Source of the DNA: Gammaproteobacteria bacterium | GTDB lineage: Bacteria; Pseudomonadota; Gammaproteobacteria; Steroidobacterales; GCA-2729495 | NCBI GenBank assembly: GCA_024229935.1 | Contig: JAAERX010000051.1 | Coordinates: 1 to 64,000, forward strand | DNA length: 64,000 nt | Reading direction: 5' to 3' | Shown: one piece after another, positions 1 to 64,000 of the stretch | How positions within the stretch are numbered: the first letter of the stretch is position 1 | Layout: every line of letters begins with the position of its first letter | Notes under the pieces: generated by a model | What the model saw: only the letters and a program-made list of their open reading frames with translations | Databases searched by the model: none | Told to the model about the DNA's origin: nothing | Made by a program: the position numbers and the translations under genes

Positions 1-1
1 A

Positions 2-21
2 CCAGTATGTTTCGATACTGG
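2..21. repeat. small perfect hairpin
   Basis: Seven-base arms CCAGTAT and ATACTGG around a six-base loop at the left edge of the window. It has no T tract, so it is not a convincing terminator. The first 263 bases otherwise hold no gene I can recognise. A reading frame open from the window edge closes at a TGA near base 88 and could be the last codons of an upstream gene, but I cannot identify it. Confidence 0.35.
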
Positions 22-263
22 AACCGATTCTTTGCAACAGATGCAAATCTGATTTCGGCTCAACGTATACGCAGGGGCTGATCAGGTATTGCTCGTAAAA
101 GTAGGGTGTCAGCCTGTTCAGGCTGTCAAAAATATTGGGCTGAATCAGGAAGCCGCATGTGTGGAGTGGAATTAAGGAATGGATTGATGGGGCCGAAACT
201 CACTAAGTAACTATTGGATGAGTTATGAATAATTAGTTCGCCCCTATGTTTACATTTTTAGTA

Positions 264-1454
264 CTAAGCACGGCCGGTTATTTCGTTGTTCTTAAAAAGA
301 CCGGTTTGCAGGCTTTCATTCTGATGAATGCCAGAAACTGAGACACGGTTACGGCCACGTTGTTTAGCTTCATACAGGGTCTCATCGGCGAGCTGTATAA
401 AACCCTGAATACTGCGGCTTGTTTCGTGAGGGTAAAGGTGTGTTAGCCCTGCACTGATGGTTAGTTGGTTTGCAGTTGGTGAAGTTTGGTGAAGTATATT
501 GAGGTGTTCAATTTCCCGCCGCAGCTGACCAATTATTTTCTCGGCTTCTTCCAAATTTAACCCAGGGAGGAGGAGCATAAATTCCTCACCCCCAAAACGT
601 GCGGCGAAGTCGAGTGGTCGCCTTGCGGCTTTGCCCACTACTTCAGCAACATTTATCAAGCAGCGATCACCGGCTTGATGTCCATAATGGTCATTGTAGT
701 CCTTGAAATGATCTATATCGATTAAAGCCAATGCAAGTGGCTTTTTTTCTCGCTTTGCATTTGCCCACATATCCTGCAGGTGCTCCGCCAAACCTTTCCG
801 GTTGGCGAGCCCTGTAAGTGGATCGCGTCTCACCAAATCGTTGAGCGTGAGAGACTCCAGAAATTGTTTTCGGCAGTTGGTTTCATGGTTATATAAAAAG
901 ATAGTGCAGACTAAATTGATAAATAACAGGTACGTTCCATAGATAATTACGTCTGTTATTTCACCCTGCAAATAAGTTGCGACAACGAAACTGATAAAAA
1001 GTGCTGCAGCAGCAACTAGAGCTGACCAAAAACGCAGACCTAAAAAAAAGTAGATATAGAAAGTTACGGCGACGTAGCTGGAAAATGTTGTGTTCAGGGT
1101 CTCCGTTGTAACGAATACGTTTAGCAGCAGGAATGTTGCGGCGATGGTAAGGCCAAGAGTGATACCGAGTTGCGGTAAAAGTTTTTTTGCAGTGGGATGA
1201 AAAGTTGCGCAGAGCATCGCAAGAGCAAGAAATTGTAAGATGCCTGCACTAATCGATGTTGACCATTTATTGAGATCAGGTTCTGCAATCCAGTAATCTA
1301 GCGCCAGAAATGTTAACAAAAAGAGAAAGCCCGTGAGTAGAGCACCCCGTATCAGTGAGATACTTTCAGTTAAATATACTTTGCGGAATTTGCTTTCTAG
1401 GGGGTGCTGAAAGCTAAAGCTAGCCGGATTAACGGCAAGCTGTGTGCTGTTCAT
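264..1454 (-). CDS. membrane-bound diguanylate cyclase (GGDEF protein)
   Basis: Predicted to make cyclic di-GMP from two GTP at the inner membrane. From the chosen start the protein has 396 residues. The first ~200 hold about five to six hydrophobic segments forming a membrane sensor module that I cannot assign to a named family. A GGDEF domain follows, with the signature GGEEF at about residues 288-292, so the active-site loop is intact. An RPLD inhibitory-site motif lies five residues before it at about 279-282, suggesting product feedback inhibition. An upstream in-frame start at 1631 would add 59 residues, but that stretch is not hydrophobic or domain-like. The ATG at 1454 is preceded by a purine-rich GGAAAGAG, so I prefer it. 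No EAL domain is present. The gene stands alone and its signal is unknown. Confidence 0.88.
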   Translation of the reverse strand: MNSTQLAVNPASFSFQHPLESKFRKVYLTESISLIRGALLTGFLFLLTFLALDYWIAEPDLNKWSTSISAGILQFLALAMLCATFHPTAKKLLPQLGITLGLTIAATFLLLNVFVTTETLNTTFSSYVAVTFYIYFFLGLRFWSALVAAAALFISFVVATYLQGEITDVIIYGTYLLFINLVCTIFLYNHETNCRKQFLESLTLNDLVRRDPLTGLANRKGLAEHLQDMWANAKREKKPLALALIDIDHFKDYNDHYGHQAGDRCLINVAEVVGKAARRPLDFAARFGGEEFMLLLPGLNLEEAEKIIGQLRREIEHLNILHQTSPTANQLTISAGLTHLYPHETSRSIQGFIQLADETLYEAKQRGRNRVSVSGIHQNESLQTGLFKNNEITGRA

Positions 1455-1894
1455 TACCAATCTCTTTCCATTCACAACCCGAATCTCCGAGCCAGACCAA
1501 GTAAACCAAAGCACATTATTATGTTGACAGTATCTGAAAAACGTGGCGCATATCACAGATTCCGGATGTACTCTGGAAGTTGTTTTAAAATCTGCAATTG
1601 GCTTCTCTGTCTTAAGAAGGTAGAAAACCATAGGTAAATTAGCGCCAATGGCATTCTGATGGCTTATTTGGTTAATTAATGTGCTGGCTCCAAAAAGTTA
1701 CAGGGTTGCTCGATGTTTTTTGTTATTTACATTGATCGTTTTTACAGTGGTGACACTTATTTAATTATCTGAATAAAAAAATATAGGGCTGAACTGATTT
1801 TAGATAATCGTGTTGATTCATTAATAGAAGAAGGCTAACCATTTTGCGTCAAGTCACATACAGGCATGGGTCGTAAGCGATACTGGATTGTCGT

Positions 1895-1900
1895 TATAAT
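1895..1900 (+). promoter_or_regulatory. possible -10 box upstream of mtfA
   Basis: A perfect TATAAT hexamer lies about 40 bases before the first possible start codon of the mtfA transcript. I see no good -35 element at the usual distance, so this is a weak call made from one hexamer plus its position. Confidence 0.3.
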
Positions 1901-1940
1901 CTAACTCTATACGTGCCGCCCGTATAACAGGGAACCTTAC

Positions 1941-1964
1941 ATGACAGCTGACATTTTGATATGA
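1941..1964 (+). CDS. seven-codon leader ORF overlapping the mtfA start
   Basis: A short frame (MTADILI, then TGA) begins with ATG at 1941, six bases after a good ribosome site AGGGAA at 1929-1934. Its stop codon overlaps the mtfA start as ATGA (ATG at 1961, TGA at 1962-1964). The mtfA ATG has no comparable ribosome site of its own. The arrangement looks like translational coupling, in which ribosomes finish the leader and restart on mtfA. It could also be chance, or mtfA could start elsewhere. This is inferred from sequence alone. Confidence 0.4.
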   Translation: MTADILI

Positions 1965-2791
1965 GCCCACTGCTGGTCATCATTGGTATAGTGCTCACCG
2001 CCCTTATTACTGTGCTCCTGCTGCGGCGTGCACGTGTTCAGCATCTTCAACAATTTGCTGACAAGCCGCTTGAACCGGAACTACTAAAACTGTTACGCCA
2101 GCATATGCCGTTGTACGAGCGTATGCCGCTTGATTTGCAGCAGCGTCTACAGGGACTCGTGAATGTGTTTCTGAATGACAAAAGCTTCTTTGGCTGTAGT
2201 GGGCTTGAGATTACTGATGAAATGCGTCTGGCTGTGGCTGGCAACGCCTGCCTCTTGCTGCTTAACCGGGATGACCATTGTTTTCCAGGTTCCCATACGA
2301 TCCTCCTTTATCCCGATACAATTGTTACTCCGGTAGTGAAGTATGATGGACCGATTGTCCATGAGAGTACGTCTGCACGGCTTGGTGAATCGTGGCACCG
2401 TGGCCCTGTGATTTTGTCATGGGCCGATATACTGCGAGGGATAAATAACCCAGAAGATGGACACAATGTTGTTATCCATGAGTTTGCCCACAAGCTTGAT
2501 GAGGAAAACGTGTCGATGGATGGGCTGCCTGTGCTGCATGAGCACGCAGACTACCCGGAATGGGCTCGGGTTATGAGTCAAGAATTTGCTGATTTAATCA
2601 AACGAGTCCAGCACAACCGTAATAAGGTGCTTAGTGGGTATGGCAGTACTTCCCCAGCGGAATTCTTTGCCGTGGCATCAGAGGCGTTTTTTGAGAAGGG
2701 CAAGCAGATGCAGAACCGATTACCAAAGTTATATGCACTATTAGAGCAGTATTATGGGGTTGATACTGTGGGGTGGGGGAGCACTACATAA
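1961..2791 (+). CDS. mtfA: MtfA-family zinc metallopeptidase (M90)
   Basis: Peptidase of the MtfA/YeeI family. In E. coli, MtfA interacts with the repressor Mlc and so affects glucose phosphotransferase expression; that role is family knowledge and not shown here. The 276-residue protein begins with one hydrophobic segment (residues 2-21) that would anchor it in the inner membrane, followed by a cytoplasmic domain. The zinc-binding HEFAH motif is at residues 173-177, followed by KLDEEN as in other M90 members. A downstream SPAEFFAVASEAFFE segment carries the conserved glutamates. Length matches the family. The start overlaps a seven-codon leader ORF in an ATGA arrangement. The neighbouring genes do not suggest a shared function. 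Confidence 0.9.
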   Translation: MSPLLVIIGIVLTALITVLLLRRARVQHLQQFADKPLEPELLKLLRQHMPLYERMPLDLQQRLQGLVNVFLNDKSFFGCSGLEITDEMRLAVAGNACLLLLNRDDHCFPGSHTILLYPDTIVTPVVKYDGPIVHESTSARLGESWHRGPVILSWADILRGINNPEDGHNVVIHEFAHKLDEENVSMDGLPVLHEHADYPEWARVMSQEFADLIKRVQHNRNKVLSGYGSTSPAEFFAVASEAFFEKGKQMQNRLPKLYALLEQYYGVDTVGWGSTT

Positions 2792-2894
2792 ACAGGCTAA
2801 CTGCTGGGCAGGTAAATAGTTTCGGTACCAATCTTGTTGTGCCCTGATGCCTTGGAACAGCAGCACAACAAAGATGATGCTCCCTGGAGTCTAA

Positions 2895-3059
2895 GGTTGG
2901 CAATTTCCTCAGGCCAGTAATGGTGATACACGGGGGGTGCTGCTGGTCTGGAATGCTAAAGGGGAGCTGGTTCCCATGAGTGTTGATGATGACTGGGTGT
3001 CGGGCTCGGGCTGGACTATTGCCAGTCTTGAAGTTGAGAAAGATAAATCAATTAAATGA
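2895..3059 (+). pseudogene. possible decayed coding remnant
   Basis: Between mtfA and the exported hydrolase lie about 650 bases without an intact gene. One stretch here reads as protein-like sequence for 54 codons with no start codon. It opens right after an in-frame TAA and ends in TGA. It contains the segments LLVWNAKGELVPMSVDDDW and GSGWTIASLEVEKDKS. Another frame just upstream (about 2848-2921) also looks protein-like (DALEQQHNKDDAPWSLRLA) and ends at a TAA. The two together suggest a frameshifted, degraded gene. I do not recognise the family. Confidence 0.3.
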
Positions 3060-3451
3060 AAAATTGAGGTGTTGAACCGAATATTAGATTAAATTCTTTT
3101 GACCCCTTAAGTTTTAAGTGTCCATTTGTCACATCATGTTGCGCAGATTGCTTGATTTCTTAGGCCCTTCTTTTTGCGTTGCAACTCTTAAAGTTGTTTC
3201 TAGGAAAGTGTATTTTTCCACGTTTAGCAAGCACATGCGAATGAAACACAGGCTCATTCTATGGGGCTATAGAAAGACTTTATGGTCAGGGGTAGAGGCT
3301 TGGCGTCTCTTTTGGCAAAGTGTACCTTCAATCACGGGTATTTGGCGCCGGGTTCGGACCATATTTTCAGCTAATGGGTTAGCTGGAGCTGAGATTGAGT
3401 GGCCCATCGGTCTTAGTTGTTGCTACGTGTTTTTTCCAGAGAAGGTTCCCA

Positions 3452-5284
3452 ATGATTTTGATGCAAACGTCTTGTCGGCGCTCGTTCGATTTACTTAAGT
3501 ATATTCGCAAATTTCTTCTATTACTGCCATTAGCTGCTGCGGCCTCGGTTGCGCTGGCCGCAGATGTAGACCGCGCCCCTAATTTCAATGCCCATGAGCA
3601 TATTGGTCTGTTTATATGGCGAACTGCCGGTGTTAAAAGCCAATGGCACGTGCGGCTCTTGGGTGGTAATTATAATGCTTCCTTTTCTGGCAATTTTGAA
3701 ACTGATGGTGCCATTAACAACCTGAAAAAAATTGAACTGCAAGCAAGTGATACCGTATATCTAAGCAACCCAAGCACTATGAATATTGATTTCAGTGTCA
3801 ATTCAGGCGAAGTTGATGGTGTTCGCTTTGCCAGTAATGGTGAGGATCTATGCTTGCGCAGCAATTCCGGGCCTGTGGCTGTACGCTTGGGTGAAAATGC
3901 CGTAGTGCGCACCACACCGGTTGACCTAACCGGTACCGGCTCGTGTGCAGTTGAGCCACCAGCGCCGATTCAACAAAAGGGCTTGATTCTGACGGATAAT
4001 GGTAAGAATGTCTGGGAAGTTCGTCTTATCAGTGATGATGCAACCGAAACCTTTAAGGGAACAATTGAGTCCACTGAGAATCTGCGTTGGTTCAGCAAAT
4101 TTAAGTTGGAATCGACTGACGTATTAAAAAAACTGACACCCACCAAGCTGAACGTAGAATTTTCGGCCTGGCGTGGTGGTATCGATGGCACCAATGTTGG
4201 TGTAGTTCCCGGTAGCGGCCTCTGCGTACGTGCGACGGGCGGTGATTACTCGCAGATTGTAGTTGTTAATAAGCAAGGGACTGCCAGCTTACGTAGTGCC
4301 CCGGTGGATGTTACTAATAGTGGCGCTTGTGGTGGTGGCTCACCACCACCGCCGCCGCCGCCTCCAACAACCCAGCGTAAATACAATCCTGGTCATTACG
4401 TTGCATTTATGCGTGGTATTGATTCACAGTCAATAATGGCTGCATCCATCAAGGCTGGCGTTGTCGGCTTCCATAAGCGTTATACCTGGCGCGAACTGGA
4501 GCCTTCACAGGGCAACTACGATTTCAGTGAAATGGCTGCTGACCTGCAGTTTGTCGCAAGCCAAGGCTTAAAGCTGGTGGTTATGATCGAAGACAAAACC
4601 TTCATCAATGAAAACCCGATGCCAAATTACCTGGTCCGATTTCCCAATCGCCCTGGCGGTTACACCGGTGCTCGCTGGCAAAGCCAGTATGTAAACCGCT
4701 TTAATGCCCTGACGGCAGAACTGGGACGTCGCTTTGATAGCAACCCGGCATTTGAGGGTGTTGCCATACAGGAAAGCTCACTTGGAATTAGTGATGATTT
4801 GCTTGATGCGAATGGCTACAGCGCAAAGGCCTATAGCAATGCGTTGATCAAAATGATTAAGACTGGCTTGGCTAATATGCCTAACTCGCGGTTTTTCTGG
4901 TACATGAACTTCCTGGAACGAGGGATGGGTGAGTTGGAGGTCATTACTGCTGCGATTCAGAATACAGGTGCCATCATTGGCGGACCGGACATCGGCCCGG
5001 ATATAGAATCACTGCAGAGATGGGCTTATCCGATTTACCGAGAGTATGCGGATAAGGTGTCCTTTTTCGGTCAGATCGAACCGATGGTCTACCATCATGA
5101 GCATCTGGATCCAAATGCTGCTACGAAGTACTGGACCATGAATGAACTATTCCGTTATGGCCGCGATAACCTGAAAGTCGATTACATCTTTTGGATGCGT
5201 TATAAAAAGCCCAGAAATACTGATCACTATGATTTCAACAATGCATTGCCGGTAATCGAAAATAATCTAGGCTTTAATAAATAA
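3452..5284 (+). CDS. exported glycoside-hydrolase-like protein with two N-terminal repeats
   Basis: Predicted secreted or periplasmic protein of 610 residues. A signal peptide (hydrophobic FLLLLPLAAAASVALA, cleavage before ADVD) occupies about residues 1-36. Two related domains of roughly 115 residues follow (about 45-165 and 175-293). Each starts with GLFIWRTAG or GLILTDNGKNVW, contains a W-V-R-L strand, and ends in a conserved APVD/TPVD...GSC/GAC segment. A run of eight prolines then links to a TIM-barrel-like domain (about 312-610) with RYTWRELEPSQGNYDFS, typical of cellulase-type hydrolases. Glu441 (in IQESS) and Glu543 (in GQIEP) are candidate acid/base and nucleophile. The start at 3452 has an AGAGAAGG ribosome site six bases upstream. 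Substrate unknown. The gene is followed directly by a strong terminator, so it is probably a single-gene unit. Confidence 0.65.
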   Translation: MILMQTSCRRSFDLLKYIRKFLLLLPLAAAASVALAADVDRAPNFNAHEHIGLFIWRTAGVKSQWHVRLLGGNYNASFSGNFETDGAINNLKKIELQASDTVYLSNPSTMNIDFSVNSGEVDGVRFASNGEDLCLRSNSGPVAVRLGENAVVRTTPVDLTGTGSCAVEPPAPIQQKGLILTDNGKNVWEVRLISDDATETFKGTIESTENLRWFSKFKLESTDVLKKLTPTKLNVEFSAWRGGIDGTNVGVVPGSGLCVRATGGDYSQIVVVNKQGTASLRSAPVDVTNSGACGGGSPPPPPPPPTTQRKYNPGHYVAFMRGIDSQSIMAASIKAGVVGFHKRYTWRELEPSQGNYDFSEMAADLQFVASQGLKLVVMIEDKTFINENPMPNYLVRFPNRPGGYTGARWQSQYVNRFNALTAELGRRFDSNPAFEGVAIQESSLGISDDLLDANGYSAKAYSNALIKMIKTGLANMPNSRFFWYMNFLERGMGELEVITAAIQNTGAIIGGPDIGPDIESLQRWAYPIYREYADKVSFFGQIEPMVYHHEHLDPNAATKYWTMNELFRYGRDNLKVDYIFWMRYKKPRNTDHYDFNNALPVIENNLGFNK

Positions 5285-5299
5285 GCAGCGCTAACTGCT

Positions 5300-5338
5300 G
5301 GAATAAAAAAGGGGTGCTTTGCGCCCCTTTTTTATTCC
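5300..5338. terminator. strong bidirectional rho-independent terminator
   Basis: A long perfect inverted repeat: GGAATAAAAAAGGGG, a short TGCTTTGC loop region, then CCCCTTTTTTATTCC. The A and T runs flank the GC stem on both sides, so it can stop transcription from either direction. It serves the hydrolase gene that ends at 5284 and the minus-strand gene that ends at 5399. Confidence 0.9.
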
Positions 5339-5398
5339 ATAAATGGTGAGAATAAATTGATTAAATTGGCTCAACACCTTTGTTAATGCTTTAACAAA

Positions 5399-5764
5399 CT
5401 AGCCATCAAGAATCCAGCTCTTTGCACTATCAAATTGATCGTATGGATAGTGTTTAACATCAGCTGATACTAAGTGGCTTCCAATCTTTTCTGCCAGACC
5501 GCCAATCTTTGCATCTGTAACAACTGCGACCTTTGATAATTGTGTGTGATGATTCTTAATAAATGTAATATGGCTCACCAAAGCGCCAAAAGATTCCCAG
5601 CCAGGAAAATCTTTGGCACTAATGATTAGTCCATGTAGGTTACCGTTTTCTGCAATATATGGGTCTATAACTTGAGATGCTGCGTGAAAATCAGACTCTG
5701 AAAGAGAGCCCTGCGGCTGTAATATTGCGATACCTTTCTCTTTATCTATTTCGACATTTAGCAT
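5399..5764 (-). CDS. SpoIIAA-like (STAS-like) protein
   Basis: Small soluble protein of 121 residues resembling the SpoIIAA-like/STAS family. It has the pattern MLNVEIDKEKGIAILQPQG, an alternating strand-helix layout, and the segment GLIISAKDFPGWESFGAL that is typical of these proteins. Members are often linked to membranes or lipids, but no defined role is known for this subgroup. I start it at the ATG at 5764; a TTG four codons upstream is also in frame. It lies downstream of a decayed hydrolase fragment and the molybdoenzyme genes on the same strand, but 380 bases and a pseudogene separate them, so co-transcription is uncertain. Confidence 0.7.
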   Translation of the reverse strand: MLNVEIDKEKGIAILQPQGSLSESDFHAASQVIDPYIAENGNLHGLIISAKDFPGWESFGALVSHITFIKNHHTQLSKVAVVTDAKIGGLAEKIGSHLVSADVKHYPYDQFDSAKSWILDG

Positions 5765-5792
5765 TTTTAACCCCAATAGAATTGCTCGTTGA

Positions 5793-6148
5793 TTAATTAA
5801 TAAGTTTTGTGGTCATATTGTTTGTTTGGTAAGGCAATTGATCGATGAGCCATGTACTTGGCTTGTCACCATCGAAAATTTGCTTTAGGTCTATAGTGAC
5901 GTAGCCAGTTCTATTCTCATAGTTGCTGATGTGCCATTGTTGATTGCTAAGGTCTTTGATGACTACCCACTGAGTGTAATCAGATATTAATTTATCATCA
6001 CTTTTATGTGAAGCGACTCCAATTGGAATATCAACATTATTTAGAATGTGAGCTGCAAGTTGAACACCCTGCGCAATAACCAGACGGGTGAATTTGTTTA
6101 CCCTCTTTTTATATAAGCAGGCCTTTTTAGTCGCTGCATAAAAGGAGT
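5793..6148 (-). pseudogene. C-terminal remnant of a linear amide C-N hydrolase (choloylglycine hydrolase family)
   Basis: A continuous frame with no start codon near its beginning runs up to a TAA at 5793. It contains HILNNVDIPIGVASHK, then DYTQWVVIKDLSNQQW, then NRTGYVTIDLKQI. These match the closing part of choloylglycine hydrolase/penicillin V acylase proteins, where HxLNNVDIPxG, TQWTVVxDLxN and VDLKKL blocks appear in this order. Only about 110 codons remain. The catalytic N-terminal cysteine and most of the fold are absent, and the frame runs into the 3' end of the ferredoxin-subunit gene. I read it as a truncated pseudogene left by a deletion whose other edge is the end of the molybdoenzyme operon. 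Confidence 0.7.
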
Positions 6149-6994
6149 CTAAGAGAGTTTCATTACCCCAAGGTAAGGGCTCTTACCCTCAACCTCAAAT
6201 GTCTGCGATAAACTCCCTCCTGAACCACGTACCTCTATCTGATAAGACCCACTGTTTTTCTCCAGCTTGTCGACCTTAAACTCCCCAAAGGTATCAGTGG
6301 TTGCTCTACCAACATCATTGCCATCCTTCCTGACAACAACCTCAGCCCCCTCAACACATTCTACAACACCATTAATCTGCGTCACAACAGACCCGCCCAC
6401 AAAACACTGCGTCATTAAATGCAAGTTCTTGTAATAAATACGTGGTTTAGTTCCAAGCTCAGGTTTTAATACCTCCAGCCCTTCAGCTTCAACCAGTGCC
6501 TGTATTTCTGCATCACTACGTTTGATTGACTTAAACACATCAGTTGGACAAATCTGTTCAGCCCGGGTCTGTTTCCAGCCATCATCCAGCAGATGTGCAT
6601 CAAATATCCATGCCTGTGGCAGTTGCAGTTCCTCGTTCCAGGAAACTGCACCATAAGGGCAGGCATCAGCAATCTGTTTTTGACCTTTGGCTTTCAAAGG
6701 ATCAATGATGACAATGCCATCATCACGCTTTTTAACTGCACCATTGGTTGCCGCTTTCATACAAGGTGCGTCATCGCAGTGGTTACACATCACCGGCATA
6801 AAGTTAGCATCCACTATGGGATAGCTGCCGCGTTCGTTGCGTTCAATTTCTATCCAGTTGTGCCCCTGTGCAGGTTGCGGTGCTGAATAGCCCGGAAAGT
6901 CGTTGCCTATATGCTCGTCTTTGTCGGCTAAAAAGCAGACACGGCAGTTGTCACAGTTGGCAACATCAATAATCATGTTCCATTTATTAGCCAT
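6149..6994 (-). CDS. iron-sulfur (beta) subunit of a transhydroxylase-like molybdoenzyme
   Basis: Electron-transfer or structural partner of the molybdenum subunit encoded just upstream; the two genes overlap by one base (TAATG), implying coupled translation. The 281-residue protein has a ferredoxin-type half with CDNCRVC at residues 14-20, CNHCDDAPC at 70-78, CPYG at 112 and CPTD at 149. That is eight cysteines, enough for two [4Fe-4S] clusters. From about residue 195 a beta-sandwich resembling carboxypeptidase-regulatory/Cna-B domains follows (NGVVECVEGAEV, TTDTFGEFKVDKL, GSYQIEVRG). This ferredoxin-plus-beta-sandwich layout and length match the beta subunit of Pelobacter pyrogallol-phloroglucinol transhydroxylase (about 274 residues, from memory). 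No twin-arginine signal is visible, so the enzyme is probably cytoplasmic. Confidence 0.8.
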   Translation of the reverse strand: MANKWNMIIDVANCDNCRVCFLADKDEHIGNDFPGYSAPQPAQGHNWIEIERNERGSYPIVDANFMPVMCNHCDDAPCMKAATNGAVKKRDDGIVIIDPLKAKGQKQIADACPYGAVSWNEELQLPQAWIFDAHLLDDGWKQTRAEQICPTDVFKSIKRSDAEIQALVEAEGLEVLKPELGTKPRIYYKNLHLMTQCFVGGSVVTQINGVVECVEGAEVVVRKDGNDVGRATTDTFGEFKVDKLEKNSGSYQIEVRGSGGSLSQTFEVEGKSPYLGVMKLS

Positions 6995-9975
6995 TACGCG
7001 GCTCCTTCTTTTATCTCTGCAGCTGGTTCAACCGGCTTCCAGGTATCTACGCCGGTCCATTTTTCAAACTCCATTAGTGTTGAGTTGGGTTTGATACCGT
7101 GAGATTTTTTGGTTATGGATTTACTGGGGTTTAGTAGGTTAACGCAGCCACCTAAGTCGGTGGATTTGCCGGGCTCACCCATGGGTCGGTACTCGGCTGA
7201 TGCGGTTGCAACGCTGACAACCCCTGGACGAATTCTGTCGGTGCATTGTGCCGCACAAACAATGGAGCCGCGGTTGTTCCACAAACGGATCAGGTCATCA
7301 TCTACAACGCCTCTATCTATAGCATCCTGCTGGTTAACTCTAGCCACCAGGTAATAATGCCCGTCCACCAGTACGCGATGCTCGCGGATGTCACGCAGTG
7401 AACTGCCTTCATCATCACCCATCACGTGAAAGGGGTAACGTGAATGCGGTGAGAGCAACTGTAGGGGGTAGTCTGCCAGTTCTGCTTCCTTGTTCGGGTC
7501 TTCGTAGGCAGGCATATATTTGTTTAATGGTGGCCGATCTGGATCGTCGAAGCGGCCCAGGGTCTCGGGAACAAACTCGTATTTGCCCGAAGGTGTTTGC
7601 AGTCCCTCACCGAAGTTATTGACATATTCTGATGGCAGCGGGGCGGGCTCAGGCACATCCTTTTTCCGGCCTTCATAAAACCATTTGTAGGCAGTGGGTG
7701 CTCGAGAGGCTTCTGGTTCCGGCGGCACGACGAAGTAACCTTTTTTTAGAAACTTCTTCCAGGAGATATGTTTGGATATATCGCTGGAGTCAAACACGCG
7801 CTTACACCAGTCGAGTTCTGTCTGTCCGCCTTCTGAATATACCGCGCCCATATCGAGTTTTTCTGACAGGGCAAGGAAAATATCGTAATCGGATTTGGAT
7901 TCACCCAGTGGCTCGATGGCTTTGTGCTGCATATTGATTACACGGTGATTGCACATCGAATACATGTGATGCACATAGGCCGGTCCCACGTTCAGCTCTT
8001 CACTAATATCCCAGCGCTCAAATACTGAACATGCGGGCAGGATGATATCGGCAAACTTGGTTTCACCTTCATTCCAAACGGACTGGTTTACGACAAATTT
8101 TAAATTGTCATGTTGATACATCTTCACCCAGCGATTGGAGTTCACCATGGTGCCAAAGGAGGCACTGCCGTACTTGTAGAGCATTTCTACCGGTACATGC
8201 CCGGGGGAGGGGTAACCAAACGGGAAGAACTGGCCCTGTACGGATGCGACATCAGTCAGGTAACCCATAGCCCTGCCTTCCATGATGGCCTCAGGCAGAT
8301 AGATGCGGGGGATGGCCTGTCTGACTGAGCTCATGGTCACGATGTGTGGCATGCGCTGATAGTTATTTGCCGAATTGGCACTGTATGCTAGGTCACCAGA
8401 CATGCTGCCTTCGGCATAGCCGGGGAAGTAGAAGTTAAAGTCGAGTGGGGTGCCAAACTGTAGGTTACCGAAGTTTGAGCCGGGGCTGCCCATTCCCTGC
8501 ATGGCACCAAGAATGGTCATCATGCGGGCCCATTGCACACCCATGGGTCCGCGACAGGCACCGCCAACACCACTGCCCCAGCCGCCTGCACCGAGATAGG
8601 TTTTTTTCTTGGCCCATTCGCGGGCTAAAGCACGTACATCACGAGCCGGTACGCCGGTTTCAGCTTCTTGCCACTCGGGTGTTTTTGGTATGCCGTCGTC
8701 TTCACCGAGGACGTGCGCTTTCCATTCAGAAAAGCCGGTGGTGCGTTTCTCAACAAATTCTTTGTCGTAGGTGTCTTCGGTAATCCAGACATAGGTTAGT
8801 GCCTGTGCAAAGGCTGCATCGGTACTGGGCTTGGGTGAGATCCACTTGCCACCTAAGTGTGCTGCCGTGTGGTTCATGTACGGGTCGATGTGCACCATCT
8901 TGATGCCCAGCTCTTTTGCCCAGGACCGTCGGCGGGTGCCGTCGAAGCCATAGGTTGCATCAGGGTCACTAGACCAGAACACAATCATCTCGGCTTCTTT
9001 CAGGCAGTCTTCTACCGTGCCGTAAGGTTCAGATGCGCCCAGGCGCAGGCTGTTACCCCAGTGATGCATTGCGCCCCAGTACCAGCCTTCCCAGCTGTCT
9101 GGGTTGTGCACCAGCTTGGTGACACCGATTAAGTTCCAGAAGCGGTTAAAGGCACTCAGGTAATGACCGAGGTTACCCCACTGGTGATGTGATCCGTTGG
9201 CAACGGCTACTGCACCCGGACCTACAGATTTACAGCGTTTGATTTCATTACTGACGATATCGAGTGCTTCGTCCCAGCTGATTCGTTCAAATTCTGATTT
9301 ACCGCGATTTTGAATATTACGATTACCATTGGGGTCAAAATCCACTCGTTTCATCGGGTACAGAATACGTTCTTTTGAATACACCATGGACTTCTGGCAG
9401 ATGCCATGTGCTGGCAGGGTGGTTTTACGGGGTGGTGTAAAGGTTTTGCCACGGGCTTTAATCGACCACGGTTGTGCATCGGTGTCATCAAATTCGATGG
9501 GGGTGGTGCGGATGATTTTGCCATCTTTGACATAGACGAACAGCGGCCCGCCATTGGTGCCGTTGGTGTAACGCATGACACCGTTGCCCATGTCGGTGCC
9601 GGCCTTCCAGGTAATGGTTTCCAGACGGGCGAGCAGCGCCATAAACCATACGGCCAGATCATCAGGTCCTTCTACACCGATTTTAAAGTTCTTGGCAGCA
9701 TCAATGCGTTCTAACTGATCGAATGGAGGGGTAAGGAAGCTTGCACCGATGGCCTCGTTTTTAAAAATGAGAGAGACATCTGGCTTTTCATGAATGCCAC
9801 TGCCGGAGCTGATTTTACCGTTATTGAGCTTGATCCAGCGGCCCAGTTCTTTGTCCGCTACTCTGAACTGTGCGGTGATATTCTTTTCTTTCAAGCGTTC
9901 TGAGAATTCGGGGTAAATAGCAGCAACAGTGCGCATTGCCTGTGGAATGCCCCAAAGAATGGCTGAAAATTTCAT
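6994..9975 (-). CDS. catalytic (alpha) subunit of a pyrogallol transhydroxylase-like molybdoenzyme with N-terminal SCP2-like domain
   Basis: Member of the DMSO-reductase superfamily (bis-molybdopterin guanine dinucleotide). The start at 9975 has a GGAGAG ribosome site six bases upstream and gives 993 residues. Residues 1-119 resemble a sterol-carrier-protein-2 domain (FRVADKELGRWIKLNNGKI, PDVSLIFKNEAI, FKIGVEGPDDLAVWF). The rest, about 874 residues, matches the length of Pelobacter transhydroxylase alpha. It lacks the N-terminal CxxCxxxC cluster motif, as that enzyme does. His263 (NGSHHQWG), Asp293 and Ser294 (HNPDSWEGW) sit exactly 119 residues beyond the His144, Asp174 and Ser175 I recall for the Pelobacter active site, Ser175 being the Mo ligand. 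Expected chemistry is hydroxyl transfer or hydration on a polyhydroxylated aromatic. The real substrate is unknown. No cofactor genes are nearby. Confidence 0.82.
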   Translation of the reverse strand: MKFSAILWGIPQAMRTVAAIYPEFSERLKEKNITAQFRVADKELGRWIKLNNGKISSGSGIHEKPDVSLIFKNEAIGASFLTPPFDQLERIDAAKNFKIGVEGPDDLAVWFMALLARLETITWKAGTDMGNGVMRYTNGTNGGPLFVYVKDGKIIRTTPIEFDDTDAQPWSIKARGKTFTPPRKTTLPAHGICQKSMVYSKERILYPMKRVDFDPNGNRNIQNRGKSEFERISWDEALDIVSNEIKRCKSVGPGAVAVANGSHHQWGNLGHYLSAFNRFWNLIGVTKLVHNPDSWEGWYWGAMHHWGNSLRLGASEPYGTVEDCLKEAEMIVFWSSDPDATYGFDGTRRRSWAKELGIKMVHIDPYMNHTAAHLGGKWISPKPSTDAAFAQALTYVWITEDTYDKEFVEKRTTGFSEWKAHVLGEDDGIPKTPEWQEAETGVPARDVRALAREWAKKKTYLGAGGWGSGVGGACRGPMGVQWARMMTILGAMQGMGSPGSNFGNLQFGTPLDFNFYFPGYAEGSMSGDLAYSANSANNYQRMPHIVTMSSVRQAIPRIYLPEAIMEGRAMGYLTDVASVQGQFFPFGYPSPGHVPVEMLYKYGSASFGTMVNSNRWVKMYQHDNLKFVVNQSVWNEGETKFADIILPACSVFERWDISEELNVGPAYVHHMYSMCNHRVINMQHKAIEPLGESKSDYDIFLALSEKLDMGAVYSEGGQTELDWCKRVFDSSDISKHISWKKFLKKGYFVVPPEPEASRAPTAYKWFYEGRKKDVPEPAPLPSEYVNNFGEGLQTPSGKYEFVPETLGRFDDPDRPPLNKYMPAYEDPNKEAELADYPLQLLSPHSRYPFHVMGDDEGSSLRDIREHRVLVDGHYYLVARVNQQDAIDRGVVDDDLIRLWNNRGSIVCAAQCTDRIRPGVVSVATASAEYRPMGEPGKSTDLGGCVNLLNPSKSITKKSHGIKPNSTLMEFEKWTGVDTWKPVEPAAEIKEGAA

Positions 9976-10393
9976 GTTGCTCTCCAAAAAATGAGCGATT
10001 TGAACGTTTGATTATGAGCAGGAAGCCGGGGCTTCTGGTCAGTGCTGTGTCTTGTAAGAGTGCGCAGCTTAAAGTCTGCAACTTTTTATATACTCATACA
10101 CTATAACGACCGGTTATTCCCTGTGATGATAAATGTCAGTGAGATTGCGTGCAGTGACTATAACTCTTGTATATGGAGCCGCCCCTGCACGGAGTTATGG
10201 TGACTGGCTCCAAAAGGTAAATGTCATCGATGTTGCAAGCTGCGCATAATACACCCTTACGGGCTGGTTTTTTAGAGGTTTGGGGGCTATATATAAGGGT
10301 CAGGCCAGTTATTCATAAATACACTGTAACCTCTGGAGATTGGGGTCTGAGCTGGTGCCACTATGGCCTAAATTATGCTGTTTGAAGGACGTA
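9976..10393. other. divergent intergenic region, molybdoenzyme / hslR
   Basis: About 420 bases between two divergent genes, presumably holding both promoters. I see a short imperfect palindrome TATAACGACCGGTTATT at about 10099-10115, and separated GGAGCC / GGCTCC arms around 10173-10209 that could form a hairpin in RNA. Neither matches a regulator site I can name. No protein-coding frame is convincing. Confidence 0.4.
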
Positions 10394-10810
10394 ATGATTA
10401 AAGCTTTTGCACAGGACAAAGTGCGCCTGGATAAATGGCTGTGGGCCGCACGCTTTTTTAAAACCCGGCGGTTGGCCAAAGAGGCCATTGATGGTGGCAA
10501 AGTACACTGTGCAGGCCGACGCATTAAGGCGGCTAAAGAAATCTCTGTAGGTGACAGGCTTACTGTACACCAGGGCATCAGTGAGAAAGAAGTGCTGGTA
10601 ATGGCACTGAGTGACCGGCGTCGTGGGGCAACTGAGGCGGCATTACTTTATGAGGAAACTGTCGGCAGCAAAGCACTGCGTGACAAGCTTGATGCAGATC
10701 GCAAGGCTGGGTCAGCTGGGTTTATACCCAGCGATCATAAACCCAGCAAAAAAGAGCGTCGGCAGATTCATAAATTACTGTCCCAAAAGTTCCAGGTACC
10801 TGATGAATAA
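10394..10810 (+). CDS. hslR: heat shock protein 15 (ribosome-associated S4-domain protein)
   Basis: HslR binds stalled 50S subunits carrying nascent chains and helps recycle them after heat stress (E. coli knowledge). The 138-residue protein opens with VRLDKWLWAARFFKTRRLAKEAIDGGKVH, the S4 RNA-binding domain, followed by KAAKEISVGDRLTV and a basic C-terminal tail (SDHKPSKKERRQIHKL) as in E. coli Hsp15. I start it at the ATG at 10394, with GAAGGA just upstream. It overlaps the following pseudouridine synthase gene by eight bases, so the two RNA-acting proteins probably share a transcript. Confidence 0.92.
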   Translation: MIKAFAQDKVRLDKWLWAARFFKTRRLAKEAIDGGKVHCAGRRIKAAKEISVGDRLTVHQGISEKEVLVMALSDRRRGATEAALLYEETVGSKALRDKLDADRKAGSAGFIPSDHKPSKKERRQIHKLLSQKFQVPDE

Positions 10811-11699
10811 AGATAGTGAACATCAGGAAGTTCATGTACAGGTTAAGTCCTCGGCAGATAACCCGGTTGATCTGTTGCATTGTGCCACCGGCCTTACAAA
10901 GCAATGCATCAAAACAACAATGACCAAGGGTGCTGTTTGGATAACGCGTGGGAGTAAAACTCAGCGACTTCGACGGGCGAAGCGCACCCTGCGTGAGGGT
11001 GATGAGTTACATCTTTACTATGATCCAGTAATTCTGGCGGAGATTCCTGCTGCACCTATGCTATTGGCAGATGTGGGTGGCTATTCAGTATGGAACAAAC
11101 CCTATGGATTACGTTCACAGGGTTCTAAATGGGGTGATCACTGCACCGTGGTGCGCTGGGCCGAACAACATTTGCAGCCAGAGCGTCCGGCATTTACGGT
11201 CCATCGGCTGGACCGAGCAGCCAACGGGCTCATATTGGTGGCACATTCCAAATCTCTAGCTGCTGCTCTGGCCACTCTGTTTCAGGAGCGTCAAATTGAG
11301 AAATACTATCGTGCAGTTGTAACCGGTGATTTTTCCACGCAGCCTAATCCCATTCGTGTTGAGCAGCCCATTGATGGCAAAGCAGCCGTTAGTGAGATTT
11401 CATTCCAGCAACTTGGTGCTGATGGTGAGCGGTCACTTGTGGAGGTGCGTATTGAGACTGGACGCAAGCATCAGATTCGTCGCCACCTGGCTGCACTTGG
11501 CCATGCTGTATGTGGTGACCGGTTGCATGGCATGGGAGAGCAAGACGGTGTAGACCTGCAATTAACGGCTTATCTGCTGAAGTTTCATTGTCCGGTCAAT
11601 AATGAACTTGTTGAATATAGTTTACCGACAGAACCGGATAGTTTACTGACAGAACCGGCACTACCACCTTCTAAGAAAGGTTTTGAGGGACAGGGGTAA
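10803..11699 (+). CDS. RluA-family RNA pseudouridine synthase
   Basis: Predicted to convert uridine to pseudouridine in rRNA or tRNA. The 298-residue protein has an N-terminal basic region, possibly a degenerate S4 domain (TKQCIKTTMTKGAVWITRG). The RluA catalytic core follows, with HRLDRAANGLIL carrying the catalytic aspartate, and then the conserved EKYYRAVVTG and GRKHQIRRHLAALGH blocks. The start ATG at 10803 lies inside the last codons of hslR and fits the family start. The target site cannot be deduced from sequence. The C-terminal end contains a short near-duplicate (EPDSLLTEPAL). Confidence 0.88.
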   Translation: MNKDSEHQEVHVQVKSSADNPVDLLHCATGLTKQCIKTTMTKGAVWITRGSKTQRLRRAKRTLREGDELHLYYDPVILAEIPAAPMLLADVGGYSVWNKPYGLRSQGSKWGDHCTVVRWAEQHLQPERPAFTVHRLDRAANGLILVAHSKSLAAALATLFQERQIEKYYRAVVTGDFSTQPNPIRVEQPIDGKAAVSEISFQQLGADGERSLVEVRIETGRKHQIRRHLAALGHAVCGDRLHGMGEQDGVDLQLTAYLLKFHCPVNNELVEYSLPTEPDSLLTEPALPPSKKGFEGQG

Positions 11700-11751
11700 T
11701 TAGGGGTGGTCACTGCCCCTAGTTGTATTGCTTAGATAAATAGCCTGATAG

Positions 11752-12744
11752 TTAAAGAGCTTCAAATAATTCTTGCAGCGCGCCACTGCCTGGGTTGCGG
11801 ACCAGCATGGTTTTACACTTACCACGTCCTGGCAGATCAATTTCTATAGGGGCTGAAAATTCTTCTACACCTATAGCAGCACAGGCACTGGCTGCCTCAT
11901 CTATATTGCTGATCTGAAAGGACTGAGCCAGGTAACCAATATTGGGTGCTACAGCGTCAGGCACCAAGTTAGGGGTTTCATAGTTAAGGGGTGCTGCCAG
12001 AGCAATTTTACCGTACTCATGATCACCCTGAACCAGCACGCTGTGAGTGCGTGAGCCTTTTTCCAGGTTTAAAGCTGTGTTTGTTTCTTCACCCTCAAGG
12101 ATGGAGTCCACAAATAATGTCATGTTTAAAGGACCGTAATAAAAGGCGAGGGCTTTTTCCATGTCAAGTACGCTGTGAGCTGTGGTGACAACTGCTGTAA
12201 AGCCGGATGGTGTGCGACCGTATTTGCTAACAAAGCTGTCTATATGTCCGATGAGCGTTTTTGGGTCTTTGGTTAGCAATTCAACAAGGTTAATGACAAC
12301 GCCATCAGGCCCGTCAAAAGCAAGTTCCATGGTTTCACCAACGCTTGGCCCAAAATTGTTGTAAGCAGGCTCGCTCCAGAAATCAAAACCCTGAGATTTA
12401 AGTTGCAGATAATCCTGTTTAATGTCACTAGTGTAAATATTCAGGTTAAACAAGCCAGTTGCTCGGCGTATGCCCGGATGCCTGATGAATTTTCGCTCAG
12501 GTGTATTGAACTCCATGAGTTGAATACGGCCAACGGGATCAGCGCCATGTTTAAGGAATGCGCACTGTGCTGAGGTGCCGGCAGGGACTTGCCAGTATTG
12601 CTCGAATTCAGGCCCTTGCCAGATTTTGGTCTCAGCAATCTCCAGACCTATGGTTTCTGCATAAAATTCAAGGGACTCATTAAGATCCTCAACGCTGATT
12701 ACAACAACACTAACGGGGGCACTAATGCTTTTTTTATCATTCAT
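11752..12744 (-). CDS. two-domain VOC (glyoxalase/extradiol dioxygenase fold) protein
   Basis: A 330-residue protein with two vicinal-oxygen-chelate modules. The first (about 8-160) starts VSVVVISVEDLNESLEFYAETIGLEI and ends with an ELAFDGPDGVVINLVEL strand. The second (about 180-330) starts FTAVVTTAHSVLDMEKALAFYYGPL and ends in LVRNPGSGALQELFEAL. Such proteins include glyoxalases, extradiol dioxygenases and related lyases acting through a bound metal, but the ligands are not clear enough to choose among them. It is a single gene with an unrelated neighbour on either side. The start is the ATG preceded by a purine-rich stretch. Confidence 0.75.
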   Translation of the reverse strand: MNDKKSISAPVSVVVISVEDLNESLEFYAETIGLEIAETKIWQGPEFEQYWQVPAGTSAQCAFLKHGADPVGRIQLMEFNTPERKFIRHPGIRRATGLFNLNIYTSDIKQDYLQLKSQGFDFWSEPAYNNFGPSVGETMELAFDGPDGVVINLVELLTKDPKTLIGHIDSFVSKYGRTPSGFTAVVTTAHSVLDMEKALAFYYGPLNMTLFVDSILEGEETNTALNLEKGSRTHSVLVQGDHEYGKIALAAPLNYETPNLVPDAVAPNIGYLAQSFQISNIDEAASACAAIGVEEFSAPIEIDLPGRGKCKTMLVRNPGSGALQELFEAL

Positions 12745-12900
12745 TTAGAGGGTCCTGGGGTGTTGATGAGGTTCATTTTTTCTGGATTCTACAGAAAAAA
12801 GAGTAGTGCGAGGCAATGTACAACCCTAATAACTGGTGACTTTAATAGAAGAGTGGTTCAGCGGCTGCCCTTTACTGAAAGTAAAACTTATGTGCGTTGG

Positions 12901-12944
12901 CATGAGCGCGCACTGGTGCCAGCATGAGTGCGCACTGGTGCTGG
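12901..12944. repeat. 22-bp tandem repeat, two copies
   Basis: Two adjacent 22-base units beginning CATGAG(C/T)GCGCACTGGTG, identical at 20 of 22 positions, in the 575-base gap between the VOC gene and the small gene at 13321. The rest of that gap is AT-rich and I see no gene in it. A short (TTAA)n tract runs at about 13267-13286, just before the small gene. Confidence 0.6.
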
Positions 12945-13320
12945 TTATTGGCCTGAAACAGTTTAGGTGAATTGAGTAACTTAATGGTGACAATCTTCTT
13001 GAGTTATTTTCCTGGCTCCTTTCAGGAATCGGTGTCAGTAATTTTAACAAAGTGTTTTTGGCTAACATCATTTTTCATAACTTTTAAGAAAACAGTGCGA
13101 CAAAAAATTATCGGAATACTTCACATAACTAACTGCTCATAGGGATAAGTTAATTTGCTGCACTGAAACTAACTTTTGCTGTGTTGCTTTATCTTGTTTA
13201 TTTGTGGAGATTTAATGGTATTTAATCTGCATATTTTTTTGCATAGGTATTTTTTTTTGGTAAAATAATTAATTAATTAATTAATAATAAATAGACTAGA
13301 AGCACAGAGGTTGGGGACAC

Positions 13321-13674
13321 ATGTTTTTTCTTTTTTTACTTGCAATTCTTTTTGCAGTATCAAGACTGATATATAAATCAGTCTTGATTGCATTTCATCT
13401 GCAAGTTGCCAGCAGGTATAGCAGAGATGCGGCTGAGGAAGAGTATTTGGAAATGGTGCTTATGCTCATTGCCTATGGCATGGATGCATGGTCATCAGAA
13501 CTACAGGCTAAAGACGTGAAGAATGTAACTGAGCGAGCTATAGCTATGAAGTGTCGTATGCGTGAGCTTGACAATAAATATCATGGTGTGATGTTCCGGT
13601 TCCGGTTTCGTCCTGCATTCAAAGCAGAAATTGAAAAGATGTCTGAAGACTTTGTCTGTGCGCAGACGTGTTAA
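13321..13674 (+). CDS. hypothetical small membrane-anchored protein
   Basis: A 117-residue protein I do not recognise. Residues 2-25 are strongly hydrophobic (FFLFLLAILFAVSRLIYKSVL), a likely membrane anchor. The remainder is charged and helical, with LMLIAYGMDAWSSELQAKD and FRFRPAFKAEIEKM. The start ATG follows AGAGGTTGGGG, a fair ribosome site. A perfect 10-base inverted repeat lies inside codons 14-22 and may affect translation of its mRNA. Base composition is more AT-rich than neighbouring genes. Confidence 0.55.
   Translation: MFFLFLLAILFAVSRLIYKSVLIAFHLQVASRYSRDAAEEEYLEMVLMLIAYGMDAWSSELQAKDVKNVTERAIAMKCRMRELDNKYHGVMFRFRFRPAFKAEIEKMSEDFVCAQTC
13361..13386. repeat. perfect hairpin inside the 5' coding region of the small membrane protein gene
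   Basis: Arms CAAGACTGAT and ATCAGTCTTG around ATATAA, a perfect 10-base inverted repeat starting 40 bases after the start codon. It would form a stable RNA hairpin early in the message, or act as a symmetric protein site. Confidence 0.65.
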
Positions 13675-13773
13675 TAAAGTAATTTTATCTTTACAGTTGT
13701 GACAGACTTCGACCATCCGCGGTTTTCATATAAACCCAGTCTTGGCCAGGCTCACCAAATCCTTATGATGAAA

Positions 13774-13848
13774 TGGACGGGGTGAGAGGATTCGAACCTA
13801 CGGCTCCTGCCTCCCGAAACCGTAGAACTACCAGAAGAGCTTGACCCG
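13774..13848 (-). pseudogene. degenerate tRNA-Pro(CGG)
   Basis: The 3' half is clearly tRNA: the TTCGGGA anticodon loop (CGG) with GGCAGG on its 3' side, a T arm with GGTTCGAATCC, then CTCACCCCG and an encoded CCA. This matches bacterial tRNA-Pro. The 5' half retains AGCTC and CTGGTAG, but pairing is broken. The acceptor begins CGGGTCA against CACCCCG, giving three mismatches in seven. The 5' anticodon strand reads CTACGGT where CTGCT is needed to pair with GGCAG. The D arm is shortened. I read it as a decayed tRNA gene copy rather than a working tRNA. Confidence 0.65.
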
Positions 13849-13917
13849 TACGGGGCGGGTTAGTTTGGGAGTCCGTTTACCATCCGTTAGTGCGGTTGAG
13901 GTGTGACCGTTGCCTAC

Positions 13918-13941
13918 AAAAAACCCCGCACAATACGGGGC
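13918..13941 (-). terminator. rho-independent terminator of the VPLPA-CTERM gene
   Basis: Read on the minus strand: GCCCCG, loop TATTGTG, CGGGG, then six T. It lies 24 bases beyond the stop codon of the minus-strand gene ending at 13965. Confidence 0.85.
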
Positions 13942-13964
13942 TTAATAAATTGTTTCAGTTCGCT

Positions 13965-14579
13965 TTATGCGGTATGTCTACGTCGGAACCAGCCAAGCAA
14001 ACCCAGCCCGGAACCGAACAGCCAGACTGCAGCTGGAACCGGCACTGCCTGCAGGGTTATGTTGTCGAGAACGGGCACGAGACCGAATGTATTATAGCTT
14101 GAAACCTTAAACGCTATATCTAAGGAGGTCAGATTCTGCCAGGAGTCGTCGAAAAACACGGTCTCGATGCCCAGCGTCGCACTGATCCCCTTAGTGATCG
14201 TGCCGCCCCCCTGCAGGTATCCGGTCACCGTTCCGGCACCCGGGAAGTCGTTTGTCGTAAAACCTGTATTGGAATACACATCCAGCGAATCGAGTTCGAA
14301 GGTCAGACCGGCTTGCGAATAGATTGACACGCCTTCGGACGTGTCTCCACACCAACCACAGAAAAACAGGGCCGGAGTACCATTACCCCCTGCTACTGTG
14401 GCCATGACCGGATCAAACGGTGCCAGTGCCGGGTCAATCACAAAACCGTCTTCGAACTGCGGGGTCTCAAACTGGCCGCCTGTCGAATTGTCATCGAAAT
14501 CAATAACAATGGTCGTTGCATTTGCAGCTACTGATAGCAGGCTAAAACTAAACGTAATTAGAAGTATCAAATGCTTCAT
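13965..14579 (-). CDS. exported protein with VPLPA-type exosortase sorting tail
   Basis: A 204-residue secreted protein. The start at 14579 has an AGGAGA ribosome site and gives a clean signal peptide (MKHLILLITFSFSLLSVAANA). The mature part is polar and beta-rich (IVIDFDDNSTGGQFETPQFEDGFVID). The C-terminus reads VPVPAAVWLFGSGLGLLGWFRRR: a VPLPA-like motif, one membrane helix and an arginine cluster, the layout recognised by exosortases that process PEP-CTERM-type proteins. The function of the mature domain is unknown; substrates of this type are usually extracellular or tied to exopolysaccharide. No exosortase gene lies in the window. A second protein with almost the same tail is encoded at 53718. 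Confidence 0.85.
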   Translation of the reverse strand: MKHLILLITFSFSLLSVAANATTIVIDFDDNSTGGQFETPQFEDGFVIDPALAPFDPVMATVAGGNGTPALFFCGWCGDTSEGVSIYSQAGLTFELDSLDVYSNTGFTTNDFPGAGTVTGYLQGGGTITKGISATLGIETVFFDDSWQNLTSLDIAFKVSSYNTFGLVPVLDNITLQAVPVPAAVWLFGSGLGLLGWFRRRHTA

Positions 14580-14810
14580 TACAATTCTCCTGTAATCTTG
14601 ACCCTTGGACACCCTAAATGTGGATCTTATTTTTAAAAACAATATCAACCGCAGATAGGTATTACAAGAATCAAGGAATACCCGTCATCAATATGTAAAA
14701 AGTAGGTTACTAGCGGCGTGCGGGTGTAAGACACAGGGGGAAGAAAGGCATTATAACTTTAGTGGAAGCCAGGTTGGCTGTCGATATGCGCCTGAGAAAC
14801 CTCTGGAGCG

Positions 14811-15815
14811 TTAGTATTGACGTTGAACTGCAAACTGAGCCAGTTCAATGAGGGCGTCTTTGTATTTTGAATCGGGGATTGGTGCCAATGCTGCAATGGC
14901 GTCTTCTGAGGCTTTCTCAGCCTGTTGTGCAGTATAGGCCAGAGCGCCGGTAGTTCTGATGGTTTTAGCTATACGCTCAATATTACCCAGTCCACCTTCT
15001 TCAATGGCATTACGGATAATAAGTTGCTCGTCAGGGTCTGCCTTCTTTAATGCATGAATAAGTGGCAAGGTAGGTTTGCCTTCAGCCAGGTCATCACCAA
15101 TATTTTTACCCAGGTCAGCATTGCCACTGCCGTAATCAAGAGCATCATCAATTAACTGGAATGCACAACCCAGTTTGCGGCCGTACTCTGTTAATGCTTC
15201 TTCAACGGCACGTGTTTGTCCTGAGAGTATTGCGCCGATCAGCATACCTGCTTCGAATAGTTTGGCGGTCTTACGATAAATAACTTCCAGATACTGCTCT
15301 TCAGTTGTGTCGGGTTCGTTGCAGTTCATCAGCTGCAGTACTTCACCTTCAGCAATGGTATTGGTGGCATCGGCAAGTACGTCCATAATGCGCATATGAC
15401 TGATTTGCACCATGAGTTGAAATGAACGTGAGTAAAGAAAGTCGCCTACCAGTACACTGGCCTGATTGCCAAAGACAGTATTGGCAGTGTCATGACCGCG
15501 ACGTAATGCAGACTCATCGACAACATCGTCATGAAGGAGGGTGGCAGTATGAATAAACTCAATAATGACAGCCGTCTGGATATGTTTGTCACCTTCATAA
15601 CCGCAGGCCTTGGCTGCCAGCAAAACCAGTAATGGTCGCAGGCGTTTGCCGCCACTATTAATAATGTAGCGGGATATGCTGTTGACCAGAGCAACATCAC
15701 TCTCAAGGTTTTCCAGAATTTTACTGTTAACCCCTGACCAGTCATCACTGACCAGTTCAAGAATGGTATTGAGATCAAGCTTTTCTGCTTGTGGCTTTAC
15801 GAGTTCCATAGACAT
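14811..15815 (-). CDS. ispB: octaprenyl diphosphate synthase (all-trans polyprenyl synthase)
   Basis: Builds the isoprenoid side chain of ubiquinone by condensing isopentenyl diphosphate onto farnesyl diphosphate. Motifs are all present: GGKRLRPLLVLLAAKACGY, the first aspartate-rich motif in LLHDDVVDESALRRG, GEVLQLMN, and the second aspartate motif in FQLIDDALDY, then GKPTLPL. Close to E. coli IspB in length (334 versus 323) and sequence. In-frame starts exist up to 15896. I chose the ATG at 15815, with AGGG ten bases upstream, because the protein from there aligns with E. coli IspB. Its start region overlaps head-to-head with the start region of the S1/P1 nuclease on the other strand. ispB next to rplU-rpmA is the usual gammaproteobacterial order. 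Confidence 0.93.
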   Translation of the reverse strand: MSMELVKPQAEKLDLNTILELVSDDWSGVNSKILENLESDVALVNSISRYIINSGGKRLRPLLVLLAAKACGYEGDKHIQTAVIIEFIHTATLLHDDVVDESALRRGHDTANTVFGNQASVLVGDFLYSRSFQLMVQISHMRIMDVLADATNTIAEGEVLQLMNCNEPDTTEEQYLEVIYRKTAKLFEAGMLIGAILSGQTRAVEEALTEYGRKLGCAFQLIDDALDYGSGNADLGKNIGDDLAEGKPTLPLIHALKKADPDEQLIIRNAIEEGGLGNIERIAKTIRTTGALAYTAQQAEKASEDAIAALAPIPDSKYKDALIELAQFAVQRQY

Positions 15816-15831
15816 GGTAATAATGCCCTGC

Positions 15832-16704
15832 ATGACTGGGTGTGTAAAACCTTTGGGGTTGTGGATTCTACTGATAACTTTGTTATCTCTGCCCATGCGG
15901 GTGCAGGCATTTGGCAGTAATGCACACCTGATTGTTGGTTATATAGCAGAAGAACACTTATGTGACAGTACCCGTAAGGCTATATCACCCTTGTTGGATG
16001 GTTATAGTCTTGCGGAGGTGGGTTTGTGGGCAGATAAAATTCGTGGCTACAGCCAGTGGGACTATGCCAAACCCTGGCATTATTTAAATGTGCCTGATGG
16101 TGTTGCCATAAAAGATGCTCAGCGCAGTGCTAAAGGCGATGTGCTGGCTGCAATTAAGGACATGGATCGTCGATTAGATGACCCTGCACTTAATGATAAG
16201 CAGGCTCTTAAGGAACAGGTGTATGCCTTGCGTTTTCTGGTGCACTTTATTGCAGATATCCATCAACCACTGCATGTTGGGCGCCGTGATGATCTGGGTG
16301 GTAACAAGGTGACTGTCTATTTTGAGGCAGCTCCGGGTAAAAGACTGAGGAAAACTAATCTGCACCGATACTGGGATAGCGAGGTGTTGAATATGGCTGT
16401 GCTTAACCCACAAGCCTATGCACGGGACCTTGTGACCAGAATGCAGCCAGATCTGGCAGAATGGCAGCCCGGTGAACCAGAGGACTGGGCTGCTGAGTCA
16501 ATGGCATTTCGGGGTGAGGTCTATAATTTTCAGGTGGGTGAGGGGGATGTGCCTACCCGGTTGGATGCTGCTTATCGCGCCAGAGCCCTTGAAATTCTTG
16601 ACCAGCGACTGGTTTTGGCGGGTTTGCGCCTGGCCACAATCCTGGATGCGCATTATTGCATTGCAGGAGAGGCTGAGGAGCCTGTGGTTAAAGGCCTTAA
16701 TTAA
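15832..16704 (+). CDS. exported S1/P1-type nuclease
   Basis: Zinc-dependent single-strand nuclease/3'-nucleotidase family, secreted. From the ATG at 15832 the 290-residue product has a signal peptide (PLGLWILLITLLSLPMRVQA) and the mature protein begins FGSNAH. The family normally begins with tryptophan (WGxxGH), whose backbone and amino group bind zinc; here it is phenylalanine, with the histidine kept. The other zinc ligands are visible in HFIADIHQPLHVGRRDDLGGN and NLHRYWDSEVL. Earlier in-frame ATGs at 15814 and 15823 are possible. None has a clear ribosome site, and all lie inside the ispB start region. The gene sits between ispB and rplU and has no obvious functional tie to them. Confidence 0.82.
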   Translation: MTGCVKPLGLWILLITLLSLPMRVQAFGSNAHLIVGYIAEEHLCDSTRKAISPLLDGYSLAEVGLWADKIRGYSQWDYAKPWHYLNVPDGVAIKDAQRSAKGDVLAAIKDMDRRLDDPALNDKQALKEQVYALRFLVHFIADIHQPLHVGRRDDLGGNKVTVYFEAAPGKRLRKTNLHRYWDSEVLNMAVLNPQAYARDLVTRMQPDLAEWQPGEPEDWAAESMAFRGEVYNFQVGEGDVPTRLDAAYRARALEILDQRLVLAGLRLATILDAHYCIAGEAEEPVVKGLN

Positions 16705-16870
16705 CCCTATAAGCCATTGATTTAAGGCCTTCGAGTCTTTAGAATTCCCGCTCTTTTACGGACTGAGGCTTTCCAGACAGTTAGCCAATCAGGTTCGGAT
16801 AGCTGGTTCAATTAAAATCAGGGCATTAAGCCCAAACAGATTTAGAGCGAAAGCTCTACGTGGAGTAGTC

Positions 16871-17233
16871 ATGTACGCCGTATTCAAGACGGGCGGTAAA
16901 CAATACCGTGCCGAAAAGGGCGATAAGCTTAAAGTTGAAAAACTCAATGTTGCCGAAGGTGACAGTGTTGAGTTTGATGAAGTGCTGTTGGTAGGTGAGG
17001 GTGATGCTGTAAAGGTTGGCGCTCCACTGGTATCGGGCAGTAAAGTTAAAGCCAAAGTATTGGTTCAGGCAAAAGATAAGAAAATTGATGTCATCAAGTT
17101 TCGTCGTCGCCAGAACTATCGTCGTACCTATGGTCATCGTCAGCATTTTAGTCTGGTAGAAATTACCGGCATTACCGGTGGTGCAGCTAAAAAGACAGCA
17201 GCTGCTAAAGCTGAAACGGCAGAGAAGGAATAG
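16871..17233 (+). CDS. rplU: 50S ribosomal protein L21
   Basis: Structural protein of the large ribosomal subunit. It begins [25 protein letters not shown] and contains the signature [37 protein letters not shown]. At 120 residues it is longer than the usual ~103 because of an alanine/lysine/glutamate-rich C-terminal extension ([16 protein letters not shown]). rpmA follows six bases later in the standard rplU-rpmA operon. A leader of about 160 bases separates it from the nuclease gene. Confidence 0.97.
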
Positions 17234-17239
17234 TCAGCC

Positions 17240-17503
17240 ATGGCACATAAAAAGGCAGCAGGTAGTACGCGTAATGGTCGTGATTCAGAATCAAAGCGCC
17301 TTGGTGTAAAGAAATACGGTGGCCAGCAGGTGCTGGCTGGAAATATTCTTATTCGTCAGCGCGGCACCAAGTGTCATGCTGGCATCAATGTAGGACTTGG
17401 CCGTGACCATACGTTGTATGCGAAAGCCGATGGTGCTGTGAAGTTTCAGCGCAAAGGCCCTAAAAACCGACTGTTCGTCAATGTCGTTCCTGTTGATGCA
17501 TGA
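17240..17503 (+). CDS. rpmA: 50S ribosomal protein L27
   Basis: Large-subunit protein near the peptidyl transferase centre. The 87-residue product begins [29 protein letters not shown] and carries [15 protein letters not shown], both diagnostic. It follows rplU by six bases and is closed by a strong terminator at 17568. The obg gene that normally follows is about 4.8 kb away. Confidence 0.98.
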
Positions 17504-17567
17504 TCAAAACTGAACGGTGTTTGAATGAACCTGGCAAGAAGAACGAATTAACAATAATAAAATTCAA

Positions 17568-17593
17568 AGCCCTGCATTGCAGGGCTTTTTTTT
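17568..17593 (+). terminator. terminator of rplU-rpmA
   Basis: AGCCCTGC, a two-base AT loop, GCAGGGCT and eight T. A textbook rho-independent terminator 64 bases after rpmA, isolating the ribosomal genes from the accessory block that follows. Confidence 0.93.
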
Positions 17594-17723
17594 AATTAAA
17601 TGAGACTGTTTTTCTAGGCGCCGTAGATAGCCAGAAATACGCAGTTGAATTTACACGAGCAGAAGCGCAGCTTTTGTTGGTGTCTACAATTAAGGCTTTA
17701 GCAAAGCGATAGACATTAAGGTA

Positions 17724-18110
17724 ATGGAACCTATGACCAATCAAACTAACCTGCCTTCCTTCCAGTCAAAAAACTTCACTTGCCCAAGTTGCAATGAGCT
17801 GTCAGAACAAACCTGGTTAAATGCTTATGTTAGTCAGGTGAATAATCCTGCAGGAGTTCCATTGCGTATAGAAGGTGAGGGCCTAGAACAACTTAAACAA
17901 AGCGCGCAGTTTCCACCCGATGTATTGGAGCAGAAACTGGCTTATTGGAATAAAGTGAATAGTGGTGAGGTCTTTCTGGATCGCTGGGCACCGGTACAGT
18001 CCGATATTCTGGTTGCGGGTATGGAAATCAGTGTGTGTAACAGTTGCTCACAAATGGCGGTATGGCTGAGTGGAGAAATAGCCTATCCGAAAACTGCTGC
18101 TGAAAAATAA
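17724..18110 (+). CDS. zinc-ribbon protein resembling the N-terminal half of DUF4145
   Basis: A 128-residue soluble protein with two cysteine pairs, FTCPSCNELSEQTW near the start and ISVCNSCSQMAVWLSGEIAYP near the end, which would form one zinc ribbon. This arrangement, with the tryptophan after the first pair and the W...YP after the second, resembles the front part of DUF4145 proteins. The usual C-terminal helical half is absent and the frame ends naturally, so it is either a stand-alone version or a truncated one. Function unknown; DUF4145 domains often occur in mobile or defence-related loci. An alternative start is the ATG three codons later. Confidence 0.5.
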   Translation: MEPMTNQTNLPSFQSKNFTCPSCNELSEQTWLNAYVSQVNNPAGVPLRIEGEGLEQLKQSAQFPPDVLEQKLAYWNKVNSGEVFLDRWAPVQSDILVAGMEISVCNSCSQMAVWLSGEIAYPKTAAEK

Positions 18111-18119
18111 ATTCTGTGC

Positions 18120-19301
18120 CTATCGATTTGCTTGCACTATATCTAGTATCTCATCATCAATAACAACTGTATTACGTTCTTCAGCGGCATCCAAAATTGC
18201 ACTTAGGGCGGCACCCCGGAAAGGTCCTGGAATAGTCTTGATGCGTATAGAGGCTTCTGGGGTAAAAGTGATGCCCGCTTTAGTTTCATTAAGTGTGGTA
18301 AGAAAATCTGTATCAATGTTTGCAGGCTGACTGGTACTGTTATTGCCGGGCTTTGTTGATGGCTTATCATCCAGTGAGTTACAAGGGACAATATCGAGAC
18401 TGGAGAAATCCCTTACTGGTTCATTTTCAGGATGCAGTGATGGGCGTCTTTCATCAGCAATAGCAATACGTTGCATGCTGCGTATTGCAGGGAAAAAGTC
18501 ATCATCGATGCCACGATGAGTGGTATTACGATTATCCCACCAGGCTACACTGTTCTTTTGCCAGCTAAAGCGACAGGCAAGCTCTGGCTGATAGGCTTTT
18601 TGGCAAAGATAGTTAAGGAGTAAATCACTTTCTTCTTTGGTCAGCTCAATGATGCGAGAAGTGAGTAATTCACTAACATAAAGGCTTTTTTTGCCCGTTT
18701 CGGGGTGCCGAATAACCAGCGGATGTATGTGTGGTGGATTTCTTTCCATCATCTTGTCAAAAGCAGCGCCACTACTACTTTCGAGCATGACTCCAGTAAA
18801 GTTTTTTGCCAGTGAGTGTTCAGCAGTTAGCCCTTCCAGCATTTGTTGCAGTGGTTCTGAAAGAGACTCATAAACCTGCTCCATGTTTACCCAGGTTGTA
18901 TCACCACCAAAGTCAGGTATATCCAGCCCACGCAGAACTGACATTTTGGTGGGGTATTTATGAAAGCTATCATCATGATGAAAGTTAACATCAGATGTCA
19001 TACGAGAGTATTTGTCATACTGTTGCCGCGTGATCATGGGAAAATCTTTAATAGCTGGAATAAAGTCTGCATCAACTGGGGTGCCTATTAGTTGAGCAAA
19101 GGCGGCATGATCATGGTTATCCATCTTTTGACCACGAAAAAAAAGCACCTTGAATTCGAGTAGTGCCTGATTGAGTTCTGTGACAGCAGCAGCACTCAAG
19201 TCACCATTGAGTTGAATGCCGGAAATCTCGGCACCTAGTGCACCAGAAAGCTGTTGATAGTCAAAATGCCTGTAGTCAGGCTGTTGTGTGGCGCTTTTCA
19301 T
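18120..19301 (-). CDS. TauD/TfdA-type Fe(II)/2-oxoglutarate dioxygenase with extra C-terminal domain
   Basis: Predicted non-haem iron oxygenase that uses 2-oxoglutarate and O2 to hydroxylate a small organic substrate, often releasing sulfite or opening an ether. Core residues 1-285: FFRGQKMDNHDHAAFAQLIG, NFHHDDSFH (H-x-D iron ligands at about 108-111), GGDTTWVNM, WWDNRNTTHRGI (distal His262) and an arginine region SMQRIAI. The protein has 393 residues, about 100 more than usual. The extension ends in FTPEASIRIKTIPGPFRGAALSAILDAAEERN (about 346-377), which resembles the small PCP_red domain seen at the end of light-independent protochlorophyllide reductase subunit B. It faces the TetR gene across two palindromic operators, so it is probably repressed by it. 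Substrate unknown. Confidence 0.8.
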   Translation of the reverse strand: MKSATQQPDYRHFDYQQLSGALGAEISGIQLNGDLSAAAVTELNQALLEFKVLFFRGQKMDNHDHAAFAQLIGTPVDADFIPAIKDFPMITRQQYDKYSRMTSDVNFHHDDSFHKYPTKMSVLRGLDIPDFGGDTTWVNMEQVYESLSEPLQQMLEGLTAEHSLAKNFTGVMLESSSGAAFDKMMERNPPHIHPLVIRHPETGKKSLYVSELLTSRIIELTKEESDLLLNYLCQKAYQPELACRFSWQKNSVAWWDNRNTTHRGIDDDFFPAIRSMQRIAIADERRPSLHPENEPVRDFSSLDIVPCNSLDDKPSTKPGNNSTSQPANIDTDFLTTLNETKAGITFTPEASIRIKTIPGPFRGAALSAILDAAEERNTVVIDDEILDIVQANR

Positions 19302-19339
19302 GAGTTTTTCCTTGGCTTTGAAGCTTTATAACGAGCTAT

Positions 19340-19357
19340 ATAAAGCAGTTGCTTTAT
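19340..19357. promoter_or_regulatory. palindromic operator 1 (TetR candidate site)
   Basis: Perfect inverted repeat ATAAAGCA-GT-TGCTTTAT in the divergent gap between the dioxygenase and the TetR gene. Same core as operator 2, with centres 40 bases apart. An isolated half-site GCTTTATAA lies at 19323-19331. Confidence 0.8.
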
Positions 19358-19377
19358 GACACTCTATCTGGAATAAG

Positions 19378-19399
19378 TTATAAAGCAAGTGCTTTATAA
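19378..19399. promoter_or_regulatory. palindromic operator 2 (TetR candidate site)
   Basis: Perfect inverted repeat with 10-base arms TTATAAAGCA and TGCTTTATAA around AG. It ends 26 bases before the GGGAGG ribosome site of the TetR gene, placed to repress that gene; operator 1 is placed to repress the divergent dioxygenase. Confidence 0.85.
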
Positions 19400-19437
19400 G
19401 GTAGATTTAATAATCTTTGTGGTGTGGGAGGCTGGAT

Positions 19438-20085
19438 TTGGCTGTTAATAAGGAAATTACCCGGGAAAAACTTATTCTGGCGGGTGAACGTCTTGTTGCT
19501 ATTCATGGTGTTGAGGGTATGTCGCTGCGGAAGGTTGGGCTTGAGGCCGGACAGAAAAATACTTCAGCAGCATTGTTTCACTTTGGCACTAAGGAAGGTC
19601 TGTTATTAGCAATCTTTGATTACCGTATGGGACATGTTGATCAAAGGCGGCATGATTTACTTGATACAGATGATGGTTCTATAGAGGCACTGGTTCGAGC
19701 CTGGATACTGCCGGATATAGAGGAAATAATCAGTGCAGCTGGCGGCAGTTATCATGCACAATTTCTTGTGATGGTTAGTAATCATCCAGAGTTTAACTTT
19801 CAGAAGCTTTGGAATATTCGTTATGCAAGTAGCTATAAAAGAATTGCAGAAGGCTTAAGGAAGCTATTGCCAGAATTACCGGAGCAGGTTTTTGGTATGC
19901 GTTTTGGTATGGCAATGATGCAGAGTATTTACTCAATTGCTAATCAGGAACGCTTGCTTACTATTGATAATACGCACACAAATGATGAGCAAATTGCAGA
20001 ACCGCTGTTTGTTAGTAACCTGATTGATGTAATGGTGGCAATACTGACGGCACCGTTATCAATGCAGACAAAAAAAGAATTGTAG
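19438..20085 (+). CDS. TetR-family transcriptional regulator
   Basis: A 215-residue repressor. The N-terminal helix-turn-helix is clear (REKLILAGERLVAIHGVEGMSLRKVGLEAGQKNTSAALFHFGTKEGLLLAIFDYR); the remaining 150 residues form a ligand domain of unknown specificity. I start it at the TTG at 19438, six bases after GGGAGG; another TTG at 19417 is in frame but has no ribosome site. It is divergent from the long dioxygenase gene and upstream of the flavin monooxygenase. The two palindromes in the shared promoter region are the obvious targets. The likely regulon is this local block. Confidence 0.85.
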   Translation: MAVNKEITREKLILAGERLVAIHGVEGMSLRKVGLEAGQKNTSAALFHFGTKEGLLLAIFDYRMGHVDQRRHDLLDTDDGSIEALVRAWILPDIEEIISAAGGSYHAQFLVMVSNHPEFNFQKLWNIRYASSYKRIAEGLRKLLPELPEQVFGMRFGMAMMQSIYSIANQERLLTIDNTHTNDEQIAEPLFVSNLIDVMVAILTAPLSMQTKKEL

Positions 20086-20168
20086 TGAGTTAAGCAGTCT
20101 TATGCATTAGGTGAACACCAAATCTGTTTGCCCGGACATTAGGATTTTGCTTGCGCCATAATTAGTAC

Positions 20169-21182
20169 ATGCGTATAGACCTCATACTTCAGCCTCATCT
20201 TTCTGCAGCAGAGCTGGTAAAGCTGGGCGCTCTGGCTGAGAGCTTTGGTATTTCAGGAGTATGGGTTTCCAATCATCTTGATAGTAGGGACCCCTTCGTC
20301 AATTTTGTGCCGCTTGCTGAACGTACGGAGCAGTTAGGTATGGGGCCCACGGCACTTAGTCCTTTTGAAATCCATCCAATCAAGATGGCCAATCTTCTGC
20401 TTACACTTAATGAGATCTCTGGTGGTAGGGCTCATGTTGCGGTGGGCGGTGGTGGTGGCACGCTTGAGGCTATGGGCATTAAGCCAGAGCGTATGGTGAG
20501 AGCTGTGCGTGAGTGTCTGGAGATGTTGCGTGTGGCCACATCAGGACAGCCTGGTTCCTATCAGGGTGAAATATTTCAAATGAAGTGGCTTGATACGAGT
20601 TGGGCAACAGCCCCGGCACCGGCATTATTTGCGGCTGCTAATGGGCCACAAATGTTAAAAATGGCGGCACGTTATGCTGATGGAGTTATGACCAGTGACT
20701 TCACGCCGGTGCGGGTACGCTGGGCACGTGAATTAATTGACCCGGTACTTAATGAGACGGGTAAGGATCAGGCAAGCTTTCCATTTATTAATTTTTGGGC
20801 ATGGCACGTCAAGGAAAGCTTTGAAGAAGCTCAGCGTGAAGCCCTTATGTACCTGATGGCTCGTGGCACAATATGGGCCCCCTATATTAATGATGTCGTC
20901 AGTGCTGAAGAAGCAGCCATTGTGGCTAATCATTACCCGGATTTTATTCGTGCTTATAGGAAAACAGCTGATATTAAGGGTGTACCTGAAGGTATCCTGG
21001 CAAAGATTGTAGAGCGTGGTGTGGCGGCCTCTGCACTTAAGGATATAGATCGTGAAATTGAAAAGTTACAGGAAATGCATGCGGCCGGTGTCACAGGCGT
21101 TGCCCTTTGTCTTTATGATGATCCAGCTGAATCCATTCGGAATATTGGTGAACATGTAGTACCAGCACTTAAAGCGCTTTAA
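20169..21182 (+). CDS. LLM-class (luciferase-like) flavin- or F420-dependent oxidoreductase
   Basis: A 337-residue TIM-barrel oxidoreductase of the bacterial luciferase/methylene-tetrahydromethanopterin reductase family. Supporting segments are MRIDLILQPHLSAAELVKLGALAESFGISGVWVSNH, the NEISGGRAHVAVGGGGG loop, and VRAVRECLEMLRVATSGQPGSYQGEIF. Sequence cannot tell whether it uses FMNH2 or F420. It lies 83 bases after the TetR gene on the same strand and is flanked on both sides by TauD-type dioxygenases, so the block probably processes one class of small molecule, perhaps a sulfonate, sulfone or aromatic ether. That last point is inference. Confidence 0.82.
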   Translation: MRIDLILQPHLSAAELVKLGALAESFGISGVWVSNHLDSRDPFVNFVPLAERTEQLGMGPTALSPFEIHPIKMANLLLTLNEISGGRAHVAVGGGGGTLEAMGIKPERMVRAVRECLEMLRVATSGQPGSYQGEIFQMKWLDTSWATAPAPALFAAANGPQMLKMAARYADGVMTSDFTPVRVRWARELIDPVLNETGKDQASFPFINFWAWHVKESFEEAQREALMYLMARGTIWAPYINDVVSAEEAAIVANHYPDFIRAYRKTADIKGVPEGILAKIVERGVAASALKDIDREIEKLQEMHAAGVTGVALCLYDDPAESIRNIGEHVVPALKAL

Positions 21183-21217
21183 AACAGCCCTCAGAAAATA
21201 TACTTCTCAGGATTTTC

Positions 21218-22126
21218 TTAAGCCACAGATTTAAGTGCTTCAGCTGGCCCCTTGGGCTTCTCTGTGTCTTCAATAGCTACCCGATGATTTAGTCGATACT
21301 GGGGCTGAAAATCAGCAAGCACCTGATGCTGGGTAGAGCGATTGTCCCAGACCACTAGCGTACCGGTTTTAGGCCAGTGCAAACGAACCTGAAAATCTGG
21401 TTTGGTGAGATGCTTAAACAGGAATTCCAGTAGTAGCGTACTTTCATCTTCCGGGATGTCGTTAATTCGTGTTGTCACCATCTCGTTGACATAAATTGAC
21501 TTACGTCCTGATTCGGGATGCACTTTAATAACAGGATGCATAACAGGGGGGTAGTGCTCTTCAATTTTTTGACGCATCTTGTGATCAGGATTGCCCCAGG
21601 AATTCAGACCAAACCGGGCAGCAAGATCATGAATGGCCGTTAACTCGTCAAGCATCTGCTGCATGCCTTTGGATAAAGCCGCATAGGCGGCTTCAGTATT
21701 GATCCAGATAGTATCCCCGCCAGCAGGAGGCATATCTACGCCATAAAGGAGTGAGCATTTGGAGGGAATATCTTTAAAAGTATCATCAGCATGCATATTT
21801 ATGTCACCACCGACAGATGCCTGTTGAGTGTATTCCTGTTTTTTAACTTCAGGTTGTTCGTCCAGACGTGGGACGGTGCCGCCCATTTGTACTTTGCCAA
21901 ATATTTTGGCAAATGCGGTGTGTTGAGCAGGGGTTAGGTTGAGACCATTAAAAAATAGTACGTGGTAGTGCACGAGCGCCTGCTGAATTTCTGCTGCAGC
22001 TTCACTACTCAGGGGCTGGCTGATATCAAGCCCCTGTATATTTGCACCAAGGGCAGCGGCTACCGGGGTGGGGGTAAATGTATTGAAATCTGGATCCTGA
22101 CGCACAGCAGAAATTTCATAAGTCAT
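21218..22126 (-). CDS. TauD/TfdA-type Fe(II)/2-oxoglutarate dioxygenase
   Basis: A 302-residue dioxygenase of normal family length, related to the larger one at 18120. Iron ligands are the H-x-D in INMHADDTF (His112, Asp114) and the histidine in VWDNRSTQHQVL. The 2-oxoglutarate-binding arginine is in QYRLNHRVAIEDT. Other shared blocks are GGDTIWINTEAAYAAL and KSIYVNEMVTTRI. It converges on the luciferase-like gene with a 35-base gap and reads toward it. Substrate unknown, but co-location with a second dioxygenase and a flavin enzyme suggests related steps. Confidence 0.85.
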   Translation of the reverse strand: MTYEISAVRQDPDFNTFTPTPVAAALGANIQGLDISQPLSSEAAAEIQQALVHYHVLFFNGLNLTPAQHTAFAKIFGKVQMGGTVPRLDEQPEVKKQEYTQQASVGGDINMHADDTFKDIPSKCSLLYGVDMPPAGGDTIWINTEAAYAALSKGMQQMLDELTAIHDLAARFGLNSWGNPDHKMRQKIEEHYPPVMHPVIKVHPESGRKSIYVNEMVTTRINDIPEDESTLLLEFLFKHLTKPDFQVRLHWPKTGTLVVWDNRSTQHQVLADFQPQYRLNHRVAIEDTEKPKGPAEALKSVA

Positions 22127-22331
22127 TAATTCTCTCCGAATATAAGTCTAATCGGGTTCATGTTGCTGAGCCTTGCTAGCGGGCGATCTATTCTGGCCAA
22201 TTAAAGAAATTAAATCAAGTGACTTAACTTTGCTGAAACCATAATTGCTGTATTGCAATAGTGGTGTCTGACAGGATAAACAGAGCGTACAATTGCCGGC
22301 CGCAGTATTTCCCAGGTTGCCGGTAGTTGTT

Positions 22332-23396
22332 ATGAAGTTTGTTGATGAAGTATCAGTACGTGTACAGGCTGGTAACGGTGGTGATGGTTGCCTGAGTTTT
22401 CGACGTGAAAAATATATCCCTCGTGGTGGGCCTGATGGTGGTGATGGTGGTGATGGTGGGAATGTTTATCTGGTGGCAAAAACTGGCATAAATACGCTTG
22501 CTGATTTCAGGGTTGCACGTCGGTTTAAAGCGGGAAATGGGCAGCCTGGTAGGGGTAAGAATTGTTTTGGTCGGGCTGGTGATGATTTGCTGATTGAGGT
22601 GCCCCTTGGCACACGTATTATTGAAGAGGACACCACTGAAGTACTGGGTGAGGTGGTGAGTGATAATGAGCGTTTATTAGTTGCTTCAGCAGGTACAGGT
22701 GGCAAAGGTAATACGCGTTTTAAAAGCAGCACTAATAAGGCTCCCCGAAAAACCACTCCGGGTACCCTGGGTGAGAAGCGATTATTACGACTTGAGCTGA
22801 CAGTACTGGCTGATGTTGGTCTGCTTGGATTACCAAATGCAGGTAAGTCGACACTCATTAGTGCTGTTTCAGCAGCACGACCCAAGATTGCAGATTATCC
22901 ATTTACAACCTTGCATCCCAACCTTGGTGTTGTGTTTGCAGGGGAACATCGTAGTTTTGTGATGGCGGATATCCCGGGATTGATTGAGGGTGCTGCGGAA
23001 GGCGCAGGATTGGGTACGCATTTCTTAAAACATTTAAGTCGTACAAGACTGCTGTTGCATATTGTTGATGCGGCACCACCACCTGGCAGTGGTGATGCTG
23101 TAACGGGCGCACGCGCTATTGTTGGTGAGCTTGAGCATTTTAGTCCTGAGCTTTATGAGCGTGAGCGCTGGTTAGTGTTAAACAAGCTTGATTTACTGGG
23201 TGATGATGCAGAAGCAGAAGCCGATCGAATTATTAGTGAACTGAGCTGGGAAGGCCCAGTTTATAGGGTTAGTGCATTAACAAAGGATGGTACACAAAAG
23301 CTTGCAGGAGATATTATGACGCGGCTGGAAAAAATCGATGGTGCTGCGGCTGAAATTGCCCGGGCAGAATCTGCCTATGACCCTAGTAAAGAATAA
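22332..23396 (+). CDS. obg: Obg/CgtA GTPase
   Basis: Essential GTPase acting in 50S ribosome maturation and the stringent response. The 354-residue protein starts [37 protein letters not shown] (glycine-rich Obg fold, residues 1-158). The G domain follows, with GLPNAGKST (G1), DIPGLIEGA (G3) and NKLDLL (G4). An in-frame upstream start at 22293 would add 13 residues not seen in the family. Normally it directly follows rpmA; here an accessory block lies between them. It converges on rpsT through a shared terminator. Confidence 0.96.
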
Positions 23397-23448
23397 CTGA
23401 ATACTAAATAATTAGCGCAGAGTAATCGCAGATATTAGTTGTGTGTAT

Positions 23449-23487
23449 AAAAAAGCGGCAAGCTGATTGATCAGCTTGCCGCTTTTT
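23449..23487. terminator. bidirectional terminator between obg and rpsT
   Basis: AAAAAAGCGGCAAGCTGA, a short loop, then TCAGCTTGCCGCTTTTT. The long perfect stem with A and T runs on both sides works for both convergent genes. Confidence 0.93.
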
Positions 23488-23510
23488 AGTATTCAGGGTT
23501 GTGCCTTAAA

Positions 23511-23777
23511 TCAGGAACCGATACTGCGAACGCGTGTGTTAAGACGGCTTTTGGTACGAGCCGCTTTATTCTTGTGAACCAGGCCTTTATTTACCAGAGT
23601 GTCAATTTGTGGCACAGCCTCTTTATAGGCTTTGGCAGCAGCTTCAGCATTGCCTTCTTCGGTGGCTTTTAGAACACTTTTAATGGCTGTACGCATGCGT
23701 GAGCGCAGTGCGACGTTATGCTGGCGATTCTTTTCACCCTGACGGGCGCGTTTTGCTGATTGCTTAGTGTTTGCCAC
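23511..23777 (-). CDS. rpsT: 30S ribosomal protein S20
   Basis: Small-subunit primary binding protein of 16S rRNA. The 88-residue product MANTKQSAKRARQGEKNRQHNVALRSRMRTAIKSV...HKNKAARTKSRLNTRV matches the family in length and sequence. It is transcribed divergently from murJ, the common gammaproteobacterial arrangement. Confidence 0.97.
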   Translation of the reverse strand: MANTKQSAKRARQGEKNRQHNVALRSRMRTAIKSVLKATEEGNAEAAAKAYKEAVPQIDTLVNKGLVHKNKAARTKSRLNTRVRSIGS

Positions 23778-24076
23778 TCGATATTCCTCTGCTTAAGGCG
23801 TCGGGCAAGATGGCCCGAGAGCCGCGCATTCTGGTCATTTGTGCTCCTGATGTCAACAGAATTAGCCACTTGGGGGAGCTGGTAGATGAGAAGCAGCCAC
23901 TTTTTGCTCATTAATTACAGCTCTGGCTGGGGTTTGTATGCCTGAATAGGGTTAAATATAGCTAATTTATTGAGTAATGGATGCATAACGCCGCTAGACT
24001 ATTGCCGCGATGCACCCCTTCATTTGAGGGGCCTTGTTGGCATAATCTGAACTGACCCCGGACCAGACCCGCAAAA

Positions 24077-25705
24077 GTGAATCAGGACTCTCCAGAATCA
24101 AAACCTGACAGCGCCAAACAAAAGGCGCCGGGATTACTGCGCTCGACTGCTGTGGTCAGTTCAATGACATTGTTATCACGGGTGCTAGGTCTGGTTCGTG
24201 ATGTTGTTTTTGCGCGGTTTTTTGGTGCAGGGTTGGTGATGGATGCCTTCTTTGTCGCATTTAAGATACCTAATATATTCAGGCGATTTTTTGCAGAAGG
24301 AGCCTTCTCGCAGTCCTTTGTGCCGGTATTTGCGGAATATGATGAAAAGCGTAGCCGGGAAGAAGTCAAAGAGCTTGTCGACAGAGTATCCGGTACGCTT
24401 GGACTTATCCTGTTTGTTTTTACTGCCGTTGGTGTTATTGCTGCACCTGTATTAATAAGTATTGCTGGCATGGGCTGGCTGTTGAATCCTCAAGCGGATT
24501 CTGCAGCAAAGTTTGACCTTGCGGTTGAAATGCTGCGATACACTTTTCCGTACCTGTTGTTTATCTCATTGACAGCACTGGCAGGTGCTGTACTGAATAC
24601 CTATCAACGTTTTGCTGCTGCGGCTTTTGTGCCGGTTTTGTTGAACCTGGTATTGATTGGCAGTGCTGCCTTTGTTGCGCCTGAATTTGAGCAGCCTGGT
24701 ATTGTTCTTGCAGCAGGTGTGTTTGTGGCAGGTTTGGTGCAGTTACTCTTTATGCTGCCTTCACTGGCTAAAGTGCGTATGTTGCCCAGGCCAAAGTGGG
24801 GTTTGAGTCATGAGGGTGTTCGGCGGATTGCCAAGCTGATGCTGCCGGCAATTTTTGGTTCCTCAGTTGCTCAGATCAATATTCTCTTTGATACCTTGCT
24901 GGCATCCTTTCTTGTTACCGGCAGCATTAGCTGGCTGTATTACTCCGACCGGTTGATGGAGTTTCCTCTTGGTGTATTTGGTATTGCACTGGCGACAGTG
25001 ATGCTGCCAAATCTGTCGCGAGCATATGCTAATCAGTCGCATAAAAATTTTTCTACCATGCTTGACTGGGCATTGCGTATGGTTTTATTGATTGCAGCAC
25101 CCGCTGCTGTGGGCTTGTTTATGCTGGCAGCACCAGCATTGACTACCATCTTTTACGGTGGTCGCTTTGGTGCAGCAGATGTATCTATGGCGTCAATGAG
25201 TCTGATGGCCTATTCCTTTGGCTTGCTTGGTTTTACACTGGTAAAAGTACTGGTGCCTGGTTACTTTTCCCGTCAGGATACAAAGACCCCGGTAAGAATT
25301 GGCATCATCGCCTTATTAACTAATATGGTGCTTAATGTTGTAATCGTAGTGCCGTGGTATCGTGTTGAACTGGTTGGCCCGCATGCTGGGCTGGCAATCG
25401 CAACATCGATCAGTGCATTTATCAATGCAGGTTTGCTTTACCGGGGATTGCGTCGTAAGGGTGTGCTGGTGCATTCAGCTGGTTGGGGGCGTTTCTTGAT
25501 AAGGGTTGTGCTCGCCTGTGCAGTTATGGCGATGCTGTTAAATTATTTTGTGCCACCGGCGGTTGTTTGGTTGGAAGCAAGTTTCTGGCAGACCTGTTAC
25601 TGGCTGGTTGCAGCCGTTCTGGGTGGGGCAGTGGCCTATCTGGGCGTGCTGTTTGCTACAGGTATCCGGCCAGCTGAATTACGGCTTAAGCCGCCGGTTG
25701 CTTAG
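24077..25705 (+). CDS. murJ: lipid II flippase MurJ
   Basis: Moves the peptidoglycan precursor lipid II across the inner membrane. The 542-residue protein has about 14 hydrophobic segments and the N-terminal signature LLRSTAVVSSMTLLSRVLGLVRDVVFARFFGAG, then ANIFRRFFAEGAFSQSFVPVF, both typical of MurJ/MviN. The start is a GTG at 24077 with a weak ribosome site; the 20-residue polar lead before the first helix is acceptable. It heads the murJ-ribF-ileS-lspA run. Confidence 0.94.
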   Translation: MNQDSPESKPDSAKQKAPGLLRSTAVVSSMTLLSRVLGLVRDVVFARFFGAGLVMDAFFVAFKIPNIFRRFFAEGAFSQSFVPVFAEYDEKRSREEVKELVDRVSGTLGLILFVFTAVGVIAAPVLISIAGMGWLLNPQADSAAKFDLAVEMLRYTFPYLLFISLTALAGAVLNTYQRFAAAAFVPVLLNLVLIGSAAFVAPEFEQPGIVLAAGVFVAGLVQLLFMLPSLAKVRMLPRPKWGLSHEGVRRIAKLMLPAIFGSSVAQINILFDTLLASFLVTGSISWLYYSDRLMEFPLGVFGIALATVMLPNLSRAYANQSHKNFSTMLDWALRMVLLIAAPAAVGLFMLAAPALTTIFYGGRFGAADVSMASMSLMAYSFGLLGFTLVKVLVPGYFSRQDTKTPVRIGIIALLTNMVLNVVIVVPWYRVELVGPHAGLAIATSISAFINAGLLYRGLRRKGVLVHSAGWGRFLIRVVLACAVMAMLLNYFVPPAVVWLEASFWQTCYWLVAAVLGGAVAYLGVLFATGIRPAELRLKPPVA

Positions 25706-25733
25706 GTAATAACTAAATATAAAGTCGAGCAAT

Positions 25734-26681
25734 ATGAAGTTCTTTCGTAACCCCACTTTTCGTCCGCCTGTGCTGGTGCAGGGATGTATTGCTACAGTTG
25801 GTGCATTTGATGGATTACATCTCGGGCACAGATGCATTCTGAAGCGTGTGGTTCAATTATCCCGGCAGCATAATTTACCTGCTCTGGTTTTTTCCTTTGA
25901 ACCCTTGCCGAAAGAGTATTTTAGTCGTGAGCAGCTGCCTGCACGTTTAATGAAGTTCCGGGAGAAATTCCTGGCGCTTGATGAGTTGGGCATAGATGCA
26001 TTTTATTGCCCACGATTTGAACCTGGTCTTGCTGGACTCATGCCTGATGTTTTTATTGATGATCTGTTGGTGAGGTTGCTTAACGTAAAGCATTTAATTA
26101 TTGGGGATGATTTTCAGTTTGGTTATAAGCGTTTGGGTGGTGTTGCAGACCTTGAGCACAAAGGTGCTGAGTATGGCTTTAGTGTAGAGCAGGTTGGTAG
26201 TGTTTTTGAGCAGGGTGGCAGGGTGTCCAGCTCAGTTGTACGCGCAGCATTGGAATCTGGTGATATGGAGCAGGCACGGCAGCTTCTGGGTGGCTGGTAC
26301 AGTATGTCCGGTAAAGTTGTGCAGGGGCAGTTACTGGGGCGGGAACTGGGCATGCCCACGGCAAATGTGAAGCTGAACCGAAAATTGAGCCCGGTACAGG
26401 GCATATTTGCGGTGCGTGTTGGAGGCCTGCAAATTGATGGCCAATCTCAGCCCTGGTTAGATGGTGTGGCCAGTGTAGGGACCCGCCCAACGGTGGGTGG
26501 AACTGAGCCCATACTAGAAGTACACATTTTTGATTTCGATTGGGATATTTACGGTGCGCATATACAGGTAGAATTCGTCGCCAAACTGCGAGATGAAGTG
26601 CATTTTGACGATATTGAAACCTTACGGCAACAGATGTTTATTGATGCTGAGCAGGCTCGCGACATACTTAAAGCCGCATAA
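25734..26681 (+). CDS. ribF: bifunctional riboflavin kinase / FAD synthetase
   Basis: Phosphorylates riboflavin to FMN and adenylylates FMN to FAD. The N-terminal nucleotidyltransferase domain shows TVGAFDGLHLGHRCILKRV and LIIGDDFQFGYKRLGG. The C-terminal kinase domain shows GRELGMPTANVKL and GVASVGTRPTVGG. At 315 residues it is of normal length. It lies 28 bases after murJ and 39 before ileS, as in most gammaproteobacteria. Confidence 0.96.
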   Translation: MKFFRNPTFRPPVLVQGCIATVGAFDGLHLGHRCILKRVVQLSRQHNLPALVFSFEPLPKEYFSREQLPARLMKFREKFLALDELGIDAFYCPRFEPGLAGLMPDVFIDDLLVRLLNVKHLIIGDDFQFGYKRLGGVADLEHKGAEYGFSVEQVGSVFEQGGRVSSSVVRAALESGDMEQARQLLGGWYSMSGKVVQGQLLGRELGMPTANVKLNRKLSPVQGIFAVRVGGLQIDGQSQPWLDGVASVGTRPTVGGTEPILEVHIFDFDWDIYGAHIQVEFVAKLRDEVHFDDIETLRQQMFIDAEQARDILKAA

Positions 26682-26720
26682 GCAAATTACTAATAACAGC
26701 TTATCAGGACCTGAATACAA

Positions 26721-29537
26721 GTGACAGATTACAAGGATACATTGAATTTACCGAGCACAGCTTTCCCGATGCGTGCCAGTCTTGCGCAACGTGAACCAGC
26801 AATGCTGAAATGTTGGTACGAAGAAGACCTCTATGGGCAGATTCGTTCTGTCGCAAAAGGACGCAAGCAATTTGTGCTATTGGATGGGCCTCCGTATGCA
26901 AATGGGCAGATTCACCTTGGTCATGCGGTAAATAAAATTCTTAAAGATATAGTGATCAAGTCACGCACGCTTGCGGGATTTGATGCTCCTTATATACCTG
27001 GCTGGGACTGTCATGGGTTACCAATTGAGCTTCAGGTTGAAAAAAAGAAAGGCAAGGTTGGTACTAAACTAAATGCACGTGAATTCCGGCAGGCTTGTCG
27101 TGACTATGCATTACGCCAGGTAGATAGTCAGCGTAATGACTTTAAACGTTTGGGTGTGCTGGGTGACTGGGATCGCCCATATTTGACTATGGACCCGGGT
27201 TTTGAGGCAGAGCAGGTACGTGGCTTTGCTAAGATTATTGCCAATGGTCATTTACAGCGTGGTTATAAGCCGGTGCACTGGTGCCTTGATTGTGGTTCCG
27301 CCTTAGCTGAGGCAGAGGTTGAGTATGAAGACAAAACCTCCATTGCAATTGATGTTCGCTTCACAGTGTCTGACCCTGCAGAGTTATTTGAACGTGTAGG
27401 TAGTAGCCTGAAGACATTAAATGCTGAGGAAGGTTTATCAGCATCCATACCTATCTGGACCACAACAGCTTGGACTTTACCTGCAAATCAGGCTGTGGCT
27501 CTGGGACCGGAGCTGGGTTATGTGTTGGTGGAAGCCGTTATTAATGAGCAACGTGAATTGCTGGTGCTGGCTGAGGAACTAGCTGAAGAGGCACTGACCC
27601 GATATGAGGCAACAAGTTCGCAGATTCTGGCGGAGTTTAAGGGTGCACTTTTGCATGGGCTGAAATTACAGCATCCCTTTGCAGCACGACAGGTGCCGGT
27701 TATCAATACAGATTTTGTGACGGTTGAAACGGGTACGGGGGCCGTACATATTGCACCCGGACATGGTCAGGATGATTTTGTTGCTGGTGTTGCCAATGAT
27801 TTACCACTGGAGAATCCGGTAGGTGGCAATGGTGTATACCTGCCATCAACAGAGCATTTTTCCGGTCAGCATATCTATAAGGCGGGTAAGGCCATCATTG
27901 AAATGCTAACCGAAAATAATTGCCTGCTGCATGAAAATGCCTTTGTGCATAGTTATCCACATTGCTGGCGGCATAAGACCCCACTAATTTTTCGTGCCAC
28001 CCCACAATGGTTTGTAAGTCTCGAACAGAATGATTTGCGCCGAGATGCCATGCAGTCAATCAATGCGGTGCAGTGGATTCCCGAATGGGGCAAGCAACGT
28101 ATTGAGGCGATGGTTGAAGGTCGTCCGGATTGGTGTATTTCCAGACAACGTACCTGGGGTGTGCCGATTCCATTGTTTATTCATAAAGAAACCGGTGATC
28201 TGCATCCGGATACACCGGCTTTACTGGAAACTGTAGCGCAGCGTGTTGCTGAACATAGTATTGATGCCTGGTTTGAAATGGATCCGGCTGACTTGCTTGG
28301 TGATCAGGCTGATGACTATGACAAGGTTGTTGATACGATGGATGTCTGGATGGATTCTGGCATGGCGCATCATTGTATGGCGGCGAGCCATGAAGAAATT
28401 CCGCAACAGACCGACCTCTACCTGGAAGGTTCTGACCAGCATCGTGGCTGGTTTCAGAGTTCACTACTTACTTCAGTCGCAATGTATGGCCATGCACCTT
28501 ATAAGCAATGCATGACGCATGGCTTCACTGTGGATGAAAAGGGCCACAAGATGTCCAAGTCACTGGGGAATACAATTTCTCCCCAGCAGGTTGTTAATAA
28601 CCTGGGTGCAGATATTCTGCGTTTGTGGGTTGCAGCAACTGATTACAGTGGTGAGATGAGCGCTTCAGATGAAATTCTGAAGCGTATGGCTGATTCTTAT
28701 CGACGCATGCGTAATACAGCTCGGTACCTGTTGGGTAATTTGCACGGCTTTGATCCGGCCACTGATATTTTGCCAGTGGAAGAGCTTGTTGATCTGGATT
28801 GCTGGGCAATACAGCGTGCTGCTGAACTGCAAACTTCGATACTGGCTGCCTATGAAGAATATGCTTTCCATCGGGTTTACCAGGAACTGCATAATTTCTG
28901 CATAGTTGATATGGGTGGTTTTTATCTTGATATTATTAAAGACCGTCTCTATACAACGGCTGTGGATGGCCATGCGCGGCGTTCTGCGCAGACGGCTATG
29001 TACCATATTGCTGAGGCAATGGTACGCTGGCTTGCACCAATACTCAGTTTTACGGCTGAAGAGATCTGGAGTGAGTTGCCAGGTGAACGCGCTGACTCGG
29101 TCTTGCTTACTACCTACACTGACCTGGATATCTCAATAAAGACCAGTGTGGACTGGCAACAACTGCTTGAAGTACGCACCGTCGTTGATAAGGCTCTTGA
29201 AGCATTGCGAGATGCAGGCACTATTGGTTCGCCACTGGAAGCCGTAGTGACTGTATATGCTGATGGTTCTTTACAGGCCACCCTTGAGCAACTTGGTGAT
29301 GAATTGCGTTTTGTATTTATCACGTCTGATGCATCAGTTAAGCCGCTTTCTGAGGCAGGTAATGATGCCCTTGAGGGTGAAGGTTTCAAAGTGACAGTTG
29401 ATGCAAGCACACATGAAAAATGTATACGCTGCTGGCATCGCCGTGAGGATGTCGGCAGTGTGAGTGGCCATGAGGAAATTTGTGGTCGTTGTGCAAGTAA
29501 TGTTGAAGGGTCAGGTGAACAGCGTGCCTTCGCATAA
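26721..29537 (+). CDS. ileS: isoleucyl-tRNA synthetase
   Basis: Charges tRNA-Ile. The 938-residue enzyme carries the class I signatures HLGH (in [16 protein letters not shown]) and KMSKS (in [12 protein letters not shown]), a CP1 editing domain with [16 protein letters not shown], and a C-terminal zinc site ([13 protein letters not shown]...CGRCASNV). It starts with GTG at 26721. It is located between ribF and lspA. Confidence 0.97.
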
Positions 29538-29570
29538 TTGGCACATGAACATTCAGGGAGTAGCAAAGTT

Positions 29571-30098
29571 GTGAGTGCAGATTTAAGCATGAGACAGCCC
29601 GCAATTGCAGGCCTTGCTTCATTGCGCTGGTTGATTATTTCCTTTGTTGTGGTTATTGCTGATCAGGTCAGCAAGTGGCTTATCATTACGAATATGGATG
29701 AGTTTCAGCGTATTTATCTGATGCCATATTTTGATCTGGTGCGTTATCACAATACCGGGGCGGCATTTAGTTTATTTGCTGATGCTGGTGGTTGGCAGCA
29801 CTGGTTCTTTACTGGTATTGCCTTTGTAGTAAGTGTCGGCATACTTTGGTACCTGTGGTCATTACCTGCGCGGGGTTGCCGGACTCTGGCCACCGGACTT
29901 GCACTGGTGTTGGGTGGTGCTATTGGGAATGTAATAGATCGGCTTGTGCATGGCCATGTTGTCGATTTTTTACTTGTTTATTACAAGGAATGGGCGTGGC
30001 CTGCATTTAATGTGGCGGACAGTGCCATCACGGTGGGTGTCACGTTGATCATTATTGATAGCCTGTTCTTCGAGCGGCATCGTAAACAGGCTGATTAA
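29571..30098 (+). CDS. lspA: lipoprotein signal peptidase
   Basis: Aspartyl peptidase that removes the signal peptide from prolipoproteins after diacylglyceryl transfer. Four membrane helices are visible. The catalytic aspartates are in GNVIDRLVHGHVVDF and FNVADSAI. In-frame starts exist at 29538 (TTG, adjoining the ileS stop), 29571 (GTG) and 29589 (ATG). I chose the GTG because GGGAG lies about ten bases before it, giving 175 residues, close to the usual ~165-170. It closes the murJ-ribF-ileS-lspA block. The pilin operon converges on it with an 18-base gap. The ispH gene that often follows lspA is absent. Confidence 0.92.
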   Translation: MSADLSMRQPAIAGLASLRWLIISFVVVIADQVSKWLIITNMDEFQRIYLMPYFDLVRYHNTGAAFSLFADAGGWQHWFFTGIAFVVSVGILWYLWSLPARGCRTLATGLALVLGGAIGNVIDRLVHGHVVDFLLVYYKEWAWPAFNVADSAITVGVTLIIIDSLFFERHRKQAD

Positions 30099-30116
30099 CA
30101 GCTTTGTATTTTCAGG

Positions 30117-30596
30117 TTAGGTCTTCCAGCAGTGTTGGGTTGAGTTGTTACCTGTAAATGTTTCTGCCCAGCGTCGCCCGGTAGCATCAATTCCAAATAA
30201 CCAGCAGCGGGCATCATCTTTTTGTAAGCCATCGCTTTTAACGGTTGCAGTTGCACTAAAGCCGCCAGCTATCAGCCTGGTTTCCAGATTGTAGTAACCT
30301 GTAAGGCTGCTGCTTAAGCCAAGTCCGGCTGGTGGGCTAAGCGCCAGTTCATCATTACGTGCGTAGCGGTGTTGCTGTAAATAAAACTGCTCTTGTTTTG
30401 TAGCAAGTTGGGTAAGAGTAGTAGTTGCATAGTGACGTCGGGCTGCAGTCAGTAGCTGTTGCCATCCAGGCAGTGCAAAGCTGATGATTATGATGAGGAT
30501 GGTCATAGTGATGAGTAGGTCAATAAGACTGTAGCCCTGGAGGTTCCAGCCCTGGGTGTTCGATATACATAGGCTTTCGGTGTTGGCCTTATGCAT
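30117..30596 (-). CDS. type IV pilin-like minor pilin (PilE-type)
   Basis: Last gene of the minor-pilin operon, overlapping the stop codon of the PilX-like gene (ATGCATAA). The 159-residue prepilin has a 21-residue leader ending LQG, then YSLIDLLITMTILIIIISFALPGWQQ, the N-terminal helix of type IV pilins. Position 5 of the mature protein is aspartate rather than the nearly invariant glutamate. The globular part contains RRHYATTTLTQLATKQEQFYLQQHRYA, as in PilE-like minor pilins, and two cysteines near the end (DARCWLFG, TQHCWKT) probably form the usual disulfide loop. An upstream start at 30641 would only lengthen the leader. Confidence 0.85.
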   Translation of the reverse strand: MHKANTESLCISNTQGWNLQGYSLIDLLITMTILIIIISFALPGWQQLLTAARRHYATTTLTQLATKQEQFYLQQHRYARNDELALSPPAGLGLSSSLTGYYNLETRLIAGGFSATATVKSDGLQKDDARCWLFGIDATGRRWAETFTGNNSTQHCWKT

Positions 30597-31095
30597 CCCC
30601 AAAAACTGTCCAGTAGCTTGGTATTGGGGCTGCCTCTGCATTTATACAGTTCTCACCTGTGCATAGTTCTCGGCATATATAAAAGCCCTGTATGTGGGTG
30701 CGTGTAGCGCCCATGCCTGCAATACCAGTGGCATAAATCTCATAATGCTGACGTTCACCAACAGTAAATAAGGGGCAGTGGCCATCATTGCCGGTGGCTT
30801 TAATTGTTATATCTATACTGTGATCTGGAAGGGTGGGTTGTGTAATCGGGATTGTTACAGGCAGGCTTAATGGCAGGTTTTCAGGTTGTGTTCTGGCAAA
30901 GGCAAGAGCTGTTAATACTCCACGCTCTGCCAGATGGAAGGCCCGACTAAAATTTTGTGCAGATATACCAAGTCGAGCTTCTGTTGTTGCAGAGCGTAGT
31001 GCATTTATTGCAAGTATGTTGAGTATGCCTGTCAGTATCAGGCAGATGGGTAAAGTGGAGCCCTGATGTTGCCTTTTATTTCTTGGATGCCGCAT
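30589..31095 (-). CDS. pilX: PilX-like minor pilin
   Basis: A 168-residue pilus-assembly protein. A short basic leader (RHPRNKRQHQG) precedes STLPICLILTGILNILAINALRSATTEARLGISAQNFSRAFHLAERGV, the PilX N-terminal pattern of one hydrophobic helix followed by an A..AE..L segment. Glu5 is absent, which is normal for PilX-type proteins. Four cysteines occur in the C-terminal half. It lies between pilW (three bases upstream) and the PilE-like gene (overlap), so one transcript is certain in practice. Confidence 0.8.
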   Translation of the reverse strand: MRHPRNKRQHQGSTLPICLILTGILNILAINALRSATTEARLGISAQNFSRAFHLAERGVLTALAFARTQPENLPLSLPVTIPITQPTLPDHSIDITIKATGNDGHCPLFTVGERQHYEIYATGIAGMGATRTHIQGFYICRELCTGENCINAEAAPIPSYWTVFGDA

Positions 31096-31098
31096 AAC

Positions 31099-32016
31099 TC
31101 AGGCATCCACCTGGTTACGTAACCATATAGTGCGTTCGGCATTGATACGTCGATAACTACTTTTTGGTTTATCGGCTGAACCACGTTCTGGGTCTTTATG
31201 CCCGGGTTCCGGCAGCATTGATCGCATTAGTAACAAAAGCCGGACAGCAAGAATATTGCCGCTATCTTCATTTCCCGGCTCAACAAAACCATCAATGATG
31301 CCGTCATCATCCCGGTCAACTCCCAGCAGCACCTGTAAGTCTTCTACACCGGGCATGATTTCCTGATTTTGCATCAGGCCATTATTTATAAGTGCGTAAC
31401 GACGTAATGCGGGGAGGCTGCCTTCTGATGAATGTTTATCAACGTACCAGGCATGTATATTGACATCATAGACAGGCAGGTTCAGGTCTGTTTCAGGCAT
31501 TACACCATCATTAAATAAGGTGCCGTTTATATAACTGGTTTGTAGTTGTATGGTATTGATGCGGGCTTCAGTAGGCATGGGGCTGGCGTGCCTCAGAGTG
31601 AGTGTATCTGCACCCGTCATGGCTGTTCCGTATGGTGGGCAAGGCAGTGTATAAGTATTATTACTGGCAGTTACCGGAATATCAGGTTGCAAAGCCCAGT
31701 TGCTGACATCATTACCGGAACAATGTGCTGTTACTGAATCAGGCACGGTAAGTGCTAAGCCATTGCTGTGTAGCCCCCAGAAACCTGTGAGTAGCAGGTC
31801 TGTTTCCATAGCGACCAATGCAAATGCAGCGCGTTCTTCAAGTGAAGCAATATTTTCAACGGTAATGAGTGCACTGCGTGCGTATACAAATAGCTTAAGT
31901 GCACCTGCTATAAGCAGTGTGCCTATTGCAACCGCTATCATTAGTTCTGTTAGTGAAAACCCACAGGCATGGGTTTTTATGGCATCAGTTTTTATTTTTT
32001 CCGGCTGATTATGCAC
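31099..32016 (-). CDS. pilW: PilW-like minor pilin
   Basis: A 305-residue prepilin. The leader ends THACG, followed by FSLTELMIAVAIGTLLIAGALKLFVYARSAL, a standard class III signal with Glu5. The large C-terminal domain contains GVEDLQVLLGVDRDDDGIIDGFV, the segment that recurs in PilW proteins, where the aspartate-rich stretch may bind calcium. It is three bases from pilX and four from pilV. It acts in priming type IV pilus assembly (family knowledge). Confidence 0.87.
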   Translation of the reverse strand: MHNQPEKIKTDAIKTHACGFSLTELMIAVAIGTLLIAGALKLFVYARSALITVENIASLEERAAFALVAMETDLLLTGFWGLHSNGLALTVPDSVTAHCSGNDVSNWALQPDIPVTASNNTYTLPCPPYGTAMTGADTLTLRHASPMPTEARINTIQLQTSYINGTLFNDGVMPETDLNLPVYDVNIHAWYVDKHSSEGSLPALRRYALINNGLMQNQEIMPGVEDLQVLLGVDRDDDGIIDGFVEPGNEDSGNILAVRLLLLMRSMLPEPGHKDPERGSADKPKSSYRRINAERTIWLRNQVDA

Positions 32017-32019
32017 TGG

Positions 32020-32529
32020 CTATACCGTTTCCAGTTGTAATGCGTATTTTAGTTTTTGCCCGTTTTGGTGTGACCATGTGATCAGGATGTTGGTCTTGGT
32101 ACTGGATCCATTACTGGTATTGTTGCTATCTATAGCAATATGCCCGTCTGGTAATTGCTGATATGCAAGTTGTTGCCAGTTGTATAGGTTGGTTGCCAGC
32201 CATTCTCCGGGTGTGCAAATATACTGTCTGCTGCATTCAATTTTTTTAGGTGTTGGTGGGTTAATAAGTCTGTTGTGAGGTATGTTTTTGAGTACCTCAC
32301 TGATATTAGCTGCAAGCCTGATGGCGCGTTGTTGATGCACCAGGTTGCCTAAAGTGGCAATGCTTTCAGCAAACATGACAGTTGCTGCAAGCACGCCTAT
32401 AGAGAGAATAACCATGGTAATGAGTACTTCTATTAGCGTAGACCCCAGGCAATATGATGAGTGACCTGTGGGATGCTTTATTAAAAGTATTGGATTACTG
32501 GTCTGATTATTGATTTTTGAATGAGTCAT
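32020..32529 (-). CDS. pilV: PilV-like minor pilin
   Basis: A 169-residue prepilin. The leader of about 31 residues (unusually long) ends YCLG, followed by STLIEVLITMVILSIGVLAATVMFAESIATLGNLVHQQRAIRLAANISEVL, the PilV pattern. I start it at the ATG at 32529; an earlier in-frame start at 32706 lies inside the fimT gene and is unlikely. It follows fimT by 25 bases and precedes pilW by three. Confidence 0.85.
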   Translation of the reverse strand: MTHSKINNQTSNPILLIKHPTGHSSYCLGSTLIEVLITMVILSIGVLAATVMFAESIATLGNLVHQQRAIRLAANISEVLKNIPHNRLINPPTPKKIECSRQYICTPGEWLATNLYNWQQLAYQQLPDGHIAIDSNNTSNGSSTKTNILITWSHQNGQKLKYALQLETV

Positions 32530-32554
32530 GAGATTAATAGGCGGGTTAATTTTC

Positions 32555-33133
32555 TTAACTACTGGCAGTGCAGGTAAGCGTTTGGCCTCTGGAATCCTTG
32601 CTGCTGGTACGTGGTTTGCCTGTGTAGCTGACAATAATGGCTTTAGCGCTTTGTGACCCTCGTTGGTCGCAATAGACCAGCGTTCCATTTGTTGAACGTT
32701 TGCCAAATGGGCGCATGATAAATGCGTGTCGGTTGGAGGATATATTTAGCGGCCTAACCGACTCGTGGACTTCAAGTAAGGTTTCCCCGGGGTCCTTTTG
32801 AGGTGGATTGTCCTGATCCAGATTGGCAAATATTAGCCATCCGTCATGCCAGCTGCTGTTAGCTGTACATTGCTTACCGTTAGTACTTTTGCATACGGCA
32901 ATTTCTGTGCCTTTTACACGTGATATTTGTCGTGCTGAATGAAATGAGTGCACTAAACTGTTGACATGGCTATTCATTCTGGTTTCAGCCAGAAGTGTTG
33001 AAAGGCCGGAAACTGAGCTGGTAATGAGTATTGAGGTCACTGCCAGGCCAATTAATAGCTCTATAAGCGTCATGCCGGCATGAGGGGTTGAGGGTTCTAA
33101 GCGCTCTATTGGCTCTGGCAATTGTATTTTCAT
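32555..33133 (-). CDS. fimT: FimT/GspH-like minor pilin
   Basis: First gene of the minor-pilin operon. The 192-residue prepilin has a leader ending HAG, then MTLIELLIGLAVTSILITSSVSGLSTLLAETRMNSHVNSLVHSFHSARQIS, as in FimT/FimU. The GspH-type C-terminal domain includes AVCKSTNGKQCTANSSWHDGWLIF. FimT proteins of some gammaproteobacteria bind DNA during natural transformation; whether this one does is unknown. The operon order fimT-pilV-pilW-pilX-pilE is standard, but the adhesin gene pilY1 that usually sits between pilX and pilE is missing. Confidence 0.88.
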   Translation of the reverse strand: MKIQLPEPIERLEPSTPHAGMTLIELLIGLAVTSILITSSVSGLSTLLAETRMNSHVNSLVHSFHSARQISRVKGTEIAVCKSTNGKQCTANSSWHDGWLIFANLDQDNPPQKDPGETLLEVHESVRPLNISSNRHAFIMRPFGKRSTNGTLVYCDQRGSQSAKAIIVSYTGKPRTSSKDSRGQTLTCTASS

Positions 33134-33271
33134 GCATACAAATTGCCTGATAGAGAAAAGGTAGGCTATCTGTTTTTGTAGTTATTGCAGCCAGAAATGT
33201 ATAGGTTATTTTTATTTACACTCTTCTCTCGGAGAGGCTAGAATAAACCGCAGTTATCGCTGGGGGTGAAC

Positions 33272-33697
33272 ATGATTCCAAGAGAAACCATTGCCGAACG
33301 CATCCGGTCGCATGGCGTAAAACCAACGACGCAACGTTTGGAAATAGCTATGTTGTTACTTGTAGCACCACGTCACATGTCTGCTGAGCAAATTCTTGCT
33401 GACTTGCGTAAAGCAAATAGCCGTATTTCAAAAGCTACTGTTTACAACACGCTGAACCTTTTTACGCAGCATGGGCTTGTGCGTGAAGTATCAGCCGATT
33501 CAAACCGTCAGTTTTACGATTCCACAATTACACCACATCATCATTTTTATAATGTTGACACGGGTGAGTTGACTGACATTAAACAAGGTGATCTTATTTT
33601 CAGTAGTTTACCGGAGCTTCCTGCCGGAACTGAAGCGCAGGATATCGAAGTTATAGTGCGTGTGCGCAATGCTGTTGAGGCACGTAACGTAGCCTGA
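33272..33697 (+). CDS. Fur-family regulator, Irr-like
   Basis: A 141-residue metal- or haem-responsive repressor. The winged-helix domain shows RIRSHGVKPTTQRLEIAMLLL, HMSAEQILADLRKANSRISKATVYNTLNLF and QHGLVREVSA. The dimer region has TPHHHFYNVDTGEL, where the HHH run resembles the Irr type of Fur proteins. The cysteine pairs of zinc-structured Fur proteins are absent. The ATG at 33272 has GGGGG directly upstream; a GTG two codons earlier is in frame. It is divergent from the pilin operon, with 138 bases between. Its signal may be haem, iron or peroxide. Confidence 0.82.
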   Translation: MIPRETIAERIRSHGVKPTTQRLEIAMLLLVAPRHMSAEQILADLRKANSRISKATVYNTLNLFTQHGLVREVSADSNRQFYDSTITPHHHFYNVDTGELTDIKQGDLIFSSLPELPAGTEAQDIEVIVRVRNAVEARNVA

Positions 33698-33837
33698 GAC
33701 AGCAGGTCTTGTTGAGCCAGTGGGTTTTGTCTGGCATTCTTTTTTGTAAAATTAAATGAGCCGATTGCCGGAGGCTCTGTCTGGCCCTATACTGCGGCCC
33801 CGCTCATGCAAGCCTCGTTTAGTTCAAGCTCTAAAAT

Positions 33838-33913
33838 GCCGAAATAGCTCAGTTGGTAGAGCAACTGCTTCGTAAGCAGTAGGTCCGCGGTTCGAATCCG
33901 CGTTTCGGCACCA
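33838..33913 (+). tRNA. tRNA-Thr (anticodon CGT)
   Basis: A complete 76-base cloverleaf with encoded CCA. The acceptor pairs GCCGAAA with TTTCGGC, the D arm has AGCTCAGTTGGTAGAGC, the anticodon arm ACTGCTTCGTAAGCAGT has CGT in the loop, and the T arm has GCGGTTCGAATCCGC. All stems pair. CGT reads ACG, threonine. Confidence 0.97.
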
Positions 33914-34052
33914 TATCTAACTAGGAAGTGTATATAACCAGATGGGGAAAAATAGTTATTATGTGTGCTTGACTGGCTAATACCTACCAACGCTACAGGC
34001 ATTATACAACTCCATTTTACTCACTGATTGAGTAACTTTTCTTGGTATATAT

Positions 34053-34301
34053 ATGAAATTATTAGTACGTAACTTAAATCGCTCAACTACAGAGCAAGAG
34101 TTAAAGGATTTATTTCAGGCATTCGGTGCAGTTCAGTTTTGCAATTTAATTATTGACCAGGGTAGCGGTGTATCTAAGGGTTTTGCCTTTGTTGAAATGC
34201 CAAAGGCTGGGGAAGCAAAAGTTGCAATGAAAAACCTTAACTACACGACCGTTGGCGGCAACAAAATACGAGTTAAGAAGGCTGAAGTTAAAAATGTATA
34301 A
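34053..34301 (+). CDS. small RRM RNA-binding protein
   Basis: An 82-residue protein consisting of one RNA recognition motif. RNP2 is LLVRNL near the start and RNP1 is KGFAFVEM at about residues 47-54. Such single-RRM proteins occur in cyanobacteria and many gammaproteobacteria, and cold-linked roles have been proposed. It begins 140 bases after tRNA-Thr. Its last codons overlap the start of the following lipoprotein gene by eight bases, suggesting a shared transcript. Confidence 0.88.
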   Translation: MKLLVRNLNRSTTEQELKDLFQAFGAVQFCNLIIDQGSGVSKGFAFVEMPKAGEAKVAMKNLNYTTVGGNKIRVKKAEVKNV

Positions 34302-34686
34302 CAAGCAATTGTTCAAAATATCTATATCTCACAGTTCAACCGCTTTGGTTGCCATGGCTTCTTTTTCTTTCGTTTTAGGAGGGTGCTCACCAAAAGACCT
34401 GCCGTTGCCTGAACATGAACAAGGCCTAAAGACCGCATCCGGGCAAATCGTATCCTGTGATATTGAGGCACTTGTTGATTCTGGCCAAACAGTATTTGCT
34501 GGAATGGCAATTGATGCGCCTGGAGAGCCCTATATCAGATTTAATTTTCCGAGAGATGAGTACCTAAAATATGCATCATGGTGTGATGAAAAGACTGTTG
34601 TTACGATTACGTATAAAGCTAAAAGTACTAAACTAAGACCTGAAATTACTTATTGGGCAAAGAGCATAGAGGAATATGAAATATAA
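34294..34686 (+). CDS. putative lipoprotein of unknown function
   Basis: A 130-residue protein with a hydrophobic N-terminus ending in a lipobox (FSFVLGGCSPKD), so it is probably lipid-anchored after processing by LspA. The mature part (IVSCDIEALVDSGQTVFAGMAIDAPGEPYIRFNF...YASWCDEKTVVTITYKAKS) has two cysteines and a beta-rich look; I do not recognise the family. The start at 34294 overlaps the end of the RRM gene. The next 410 bases (34687-35096) contain no gene I can see. Confidence 0.65.
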   Translation: MYNKQLFKISISHSSTALVAMASFSFVLGGCSPKDLPLPEHEQGLKTASGQIVSCDIEALVDSGQTVFAGMAIDAPGEPYIRFNFPRDEYLKYASWCDEKTVVTITYKAKSTKLRPEITYWAKSIEEYEI

Positions 34687-35096
34687 GTAGTTGGGGTGAC
34701 TGGTCTACTGGTAGTGGGTTGGCGCTTTCAGTCTGTATTTTGTCGTCACTGGGTTTTATTTTTGATTTAAGCAATTAACCTATCTGTTTTTGTTTTCTTG
34801 TTATTGGGCGGGTCCTTAATGCCTCTAATTATCTGTTAACCGGAAATCCTTCGGCCTGCTGATATAAATTCTAAGGGGTGCATGCCAAGAAATACGGTAT
34901 TGAGTGTCTGGGAGAGGTTTGTAGCATAAGTTTCTGTATTTTTGTTGTGAACAGACGATTATAACAAGCCGGATGTTTTTTACGCGTCACTAAAAATCAT
35001 ATAAAGTCAGTGCTTAGATGGTAGAGAAAATAACGGAATTGATGTAACCGACAATACAGCATGAACCATAATTATTTTATTAACTAGGGAACAAAA

Positions 35097-35510
35097 ATGA
35101 ATATTATTAAAAAACTTAGTCTCTTTCTTGGTGTGTTTGCCCTATTTGGGCTTTCTCCTTTGGCTTTTGCGGATGATGATGGCTTTGATAATGAGTGGAC
35201 AATTATTGTTAAAGGTAAAGCTGAAAATGCGGGTAAGGTGAGTTTTAGACTTGTTTATGCACCATCTGATGATGGTTTGGCAGGTGATGAAGAATTTATT
35301 GAAGCGTCAATTCCTGTAGATACTAGTGAAAATGATGCTACTAAGATAATCGCAGCTGCATTCAAAGACGTTCTTCAGTTGGATGATTTTAATGTGGATT
35401 TGCAAGATGGTGCAAAAATTCAGGTTGAAGCAAAATATGACACACCTGACTTTGTGATAGAGGTTGCTACCAATCCTGTGCAGGGCATAAGCTTTGTGAT
35501 TGAAGACTGA
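35097..35510 (+). CDS. exported acidic protein of unknown function
   Basis: A 137-residue protein with a clear signal peptide (MNIIKKLSLFLGVFALFGLSPLAFA, cut before DDDG). The mature protein is acidic and probably all-beta (NEWTIIVKGKAENAGKVSFRLVYAPSDDG, DFNVDLQDGAKIQVEAKYDTP). No cysteines remain and no family is recognised. It follows a 410-base gap, presumably with its own promoter; the ATG has AGGGAACAAAA just upstream. Confidence 0.65.
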   Translation: MNIIKKLSLFLGVFALFGLSPLAFADDDGFDNEWTIIVKGKAENAGKVSFRLVYAPSDDGLAGDEEFIEASIPVDTSENDATKIIAAAFKDVLQLDDFNVDLQDGAKIQVEAKYDTPDFVIEVATNPVQGISFVIED

Positions 35511-35558
35511 TGCAAGGTTAAGTCTTCAGTATTTTTACTTAGCAGCCTGATTGGGGTT

Positions 35559-35574
35559 CAGCCTGATCAGGCTG
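35559..35574. repeat. 16-base palindrome at the end of the MFS gene
   Basis: CAGCCTG-AT-CAGGCTG spans the stop codon of the minus-strand transporter and lies 49 bases after the convergent exported-protein gene. It may act as a weak terminator stem. A near-identical palindrome with TT in the centre occurs at 110-125. Confidence 0.45.
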
Positions 35575-36874
35575 TGTTTGTTAGCAGCTTTTTCCGATAT
35601 CCTCTTAAGGCCCAACGGATTAAAAATAAAGCTGGGATGCCATAAATAACAGGCACCAGTGCGACAGAGTACTGCAGGCCATTTTCACCCATCACATTGT
35701 CATTTAACAGCCCCACTGTCATGGGCCCTAGGAAGAGCCCTGCTACGCTGATAATCAGAAAATAAATGGCTGTTACCTGGCCGCGTATTTCGCCGGGTGT
35801 GATGTTCATAAGGGCGGTGGGTGCTACAGCTGAGATCATGGCCAGACTAATGAGATTAAGCATGAATACGCCAAAGGCGAGTTCAGCGCTGGGCATTAAT
35901 GGTGCGATAGAAGCTGTGGGCACCATCAACAGGGTGCCCAGGATAATTAATTTTACTGGTGCATCTTTTTGTCCCTGCGATGTCATTCGATCGGATAACC
36001 AACCCGTAATATTCACAGTCAGAGGTCCGATGAGTAGCATACCGATGCCGTAATAGAGGCCAAATTTTTCTCCCTCCCAGCCCCAGGTACGCTGAAACAT
36101 GGCGGGCAGCCAGAACTGACTGTAGGAGATGATAAGCATAACGCTGACAATTAACACAAATCCTGCGTAAGCGTGTTTGTTTGCCCAGAGATAGCGGGTT
36201 GCATCCCGCAGTCCGGCATTTTTCTCATCTGTAAGTCCTGCTCTCTCCTGCCGCGCAGGTTCACGAAGTGCCAAGCATAAAAGTGCAACCAGCAGCCCGG
36301 GTAATCCCACAACAATGAAGGCAAATTGCCAGGGGGCAACCAGGCCAAGAATAGGTAGTGTTATAGCATCAACGGTTTTTGACCAGATGATGACGCTTGC
36401 GCCTGTGATATAGGCAATACCCGCACCTATAGATAAAGCTGCTGCATAAACGGCGATAGGTTTACCCCGTTTTTCAGGAGGGAAACTATCAGCAATGATG
36501 GGCAATGCGCAGGGGCTGAGTGTGGCTTCGCCTACGCCTACGGTAATACGTGCAATAAATAGCTGTACAAAATTTACGGCTATACCGCTGGCTGCTGTGG
36601 CAAGTGACCAGACAGTAACACCAACACCTATAATCCAGGTTCGGCGGGCGCGATCTGAGAGCCAGCCTAAGGGCACCCCGAGTGTTGTATAAAAAAGTGC
36701 AAAGGCAGGTCCCAGTAGCAGGCTTACCTGAGTATCTGTTAGCTCCAGGTCATTTTTAATGGGCTCAATCAGCAGGCTGAGGATATAGCGATCAATAAAT
36801 GAAAAGATATAGATCAGCGTCAGGAGAAAAACGGTATACCAGGCATAGGATCGGCTGGGTAAGGAGGTATTCAT
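35567..36874 (-). CDS. MFS transporter, spinster-like
   Basis: A 435-residue inner-membrane carrier with 12 predicted helices. It begins with the spinster-type segment FLLTLIYIFSFIDRYILSLLIEPIKNDLELTDTQVSLLLGPAFALFYTTLGVPLGWLSDRARR, the MFS motif A region, followed by GVGEATLSPCALPIIADSFPPEKRG. The solute is not predictable; relatives are annotated as hexuronate, sphingolipid or aromatic-acid carriers. It stands alone on the minus strand, followed upstream by nearly 680 bases with only a broken small frame. Confidence 0.85.
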   Translation of the reverse strand: MNTSLPSRSYAWYTVFLLTLIYIFSFIDRYILSLLIEPIKNDLELTDTQVSLLLGPAFALFYTTLGVPLGWLSDRARRTWIIGVGVTVWSLATAASGIAVNFVQLFIARITVGVGEATLSPCALPIIADSFPPEKRGKPIAVYAAALSIGAGIAYITGASVIIWSKTVDAITLPILGLVAPWQFAFIVVGLPGLLVALLCLALREPARQERAGLTDEKNAGLRDATRYLWANKHAYAGFVLIVSVMLIISYSQFWLPAMFQRTWGWEGEKFGLYYGIGMLLIGPLTVNITGWLSDRMTSQGQKDAPVKLIILGTLLMVPTASIAPLMPSAELAFGVFMLNLISLAMISAVAPTALMNITPGEIRGQVTAIYFLIISVAGLFLGPMTVGLLNDNVMGENGLQYSVALVPVIYGIPALFLIRWALRGYRKKLLTNTA

Positions 36875-37230
36875 GTACGGGTTATCTGCATGGTCAATCC
36901 TGTTTCAGTAGTGGGTCTAGTGATAATACTGCTTAAGCCTGATGGTTTTCTCATGATGTAGATATCGGGTTAGCTGATGCTTTGCAATAAAGAGCAGAAA
37001 AAATATCTTTTGAATGCCTCTTGATCGAGTCTAACTTATTGATTTTTTGGTTTTTTATTAAATACTTAATCAAAAGAGATGATGTTTGTCTATGCTGTAG
37101 TTGTTATCTTAATCGCACGTAACCGGTGTCGTGTTTTGGGGGGTTCTGACGCGATAGCAAGGGTTTAAAGCAATGCTTACAGCTCATGTTAACCCGGATG
37201 CAATGAGCACAGTCAGACCATGGCAAAGGT

Positions 37231-37387
37231 TTGAATTATAGACGATTCTTCCTCAAACTGAATTTTCTCTTTCTACCCATTACTTTAATGGGTATTTTTT
37301 TGCCTGGCCTTTGGTGTTCTGCTGGCAGGCATTATCAATGTTTATATGTATGGGTCTCAAGGCCTGAGTCGTAACGGCTATTCATAG
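37231..37387 (+). pseudogene. small membrane protein frame broken at a T homopolymer
   Basis: In the long gap between the MFS and ferric-reductase-like genes, a frame starting with TTG at 37231 reads NYRRFFLKLNFLFLPITLMGIF up to a run of seven T at 37295-37301. Skipping one T continues as CLAFGVLLAGIINVYMYGSQ and ends with TAG at 37385. Together this is a ~50-residue, one-to-two-helix membrane protein. The frameshift could be a real mutation, slippage-dependent expression or a sequence error. I do not recognise the family. The rest of the gap (36875-37230 and 37388-37551) has no gene I can see. Confidence 0.4.
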
Positions 37388-37551
37388 AATTTGCATAAGT
37401 AAAACTATCTGGTATGTGCATGCCCATGAAGTGGTAATTAATGAAATTATCAGCCCTGTCTGTAACTTTATGCCTTAAGATTACGATAATTCCTAATTAG
37501 GGGCTTTATTAAGATCCCTAAGCGTAAAACTCTAAATACCTTTGGTTGATT

Positions 37552-38187
37552 ATGAAAAGACCTGTACGAATGATCTTAATGCTTGTCGCAACGCTCATGG
37601 TGCTTGCGGCTGGGGTGCTTATCTTATCCCAGCCCAATCTGCTGGAGCGCATTAGCATTACTTCGGCATGGTTATGTATGTTCTATATGACTGTAGCTTT
37701 GTTGATTGGCCCGCTACGTCGAGCTCGTGGTGAAGTTGTACCCGCTAATATTTATATTCGTCGGGATGTAGGTATCTGGGCTGCATTACTTGGCCTGCTG
37801 CATTTTTATACCGGTAATGTTGTGGCCATGAATGAGGTTTATATTGACACTTTTGTGCGCGGGCCGTTTGCGCCTCTAACAGAAATGCTACGGAATCAGC
37901 TGTTTTTCTGGGGCAGCATTACGGGGCTGATTATCGCCATCTTTTTTCTTGTCTTACTTGCGATCTCTTCAGACTGGGCTATACGTAGGCTGAAGCTGTC
38001 ACGCTGGAAGAAAATTCAGCAAATTTCACATGTGGCGCTTTGGTTGACAGTTGTGCATGGCATTGCTTTTCAGCTGCTGGAATCACGTTTTATCCCGCTG
38101 GTTTCAATGGTGGTGATGGCGATAGCCATATTTTTAGTGCAGTTAAGGGGGCGGCGCAGAAATAAGCGTAAACTGCAGGCTTATTGA
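37552..38187 (+). CDS. ferric-reductase-like transmembrane protein
   Basis: A 211-residue membrane protein with six hydrophobic segments, resembling the haem-binding transmembrane domain of ferric reductases and MsrQ. Histidines suitable as haem ligands are in GLLHFYTGN, QQISHVALWLTVVHGI. The basic loop RRLKLSRWKKIQQ fits the family. It lacks the cytoplasmic FAD/NAD domain, so it would rely on a separate electron donor, and no MsrP partner is nearby. The start is the ATG at 37552, two codons after a TTG. Its last seven bases overlap the convergent next gene. Confidence 0.7.
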   Translation: MKRPVRMILMLVATLMVLAAGVLILSQPNLLERISITSAWLCMFYMTVALLIGPLRRARGEVVPANIYIRRDVGIWAALLGLLHFYTGNVVAMNEVYIDTFVRGPFAPLTEMLRNQLFFWGSITGLIIAIFFLVLLAISSDWAIRRLKLSRWKKIQQISHVALWLTVVHGIAFQLLESRFIPLVSMVVMAIAIFLVQLRGRRRNKRKLQAY

Positions 38188-38642
38188 GCCGCCCGGCCAC
38201 GCCACAGGATAACGCCGGTGAGACCAAAATAGGATATGAACATAAACAGAAATTCTGGAAATTCAAGCTGGTCGACACCATAGCGGGCGATATTTTCAAA
38301 ACAGATAAAAGCGATGGTGTAAGCCAGTCCGCCACCCAGAGTTACGCCGACCTGCCAGACTTTCGAACGTTTATGTGGGCGTACAGCAAATAGATACCAG
38401 GCAATAAAGAACCACAGCGTGTAAAGATTAAGGAGTGTCATCCAGAAGTCGGCATTCTGAAAATAATGATTCACCCAGAATGCACCTGCACCAATAAAAT
38501 TAATCAGTACATAGCGCCACTCATCCAGAGGTGCCTTGAGTATCTTTTCCCAGAGTACAACCAGAAAAATATAGCTTAGCCAGGTGCCAAATATAAGCTC
38601 ATAAAACTGAACAGTGCCTTCCCATGCAGGATCAATCATCAT
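38181..38642 (-). CDS. hypothetical four-helix membrane protein
   Basis: A 153-residue protein with about five hydrophobic stretches (FGTWLSYIFLVVLWEKIL, WRYVLINFIGAGAFWVNHYF, WMTLLNLYTLWFFIAWYLFAV, VGVTLGGGLAYTIAFICF, EFLFMFISYFGLTGVILW). No known motif. It converges with the ferric-reductase-like gene with a seven-base overlap of the coding ends, so the two are not in one operon. Starts at either of two adjacent ATGs. Confidence 0.55.
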   Translation of the reverse strand: MMIDPAWEGTVQFYELIFGTWLSYIFLVVLWEKILKAPLDEWRYVLINFIGAGAFWVNHYFQNADFWMTLLNLYTLWFFIAWYLFAVRPHKRSKVWQVGVTLGGGLAYTIAFICFENIARYGVDQLEFPEFLFMFISYFGLTGVILWRGRAAQ

Positions 38643-38792
38643 GTTGTTGCCTTAGTGTTATAACTTTGTCTGCGTGTATCTTATATTAAGTGAGTTGTAT
38701 TCGGTAAATGTGAGGCAGAGTAATTTGCCCGCCTGGGCTAGATGCCTGTTTAAGGGGTTGCTTGTTGAGTTAAGGAATGTGCAGGAAAGTTG

Positions 38793-39149
38793 TTATTTCT
38801 TCCAGCCACGTCTTATTGAGCTGGTGTTATAGGGGTTATACTGGCTATCAGTTGGTTTATCAGTTTCTTTATCAATCTGGGTTGTTTTTAGTTTGCGGGT
38901 ATCGTTATCCAGTTCCTGTTCCCAGCTAAGAGTGTTGTAGGGGTTGGCTTCCCGTGCCGCTTCAGCTTCCAGCTCTATCGTGTCCAGCATATTATCATCA
39001 AGAAAAGGGTTATTTCCCTTACGTACCTGTGATGGCAAGGATTCATCAAAAATAGGTTTTTTGCGTGAGGCAGGAGGTTCTGTTGGAGATTTAATTTCCC
39101 ATGTCGGTTTTTTTTTGACTTTACCCAGCAGTGTTTTGATGAAATTCAC
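38793..39149 (-). CDS. hypothetical polar protein
   Basis: A 118-residue, highly charged protein (MNFIKTLLGKVKKKPTWEI...NPYNTLSWEQELDNDTRKL...YNPYNTSSIRRGWKK). The NPYNT segment occurs twice, near residues 92 and 107, the second close to the C-terminus. It is probably disordered in large part. No membrane segment or known domain. The 300 bases upstream (39150-39453) show no other gene. Confidence 0.5.
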   Translation of the reverse strand: MNFIKTLLGKVKKKPTWEIKSPTEPPASRKKPIFDESLPSQVRKGNNPFLDDNMLDTIELEAEAAREANPYNTLSWEQELDNDTRKLKTTQIDKETDKPTDSQYNPYNTSSIRRGWKK

Positions 39150-39453
39150 CGGTCTGACCTGATTCTCTAAGTAGTTAGAATGTAGCCCGTAGCGGAAATT
39201 ATGGGTGTGCGCTGGCTCACATTACCAAGGTGTTGCATATACGTAATTACTTGATTTATATGATAAATAGGGGTCTCCTGTGGATAAGTGCTTATTGGTA
39301 TGAATAGATTTATGTGTATTTGCAGGCTGTATTTAAATGTGGGCTAAGTAATGCTGGGGTTAGAGATTTAGAATGAGCTTTCTTTTGGGGTGGCATCATT
39401 AAGTGCCACTGTGTTTATTGTCTATTGCATACAGGCATTAAGGGTTTAGTTTT

Positions 39454-40209
39454 ATGCGGGTACTTATTGTTTATGCTCATCCGGAGCCTGCATCGTTCAA
39501 CGGTGCACTACGGGATGTTGCTAAGGATGTTTTATGTGCTGCGGGTCATGAAGTCATGGTCAGTGATCTTTATGCACAGGGTTTTGCAGCCGTTGCCGGG
39601 CCAGCTGATGTGGTAGTTCGGCAAAATGAGGATGTGTTTAATTTGGGCATGGAGCAAATGCATGCATCCCAGACAGAAGCATTTTCAGCTGATGTGCAGG
39701 CAGAGCTTGATAAACTTATGGCTGCCGATGTTCTGATTTTGCAGTTCCCGATGTGGTGGTTCTCCATGCCTGCAATCTTAAAAGGTTGGGTAGACCGTGT
39801 GTTTGCATTTGGTAGTGCATATGATTTTGGCCGTACCTGGGAGAATGGGGTTTTTGCCGGGCGTAAGGCAATGCTGTCAATTACTGCCAGTGCGCCTGAA
39901 GCAGCCTTTAAACCGGATGGCCGAAATGGTGATATGGAGCGCGTGCTTTGGCCAATTCATGCCGGTATTCTGGCCTTATGTGGGTATTCAGTATTACCAC
40001 CATTTATTGCGCATGGGATTCCTTTTATTGGTGAGGAGGCTATGCAAGCAGAACTGGAGCGCTACAAGCAGCATTTACTGGCTATAGATACAACTGAAGC
40101 GCTATTTTTTCATGCTGATGCTGAGATATCCGACTATCGTTTGGCAGCTAATATTAAACCGACAACCCCCGGGCAGCATCGTGGCCCTCGCTGGCATTTG
40201 CCTGAATGA
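39454..40209 (+). CDS. NAD(P)H:quinone oxidoreductase, flavodoxin fold
   Basis: A 251-residue flavoprotein of the NQO1/KefF family, reducing quinones or nitro compounds by two electrons. It begins MRVLIVYAHPEPASFNGAL, the family phosphate-binding start, and contains LQFPMWWFSMPAILKGWVDRVFAFGSAY, the diagnostic flavin/quinone segment. It is the first gene of a run (quinone reductase, UbiX, flavin protein) that looks like accessory metabolism of aromatic or unsaturated acids. Confidence 0.85.
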   Translation: MRVLIVYAHPEPASFNGALRDVAKDVLCAAGHEVMVSDLYAQGFAAVAGPADVVVRQNEDVFNLGMEQMHASQTEAFSADVQAELDKLMAADVLILQFPMWWFSMPAILKGWVDRVFAFGSAYDFGRTWENGVFAGRKAMLSITASAPEAAFKPDGRNGDMERVLWPIHAGILALCGYSVLPPFIAHGIPFIGEEAMQAELERYKQHLLAIDTTEALFFHADAEISDYRLAANIKPTTPGQHRGPRWHLPE

Positions 40210-40307
40210 ATAGTCACACTGTGGCTGTTGTGACACAACTACTTGCTCAAAGTAGAGCTGTGTAGCAAGGTACGCTTAATAATTATAAGTAAGCAGTAGG
40301 AACCGGT

Positions 40308-40883
40308 ATGCGATTGATAGTAGGAATCTCAGGTGCAAGTGGTGTTATCTATGGTATTCGTATGCTTGAGGTGCTTAAGGGTCAGCCTGAAGTAGAAACC
40401 CACCTGGTTATCAGTAACGGTGGCAAGCTGAATATTGCACTGGAGACTGATTGGAATGTTAAGGATGTAGAGGCACTTGCAGATGAAGTGCACAGTGACC
40501 AGAATCTTGCCGCCACCATTGCCAGTGGTTCGTTTAAAACCGGCGGTATGGTGGTGGCGCCGTGTTCAATGAAAAGCCTTTCTGGTGTGGTGAATTCGTA
40601 TGCGGATACGTTGCTTGTCAGAGCGGCTGATGTGGTACTAAAAGAAAACCGTCCACTGGTGCTTATGCCACGTGAGACACCGCTGCATACGGGTCATTTG
40701 CGTTTATTGCATGAAGCAGCATTGATGGGCATTACTATTGCACCGCCAATGCCGGCTTTTTATAACGAACCCCAATGTATTGATGACCTTATTAACCACA
40801 ATATTGGTCGTATACTTGATTTGTTTGATATTGATAACAGTATTGTAAAGCGTTGGGCCGGCGCACAGCCGAAGCGTACTTAG
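40308..40883 (+). CDS. ubiX: UbiX-type flavin prenyltransferase
   Basis: Makes prenylated FMN, the cofactor that UbiD-type decarboxylases need, from FMN and dimethylallyl phosphate. The 191-residue protein has the full pattern: LIVGISGASGVIYGIRMLEVL, SGSFKTGGMVVAPCSMKSLSGV and PLVLMPRETPLHTGHLRLLHEAALMGITIAPPMPAFY. A UbiD-type gene lies 3 kb downstream, so this copy probably serves that enzyme rather than, or besides, ubiquinone synthesis. The next gene follows after nine bases. Confidence 0.93.
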   Translation: MRLIVGISGASGVIYGIRMLEVLKGQPEVETHLVISNGGKLNIALETDWNVKDVEALADEVHSDQNLAATIASGSFKTGGMVVAPCSMKSLSGVVNSYADTLLVRAADVVLKENRPLVLMPRETPLHTGHLRLLHEAALMGITIAPPMPAFYNEPQCIDDLINHNIGRILDLFDIDNSIVKRWAGAQPKRT

Positions 40884-40892
40884 TTTTACCAG

Positions 40893-41369
40893 GTGAGTGA
40901 TGCAGCCAAAACCAGAGCCCGGCAGTTTTTAAATGAGATCAGTACGCTGACGCTGGCAACCAGTAGTGACAGCTCGCCTTGGGCTGCAACTGTATTCTTC
41001 GCAGCTGATAGTAAATTTAATATCTATTTTGTTTCTGATCACCGTACCCGGCATGGTCGGAATATGGCTGCTAACGAACAGGTGGCGGCAACCATCAATC
41101 CTGATTGTGACAACTGGCATGATGTAGCTGGGTTGCAAATAAGTGGCGTTGTGTCTGTTGTAGGTGGTCTGGAACGCACCAAAGCACTTGCTGTTTATCT
41201 TAAGAAATTCCCGCAGATTGATGCATTGTTTGCCAAACCACAGGGTGAGCACGAAGAAACCATTGCGGCTCGTTTAAAAGCAGCTAACTTTTACAAGATT
41301 ACGCCGGAGATGATTCGGGTTATCGATAATGAAAAGGGTTTTGGGTATAGAGAAGAAATTAAGCTGTAG
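40893..41369 (+). CDS. pyridoxamine-phosphate-oxidase-fold flavin protein
   Basis: A 158-residue protein of the PNPOx-like split-barrel family. Segments ARQFLNEISTLTLATSSDSSPWAATVFFAADSKFNIYFVSDHRTRHGRNMAANEQVAATI are typical. Members bind FMN, F420 or haem and reduce varied substrates. It starts with GTG nine bases after ubiX, so the two are co-transcribed. It may supply or use reduced flavin for the local pathway; that is a guess. Confidence 0.72.
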   Translation: MSDAAKTRARQFLNEISTLTLATSSDSSPWAATVFFAADSKFNIYFVSDHRTRHGRNMAANEQVAATINPDCDNWHDVAGLQISGVVSVVGGLERTKALAVYLKKFPQIDALFAKPQGEHEETIAARLKAANFYKITPEMIRVIDNEKGFGYREEIKL

Positions 41370-41501
41370 CAATCTTCCGGGTGCCAGCAATACGTGCAAA
41401 AGGTTAAATGCTTCAGCTTACGTATGATGGCGTATTCAAGCGCCATTGACATCTCTATTGTGTCGTGAGGTTTTTATTGTCAGGCTTTCAGCCGTGATAT
41501 T

Positions 41502-42437
41502 TTAGCTTTTGTAGGCTTGTTTCAGCTCTGCTACCAGTTCAGCAACCGGTTTGACCTTGTGGATATCTTCCACGCCTTTGCCGGCTGACCAGATGTCTTT
41601 CCAGGTGCTGCCCATATTGTCTTCTTCATCAAAACTAATTTTGCCACGTGGTTTATCAAGGTCAAATGCATCTATACCTGCGGCTAAAATACTGGGCATT
41701 AAAAAATGTGCCGGTATGCCAGTGAAGTAGGGTGTGAGCACTACATCATCGGCCTCAGCATCAACCACCATCTGTTTGTAGGCATCACTGGCCTGGCATT
41801 CATTTGTGGCAATAAAACGTGTGCCCATATAAGCAAAATCTGCACCTGCTTTGATGGTGTGCTTAATATCGGTGCCAGTGCTAATTGCACCGCCCACAAT
41901 CAGCGGGCCTTTAAAAAATTTTCTAACCAGCGGAATAAATGTATCTGCGGACATAGAGCCGGTATGGCCGCCAGCACCTTCACATATCAGTATCAGGCCA
42001 TCTGCGCCCCGGTTAGCAGCCTTGTGGGCGAACTCCACATTATTCACATCAGAAAATACCAGACCGCCGTATTCATGAACCCTGGCGGCAACTTTTTCCG
42101 GGCTACCCAGTGAGGTGATGACAATATCCGGCTTATATTTAAGGATCAGATTCAGATCCGGGCCATAACGTTTGTTGCTGCGATGAACAATTAGATTGGC
42201 AGCCCAGGGCGCGACCTTGCCAGGGTTTTCCTGTTCGGCGGCTGCCAGTTCAGTAGTAATTCGCTTAAACCATTCTTCTAGCACTTCAACTGGACGGGCA
42301 TTCAGGGTTGGGAAGGCGCCAATAACACCTGCCTTACAGGCCTCGATCACAAGATCCGGTCCCGAGATCAGAAACATGGGAGCAGCAAAGGCCGGGATGG
42401 ATAACCGTGCCTTTATGGCATCAATTTTTGTGGTCAT
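41502..42437 (-). CDS. nitronate monooxygenase family protein
   Basis: A 311-residue FMN enzyme of the 2-nitropropane dioxygenase/nitronate monooxygenase family (TIM barrel). The start APMFLISGPDLVIEACKAGVIGAFPTLNARP, the FMN loop ICEGAGGHTGSM with the catalytic histidine, and GGAISTGTDIKHTIKAGADFAYMGTRFIATNE are all typical. Many family members act on substrates other than nitronates. It is on the opposite strand to ubiX and ubiD but inside the same block. Confidence 0.85.
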   Translation of the reverse strand: MTTKIDAIKARLSIPAFAAPMFLISGPDLVIEACKAGVIGAFPTLNARPVEVLEEWFKRITTELAAAEQENPGKVAPWAANLIVHRSNKRYGPDLNLILKYKPDIVITSLGSPEKVAARVHEYGGLVFSDVNNVEFAHKAANRGADGLILICEGAGGHTGSMSADTFIPLVRKFFKGPLIVGGAISTGTDIKHTIKAGADFAYMGTRFIATNECQASDAYKQMVVDAEADDVVLTPYFTGIPAHFLMPSILAAGIDAFDLDKPRGKISFDEEDNMGSTWKDIWSAGKGVEDIHKVKPVAELVAELKQAYKS

Positions 42438-42595
42438 TTTAGAAATGCTTGGATACCTTTAAACGTATTTAATTCTGTGTTCGGGTGCTGTCTGGCGAGG
42501 AATAAAGCAAACTGTAGGGAGCTATCCTGCCGGGCAATATCTGAATACAGCATTTATTGAATCTTGAAGCGTACAAATGTTGTGATAAAACTTGC

Positions 42596-42774
42596 TTATC
42601 TAAGATAGCACGAGGTGTTTAAGGCGTCCGCGGAGCAGATCTTCGCAAGGTCTAAATTCTGGCTTGACCAGGCGCTTAATGCTTCTGGATCGTAGCTACC
42701 ATTTAAATTAGGCCTAATATCTTTCTGGCTATAAAAATGACGGCGACAAAGATAGCCTCCTTCTACATATCTTC
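42596..42774 (-). pseudogene. possible small coding remnant downstream of the SDR gene
   Basis: The 325-base gap between two minus-strand genes holds an open frame without an ATG (CRRHFYSQKDIRPNLNGS, then YDPEALSAWSSQNLDLAKI, ending with TAA at 42596). It reads like protein, but I cannot assign a family and a chance frame of about 55 codons is quite possible. An AGGAGG purine stretch (minus strand) lies near its start, with no good start codon behind it. Confidence 0.2.
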
Positions 42775-43560
42775 ACCAGAGGCATAAGGTGGGAAAGGCC
42801 CAAGGTGCAGGCCACTATCAACAATGAGTGTCTCACCGGTAATGACAGAGGCACCCAGCAGGAACCAGACCAGCACTTCAGCAACTTCTTCAGCTGTAGC
42901 AATTTTCTTCAGTGGCAGGTTGGCTGCTGTGGCTTCCAGCATTTTTTCGTAATCATCATCACCAAGACCGCCTTTGAGCCAGCGAGTCTGAATCATGCCG
43001 GGTACCACTGTATTGATCCGGATTTCCGGCCCAAGTACGTGTGCCAGTGATTTAGTCATCAGATTTAACGCGGCTTTTGAAGCGGCATACGGGATTGATG
43101 ATGCAATACCGGTTACGCCACCAATGGATGAATCATTAACGACAGCACCGCCATTTTCCCGCATATGTGGTTCGCAGGCACGAATCATCTGGTAGGGGCC
43201 AACAACGTTGACGGCATAGATATCCAGGAAGTCCTGTTTATTAACACCATCCATTTGCGGAAACGGGTTGAACTTGGTGCGGGCAGCGTTGTTGATCAGA
43301 TAATCAAGACGGCCCCATTTATCGATGGTTGCTTGTACCATGGCGCGGCAGTCTTTATCTTCGGACACATCGGCCTGAACGGTAATTGCCTCTGCCCCCT
43401 TGGAGCGACAAGTCTCAGCTGTTTCCTCTGCATCATCCTTGCTGCGGGTGTAGTTGATAACAACATTGATGCCTTTTTCTGCCAGCATAATTGCCGCAGC
43501 TGCACCAACACCGGTAGCTGACCCTGTGACTATCGCTACTTTCCCTTCCTCATTCGCCAT
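42763..43560 (-). CDS. short-chain dehydrogenase/reductase
   Basis: A 265-residue classical SDR: the NAD(P)-binding TGSATGVGAAAA, NNAARTKFNPF, the catalytic serine region VNDSSIGGVTG, YAASKAALN with catalytic Tyr and Lys, and the PGMIQT loop. The tail LHLGPFPPYASGEDM extends slightly beyond the fold. The substrate is not deducible. It reads away from the ubiD gene on the opposite strand, so the region between (about 270 bases) probably holds divergent promoters. Confidence 0.85.
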   Translation of the reverse strand: MANEEGKVAIVTGSATGVGAAAAIMLAEKGINVVINYTRSKDDAEETAETCRSKGAEAITVQADVSEDKDCRAMVQATIDKWGRLDYLINNAARTKFNPFPQMDGVNKQDFLDIYAVNVVGPYQMIRACEPHMRENGGAVVNDSSIGGVTGIASSIPYAASKAALNLMTKSLAHVLGPEIRINTVVPGMIQTRWLKGGLGDDDYEKMLEATAANLPLKKIATAEEVAEVLVWFLLGASVITGETLIVDSGLHLGPFPPYASGEDM

Positions 43561-43831
43561 GTTGCTTACCTTATCTTAGTGTTCAGTATGGGGTGATGAT
43601 TAAAGCTTACTTAGCTGCTTATCACCTTATATAGGTAGATATTCGACCGGATTCCATAGGGGCATAAAATGCATAATTATGGTGACCGGGGGCGGGAATG
43701 GTAGCAGACCCCTGCTGGTGAACAAGAGCTTAAATCAGTGGCTGGAATTGGCTGATAGTCATGCTATGGTATCCGCCGCAGGCATCAGGCCCGCTAGAAC
43801 AAGCAATTACAACACTTTGGAGTCCAATTCA

Positions 43832-45325
43832 ATGCCCTACAAGGATATGCGCGAGTTTCTTGATGTCCTCGACAAAGATGGTCAGCTTAAATCAGTTGAT
43901 GTGCCCATCAAGGTGGCCCATGGCGATAATGAATTACAGGCGCTGATGCGGCTGTTATGCCAGAACGATGGCCCGGCAATGCTGTTGAATAATCTTGAGG
44001 GCTATAACACGCCTGATATTCCGATTATTTTTAATCCCTTTGGCACGCGCGAGCGTACAGCCATGATGATTGATTGTAAGAGCCCGCTAGAGAGCAAGAA
44101 AAAGCATGCAAAAGTGTTGGGTGAAGTTTCTACCTGGATAGACCCTGTCATTGTTGATAAAGGCAAGGCTCCCTGTAAGGAGGTCATTATTAATGAGGCG
44201 GATGTTTCTCTAGATAAAGACTTGCCGCATGTCTGGTTTGGTAAAGAGGCAGCCTCTTATATAACCGGTGCTGTGGGTATTACTAAGGATCCTGAAACTG
44301 GTGATCGTAATGTAGGCTGTTACCGCTTAACACAGTTGTGGAATGCCGTACACCCGAAGGGTGAGGATTACTCGGAAGAGCAGCAGAAAAAAGATTTGTC
44401 TGTATTTGCATTCTGGAATCCGCCGATGAGTCATATTGGTGTGCATCTGGCAAAAGCGACAGCTATGGGCAAGCCACTAGAAGTGGCATTTGCATGTCAG
44501 TGTGATCCCGCAATTCATTTAGCTGCAGCAACCGGTGTGCCGTTTGGACAGGATGAATTTCAGTTTGCCGGTGGGTTACGCGGTGAAGGGGTTGAGCTGG
44601 TGCAGTGTGAGACAGTTGATTTACAAGTGCCTGCAACTGCGGAATTTATTATTGAGGGTGTATTTATTCCAAATTCAGAAACAGAAATTGGCAATCACTC
44701 TAATCCGGTGGGTTATTACGATGCCTTCCAGGTGTTTCCGCGTTTTAAAGTAACTGCCATTACGCATCGTAAGAATCCGCTGTGGTATGCAACGATGGAG
44801 ATGATTCCTCCGTTTGATCACAACTATCAGGCATTGCTTCCTGTTGAGACTGAGGTGCTGAGTGATTTGCAGCGTAAGATTCCGGAAGTTCAGGACGTGG
44901 TTGTAACGCCCAATATGACTTACGTAGTGCAACTTAATGTGGATGGTGCCCGTAAACCCCATGCTGAGTTTGGTAAATATATTCTGCATGCTGTCTGGGG
45001 TTCAGCAGGTCGTTGGGGCCGTACAGCAAAGATTGTGATTGTGGTTGGCCCTGATGTTGATCCTTATGATATGGATTCTATTGAATGGGCTATCGCTACT
45101 CGTGTACAGCCAGCTACCGATACCATTATTAATGAATCAGGGCAGGCCTTCGTGCTTGATCCATCTGCAACCAAGGGGCATCACGGTTTTCCTGTAACGG
45201 GTTCGCAGCTGGGTATTGATGCCACTATGAAAGTGCCGGAACGTTTCGATTCTTATCAGGAAGTCAGTATGCCGACTGCTGAAGAAGTAGAGAGCCTTGC
45301 TGAAAAGCTCAAGGGTGTGCTCTGA
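43832..45325 (+). CDS. UbiD-family prenyl-FMN-dependent decarboxylase
   Basis: A 497-residue decarboxylase for an alpha,beta-unsaturated or aromatic acid, dependent on prenylated FMN from UbiX. It begins MPYKDMREFLDVLDKDGQL, with GGAG ten bases upstream; an earlier in-frame start at 43679 adds unrelated residues. Family features are SYITGAVGITKDPETGDRNVGCYRLTQ, LEVAFACQCDPAIHLAA and AIATRVQPATD. The catalytic loop that usually reads EGPFG(D/E) reads ETEIGN at residues 283-288, so Glu283 is kept but the second acidic residue is asparagine. The real substrate is unlikely to be the ubiquinone precursor. A cupin gene follows after 21 bases. Confidence 0.87.
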   Translation: MPYKDMREFLDVLDKDGQLKSVDVPIKVAHGDNELQALMRLLCQNDGPAMLLNNLEGYNTPDIPIIFNPFGTRERTAMMIDCKSPLESKKKHAKVLGEVSTWIDPVIVDKGKAPCKEVIINEADVSLDKDLPHVWFGKEAASYITGAVGITKDPETGDRNVGCYRLTQLWNAVHPKGEDYSEEQQKKDLSVFAFWNPPMSHIGVHLAKATAMGKPLEVAFACQCDPAIHLAAATGVPFGQDEFQFAGGLRGEGVELVQCETVDLQVPATAEFIIEGVFIPNSETEIGNHSNPVGYYDAFQVFPRFKVTAITHRKNPLWYATMEMIPPFDHNYQALLPVETEVLSDLQRKIPEVQDVVVTPNMTYVVQLNVDGARKPHAEFGKYILHAVWGSAGRWGRTAKIVIVVGPDVDPYDMDSIEWAIATRVQPATDTIINESGQAFVLDPSATKGHHGFPVTGSQLGIDATMKVPERFDSYQEVSMPTAEEVESLAEKLKGVL

Positions 45326-45346
45326 TTTTGGCTTGATATCGTAAAT

Positions 45347-45724
45347 ATGAGTAACGATTCTGTTTTTTATCGGCCTGATATACCGGTTGAGTATTTCACT
45401 GATGAGCGTTGTCATATTCTTGAGTTGCTAAACACGGCAGATTCCACTGATGCTTCTATTGCTCGGGCAAGGGTTGAGCCGGGCATTACGACCAAGCAAC
45501 ACCAGGTTAAAGGTACCGTTGAACGCTATATCTTGCTTGAAGGTAAGGGTGTGGTACATATAGCTGGTATGGATGATCAGAAAGTCTGTATTGGTGATGT
45601 TGTTGTAATCCCTGCAGGGGTTACTCAGTCAATTACTAACAATGGTGACCACGACTTGGTCTTCCTATGTGTATGCACGCCACGATTTGAGTGGGACAAT
45701 TACACGCTACTTGAATCACTTTAA
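45347..45724 (+). CDS. single-domain cupin protein
   Basis: A 125-residue cupin. The metal-binding first motif appears as GITTKQHQVKGTVERYILLEGKG (His and Glu ligands), and the second as GDVVVIPAGVTQSITNNGDHDLVFL, in which the usual histidine is replaced. It may be an enzyme or a small-molecule-binding partner. It lies 21 bases after the UbiD-type gene and is surely co-transcribed with it. Confidence 0.78.
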   Translation: MSNDSVFYRPDIPVEYFTDERCHILELLNTADSTDASIARARVEPGITTKQHQVKGTVERYILLEGKGVVHIAGMDDQKVCIGDVVVIPAGVTQSITNNGDHDLVFLCVCTPRFEWDNYTLLESL

Positions 45725-45878
45725 TATTTAAGCCTTAGAATAAAGTCAGAGTTGGGGAGTGCAGTGGAAATTATTTACAGTACTGTTCGAATAGCCAATT
45801 TATTTTGTGCTGCTGTATTTTTATCCACATGTATAGTTTTAACCAAATTCAAATAGAAATCGTGGCGGCCACTCCATA

Positions 45879-47141
45879 ATGCCTGCAACTTTAGTACAAA
45901 AAATTATTGCTCGTGCTGCTGGTAAAGAAGCCGTTCGGCCGGGTGAGATTGTTACATGTCAGGTTGATCTTGCATTGCTGCTGGACTCCGGTGGCCCGCG
46001 AAGAATATGGCCGCGTTTGAAAGAGTTGGGTGTGGGTGTTTGGGATCCGGATAAGATTGTTCTGATGACCGATCATTTCGTTCCGGCTGTCGATGCTCAG
46101 TCTGCCGCAATATTGAAGTTGACTCGTGAGTTTGCCAAAGAGTTCAGAATAAAAAACTTTTTTGATATGCAGGGCATTGGCCATGTTGTTCTTATGGAGC
46201 AGGGCTTATTGCAGCCAGGTATGTTTGCATGTGGTGGAGATTCACATTCAACTAATGGCGGTGCTTTTGGTTGTTACATGGCTGGTTTTGGTGCCATAGA
46301 AATGACTGGAGTAGTGGTAACCGGGGAAATCTGGATGCAGGTACCCGAAACCATCCGTGTTAATTGGGACGGGAAATTCCCAAATGGCGTTGTCGCTAAA
46401 GATATTTCCCTGCATCTGTGTCGTGAACTTGGTATGGACAATGCATTTCGTGTGGTTGAGTTTGGTGGTAACACAATCAGCAATATGGATATGATGGAGC
46501 GTACAGTGCTGACTAATATGGCAGCAGAGCTCGGTGCTGAAACAGGGTTGATTGAACCGGATGAAATCACACTGGAATCTATTCGTGCTGCTGGTGTGGA
46601 ACCTGCCGTTGATGCGCTTGAATGGTGTAGTGATCCTGGCGCACATTATCTGGCGACCCATGAATTTAATGCATCAACTCTGGCACCACAGGTAGCTGCA
46701 CCACATAAGCCGTCTAACACTGGCCCTGCAGATGATTATTGTGATGTGCAGATTGATCAGGCATATATAGGTGCTTGTGTGGGCGCCAAACTCAGTGATT
46801 TGCATATGGTTGCTGAAGTGCTTAAAGGCCGGAAGGTGTCAAAAGGTACACGTTTGCTGGTTGCACCCTCTTCAAATAAGGCCATGGCTGTGGCGGCTGA
46901 AGACGGTACGCTGGCAACTATAGTTGCTGCTGGTGCCACATTGTTACCTACTGGCTGTGGTGCCTGTGCTGGTCTGGGTGCCGGTATTCTGGCAGACGAT
47001 GAGGTTTGTATTTCATCAACAAACCGGAACTTTCAGGGGCGTATGGGCGCTAACTCATCACAGGTATATCTTGGCTCACCCTATACTGTGGCTGCTTCAG
47101 CTGTGGCAGGACGAATCACTGATCCAAGGGATATGCTGTAA
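45879..47141 (+). CDS. aconitase/isopropylmalate dehydratase-type hydro-lyase, large subunit
   Basis: A 420-residue [4Fe-4S] hydro-lyase subunit of the LeuC/homoaconitase type. It shows LVQKIIARAAGKEAVRPGEIV, MTDHFVPAVDAQSA, GDSHSTNGGAFGCYMAGFG and the cluster cysteines in YIGACVGAKLSDLH and PTGCGACAGLGAG. The small subunit is encoded 111 bases later. The pair adds or removes water on an unsaturated di- or tricarboxylic acid. With a lyase of the isocitrate-lyase superfamily next door, the trio resembles the dimethylmaleate hydratase/dimethylmalate lyase set of clostridial nicotinate fermentation, though leucine or methylcitrate-type roles cannot be excluded. Confidence 0.85.
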   Translation: MPATLVQKIIARAAGKEAVRPGEIVTCQVDLALLLDSGGPRRIWPRLKELGVGVWDPDKIVLMTDHFVPAVDAQSAAILKLTREFAKEFRIKNFFDMQGIGHVVLMEQGLLQPGMFACGGDSHSTNGGAFGCYMAGFGAIEMTGVVVTGEIWMQVPETIRVNWDGKFPNGVVAKDISLHLCRELGMDNAFRVVEFGGNTISNMDMMERTVLTNMAAELGAETGLIEPDEITLESIRAAGVEPAVDALEWCSDPGAHYLATHEFNASTLAPQVAAPHKPSNTGPADDYCDVQIDQAYIGACVGAKLSDLHMVAEVLKGRKVSKGTRLLVAPSSNKAMAVAAEDGTLATIVAAGATLLPTGCGACAGLGAGILADDEVCISSTNRNFQGRMGANSSQVYLGSPYTVAASAVAGRITDPRDML

Positions 47142-47252
47142 CGATATTTGGGGTCAGGCTCCGGAATTCTAAGGCTCATAAAGAGACTAAAGACTGGCGT
47201 TATGCAGATAAATTATTACAAAGCCAATCGTGGCTTAAACAGGCGATAAAAA

Positions 47253-47762
47253 TTGGTGTCAGATAGCAAAATTATTCATGGCAGTGCCTGGGTCTTTGGT
47301 GATGAGATTAATACCGATACCATGGCACCGGGTGCCTACTTCAAAGAGCCCATGGAGGTTATGGCGCAGCATTGTTTGGAAGCAGTAGATCCGGATTTTG
47401 CTGCTAACGTTAAAGCTGGTGACATTGTTATAGCGGGCAATAATTTTGGTGTGGGCTCGGCACGGGAACAGGCACCTATGGCGCTGGTCTATCTGGGTGT
47501 TGGTGCAATTCTTGCTGAATCTTTCAGCCGAATTTTTTATAGAAATGCAATTAACTTTGGTTTGCCATTATTAATATTTCCACAGGCCAAAGAAATAAAA
47601 GCAGGCCAATTGCTGGAAGTGAATGTGCTTGAAGGTGTTATTGCCAATGCAACTACAGCTAAGACCTATAAGGTTGAAGGTATTCCAGAGCACCTGATGC
47701 ATATGGTTGATGCGGGTGGTCTTATGCCATGGCTTAAAGAAAAATATGAACAATCAGAATGA
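47253..47762 (+). CDS. aconitase/isopropylmalate dehydratase-type hydro-lyase, small subunit
   Basis: A 169-residue swivelling domain of the LeuD type: GSAWVFGDEINTDTMAPGAYF, GDIVIAGNNFGVGSAREQAPMALVYLGVGAILAESFSRIFYRNAINFGLPLL. It completes the active site of the large subunit encoded just before it; the loop GVGSAREQ holds substrate-binding residues. The start is either TTG at 47253 or GTG at 47256; neither is clearly better. Confidence 0.87.
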   Translation: MVSDSKIIHGSAWVFGDEINTDTMAPGAYFKEPMEVMAQHCLEAVDPDFAANVKAGDIVIAGNNFGVGSAREQAPMALVYLGVGAILAESFSRIFYRNAINFGLPLLIFPQAKEIKAGQLLEVNVLEGVIANATTAKTYKVEGIPEHLMHMVDAGGLMPWLKEKYEQSE

Positions 47763-47828
47763 CAGGCCATACCTGTGATTACTATAGAAATGATTTAATG
47801 GAAATAATCCAATGAATGGGACCCGGTT

Positions 47829-48719
47829 ATGAGTCAGGCAGCAGATTTGCGTAAAAAACTTGCAGGTAGCGAAGCCATTATTGCACCTGGTGCCTATGAT
47901 GCATTGACCGCACTAATGGTTGAGCAGGCTGGTTTTCAATGCGCTTATGTCAGTGGTGCCAGCATCTCTTTTGCCCGTATTGGTCGGCCTGATCTTGGGC
48001 TTACCACGCTTACAGAAGTGGCGGATAGTGTGGCTAATATGCGTGAGCGTACTGAAATTTCACTTGTTGTGGATGCGGATACTGGTTTTGGTAATGCACT
48101 GAATGTTCAGCGCTCAGTTAGATTGCTTGAACGTATGGGTGCAACAGGTATCCAACTGGAAGACCAGACCTCACCAAAACGTTGTGGACATCTGGCGGGC
48201 AAGAGCATAGTCAGTGTTGATGAAATGGTGGGTAAACTAAAAGCAGCGCTGGATGCTCGCAATGACGATGACACTTTGATTGTGGCTCGTACGGATGCCA
48301 TTGCTATTGATGGAGTTGATGCTGCAATTGAACGTGCCCATGCTTACGCAGATGCAGGTGCTGATGTGTTGTTTATCGAGGCAATGCCCGATAAAGAAGT
48401 CATGACGCGTGTGGGTAAGGAAATAGGTGGCCGGGTACCGTTGCTGGCTAATATGGTGGAGGGTGGCAAGACGCCACTGACCCCGGCCAGTGAACTAGCT
48501 GAACTGGGGTTTAGACTGGTTATTTATCCTGGTGCGATGGTGCGCATCATTAGTTTTGCTGCTCAGGCTTATCTGCATGAATTGAAAGAAAAAGGTACGA
48601 CTGCCGGTCTGCTGGATAAGATGAATCAGTTTGATCAGATTATGGACCTGGTGGGTTTGCAGGAGTCTATTGCTGAAGGGAAGGCCTATGACCCTGAGAT
48701 CAAGGCTGCACGTGACTGA
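47829..48719 (+). CDS. isocitrate lyase/PEP mutase superfamily lyase
   Basis: A 296-residue TIM-barrel enzyme of the 2-methylisocitrate lyase/dimethylmalate lyase/oxaloacetate decarboxylase group. It shows SEAIIAPGAYDALTALMVEQAGFQCAYVSGASISF, the magnesium site LVVDADTGFGNALNVQRSVRLLERMGATGIQLEDQTSPKRCGHL and RTDAIAIDGVDAAIERAHAYADAGADVLFIEA. The KRCGH motif marks the lyases, as opposed to the EDKxxxKxNS of PEP mutase. It most likely cleaves the hydrated product of the neighbouring hydro-lyase into pyruvate, glyoxylate or propionate-type fragments (inference). It follows the small subunit by 66 bases. Confidence 0.87.
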   Translation: MSQAADLRKKLAGSEAIIAPGAYDALTALMVEQAGFQCAYVSGASISFARIGRPDLGLTTLTEVADSVANMRERTEISLVVDADTGFGNALNVQRSVRLLERMGATGIQLEDQTSPKRCGHLAGKSIVSVDEMVGKLKAALDARNDDDTLIVARTDAIAIDGVDAAIERAHAYADAGADVLFIEAMPDKEVMTRVGKEIGGRVPLLANMVEGGKTPLTPASELAELGFRLVIYPGAMVRIISFAAQAYLHELKEKGTTAGLLDKMNQFDQIMDLVGLQESIAEGKAYDPEIKAARD

Positions 48720-48833
48720 CCCATGATTGATTGAGGTCAGGTAATTTTTAGCGGCTTATTACCGCGTTCAATTCAATTCGGCTGGTTACAGGCAGGCTGA
48801 TGCTAATTCAATCACTTAAAGTGGCTAAAAATT

Positions 48834-48852
48834 TTGGGGTCTGACCCCAATT
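48834..48852. repeat. GGGGTC-type intergenic palindrome
   Basis: TTTTGGGGTC-TGACCCCAATT forms a near-perfect inverted repeat just upstream of the PEP mutase gene. Fragments of the same core occur in other gaps of this window (about 10339-10350 and 47151-47162). Such short palindromes are frequent in gammaproteobacterial intergenic DNA and may be REP-like. Confidence 0.5.
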
Positions 48853-48893
48853 AGTCGTATCCTTGTCGTTTCGGAACAGATAAGACTAATACA

Positions 48894-50531
48894 TTGAGCA
48901 AACAAGCCCCCCCCAAACGTACTACTCGCTTTAAGGAATTACTGAACAGTCCTGAGCTGGATTTTCTGTGTGAGGCCCATAATGGTATTACCGCACGCAT
49001 TGCTGAAGAGGCAGGTTTTAATGCAATCTGGGCAGGCGGCTTGTGCATGTCAGCCCAGTATGGCGTACGTGACAGTAATGAAGCCAGCTGGACCCAAGTT
49101 CTGGAGATGCTGGAATTTATGGCGGATGCGAGCAGTGTACCGATTCTGCTTGATGGTGATACCGGTTATGGCAACTTTAATAATGTTCGGCGTCTGGTAG
49201 CCAAGCTTGAACAGCGTAATATTGCAGCTGTATGTATAGAAGACAAACTGTTTCCAAAAACCAATAGCTTTATTGATGGTAATAAACAGGAACTTGCTGA
49301 TATTGATGAGTTCTGTAGCCGCATTAAGGCTGGTAAAGATGCACAGCAGGATGATGATTTCAGTATCATTACTCGTGTAGAAGCTTTTATTGCTGGCTGG
49401 GGTCTAAGTGAAGCGATGAAACGTGCTGAGGCCTATCATGAGGCAGGGTCAGATGGCATCCTGATTCATAGCGCCTTAAGTAATCCTTCCGAAGTATTGG
49501 CATTTAAAAAAGAATGGGCGGATCGCAGCCCTGTAGTAATCGTGCCGACCAAGTATTACGCCACGCCGACGGATATATTTCGTGAGGCGGGTTTCTCACT
49601 GGCTATCTGGGCAAATCATTTGTTACGTGCGGGTATCGTTGCCATGCGTGAATGCGCAGAAACTATGTACCGTGAACAGAGTCTGCTCTCAATGGAAGAT
49701 CGTATCGTGCCGGTTAAGGAAATTTTCCGTTTGCAGGGCGCTTCAGAATTACAGGATGCAGAAGAACGTTATCTGCCACAGCGGGGTGATGCGGACCGTG
49801 TTGTTGTGCTGGCAGCATCTCGTGGTACTGCACTTGGTGCATTAACAGAGGATCGGCCAAAGACTATGGTGGAGGTGCAGGGTCAGTCTTTACTTGGTCA
49901 GATCATTTCTACTTATAACGCGTCTGGCATCAAAAATATTATGGTTGTACGTGGTTATAAGAGTGAGGCTATCAATCTCCAAAGTATTAACTATGCAGAT
50001 AATAATGACTATGCTGATACGGGTGAATTGTTGTCACTGCAATGTGCGCTTGCGGCTGATGTAGATGATGAACATAACCTCTATATCAGTTTTGGTGACG
50101 TGTTGTTTAAGCGCTATATTATCGAGTCACTGGCTGAGCATGATGAGGATTTTGTCATTGCTGTTGATACCAATTGGCAGGATTCGGTGAATCGTGGCCG
50201 AGCGGCAGATTATGTGAGCTGCTCAGAACCCTATACCAGGCATGCTTTTAACAGCCGGGTGTTGCTTACTGGTGCAGGTGAAGAGCTCGATGAAACGAAT
50301 GTCCATGGTGAATGGACTGGTATTATGCGGGTGTCGGCAGCGGCTATGCCACGGTTGCGAGAGTTGGTTGCTAGTATGGCGTCAGACCCGGCTAATAAGA
50401 AGGCCAAGCTGCATCATTTGCTTGCTGCACTTACTGAAAATAATGAAAATGTACGAGTGGTTTATACGACAGGTCACTGGCTTGATGTAGACAGTATTGA
50501 TGACGTTGTAGCCGCAGGTAACTTTACATGA
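48894..50531 (+). CDS. phosphoenolpyruvate mutase fused to a nucleotidyltransferase
   Basis: First step of phosphonate synthesis: rearranges PEP to phosphonopyruvate. The 545-residue protein has a PEP mutase domain (about 10-285) with the diagnostic [11 protein letters not shown] at 116-126 and [13 protein letters not shown] at 86-97. A second domain (about 297-545) is a nucleotidyltransferase ([34 protein letters not shown]), expected to use CTP to activate the phosphonate product or a similar head group. Its N-terminal loop reads AASRGTALG rather than the usual AAGxGxRLx. The start is TTG at 48894 without a clear ribosome site. The next gene overlaps by four bases (ATGA). Confidence 0.92.
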
Positions 50532-51661
50532 TTGAAGCATGTGACTTTCTTAATGCTGCTAAGGCCAGAGGTTTTAGTTTTTACACTGGTGTTCCGTGTT
50601 CTTACCTGAAGCCGTTCATTAATTCAGTTATTGACTCAGATGAGCTGCGTTATGTAGGTGCAGCTAATGAAGGTGATGCAATTGCTATTGCCGCGGGCGC
50701 TGATCTGGCAGGCAAGCGCAGTGTTACGATGTTTCAGAACTCGGGGCTTGGTAATGCAGTCAACCCGTTGACATCATTGAGCTACAGTTTCCGTATCCCT
50801 ACGTTATTAATTTCCACGCTACGTGGTGAGCCTGATGGTCCGGCAGATGAACCGCAACATGAATTAATGGGTGCAATAACCACCGTTATGTTGGAGTTGA
50901 TGCAGATTCCTTGGGAGTATTTTCCTGTGGAAGATAGTGAGATAGAACCTGTGCTTAAGCGTGCCGTGTCTCATATGGAAGCGACTTCTTTACCCTATGC
51001 ACTGGTTATGCGTAAGGGTAGTGTTGCCCCGGTAAAACTGGGTTCTAAGCCAGTGGAACGTATGCCGGGAAACTTTCCAGGTACGGTAGCAAATGCGACA
51101 GCTTCTCGCCGTGAAGTGCTATTGGCTGTACAGGCTGCAGCACCAAACGATGCGGTTATTATTGCAACCACCGGTTATACCGGGCGTGAACTATATGCCT
51201 GTGCTGATCAGCCTAATCAGTTGTACATGGTGGGTTCAATGGGTTGTGCAGTGAGTTTTGGCTTGGGTTTAGCTCTGGCACAGCCAAATAGACCTGTGAT
51301 TGTATTGGATGGTGATGGTGCTGCATTAATGCGTCTCGGCGCGCAGAGTATTGTTGGTTATGAGGCGCCTGCTAATTTGACGCATGTCTTACTTGATAAC
51401 GCTATCCATGAGTCTACGGGTGGGCAGGCTACTGTTGCGCGGTCTGTTAATTTTCCTGCTATAGCAGCAGCAAGTGGTTATTCCAGTGTTGAGAGTGCAG
51501 CTGATCCCGAACGGGTTGGGCAACTTATAACGTGTCCTTGCCCAGGGCCGCGTTTTCTGCATGTGCCTATTTTACCAGGTGTGCCTGAGGATCTGCCTCG
51601 ACCAACAGTGACACCAGCCGAAGTGGCCATACGTATGCGAGAGTTTTTAATTAATGAGTGA
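50528..51661 (+). CDS. phosphonopyruvate decarboxylase
   Basis: Thiamine-diphosphate enzyme that pulls the unfavourable PEP mutase reaction forward by decarboxylating phosphonopyruvate to phosphonoacetaldehyde. The 377-residue protein has the pyrimidine-domain start [18 protein letters not shown]...[19 protein letters not shown]. The cofactor-binding motif is [41 protein letters not shown] (GDG...N). It overlaps the genes on both sides (4 and 8 bases), so the three enzymes are translated as a unit. Confidence 0.95.
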
Positions 51662-52748
51662 ACACAAACGCAGCATTCTGTTGAACCCCGGCCCGGTTAC
51701 TTTGACTGAAGGTGTGCGAAATGCATTACATCGAGGTGATTGGTGTCACCGTGAGCCGGAGTTTGCTGATCTTACTCGTGATATTAATGGCCGTTTAGTG
51801 CGTGTTTATAGGGAAATGGCCGGAGCTTTTGATGCAGTTATGCTGACCGGCTCAGGTACCAGTGCTGTTGAGGCCATGCTGGCTAGTTTTGCCCCACAGG
51901 ACTCGACTACGCTTGTTGTTATCAATGGTGTGTATGGTGAACGTATAGCCAAAATTCTCACCGTACATGGAAAGCCGCATACTGTTGTGGCATCAGCATG
52001 GGATGAACCTATGGATATAGATCGGGTTCGTTCTGAACTCGATATGCAGCCTGAAATAAGCCATGTTGTTGCGGTTCATCATGAGACAACTACAGGTCGT
52101 TTAAATGATATGTCTGAGCTTGGTGAACTATGTCGGAAGCAGGGTGTAAATTTGTTACTTGATGCGGTCAGTAGTTTCGGCGCTGAGGCAATCAACGTTG
52201 ATGAATGGAATGTTGCTGCTTTGGCGGCAACTGCCAATAAATGTTTACATGGTGTGCCGGGTATTGCATTTGTACTGGCACGCAAGGCCATGTGGAAAGA
52301 AGGTTTACAGCCTGCAGGCAGTGTTTATCTGGATCTGGCTGCTTATTATCAGGGGCAGCATGGCGAGGGGTTTTCGCCCTTTACCCAGTCAGTGCAGGCT
52401 GCATTTTCACTTCGTCAGGCACTCGAAGAGCTTGAGGATGAGGGTGGCTGGGAGCAGCGCCGTTCTAATTATCGCCGCCGTGCAGGACGCATAGCAGTAA
52501 CACTGAAGCAATTAGGGCTTGAGACCATGCTGTCACCCGAAGAATACTCCTGTGTGCTCTGGTCATGGTTGTTGCCCAAGGGTTTAAGTTACAGTGATGT
52601 GCATGCCGCACTTAAGGCCGAAGGTTTTGTGGTGTATGCAGGACAGGGTGATTTGAGTAAACATATTTTTCGTATTGCCCATATGGGTGATATTCATGAG
52701 GATGATCTGGATCGACTGGATAATGTATTGCGTAGCTGTTTTTCATGA
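51654..52748 (+). CDS. phnW: 2-aminoethylphosphonate-pyruvate transaminase
   Basis: PLP enzyme interconverting phosphonoacetaldehyde plus alanine and 2-aminoethylphosphonate (AEP) plus pyruvate. Here, beside PEP mutase and decarboxylase, it runs in the biosynthetic direction. The 364-residue protein begins ILLNPGPVTLTEGVRNALHRGDWCHREPEF, the PhnW signature. It has LTGSGTSAVEAML, LLDAVSSFGAEAI and the PLP lysine in ATANKCLHGVPG. It overlaps the decarboxylase gene by eight bases. Confidence 0.95.
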   Translation: MSEHKRSILLNPGPVTLTEGVRNALHRGDWCHREPEFADLTRDINGRLVRVYREMAGAFDAVMLTGSGTSAVEAMLASFAPQDSTTLVVINGVYGERIAKILTVHGKPHTVVASAWDEPMDIDRVRSELDMQPEISHVVAVHHETTTGRLNDMSELGELCRKQGVNLLLDAVSSFGAEAINVDEWNVAALAATANKCLHGVPGIAFVLARKAMWKEGLQPAGSVYLDLAAYYQGQHGEGFSPFTQSVQAAFSLRQALEELEDEGGWEQRRSNYRRRAGRIAVTLKQLGLETMLSPEEYSCVLWSWLLPKGLSYSDVHAALKAEGFVVYAGQGDLSKHIFRIAHMGDIHEDDLDRLDNVLRSCFS

Positions 52749-52785
52749 TGGATATAGCTATGGGTTCAGGTCGCGGTAGCAGATT

Positions 52786-53505
52786 ATGAAAACAGCAGTG
52801 ATTCTTGCAGCAGGTATGGGTACGCGGTTGCGTGAAGCACATGCAGATATGCCCAAGGGCTTTCTTGAGCTTGGCGGCAGACCCATTATTGAAACCTCAA
52901 TTATGCGTCTGGAACAGGCCGGTATTAGTAACATTGTGATCATTACTGGTTATGCTGCTGAGTATTACCACAAGCTGGCATTACGTTATGACGGGCTTGT
53001 GAGCATTACTCATAACCCCGAGTATGCTGATTCTGGAAGTATGTACTCATTATTTTGTGCCAGAGATATTATTGGCGAAGGTTTTCTGCTGCTTGAGTCT
53101 GACCTGATTTATGAGTCTCGCGCACTTGATGTTTTGATTAATATTGATGAGCCAGATGCGGTGTTATTGTCTGGCCCAACCAAAGCTGGTGATGAGGTGT
53201 ATATTGAGACTCATGATGGGCTGTTGGTAAATATGTCAAAGGATTGTTCTGTACTTGCTTCAGTTGCGGGTGAACTGGTAGGAATTTCTAAAATTTCTTG
53301 GGGCCTGTTTGCATTGATGAAACATATTTCTCGTGATGCGTTCAAATCATCACTGCACTATGACTATGAGACTGATTGTCTGGTAGCAGCGGCCCGAAGC
53401 TGGGATATAGTCTGCCCGGTTGTGCAGGATCTGGTGTGGGCTGAAATAGATGATCCAGACCACCTCGAGCGAGCCCGTACTGAGGTATGGCCACGTATTA
53501 GATAA
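52786..53505 (+). CDS. nucleotidyltransferase, probable CTP:phosphonate/phosphocholine-type cytidylyltransferase
   Basis: A 239-residue enzyme of the LicC/PntC type. It has an intact nucleotide loop (VILAAGMGTRLREAHADMPKGFLELGGRPIIETSI), the LicC-like segment HNPEYADSGSMYSLFCARD, and the metal-binding ESDLIYE and EIDD. Next to AEP synthesis genes the expected reaction is CTP + AEP to CMP-AEP. The upstream fused PEP mutase carries another such domain, so the locus encodes two. It begins 37 bases after phnW. Confidence 0.85.
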   Translation: MKTAVILAAGMGTRLREAHADMPKGFLELGGRPIIETSIMRLEQAGISNIVIITGYAAEYYHKLALRYDGLVSITHNPEYADSGSMYSLFCARDIIGEGFLLLESDLIYESRALDVLINIDEPDAVLLSGPTKAGDEVYIETHDGLLVNMSKDCSVLASVAGELVGISKISWGLFALMKHISRDAFKSSLHYDYETDCLVAAARSWDIVCPVVQDLVWAEIDDPDHLERARTEVWPRIR

Positions 53506-53717
53506 ACTTTGGTTTGTGGCTTATGGGCAGTAAATCGATTAAATATAGTAAGTAAGCTCTCTTTGTTCTTTCTTTATTGGCTTTGCATAACGTAGAGGCC
53601 CTTATTAATTTTGGTCATATAGCGCTTAAATAATTACTGTTAGAATGCTTCTTAATTATACGAATAGGGCATCAAGCACTGGTCAATACAAATAAATTCA
53701 CTAAAGGGGATTACGCA

Positions 53718-54446
53718 ATGCGAGCAAAAATTGCTGTCGTTTTATTTGGCTTTATTTTTTCCAGCTATGCTAATGCTGTGCTTGTTAATCCCCCAAGCTC
53801 ACCTATTGCCGGTGTTTCGACAACCGACGTTCGGATGATTGATGCACCTGCAGCAGACATCACTTTCAGTTTGTACGAAAACAATGACACTGCTTTTCTC
53901 TGGCAGGAGCGAACTCGCACAGTAAGTTCACAGGATGTTTCATTGTTGGTGTCTGAGTTAGCTGCAGGTGAAATCACTAAGACTGCTAAAGGCCCAAGTG
54001 GAGTTCTTGGTGCTGGGACATACGATAGTTACTTTTTACACATGGATCCGGATGTTCCGAATCTGGGAGGTCCTGCCGGGAAAATTTTTTCAGGTTCAAT
54101 AACCTTTTCTCAGGAAATAGCGGGGCTTATTTATAACCGGTTCGAAAATTGTGCCAGCCATGATGTTTTTGGCGCCCTGGTTACAACTTACCCTGGGGCG
54201 GGTTACCCTGGCCCAGATGTAACTTGTAATGAGATACAAAATTTTGACTTTGCACGGGTCAATGATAACTGGATCACCCTTTCTGCGGATCGTAAGACCC
54301 TTACATTTTCGCAGTATGCTGCGCATGATATGGATCAGATTAGAATCCTCACAAGTGTTGTACCTATTCCTGCGGCTGTCTGGTTGTTTGGTTCGGGTCT
54401 TAGCCTATTAGGCTGGTTCGGCCATCGCGGTGCTGCCAAGGCTTGA
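53718..54446 (+). CDS. exported protein with VPLPA-type exosortase sorting tail
   Basis: A 242-residue secreted protein: signal peptide MRAKIAVVLFGFIFSSYANA, a polar beta-rich body with NLGGPAGKIFSGSITFSQEIAG and a cysteine pair (ENCASHD, VTCNEIQ). The C-terminus VPIPAAVWLFGSGLSLLGWF carries the VPLPA-like motif, helix and a short basic end. It should be processed by an exosortase encoded elsewhere. The start has AAAGGGGA upstream. It lies between the phosphonate genes and the envelope-transferase genes and ends in a terminator, so it is probably its own unit. The tail is almost the same as in the protein at 13965. Confidence 0.85.
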   Translation: MRAKIAVVLFGFIFSSYANAVLVNPPSSPIAGVSTTDVRMIDAPAADITFSLYENNDTAFLWQERTRTVSSQDVSLLVSELAAGEITKTAKGPSGVLGAGTYDSYFLHMDPDVPNLGGPAGKIFSGSITFSQEIAGLIYNRFENCASHDVFGALVTTYPGAGYPGPDVTCNEIQNFDFARVNDNWITLSADRKTLTFSQYAAHDMDQIRILTSVVPIPAAVWLFGSGLSLLGWFGHRGAAKA

Positions 54447-54474
54447 TTGCAGAGCAATGCATGAATTCCTGTAA

Positions 54475-54500
54475 GCCCTGCTTTGAAGCGGGGGTTTTTT
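54475..54500 (+). terminator. terminator of the second VPLPA-CTERM gene
   Basis: CCCTGC, loop TTTGAA, GCGGGG (one T-G pair), followed by GTTTTTT. It lies 30 bases after the stop codon. Confidence 0.8.
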
Positions 54501-54586
54501 GTGGATGATGCTTTGGCCAGCCAGTGAATTTAGGTCGAAATTTTTGCCATTCTGGTCCTTTCGGGTGATTTACGTTGCTAACGAAC

Positions 54587-54628
54587 TATAATGGTGGAAC
54601 ACTTCGCACCACTGCTGGATTGGCAGTG
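54587..54628 (+). promoter_or_regulatory. possible promoter and leader hairpin of the envelope-transferase operon
   Basis: A TATAAT hexamer at 54587-54592 without a good -35 box, then a perfect hairpin CACTGC / GCAGTG (54610-54628) in what would be the leader RNA. The first start codon is at 54658. Confidence 0.3.
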
Positions 54629-54657
54629 ATAGTCCAGATAGAGAGACCCTTAGACCA

Positions 54658-54918
54658 ATGATGCTTAGAGTTAACAGACCGATTCTTATTCTTGCTGCAA
54701 TTTTTCTCGGTAGCTTTGCGCCATCGGCCTTTGCCTATCTGGACCCCAGCACCGGTAGCATGATCCTGTCTGCTATTGTTGGCATTATTGCTACTGTGGG
54801 GCTGGCACTAAAGACCTATTGGTACAAGTTCAAGTCCTTATTCAAAGGACAAAAATCTACTCAGGCTGAAGTATCTGCAGCAGATGCTGCTGCAGAGAAA
54901 GATTCTGGCAGTGAATAG
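54658..54918 (+). CDS. small membrane protein with YLDPSTGS motif
   Basis: An 86-residue protein: signal-like helix (PILILAAIFLGSFAPSAFA), then the compact motif YLDPSTGSMILSAIVGIIATVGLALKTYWYKFKSLF with a second helix, and a charged tail. Short proteins with YLDP(G/S)TGS are, from memory, encoded beside polysaccharide or envelope-modifying genes and have no defined function. It heads a run with the TagF-like, YejM-like and YidC-like genes (104-base gap to the first). Confidence 0.7.
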   Translation: MMLRVNRPILILAAIFLGSFAPSAFAYLDPSTGSMILSAIVGIIATVGLALKTYWYKFKSLFKGQKSTQAEVSAADAAAEKDSGSE

Positions 54919-55022
54919 TCTGATTCTTATTGCCACAGGGCTAAGATTAAGCACTCAGTTTTGTTATTGTTAACATATTGATGACTGGAACCGCTCTGGT
55001 TCCTTAGTGTGTTACGGGCCCT

Positions 55023-56207
55023 ATGTTCCAAACATTGCAAAACTGGCAAGCCTACCGTGCTTTTAAGGCGCTGCCGCTGCAGCACAAGCGCATTGTTTTT
55101 TACAGTGAGAGTGGTCAGGACTGGCATCATTTTGTGCCGGTGATAGATCAGCTCACCCGGGAATTGGCAGAGGATGTTATTTACCTGACATCCGATCCAG
55201 ATGATCCAGGCCTGCAACAGGATAATAAGCACCTGAGCAGTTTCTGTATTGGTAATGGTCTGATTCGCACCATGTGTTTTCAGTGGCTGGAGGCGGGTGT
55301 ATGCGCCATGACTATGGTGGATTTTAATAAGCTGCAGCTTAAGCGTTCGATTAATCCTGTGACCTATGCCTTTATGTTTCACTCATTAATAAGTGTGCAT
55401 ATGGCTGATCATGAAGATTCTTATGATTATTATGATGCGATTCTGTGTGCGGGTCCACATCAGATGCGTGAAGTTCGTAAGCGGGAAGAGTTGCTTGGGT
55501 TGGAAGCCAAACAATTATTTGACCATGGTTATCACCGCCTGGAGGAGCTTATGGCTAATCGCCGGACAGCACCGCCATGGAGTAATAAAGAAGACATTCA
55601 GATATTGCTGGCTCCGTCCTGGGGTGATGAGACGGTTCTTAATCTCTGTGGTATGGAGCTGGTTGATGTATTAATTGCAGCAGGTTTCCAGGTGACTTTG
55701 CGGCCACATTATCAGACACGCTGGACGACACCTGAGGTGATTGATCAGATAACTGATAAGTATGGAGACCACCCACAATTTAATCTTATGGAACAGATGG
55801 GCGAAACAGATTCTCTGTACGACTCACATATTATGATTACTGACTGGTCGGGCGCAGGCATGGATTACGGAATGGGGCTGGAAAAACCTGTACTTTATAT
55901 TGATGTGCCGGCTAAAGCTCGCAATGACTGGTGGCCAAAGCTTGGTATAGAGCCTTTTGAGTCTTATGTGCGTGATAAAATTGGCGCAATTGTATCTCCT
56001 GATCAGTTGGCAAGTGCCCCGGCAAAAATACTGGAATTACTGGCGGAGCCTGAGGTATTTAAGGTAAATGTTGCCAGTCTTCGTGATGAGTGGGTGTTTA
56101 ATTTAGGGCATAGCTCGGAAGCAGCTGCGAAGGCGCTTGTACAACTGGCACAAGAAAGTGATCAGCGACCAGCACAAGCAGAGGCTATTAAAGGAAATAA
56201 TGCTTAA
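55023..56207 (+). CDS. CDP-glycerol glycerophosphotransferase-like (TagF/TagB family) protein
   Basis: A 394-residue transferase of the family that builds teichoic acids in Gram-positives and capsule polymers in Gram-negatives by moving a phospho-alcohol from its CDP form. It has a GT-B-like fold with LLAPSWGDET, LRPHYQTRW (family RPHP region), and ITDWSGAGMDYGMGLEKPVLYID (family SD.SS...E region). No signal peptide; it is likely peripheral on the inner membrane. With CMP-AEP synthesis just upstream it is the best candidate in the window to use an activated phosphonate donor, but glycerol or ribitol phosphate is equally possible. The next gene overlaps by one base (TAATG). Confidence 0.8.
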   Translation: MFQTLQNWQAYRAFKALPLQHKRIVFYSESGQDWHHFVPVIDQLTRELAEDVIYLTSDPDDPGLQQDNKHLSSFCIGNGLIRTMCFQWLEAGVCAMTMVDFNKLQLKRSINPVTYAFMFHSLISVHMADHEDSYDYYDAILCAGPHQMREVRKREELLGLEAKQLFDHGYHRLEELMANRRTAPPWSNKEDIQILLAPSWGDETVLNLCGMELVDVLIAAGFQVTLRPHYQTRWTTPEVIDQITDKYGDHPQFNLMEQMGETDSLYDSHIMITDWSGAGMDYGMGLEKPVLYIDVPAKARNDWWPKLGIEPFESYVRDKIGAIVSPDQLASAPAKILELLAEPEVFKVNVASLRDEWVFNLGHSSEAAAKALVQLAQESDQRPAQAEAIKGNNA

Positions 56208-57997
56208 TGGCTGAAACAGAAGTATTGCCCATACCCACACGTGGCGCACTCTTACGCTGGATTGGCTGGTTTGGGCTTGCCAATGGTGTTCTGGCTGCCC
56301 TAATTGGGCTGCGTTACCTGCTGGCTTTTGGTATGCCGGAGTCGGGCGTTGCTACTCTTTATGTGTCGCTGGCTTTTATTGCTCAGTTTGCAGTAATAGG
56401 TTTTATTCCATTGATGTTGCTACTGGCGCCAGTGGCGCTGCTATTGCCACGTAAGAGTCTGGTTATTCTGCTTGGTGTGCTTCTTGCTGCAGTTGGGCTA
56501 AGCATTATTATTCTTGATGCAAATATATTTGCACAGTATCGCTATCACCTGAATGGTATGACGGTTGCCATTTTTGAAACATCTACCTGGGTATTTACAG
56601 GTGTGATTTTTGTAGTGCTGCTGGGTTTTCAGTTCATGCTGGCGGATATGACGTGGAAGCAGGTCAGTAAGAAGCGTAATTGTCATGGCAGCTTGTTAGC
56701 ACTCATCCTGACGCTTGTGTGGTTTGGTGGACAGGGTATTCATATTTGGGCTGATGCTACGGCTTATAGCCCGGTCACTAGCTTTACCCGCTATTTGCCG
56801 GCCTATTACCCAATGAAAGCTAAGCGCCGTCTTGCATCGCTTGGTTGGGTTGACCCGGATACAGTTGAGCAGCAACGCATGTTGCGCCAGGCTGATGCGC
56901 CTGAGAGTGGGCAGCTTGCTTACCCTCTAAACCCGCTGGTTTGTAATGCAGCCGATGCTTCGCTGTATAACATCGTTTTTATTCTTATTGATGCCCTACG
57001 TCCGGACAAAGTTACTGCTGAATTTACACCTAATATTTATGCCCTAGCTCAGCAGGGGCAAAACTTTAAGTATCATTATAGTGGTGGGAACTCATCACGT
57101 ATGGGTATCTTTTCCATGTTTTATGGTTTACCTAGTCCTTACTGGCAGGTCTTTTATGATACCCAGCGCCAGCCGCTGGTGATGGAGCAATTGCTGGTCA
57201 ATAATTATGAGGTGGCTGCATTCAGTGCGGTTGGTTTTGGCAGCCCATCACAAATTGATCGCACGTTATTTGCAAATATTGACCCTGCCAGTCGTTTTGT
57301 TCCAGAGGGAGGGGGTGATAAGAATCATGCAGCGACTGCTGCCTGGCGTGACTGGCTGGTATCACGTGCAGACAACACTAAACCCGCATTTAGCTTTTTA
57401 TATTATGACCCGGGCAAATCAGGTACTGTAAATGTAGATGCGGTGGATGAGCTTGATCAAAAGTATCAGTCTTATCTTACGGGTGTGGCAGAAATAGATA
57501 AGGATGTAGGCCTAATCCTTGCTGATTTGGATGTTGCCGGTCAGCTTGATAACACTTTGGTGATCGTTACCAGTGATCATGGTTATGAGTTTGATGAACT
57601 GGGCCTTGGTTATGTAGGCCATGCCAGTAATTATGGCCCTTATCAGCTGCGCTCCACATTGGTGATGCACTGGCCAGACCGAGCTGCACAGCAATTCTCC
57701 CATCGCAGTGCACACCAGGACTTACCTGCAACTTTATTACAGGAAATCTTTGCCTGTGAGAATTCAGCCAGTGATTACAGTAGTGGCTCAAATTTGTTTA
57801 AGGCCAAAAACTGGGACTGGATTATTGCGGGCAGTTATAACTCACATGCCATTGTTGAACCGGACAAACTAGTAGTAACCAACCCGGGTGGCTTTATTGA
57901 ATTACTTGGGCCAGATTACCGGCCTGACCCAGAACTGGAACTGGATGCTGGCGTAATGCAGGATGCTGTAATCGAGATGCGACGGTTCTATAAATGA
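56207..57997 (+). CDS. YejM/PbgA-like inner-membrane protein, alkaline-phosphatase superfamily
   Basis: A 596-residue protein with five N-terminal helices (about 15-180), a linker containing GIHIWADATAYSPVTSF, and a periplasmic sulfatase-fold domain (about 250-596). The layout and the WADA segment match E. coli YejM, which controls LpxC and so LPS synthesis. Unlike E. coli YejM, which has lost catalytic residues, this one keeps a plausible metal site: Asp262 (LIDALRPD), Ser296/297 at the nucleophile position (SGGNSSRMG), Asp457-His458 (TSDHGYE) and His472 (GHASNYG). It may therefore be an active phosphotransferase or phosphatase, as in lipoteichoic acid synthases or phosphoethanolamine transferases. 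It overlaps its neighbours by 1 and 4 bases. Confidence 0.8.
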   Translation: MAETEVLPIPTRGALLRWIGWFGLANGVLAALIGLRYLLAFGMPESGVATLYVSLAFIAQFAVIGFIPLMLLLAPVALLLPRKSLVILLGVLLAAVGLSIIILDANIFAQYRYHLNGMTVAIFETSTWVFTGVIFVVLLGFQFMLADMTWKQVSKKRNCHGSLLALILTLVWFGGQGIHIWADATAYSPVTSFTRYLPAYYPMKAKRRLASLGWVDPDTVEQQRMLRQADAPESGQLAYPLNPLVCNAADASLYNIVFILIDALRPDKVTAEFTPNIYALAQQGQNFKYHYSGGNSSRMGIFSMFYGLPSPYWQVFYDTQRQPLVMEQLLVNNYEVAAFSAVGFGSPSQIDRTLFANIDPASRFVPEGGGDKNHAATAAWRDWLVSRADNTKPAFSFLYYDPGKSGTVNVDAVDELDQKYQSYLTGVAEIDKDVGLILADLDVAGQLDNTLVIVTSDHGYEFDELGLGYVGHASNYGPYQLRSTLVMHWPDRAAQQFSHRSAHQDLPATLLQEIFACENSASDYSSGSNLFKAKNWDWIIAGSYNSHAIVEPDKLVVTNPGGFIELLGPDYRPDPELELDAGVMQDAVIEMRRFYK

Positions 57998-59451
57998 AGG
58001 TACGAATACAGATATTAGTGGTAGCGCTAGTGCTGCTTGTTACGACTATATCTACCGCCTGGGCAGACACATTCGTGGTAGTGGCCGGACACTCTGAGAT
58101 TGAATTTAATGAGGCCACTGGGTTGCCTGTGCAGTGGGTCGTTTGTCAGTCACTGTGTGTGGATGTTAAAGATGCACGCCGGGCAACTCTGTTTGCGCCA
58201 GGTGATGGGTACATACGTACATTAAAGCCTGTTTCTAAAGAACCTTACACGGTAACTGTAGAAGAAAATTCAGCTGCTGTGTCGGTCCAATTTCGGGCAG
58301 GTGGCCGGTTGCTTGGTTATCGTTTGCTAAAGGATTCAGCGCTGGTCGAGTTAAATTTACCACCGGGGGCGACATTTGAACTGGCTACGGGCGAGTCTTT
58401 TGTGCCTGAGCCTCTGCCAGGCTTTGGTGCTATTTACAGTAAGGTTAATGTTGCTCAGGTTGATGATTCCGGGCAGGCCCTCCATGAATATGATGAAGAG
58501 CAGTCTGTCCATAAGTTAACAGCTAGTTCAACTAATTGGACGGGCATACGCAGCCGCTACTGGACTTTACTGGTGCAGCCAGTTGGTAAGGCTGTATCAG
58601 TAAAGGTTGAGTATGCAGCAGAAAATCTACCTGAGTTGCAGCTTGCGACTGGCAGTGCTGAATCCTCCCATCAGGTAAAACTTTATGCCGGGCCTATTGA
58701 ATGGCAGAGCCTGAAGCAGGTCTCACCGGAACTGAGTGAAATGTTATTTGCCGCCTTGTGGGATTTTCTGCGAGTGCTGACATTTGGCATGTTGATATTA
58801 CTGGATTGGCTTTATGGATTGGTGGGTCACTACGGGCTGGCAATTGTCCTGCTATCTCTATCAGCAAAAATCCTGATGTCACCTTTAACGATGCTGGCAG
58901 ATCGCTGGCAGGCAGATGTAAATCGTATTCATACCCTGCTTAAGCCTGACCTTGATGAAATTAAGGAAAAATTTAAAGGTGAGGAAGCGCATAAACGAAC
59001 ACTGGCTGTATATAAGAAGCATGATATCAGTATGCTCTATACTTTTAAGAGTGCCGCAGGGTTTCTGATTCAGATTCCTGTGTTTATTGCTGCATTCGAT
59101 ATGCTTGCAGAAAATATAGCGCTTAATGAAATGAGTTTTCTATGGATAGCAAACCTTGCTAAACCGGATGGCTTTGCACATTTACCATTTATACTGCCAT
59201 TTTTTGGTGGCTTGCTGAACCTGCTGCCATTTTTGATGACTGGGTTGAGTGTGCTGGCTGCCTGGCTTCAGTCTGAGGATACGCTTTCACCCGATTTGCA
59301 ACGAAAACAAAGCCTGCGCCTTTATCTGATGGCTGCAGCATTCTTTATTCTATTTTATACTTTTCCTGCAGGGATGGTGCTGTACTGGACTTCTTCCAAC
59401 CTATTTCATTTACTGAAAGTTGAGTCAGGACGGTTATTTAAATGGCATTGA
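57994..59451 (+). CDS. YidC-like membrane insertase paralogue
   Basis: A 485-residue protein with YidC architecture: a signal-like first helix, a periplasmic beta domain (about 25-250; RLLGYRLLKDSALVELNLPPGA), then a five-helix core (about 265-485) with YGLAIVLLSLSAKILMSPLT, TFKSAAGFLIQIPVFIAAFDMLA and FTFPAGMVLYWTSSNLFHLL. The positively charged groove residue, arginine in E. coli, appears as lysine in SAKILMSP. The protein is shorter than housekeeping YidC (about 550) and lies in an envelope cluster rather than beside rpmH-rnpA, so it is a specialised copy. It may insert or fold one of the neighbouring membrane proteins. It overlaps the previous gene by four bases. Confidence 0.85.
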   Translation: MKVRIQILVVALVLLVTTISTAWADTFVVVAGHSEIEFNEATGLPVQWVVCQSLCVDVKDARRATLFAPGDGYIRTLKPVSKEPYTVTVEENSAAVSVQFRAGGRLLGYRLLKDSALVELNLPPGATFELATGESFVPEPLPGFGAIYSKVNVAQVDDSGQALHEYDEEQSVHKLTASSTNWTGIRSRYWTLLVQPVGKAVSVKVEYAAENLPELQLATGSAESSHQVKLYAGPIEWQSLKQVSPELSEMLFAALWDFLRVLTFGMLILLDWLYGLVGHYGLAIVLLSLSAKILMSPLTMLADRWQADVNRIHTLLKPDLDEIKEKFKGEEAHKRTLAVYKKHDISMLYTFKSAAGFLIQIPVFIAAFDMLAENIALNEMSFLWIANLAKPDGFAHLPFILPFFGGLLNLLPFLMTGLSVLAAWLQSEDTLSPDLQRKQSLRLYLMAAAFFILFYTFPAGMVLYWTSSNLFHLLKVESGRLFKWH

Positions 59452-59480
59452 TTTTGCTTCATTCAAGCATGAGGTTTTGT

Positions 59481-61928
59481 ATGAATTGTAGGGCTTTTCG
59501 AAACCGTTCCTACAGCAGTTTTTTGCGTTGTTTGGTTAGTTATGCTGTTACGCTGCTAGCAGCTTTAATTCTGACTGCCTGTGTGGGCGGTGCTCCTGAA
59601 GCGCCGGATCTGAACCCGGATATAGACTGGGATGTGATCGCCAGGCTGTCAGAAAAGCACACGCAGGTTTCCTGGACTGAAGATGTGCAGCCAATTATTG
59701 AGAACCGCTGTATCGTTTGTCATGGTTGCTATGATGCTCCCTGCCAGCTGAAGCTGTCGTCTTATGAAGGTCTGATGCGTGGCGCCAGTCCCGTTAAAGT
59801 TTATGATGGGGTACGTATCAAGGCTGTTGAGCCAACCCGTCTGGGTATTGATGCAAGTACTCCGGCGGAGTGGCGGACAAAGGGTTTTCACCCGGTTTTG
59901 GATGAAACTAAGAAGGATGCAGAGGACGACCCCGTTCAGCGTTTACGCGATTCAGTTTTTTACAGAATGTTAAGGCTCAAGCAACTTAACCCGCAGCCCC
60001 GAGCCGGGCTTTTGCCAGATAGTGTGACGCTTGGGCTGAATCGTAAACAGGTCTGTACAACCGAGGAAGGTTTTGCCAAATTTGAGCGTAAGAAACCGCT
60101 ATGGGGGATGCCATATGCACTGCCGAATTTGAGTGAATCTGCATATAAGACAATTGTTACATGGCTGGCAGAAGGCGCACCGGGGCCCGATCCATTTGTG
60201 TCTTCAGCAGCGGTTAAACCACAGATAAAGGCCTGGGAAAATTTTCTGAATGGGAGTTCCAAACGCGAACAACTTGTCAGCCGTTACCTGTATGAACACC
60301 TCTTCCTTGGGCACTTATATTTTCAGAATGGGCCGAATAGAGAGTTTTACCGACTGGTGCGTTCGTTTACTCCACCAGGGGAAGCGATACATGAGATACC
60401 TACTACCCGGCCTTTTGATGACCCTGGTGTGCAGGAGTTCTGGTACCGAGTTAGGCCTCTGCATGAATCCATCGTGGCTAAATCGCATATCCCTTATGAG
60501 TTATCAGACCAGCGCATGGCTAGATACAGGGAGTTATTCTTAGAGCCTGATTACACAGTTGATGAGTTGCCAGGGTATGAGTTTCCGGCAACAACAAACC
60601 CCTTTATCACATATGCTGCCATGCCCCCCAAGTCGCGTTATCAGTTTATGCTGGATGATGCACGGTTTTTCATTCAGGGCTTTGTCAAGGGCCCGGTGTG
60701 TCGAGGTCAGGTTGCCCTTAATGTTATTGAAGATCAGTTCTGGGTGTTTTTCAGTGCCCCTAAATCGCTTGATGGACCTGATGAAAAGGCAAGGCTGGCG
60801 GGTGCTGCCAATTATCTACAGATGCCGAGTTCGACTGATACCCTGAATTTGCTGTCCGCCTATGGCAAATACTGGAAGTCGCAAAAAGAATACCTTGCAG
60901 CACGGGATACTTATTTTATTGGTCAGCTAGAAAAAGAAGGTGCGGATGCATTTGCTGGTATCTGGAATGGTGGTGGCACTAACCCAAATGCAGCGCTGAC
61001 GGTCTTCCGTAATTTTGATAGTGCTGCGGTCGAATTTGGTTTATTGGGTAACTATCCTGAGACCGCCTGGATTATTGATTTTCCCTTATTTGAGCGGATT
61101 CATTATCTGCTGGTTGTCGGCTTTGATGTGTTTGGTAATGTTGGGCATCAGTTAAATTCGCGCCTGTTTATGGATTTTCTTCGCATGGAGGGTGAAGATA
61201 ATTTTCTGACTTATTTACCAGTTGCTGATCGTCAGAAGATTCGTAACCAGTGGTACCAGGGTATTCGTGAAAGACGCAGTAAGTATTTTCAAGAGCCGAT
61301 GGAATGGAATGCGATTGAGTCTCCCATTACCTTTAAAACAGATGACCCCCAGAAAGAACTTTATGATCAAACAATAGTGCACCTTGGTGATGCTGCAGGT
61401 GGAGTGGATTATCTGAATCGTTGTGATACAGATGACTGTGTTTCGGATGGTGCAACGCCAATGATTCGGACAGCGGATGCCAAGATACGCAGGCTGCATG
61501 AATCTGAGCCCAGGTCAATAGTAAACAGCCCGGACCTTACGTATTTACGTGTGCTGCTTGAAGGTGAGGAGGACATTCACTACAGCCTGATGGTGAATAA
61601 GAGCTATAAGAATCTGAGCAGCTTATTAGCTAGTGAAGATTCGCTTCGGCGTGATCAGGAAAATGATACCTTGACAGTGGTGCGGGGGTTCTCAGGTTCG
61701 TATCCAAATGTTTTCCTTGTGGTGCCATTCGATAGGCTTGAAGAATTTGTTGCGGATACAATGGCGCCGAAAAACCTGGATGAATACCAGCTGTATGTTG
61801 CCAAGTATGCAATTCGACGTACCAATAGCAGTTTTTGGGAGTATTCAGATTGGTTTCAGAAACGGTATTTTAAGAGCAAGCCTGTGGAAGCGGGTGTGCT
61901 GGACCTGAGTCGCTATAGCCCATACTAA
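59481..61928 (+). CDS. cti: fatty acid cis/trans isomerase (Cti-like), probable lipoprotein
   Basis: Converts cis-unsaturated fatty acids of membrane phospholipids to trans in place, stiffening the membrane under solvent or heat stress (known from Pseudomonas). From the ATG at 59481 (GAGG five bases upstream) the 815-residue protein has an N-terminal helix ending in a lipobox-like LTACVGG. A c-type haem motif CIVCH follows at about 77-81 in SWTEDVQPIIENRCIVCHGC, then YEGLMRGASPVKVYDGVRI as in Cti. An earlier ATG at 59442, inside the YidC gene end, is also in frame. It closes the envelope cluster. Confidence 0.88.
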   Translation: MNCRAFRNRSYSSFLRCLVSYAVTLLAALILTACVGGAPEAPDLNPDIDWDVIARLSEKHTQVSWTEDVQPIIENRCIVCHGCYDAPCQLKLSSYEGLMRGASPVKVYDGVRIKAVEPTRLGIDASTPAEWRTKGFHPVLDETKKDAEDDPVQRLRDSVFYRMLRLKQLNPQPRAGLLPDSVTLGLNRKQVCTTEEGFAKFERKKPLWGMPYALPNLSESAYKTIVTWLAEGAPGPDPFVSSAAVKPQIKAWENFLNGSSKREQLVSRYLYEHLFLGHLYFQNGPNREFYRLVRSFTPPGEAIHEIPTTRPFDDPGVQEFWYRVRPLHESIVAKSHIPYELSDQRMARYRELFLEPDYTVDELPGYEFPATTNPFITYAAMPPKSRYQFMLDDARFFIQGFVKGPVCRGQVALNVIEDQFWVFFSAPKSLDGPDEKARLAGAANYLQMPSSTDTLNLLSAYGKYWKSQKEYLAARDTYFIGQLEKEGADAFAGIWNGGGTNPNAALTVFRNFDSAAVEFGLLGNYPETAWIIDFPLFERIHYLLVVGFDVFGNVGHQLNSRLFMDFLRMEGEDNFLTYLPVADRQKIRNQWYQGIRERRSKYFQEPMEWNAIESPITFKTDDPQKELYDQTIVHLGDAAGGVDYLNRCDTDDCVSDGATPMIRTADAKIRRLHESEPRSIVNSPDLTYLRVLLEGEEDIHYSLMVNKSYKNLSSLLASEDSLRRDQENDTLTVVRGFSGSYPNVFLVVPFDRLEEFVADTMAPKNLDEYQLYVAKYAIRRTNSSFWEYSDWFQKRYFKSKPVEAGVLDLSRYSPY

Positions 61929-61940
61929 TAAGTTTAACTT

Positions 61941-61982
61941 ATACAAGTATTTACAGGTTATTTTTTTTGTAAATACTTGTAT
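61941..61982. repeat. 14-base perfect inverted repeat
   Basis: Arms ATACAAGTATTTAC and GTAAATACTTGTAT with a 14-base loop rich in T. It begins 12 bases after the cti stop. The T run is in the loop, not after the stem, so it is not a standard terminator. It may be a protein site or an end-processing hairpin. Confidence 0.7.
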
Positions 61983-62073
61983 TCCTGCCCCGCCATGCGA
62001 GAATATACCCTTTAATTTCCAAGTCTGTTTGGAAATATTTGCATATTGAATTTTGGTGGGAGCCGAGCTGATT

Positions 62074-64000
62074 GTGGATCACACATCTACCCTGACAGGT
62101 TTGCAACGTACCCTTAAAGGGTCGCGTGCTATAGGGAGTATTGATGTTATTTACACCAAGCTTGCGGTTGACCTGCAGAATCTTGAAGAATCCAGTGCCG
62201 ATGTTGTTGTAGAAGCTTGTCTGGATGTTATCCGTGACAGTGCTGGCTGTGATGTGGTTTGTCTTGCCTTATTTGATAGAGATTGTAAAAAAATAGACCG
62301 GGTGCAATTTGCTCAGGCTGATTTCACATCGATCAATGCGGAGCAGTTACAGGGTACAGCACTTACTGATTTTCCCTGGATAGCTAAAAGCATTGAGCAT
62401 TTGCGTCTCCTTGAGGTTAGGGATACTGGCAAACCATTAGTAAGAGAGAAGTGCGATGCTGAGCTGTTAAAAAAATACAGCATTGCTTCAGGGTTGTTAA
62501 TTGGTTTAACGGTCAATAATCGTACTGCCGGGTTTCTTGCGCTCTTCCACGGTCAGCCAATGACTCAGTGGGAAGCTGATTATAAGCTTCTATTAAAATT
62601 GCTTGGGTCAAGTCTTGCATCCGGTATGGAGCGTTTGGAAAACCATCATGATCTTGCCGAAAGAAATGAGTTGCGTAAGTTAGTCATTGCGACAGCTCAT
62701 GATGGCATGTGGGACTTTGATGCCCTGAAGAATGAAGTTAGTTTTTCACCGCAGTGGAAAGCAATGATGGGCTATACGGACGAAGATATTGAGAAGTCAC
62801 GACCGGAATGGAGCCGTATGATTCATCAAGATGATCTCGCGCTTGTCCAGGCTGGCTTGCGGGATCATATGGCTGGTGACTCTGAGGTATTTGAAAGCAT
62901 TCATCGGGTGCAGCGTAATGATGGTGAATGGCGCTGGATGGATTGCCGCGTCAAAGCATTGACTGACTCTGATGGCCGCTTACGACGTCTGGTAGGTATT
63001 GAATACGACATTACTGAGCGTAAGGTTTATGAGGAAGCGCTATTCCGAGAAAAGGAAAGCGCACAGATTACACTCCAGTCTATCGGTGATGGGGTGGCTA
63101 CAACTGATGCTGAAGGATGTGTTGAATATCTTAACCCTGTCGCTCAGGAGCTTACCGGTTGGCGTGTAGAAGATGCATTGGGTCGGCCATTAGAAGAAAT
63201 TTTTCGGGGCTTCCATGAAGAAACCTGTGAGCCTCTGGAAAATCCCCTGATGCAGGCCATGGAGCGTAACCGGGCACTTAAATCAGTACGGCCAACATTG
63301 TTAATCAAACGTGATGGCAATGAGTTGTATATTGAGAGCACTGCTTCACCTATTCGCAATGATAAGGGTGATGTCTCTGGTGGTGTGCTGGTGTTTCATG
63401 ATGTGAGTGAATCTCGTGAGCTAAATCGACGGCTAAGTTATCATGCCAGCCACGATATATTGACTGGACTTGTCAATCGACGTGAATTTGAGAATCGTGT
63501 TGATCGTGCCTTAAAGAGTGCTAAAGCGCGTGAGACATCCTATGCCTTACTTTATCTTGATCTTGATCGCTTTAAGATTGTTAATGATTCATGTGGGCAT
63601 CAGGCAGGTGATGCGTTGCTCGGGCAGCTTGGTGCTTTACTAAAAGCGCGCATACGCTGGCGTGACTGCTTATCACGACTGGGTGGTGATGAATTTGCTG
63701 TATTGCTGGAAAGCTGCAGTCTGGATGAGGCCATGCGCTCTGCTGAAGGTTTGGTGCAGGCTATTGATGAATTCAAGTTCAACTGGGAAGACCGTAGTTT
63801 CAAGCTGACGGTCAGTACCGGTGTTGTGCCCATTACATCTGACAATGTTGATGTTGCTGCAATTATTAATGCAGCAGATAGTGCTTGTCAGGCTGCTAAA
63901 GAGGCAGGCGGAAATCGTATACACAGTTTTGAAGAGAATGATATTGATCTCATGCGCCGCAGACGTGAGATTCAGTGGGCAGCGCGGATTACTAATGCAC
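62074..64000 (+). CDS. GAF-PAS-PAS-GGDEF signalling protein (3' end outside the window)
   Basis: A long frame from a GTG at 62074 that is still open at the window edge (642 codons visible). Residues 1 to about 190 resemble a GAF domain (SSADVVVEACLDVIRDSAGCDVVCLALFD). A PAS domain at about 205-315 has MWDFDALKNEVSFSPQWKAMMGYTDEDI with the PAC end GIEYDITERK, and a second PAS at about 330-440 has SIGDGVATTDAEGCVEYLNPVAQELTGW. A GGDEF domain follows with HASHDILTGLVNRREFE, the intact signature GGDEF and an RWRD inhibitory site five residues before it. An EAL phosphodiesterase domain probably follows, but its start is only hinted at by the last residues (RRREIQWAARI). The ribosome site GGGAG is 11 bases from the GTG. 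Confidence 0.85.
   Translation, partial: MDHTSTLTGLQRTLKGSRAIGSIDVIYTKLAVDLQNLEESSADVVVEACLDVIRDSAGCDVVCLALFDRDCKKIDRVQFAQADFTSINAEQLQGTALTDFPWIAKSIEHLRLLEVRDTGKPLVREKCDAELLKKYSIASGLLIGLTVNNRTAGFLALFHGQPMTQWEADYKLLLKLLGSSLASGMERLENHHDLAERNELRKLVIATAHDGMWDFDALKNEVSFSPQWKAMMGYTDEDIEKSRPEWSRMIHQDDLALVQAGLRDHMAGDSEVFESIHRVQRNDGEWRWMDCRVKALTDSDGRLRRLVGIEYDITERKVYEEALFREKESAQITLQSIGDGVATTDAEGCVEYLNPVAQELTGWRVEDALGRPLEEIFRGFHEETCEPLENPLMQAMERNRALKSVRPTLLIKRDGNELYIESTASPIRNDKGDVSGGVLVFHDVSESRELNRRLSYHASHDILTGLVNRREFENRVDRALKSAKARETSYALLYLDLDRFKIVNDSCGHQAGDALLGQLGALLKARIRWRDCLSRLGGDEFAVLLESCSLDEAMRSAEGLVQAIDEFKFNWEDRSFKLTVSTGVVPITSDNVDVAAIINAADSACQAAKEAGGNRIHSFEENDIDLMRRRREIQWAARITNA

Follow-up and report, generated by a model that had tools for sequence, protein, structure and literature searches.

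The region from position 48,894 to 59,451 of the window (64,000 nucleotides of contig JAAERX010000051.1) is best explained overall as a set of genes for phosphonyl tailoring of the cell envelope, with a probability of roughly 0.6. Its upstream half encodes the predicted synthesis and activation of 2-aminoethylphosphonate (AEP). Its downstream half encodes a small YLDPSTGS membrane protein (YLDP), a TagF-like transferase, a YejM-like protein and a YidC paralogue. Most likely this half works at the inner membrane as a module that transfers CMP-activated phosphorus head groups, and in this bacterium it is loaded with AEP. The two halves almost certainly form one system. All genes are on the forward strand. 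Every open reading frame named in an earlier note on this DNA was found at its position, and the conservation across many genomes rules out that the gene set is a product of chance.

Predicted synthesis and activation of AEP

The four upstream enzymes proposed in the earlier note were all recovered. PepM-NTase (48,894–50,531) is a PEP mutase with a C-terminal MobA-like NTP-transferase domain, and scores 375 bits against TIGR02320 (cut-off 320). It contains the EDKxxxxxNS motif, in which E116-D117-K118 and N124-S125 are invariant among 14 aligned sequences. Phosphonopyruvate decarboxylase (Ppd, 50,528–51,661) and the AEP-making aminotransferase (AEPT, 51,654–52,748) exceed the cut-offs of TIGR03297 (411 versus 313 bits) and TIGR03301 (375 versus 361 bits), respectively. 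From these well-defined families, conversion of PEP to phosphonopyruvate can be assigned to PepM, and Ppd and AEPT are predicted to then give AEP. In the NTase domain fused to PepM the signature is altered (LAASRG..L) and neither AEP-contact glutamate is present. The family profile of the separate cytidylyltransferase (52,786–53,505) matches PntC (6pd1) with whole-length homology (E=2e-69). Its Glu104 and Glu195 correspond to the AEP contacts Glu104 and Glu196 of PntC and are invariant in 12 sequences, and at the level of these residues the enzyme is expected to make CMP-AEP.

A gene for a PEP-CTERM sorting-tail protein (53,718–54,446) follows. The protein has no Pfam match in the profile search, and its NCBIfam match to a PEP-CTERM protein stays below the cut-off (17 versus 80 bits); an exosortase is present in the genome. 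A terminator-like stem with a T run lies 3' of the gene (54,476–54,493). Such a pattern was matched 12 times versus 10.5 expected in shuffles, and the stem alone is weak evidence. In the window an extra gene and a terminator-like stem do lie between the two halves, but the extra gene has no tblastn match at E≤1e-4 among 39 related loci. It was rejected as a member of the system for this reason, and is apparently an insert of this genome outside the conserved system.

The genes flanking the region were also compared. Among loci in which 3 kb or more of sequence precedes PepM, a LeuC-LeuD-lyase trio upstream of PepM is found in 6 of the 7 from the family and in none of the 13 others; this comparison served as a negative control. 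It occurs without the cluster in four genomes (G006, G007, G009 and G028). The trio was rejected as part of the system because of these four genomes and its absence from the 13 loci. A fatty acid cis/trans isomerase gene (CTI, 59,442–61,928) overlaps the YidC paralogue gene at the downstream end. Among the mapped relatives it lies beside the cluster only in G004, and it is probably accessory.

The membrane and putative transfer genes

The downstream genes had been described as overlapping end to end. This is true of the TagF-like, YejM-like, YidC-like and CTI genes, which overlap by 1, 4 and 10 bases, but not of the YLDP gene (54,658–54,918), which ends 104 bases 5' of the TagF-like gene. YLDP has two hydrophobic stretches flanking its motif. 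In three loci (L156, L157 and L159) it forms the N-terminal part of a fusion with the TagF-like protein, and it is a probable membrane anchor or partner of that enzyme.

The TagF-like protein (55,023–56,207) had been called a CDP-alcohol phosphotransferase homologue. The kinship holds by profile and by predicted fold, but the protein is better described as a distant relative of the CDP-glycerol glycerophosphotransferases (TagF, GT-B fold). Against PF04464 (Glyphos_transf) it reaches 14.3 bits, under the gathering score of 22.1, and in its family 9 of 21 proteins have a match at E≤1, the strongest with 7.7e-4. When the PDB was searched with a broad family profile, only TagF, TarL and Cps3D came up at E≤1 (best 2.1e-4), whereas a narrow profile found none of the three there and gave chance matches only. 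The best Foldseek match of the predicted model is TagF with CDP-glycerol (3l7k, E=1.9e-11). By VIA-align, TagF gives Z 18.8 (rmsd 4.9, 321 aligned residues), a little less than the Z 20.3 of UDP-GlcNAc 2-epimerases. The GT-B fold is common to many non-transferases. All 23 aligned sequences keep His120, Arg227, His229 and Ser276. With TagF, TarL and Cps3D the protein shares the GT-B fold, membership of a CDP-alcohol-donor family, the C-terminal motif APTWG...(D)WSG and conserved His residues. In contrast to them, it is a single domain of about 390 residues below the Pfam cut-off with a YLDP hairpin partner, and its unit has no glycerol- or ribitol-phosphate genes. The TagF-like enzyme is likely the transferase for CMP-AEP, a candidate CMP-AEP:acceptor phosphonoethylamine transferase. 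LicD was rejected for this role, as 39 of the 40 family genomes have no match to it and G016 has only fragments.

The YejM-like protein (56,207–57,997) contains a DUF3413 membrane domain (PF11893, 188 versus 27 bits) and an alkaline-phosphatase-superfamily periplasmic domain (PF00884, Sulfatase, 81 versus 25 bits), the architecture of YejM/PbgA/LapC. YejM/PbgA is its closest homologue (near whole-length match, E=2e-94). It misses the cut-off of the YejM family NF038282 (289 versus 825 bits) and is therefore labelled YejM-like rather than YejM. The plausible metal site suggested earlier is borne out by the alignment, in which the putative metal and nucleophile residues Asp262, Ser296/297, Asp457, His458 and His472 are invariant in 14 sequences. 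E. coli YejM has Gly-Arg in place of the Asp-His pair. A further difference from YejM is that the protein is inherited together with the phosphonate cluster. In the predicted model 190 of 596 residues have pLDDT <50 and the membrane part is of low confidence, so only the match of the periplasmic domain was used. DUF3413 is present in 27 of the 31 family genomes with the TagF-like gene and in 0 of the 9 without it. The gene is missing between the TagF-like and YidC-like genes in 7 of 59 named loci (L087, L108, L111, L112, L115, L118 and L119), and therefore is not essential to the module; the genome of L108 (G031) carries it elsewhere, and a DUF3413 search found none in the genome of L087 (G035). 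The protein is a candidate periplasmic head-group transferase or hydrolase; that it serves as a second transferase is a tentative assignment, with slightly less than even odds.

The YidC-like protein (57,994–59,451, 485 residues) exceeds the cut-offs of 60KD_IMP (PF02096, 99 versus 35 bits) and TIGR03592 (110 versus 84 bits) and keeps the P-x-G-x-V-L-Y-W core. It is shorter than the YidC insertase, and the groove arginine of E. coli (Arg366) aligns with Lys292, invariant in 13 sequences. A second, high-scoring YidC copy (>170 bits) is present in 35 of the 40 family genomes, so the copy in the cluster is a paralogue. Lower-scoring copies are found in 28 of the 31 genomes with the TagF-like gene and in 0 of the 9 without it (fragments in G005 and G026 counted). 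Whether the paralogue is a dedicated insertase is evenly balanced.

Joint inheritance and wider distribution

Conservation of the two halves side by side was examined in 40 family genomes. Both PepM and the TagF-like gene are present in 29 and neither in 8 (Fisher p = 5e-6, kinship ignored). Only one is present in 3: two have only the TagF-like gene (72% and 78% complete), and one has only PepM. The PepM count comprises 27 matches over the cut-off plus contig-end fragments in G005, G016 and G025. The two genes are on one contig and the same strand in 24 of the 29 genomes, and on separate contigs in the remaining 5. The TagF and PepM distances are correlated (r=0.95), as shared descent alone can produce. 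Chance adjacency of the halves was rejected by the co-occurrence and linkage counts.

Outside the 40 family genomes, phosphonate genes accompany 20 of 32 named loci. When L095 and L102–L106, which the TagF tree places in the same clade as the window, are left out, they accompany 14 of 26, some in other gene orders. Linkage of the halves is also seen in Lysobacterales-type loci, in L107, where the core lies before PepM, and, with a cytidylyltransferase of a different fold, in L155 and L157. The functional link, which had been drawn from adjacency, is thus strengthened by co-inheritance and linkage in the family and again in distant lineages, partly with other gene orders. The contrary pattern, in which the halves always occur apart, is not what was found: neither half is consistently missing where the other is present.

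The second half is nevertheless more general than one dedicated phosphonate system. That part of the earlier proposal has to be widened, although the halves do belong together. In 12 of the 32 outside loci the TagF-like gene has no local phosphonate genes, and no PepM over the cut-off was found in their genomes. In four Fibrobacterota, whose genomes have no PepM over the cut-off, the downstream half adjoins a cytidylyltransferase-CobD-like fusion. Diverged TagF-like genes adjoin phosphoramidate-type or hydroxyethylphosphonate-type genes. In L132, L154 and L158 the neighbours are a large dikinase-like protein, a nucleotidyltransferase and a gamma-glutamyl-CDP-amidate hydrolase-like protein (95–128 bits, under the curated cut-off of 250). 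These sets, not the window, resemble the methyl-phosphoramidate capsule pathway of Campylobacter. PepM-profile matches in L132, L136, L152, L154 and L158 were rejected as mutases, since they cover the NTase part only (positions 295–542). Every identifiable head-group pathway beside a TagF-like gene has some cytidylyltransferase domain. For these comparisons all family loci were given the label AEP together, including L085, whose PepM is on another contig. The TagF tree holds 59 of 66 sequences. Any sequences from a list of nine loci, which are short contigs or near-copies, were left out, and L130 and L158 are absent owing to a split or partial match. L132, L135, L136, L154 and L156 are on long branches, and the phosphoramidate-type placements are unsure.

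The TagF-like family is rare. It was found in 2 of 398 and 1 of 199 genomes of two phylum samples (E≤1e-30, query genome included), which yielded no new gene context. In a class sample, PepM is present in only 6 of 12 genomes with the TagF-like gene, and 23 of 29 PepM genomes have no TagF-like gene (fragments in G136 and G351 included).

Proposed mechanism and rival explanations

AEP would be made by PepM, Ppd and AEPT and converted to CMP-AEP by the PntC-type enzyme. From fold, motifs and gene context, the YLDP hairpin may tether the TagF-like enzyme to the cytoplasmic side of the inner membrane; there the enzyme would take phosphonoethylamine from CMP-AEP, place it on a hydroxyl group of a membrane-bound acceptor and release CMP. 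No acceptor-making gene is found in the cluster. Enzymes of the EptA/LtaS class use a Ser/Thr metalloenzyme site to move a lipid-borne phospho-head group to a periplasmic acceptor. By analogy, the YejM-like protein could pass the lipid-linked group to a periplasmic acceptor, in which case the donor would carry a phosphonate head group, or it could trim the group; EptA/LtaS-class enzymes are compared in PMC7576196. More speculatively, the YidC paralogue might have a dedicated role in the insertion or assembly of either the small hairpin or the YejM-like protein. The transfer half would be swappable, with other bacteria loading other CMP-activated phosphorus groups.

If the halves were independent neighbours, AEP made and activated for another use would lie beside an envelope-maintenance set through shared ancestry only. 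Inherited adjacency does exist locally in the LeuC-LeuD-lyase trio, G013 carries the genes from PepM to NTase without the second half, and the Fibrobacterota carry the second half without PepM. However, the halves are jointly present or absent in 37 of 40 family genomes, and their linkage recurs in the Lysobacterales-type loci, in reversed order in L107 and with the other cytidylyltransferase fold in L155 and L157, where the inherited neighbours are gone (0/13); independence is very improbable. A secreted, antibiotic-like small-molecule phosphonate, with the membrane genes serving export or self-protection, would fit the EamA-type transporter gene 3' of the first half in G013 and the cytidylyl activation of some phosphonate natural products noted in PMC6697681. 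The conserved genes of the unit include no exporter, the downstream genes are membrane-surface enzymes, and the AEP-contact residues of the PntC-type enzyme indicate AEP itself, which leaves a secreted product extremely improbable.

Two further alternatives concern the enzymes of the downstream half. The nearest solved relatives of the TagF-like enzyme (TagF, TarL and Cps3D) are polymerases, and cytidylyl activation would suit a polymerase of a teichoic-like or capsule-like poly(phosphonate/phosphate) chain as well as transfer of a single head group. A chain is quite improbable, as the synteny map adds no conserved window gene to those described above, the conserved genes include none for a glycosyltransferase, polyol-phosphate or an exporter, and AEP lacks a free hydroxyl from which a chain could grow. 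The YejM-like protein may instead sense LPS or lipid, or act as a hydrolase in the removal or recycling of the head group, with the AEP-lipid from the TagF-like enzyme as the end product. Its closest homologue is a regulator whose enzymatic role is disputed (PMC7576196), and the seven loci without the gene between its neighbours agree with such a role. In contrast, the Asp-His metal pair absent from E. coli YejM is invariant in 14 sequences, a sign of catalysis more than of sensing, and the sensor or recycling role is unlikely.

Within the envelope-tailoring reading, the phosphonyl-tailoring logic is already known. Like the Pnt pathways of Rice et al. 2019 (PMC6697681), the window has AEP production genes, a PepM-NTP-transferase fusion with a separate PntC nearby, CMP-AEP as the predicted activated form and the AEP-contact glutamates. 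The Pnt neighbourhoods described there contain LicD-like phosphotransferases or glycosyltransferases, whereas the window family has the TagF-like, YLDP, YejM-like and YidC-like set instead, and a term search of that paper found no mention of TagF, YidC or YejM. With PepM and a linked cytidylyltransferase present, the cluster may be a Pnt system, with the TagF-like gene as the putative surface-transfer gene. No description of the gene set of the transfer half was found in the open-access PMC literature searched.

It is possible, at a little under even odds, that YLDP and the TagF-like, YejM-like and YidC-like proteins form an undescribed modular envelope-tailoring machine for CMP-activated head groups of C-P, O-P and perhaps N-P type, in which the head-group module is exchanged and the transfer and membrane module is kept. 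The C-P groups would be AEP and probably hydroxyethylphosphonate, the O-P groups of the ethanolamine- or aminopropanol-phosphate type in Fibrobacterota with the CobD-like fusion, and the N-P groups perhaps of the phosphoramidate type with diverged TagF-like members.

According to PMC6697681, most bacterial phosphonate capacity is said to serve cell-surface tailoring. The steps of tailoring that follow formation of the C-P bond are described there as enigmatic, and the paper settles cytidylyl activation only. The cluster provides a concrete candidate for the transferase, together with a membrane partner that is nearly always present, a candidate second enzyme and a YidC paralogue inherited with them. 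It thereby offers a candidate for the unexplained tailoring step from bacteria without a detected LicD gene, and suggests a general rule in which one transfer module may serve several head-group chemistries.

Joint inheritance of the two halves

The window carries an AEP (2-aminoethylphosphonate) half consisting of PepM-NTase (48894-50531), Ppd (50528-51661), AEPT (51654-52748) and a separate PntC-type NTase (52786-53505), and a transfer half consisting of YLDP (54658-54918), TagF-like (55023-56207), YejM-like (56207-57997) and YidC-like genes (57994-59451), all on the forward strand. An ORF check of the window found every one of these genes where the earlier note had placed it. That note read the two halves as one envelope-phosphonate system and proposed testing their conservation side by side, which was done across the window's family, with 40 genomes. 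Of these, 31 carry the TagF-like gene and 27 carry PepM over cut-off, or 30 when the contig-end fragments of G005, G016 and G025 in the synteny map are counted. With these fragments, 29 genomes have both genes, 3 have one and 8 have neither (Fisher p = 5e-6, kinship uncorrected). TagF-like without PepM was seen in G017 and G033, whose assemblies are 72% and 78% complete, and PepM without TagF-like in G013 alone. On a broken contig of G033, Ppd, AEPT and NTase still adjoin YLDP and a TagF-like fragment. The two genes share one contig and strand in 24 of the 29 genomes; the remaining five are fragmented assemblies in which they are on separate contigs. The proposed association of the halves is borne out in this family.

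The other transfer genes follow the same distribution. A DUF3413 protein was found in 27/31 genomes with the TagF-like gene versus 0/9 without it, and a lower-scoring YidC copy in 28/31 (fragments in G005 and G026 counted) versus 0/9. This copy is ambiguous in G017, absent from G032 and G033, and the sole copy found in G012 and G023; the high-scoring copy is present in 35/40 genomes. The synteny map shows a single unit, PepM-Ppd-AEPT-NTase-YLDP-TagF-YejM-YidC; some genomes have inserts in it, and it lacks YejM-like in G031 and G035.

The window's halves are separated by a PEP-CTERM gene (53718-54446), for which tblastn gave no match in any of 39 related loci. The same gap in G039 (L079, 13482-14462, minus strand) holds a different protein in the opposite orientation, with a tail that looks PEP-CTERM-like by eye. 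An exosortase is encoded in the window's genome (G000:C72). This gap may serve as a landing site for inserted genes. Directly upstream of the unit (45879-48719) lie a LeuC/LeuD-type hydratase pair and a methylisocitrate/PEP-mutase-family lyase, in combination resembling dimethylmaleate hydratase and dimethylmalate lyase. This trio is conserved across the family, regardless of whether the phosphonate cluster is present. The lyase of G006 is followed by a PAS-GGDEF-EAL gene (L172, 9361-13187), and in G013 a gene of this type also lies beyond the lyase, separated from it by PepM-Ppd-AEPT-NTase and an EamA transporter (L055, 7891-18504). The G006 junction is an apparent empty site.

Enzymes of the unit

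Three of the first four gene products passed curated cut-offs, as PEP mutase-NTP-transferase fusion, phosphonopyruvate decarboxylase and AEP aminotransferase. The family profile of the fourth matched the Treponema denticola AEP cytidylyltransferase PntC (E=2e-69). PntC Glu104 and Glu196 are positioned to contact the AEP amine, whereas choline-using LicC has Asp there (excerpts of PMC6697681). They align with Glu104 and Glu195 of the window enzyme, both invariant in 12 sequences. In the alignment, the NTP-transferase domain of the PepM fusion has neither glutamate and reads LAASRG..L instead of LAAG.G.RL; this domain is therefore unlikely to be the one that activates AEP. A fused and a separate NTase within one cluster were previously recorded (same excerpts). 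In two Lysobacterales-type loci (L109, 2064-2825; L111, 4305-5132), the separate NTase has Asp at the PntC Glu104 position, like choline-using LicC, an exchange that a bulkier (methylated) amine might explain.

The TagF-like protein has no over-cut-off Pfam match; weak matches (E<=1, best 7.7e-4) to the CDP-glycerol glycerophosphotransferase family were obtained for 9 of 21 family members. Its AlphaFold2 model, built with 21 sequences, is good (mean pLDDT 86.6). The top PDB match in Foldseek was TagF with CDP-glycerol (E=1.9e-11); the next ones were Cps capsule enzymes, among them one with CMP. VIA-align gave Z 18.8 against TagF (321 residues, 4.9 A) and a slightly higher Z of 20.3 against UDP-GlcNAc 2-epimerases; therefore the function is not fixed by fold alone. 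Searched against the PDB, a profile of 23 diverse members gave exactly three enzymes at E<=1, namely TagF, TarL and Cps3D (2.1e-4 to 4.5e-4), and a narrower profile matched none of the three. His120, Arg227, His229 and Ser276 are among the residues invariant across the 23 sequences and may be catalytic by analogy with TagF, for which PDB titles name H444N and H548A variants.

The 86-residue YLDP protein is a hairpin, in which hydrophobic stretches (9-27 and 33-51) flank a YLDPSTGS motif nearly invariant in nine sequences. A Y(L/I)DPG(S/T)GS hairpin is joined to the TagF-like N-terminus in L156, L157 and L159; this fusion ties the two proteins functionally and points to a membrane anchor. An FkbM-type methyltransferase gene lies between them in G027 (L068, 11759-12532) and G030 (L070, 1524-2276).

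The YejM-like protein has DUF3413 and Sulfatase domains (Pfam) and matches YejM over nearly its whole length. YejM was also the best fit to its predicted periplasmic domain in structure comparison; the model cannot be relied on for the membrane part. The metal site that had been called plausible is predicted to be complete, with Asp262, Ser296/297, Asp457, His458 and His472 invariant in 14 sequences. In contrast, YejM of E. coli and Salmonella has Gly-Arg at the Asp457-His458 position. The enzyme status of YejM is disputed, and Mg-dependent phosphatase activity was reported against earlier opinion (excerpts of PMC7576196). The YidC-like protein passed YidC domain cut-offs and has an invariant Lys292 at the position of the E. 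coli YidC groove arginine. A fatty acid cis/trans isomerase gene (59442-61928) overlaps the YidC paralogue by 10 bases; it is also the next neighbour in G004, and was not seen in other mapped relatives in the synteny map.

The transfer half with other putative head groups

The TagF-like profile was run over named genome contigs and matched 59 loci, 27 from the 40 family genomes and 32 from elsewhere. Six of the 32 (L095, L102-L106) belong to the window's own clade in the TagF tree, leaving 26 clearly more distant. The taxa include Lysobacterales, Xanthomonadales, Fibrobacter, Chitinispirillaceae, Rokubacteria, Desulfobacterales and Acidobacteria, among others. Phosphonate genes accompany the TagF-like gene in 40/59 loci, 20/32 outside the 40 genomes and 14/26 of the more distant ones. 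YLDP was found in 50 of 52 loci having at least 1 kb upstream, and YidC-like and YejM-like genes in 35 and 31 of 38 loci having at least 4.5 kb downstream. In L107 the transfer half comes first, followed by PepM-Ppd-NTase-AEPT. The LeuC-LeuD-lyase trio was present in 6/7 family loci reaching at least 3 kb before PepM versus 0/13 such loci among the other 32; ordinary inherited neighbours were therefore lost in places that kept the transfer half. Among 369 sampled Gammaproteobacteria, 12 have the TagF-like gene and 27 have PepM over cut-off (29 with two fragments). PepM was found in 6/12 TagF-like genomes (one as a fragment) versus 23/357 others (p = 9e-5, kinship uncorrected). The TagF-like gene is absent from 23 of the 29 PepM genomes, so it is one solution among several.

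No local phosphonate genes were found in 12 of the 32 outside loci (some contigs are short), and whole-genome search of their 12 genomes found no PepM over cut-off; the genome of L130 has a split sub-cut-off match (189 + 67 bits). All four Fibrobacterota loci encode, directly after the YidC-like gene, a 593-609-residue protein joining NTase and class I/II aminotransferase domains, with CobD threonine-phosphate decarboxylase as best NCBIfam match (E 8e-42 to 5e-46, below cut-off). This CobD-like fusion next to the YidC-like gene suggests an ethanolamine- or aminopropanol-phosphate head group. In three loci with diverged TagF-like genes (L132, L154, L158), the products include an NTase and a gamma-glutamyl-CDP-amidate hydrolase-like protein, which scores 123, 95 and 128 bits against a cut-off of 250. 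Each locus also encodes a large protein that passes the cut-off of PRK05849, a family of unknown function; in L132 and L154 this protein has PEP-utiliser/dikinase domains. This set is reminiscent of the Campylobacter phosphoramidate pathway. In L155, PepM carries a PF01467 cytidylyltransferase domain and is accompanied by Ppd and an iron alcohol dehydrogenase, the gene set expected for hydroxyethylphosphonate. PepM of L157 is of this type too, and an AEPT-like domain there is fused to a second PF01467 domain. Rokubacteria loci have a divergent NTase, and one (L125, 8692-9591) a protein related to the phosphonate hydroxylase PhnY (172 bits, cut-off 500). No head-group pathway was identified at L117, L135, L136, L152 and L160. 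Wherever a pathway was identified, a predicted cytidylyltransferase is the common element. On the tree of 59 TagF-like sequences, several distant ones long-branched, 8 changes are required to explain the six context groups (minimum 5); for the AEP context alone, well-supported branches force 4. Therefore, the head-group supply changed while the TagF-like gene stayed.

In several Lysobacterales-type loci, Ppd and AEPT are separated by a gene for a PEMT/LmtA-like membrane methyltransferase, and a PhnY-like dioxygenase gene follows the YidC-like gene (L111, 8016-8615 and 12589-13368); the dioxygenase is also present in L125. These genes suggest methylated or hydroxylated head groups. In a 1.4-Mb uncultured gammaproteobacterium (L135, 8263-14629), two convergent TagF-like genes, YLDP and a sulfatase-domain protein adjoin ATP sulfurylase, and genome search gave no PepM match. 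Three genomes of one gammaproteobacterial genus have TagF-like, YidC-like, NTase and YLDP together without local PepM. In L152 (4653-12051) such a group is flanked by sulfatase-domain and asparagine-synthase-like proteins.

Proposed pathway

From sequence it could be established that the unit combines AEP enzymes, a PntC that keeps the AEP-contact residues, a TagF-fold enzyme linked by fusion to a hairpin, a phosphatase-superfamily membrane protein with a full predicted metal site and a YidC paralogue, all inherited jointly. We infer that the TagF-like enzyme would use CMP-AEP as donor at the inner leaflet. The acceptor might be a membrane lipid or a lipid-linked glycan; the unit holds no acceptor-building genes. 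LicD is mentioned in PntC clusters (excerpts of PMC6697681), but 39 of the 40 family genomes gave no match to it, so that the TagF-like enzyme remains the best transferase candidate. The YejM-like enzyme might pass the group on in the periplasm, like EptA with phosphoethanolamine. Its gene is missing between its neighbours in 7/59 loci, compatible with an optional second step. The YidC paralogue might insert or assemble partner proteins.

The chemical logic of phosphonyl tailoring via CMP-AEP is already known. The TagF-like/YLDP/YejM-like/YidC-like transfer half was found neither in the open-access literature searched nor by term search of phosphonate papers, including the excerpts of PMC6697681. 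If head-group interchange by one transfer module is confirmed, the system would be close to a new kind.
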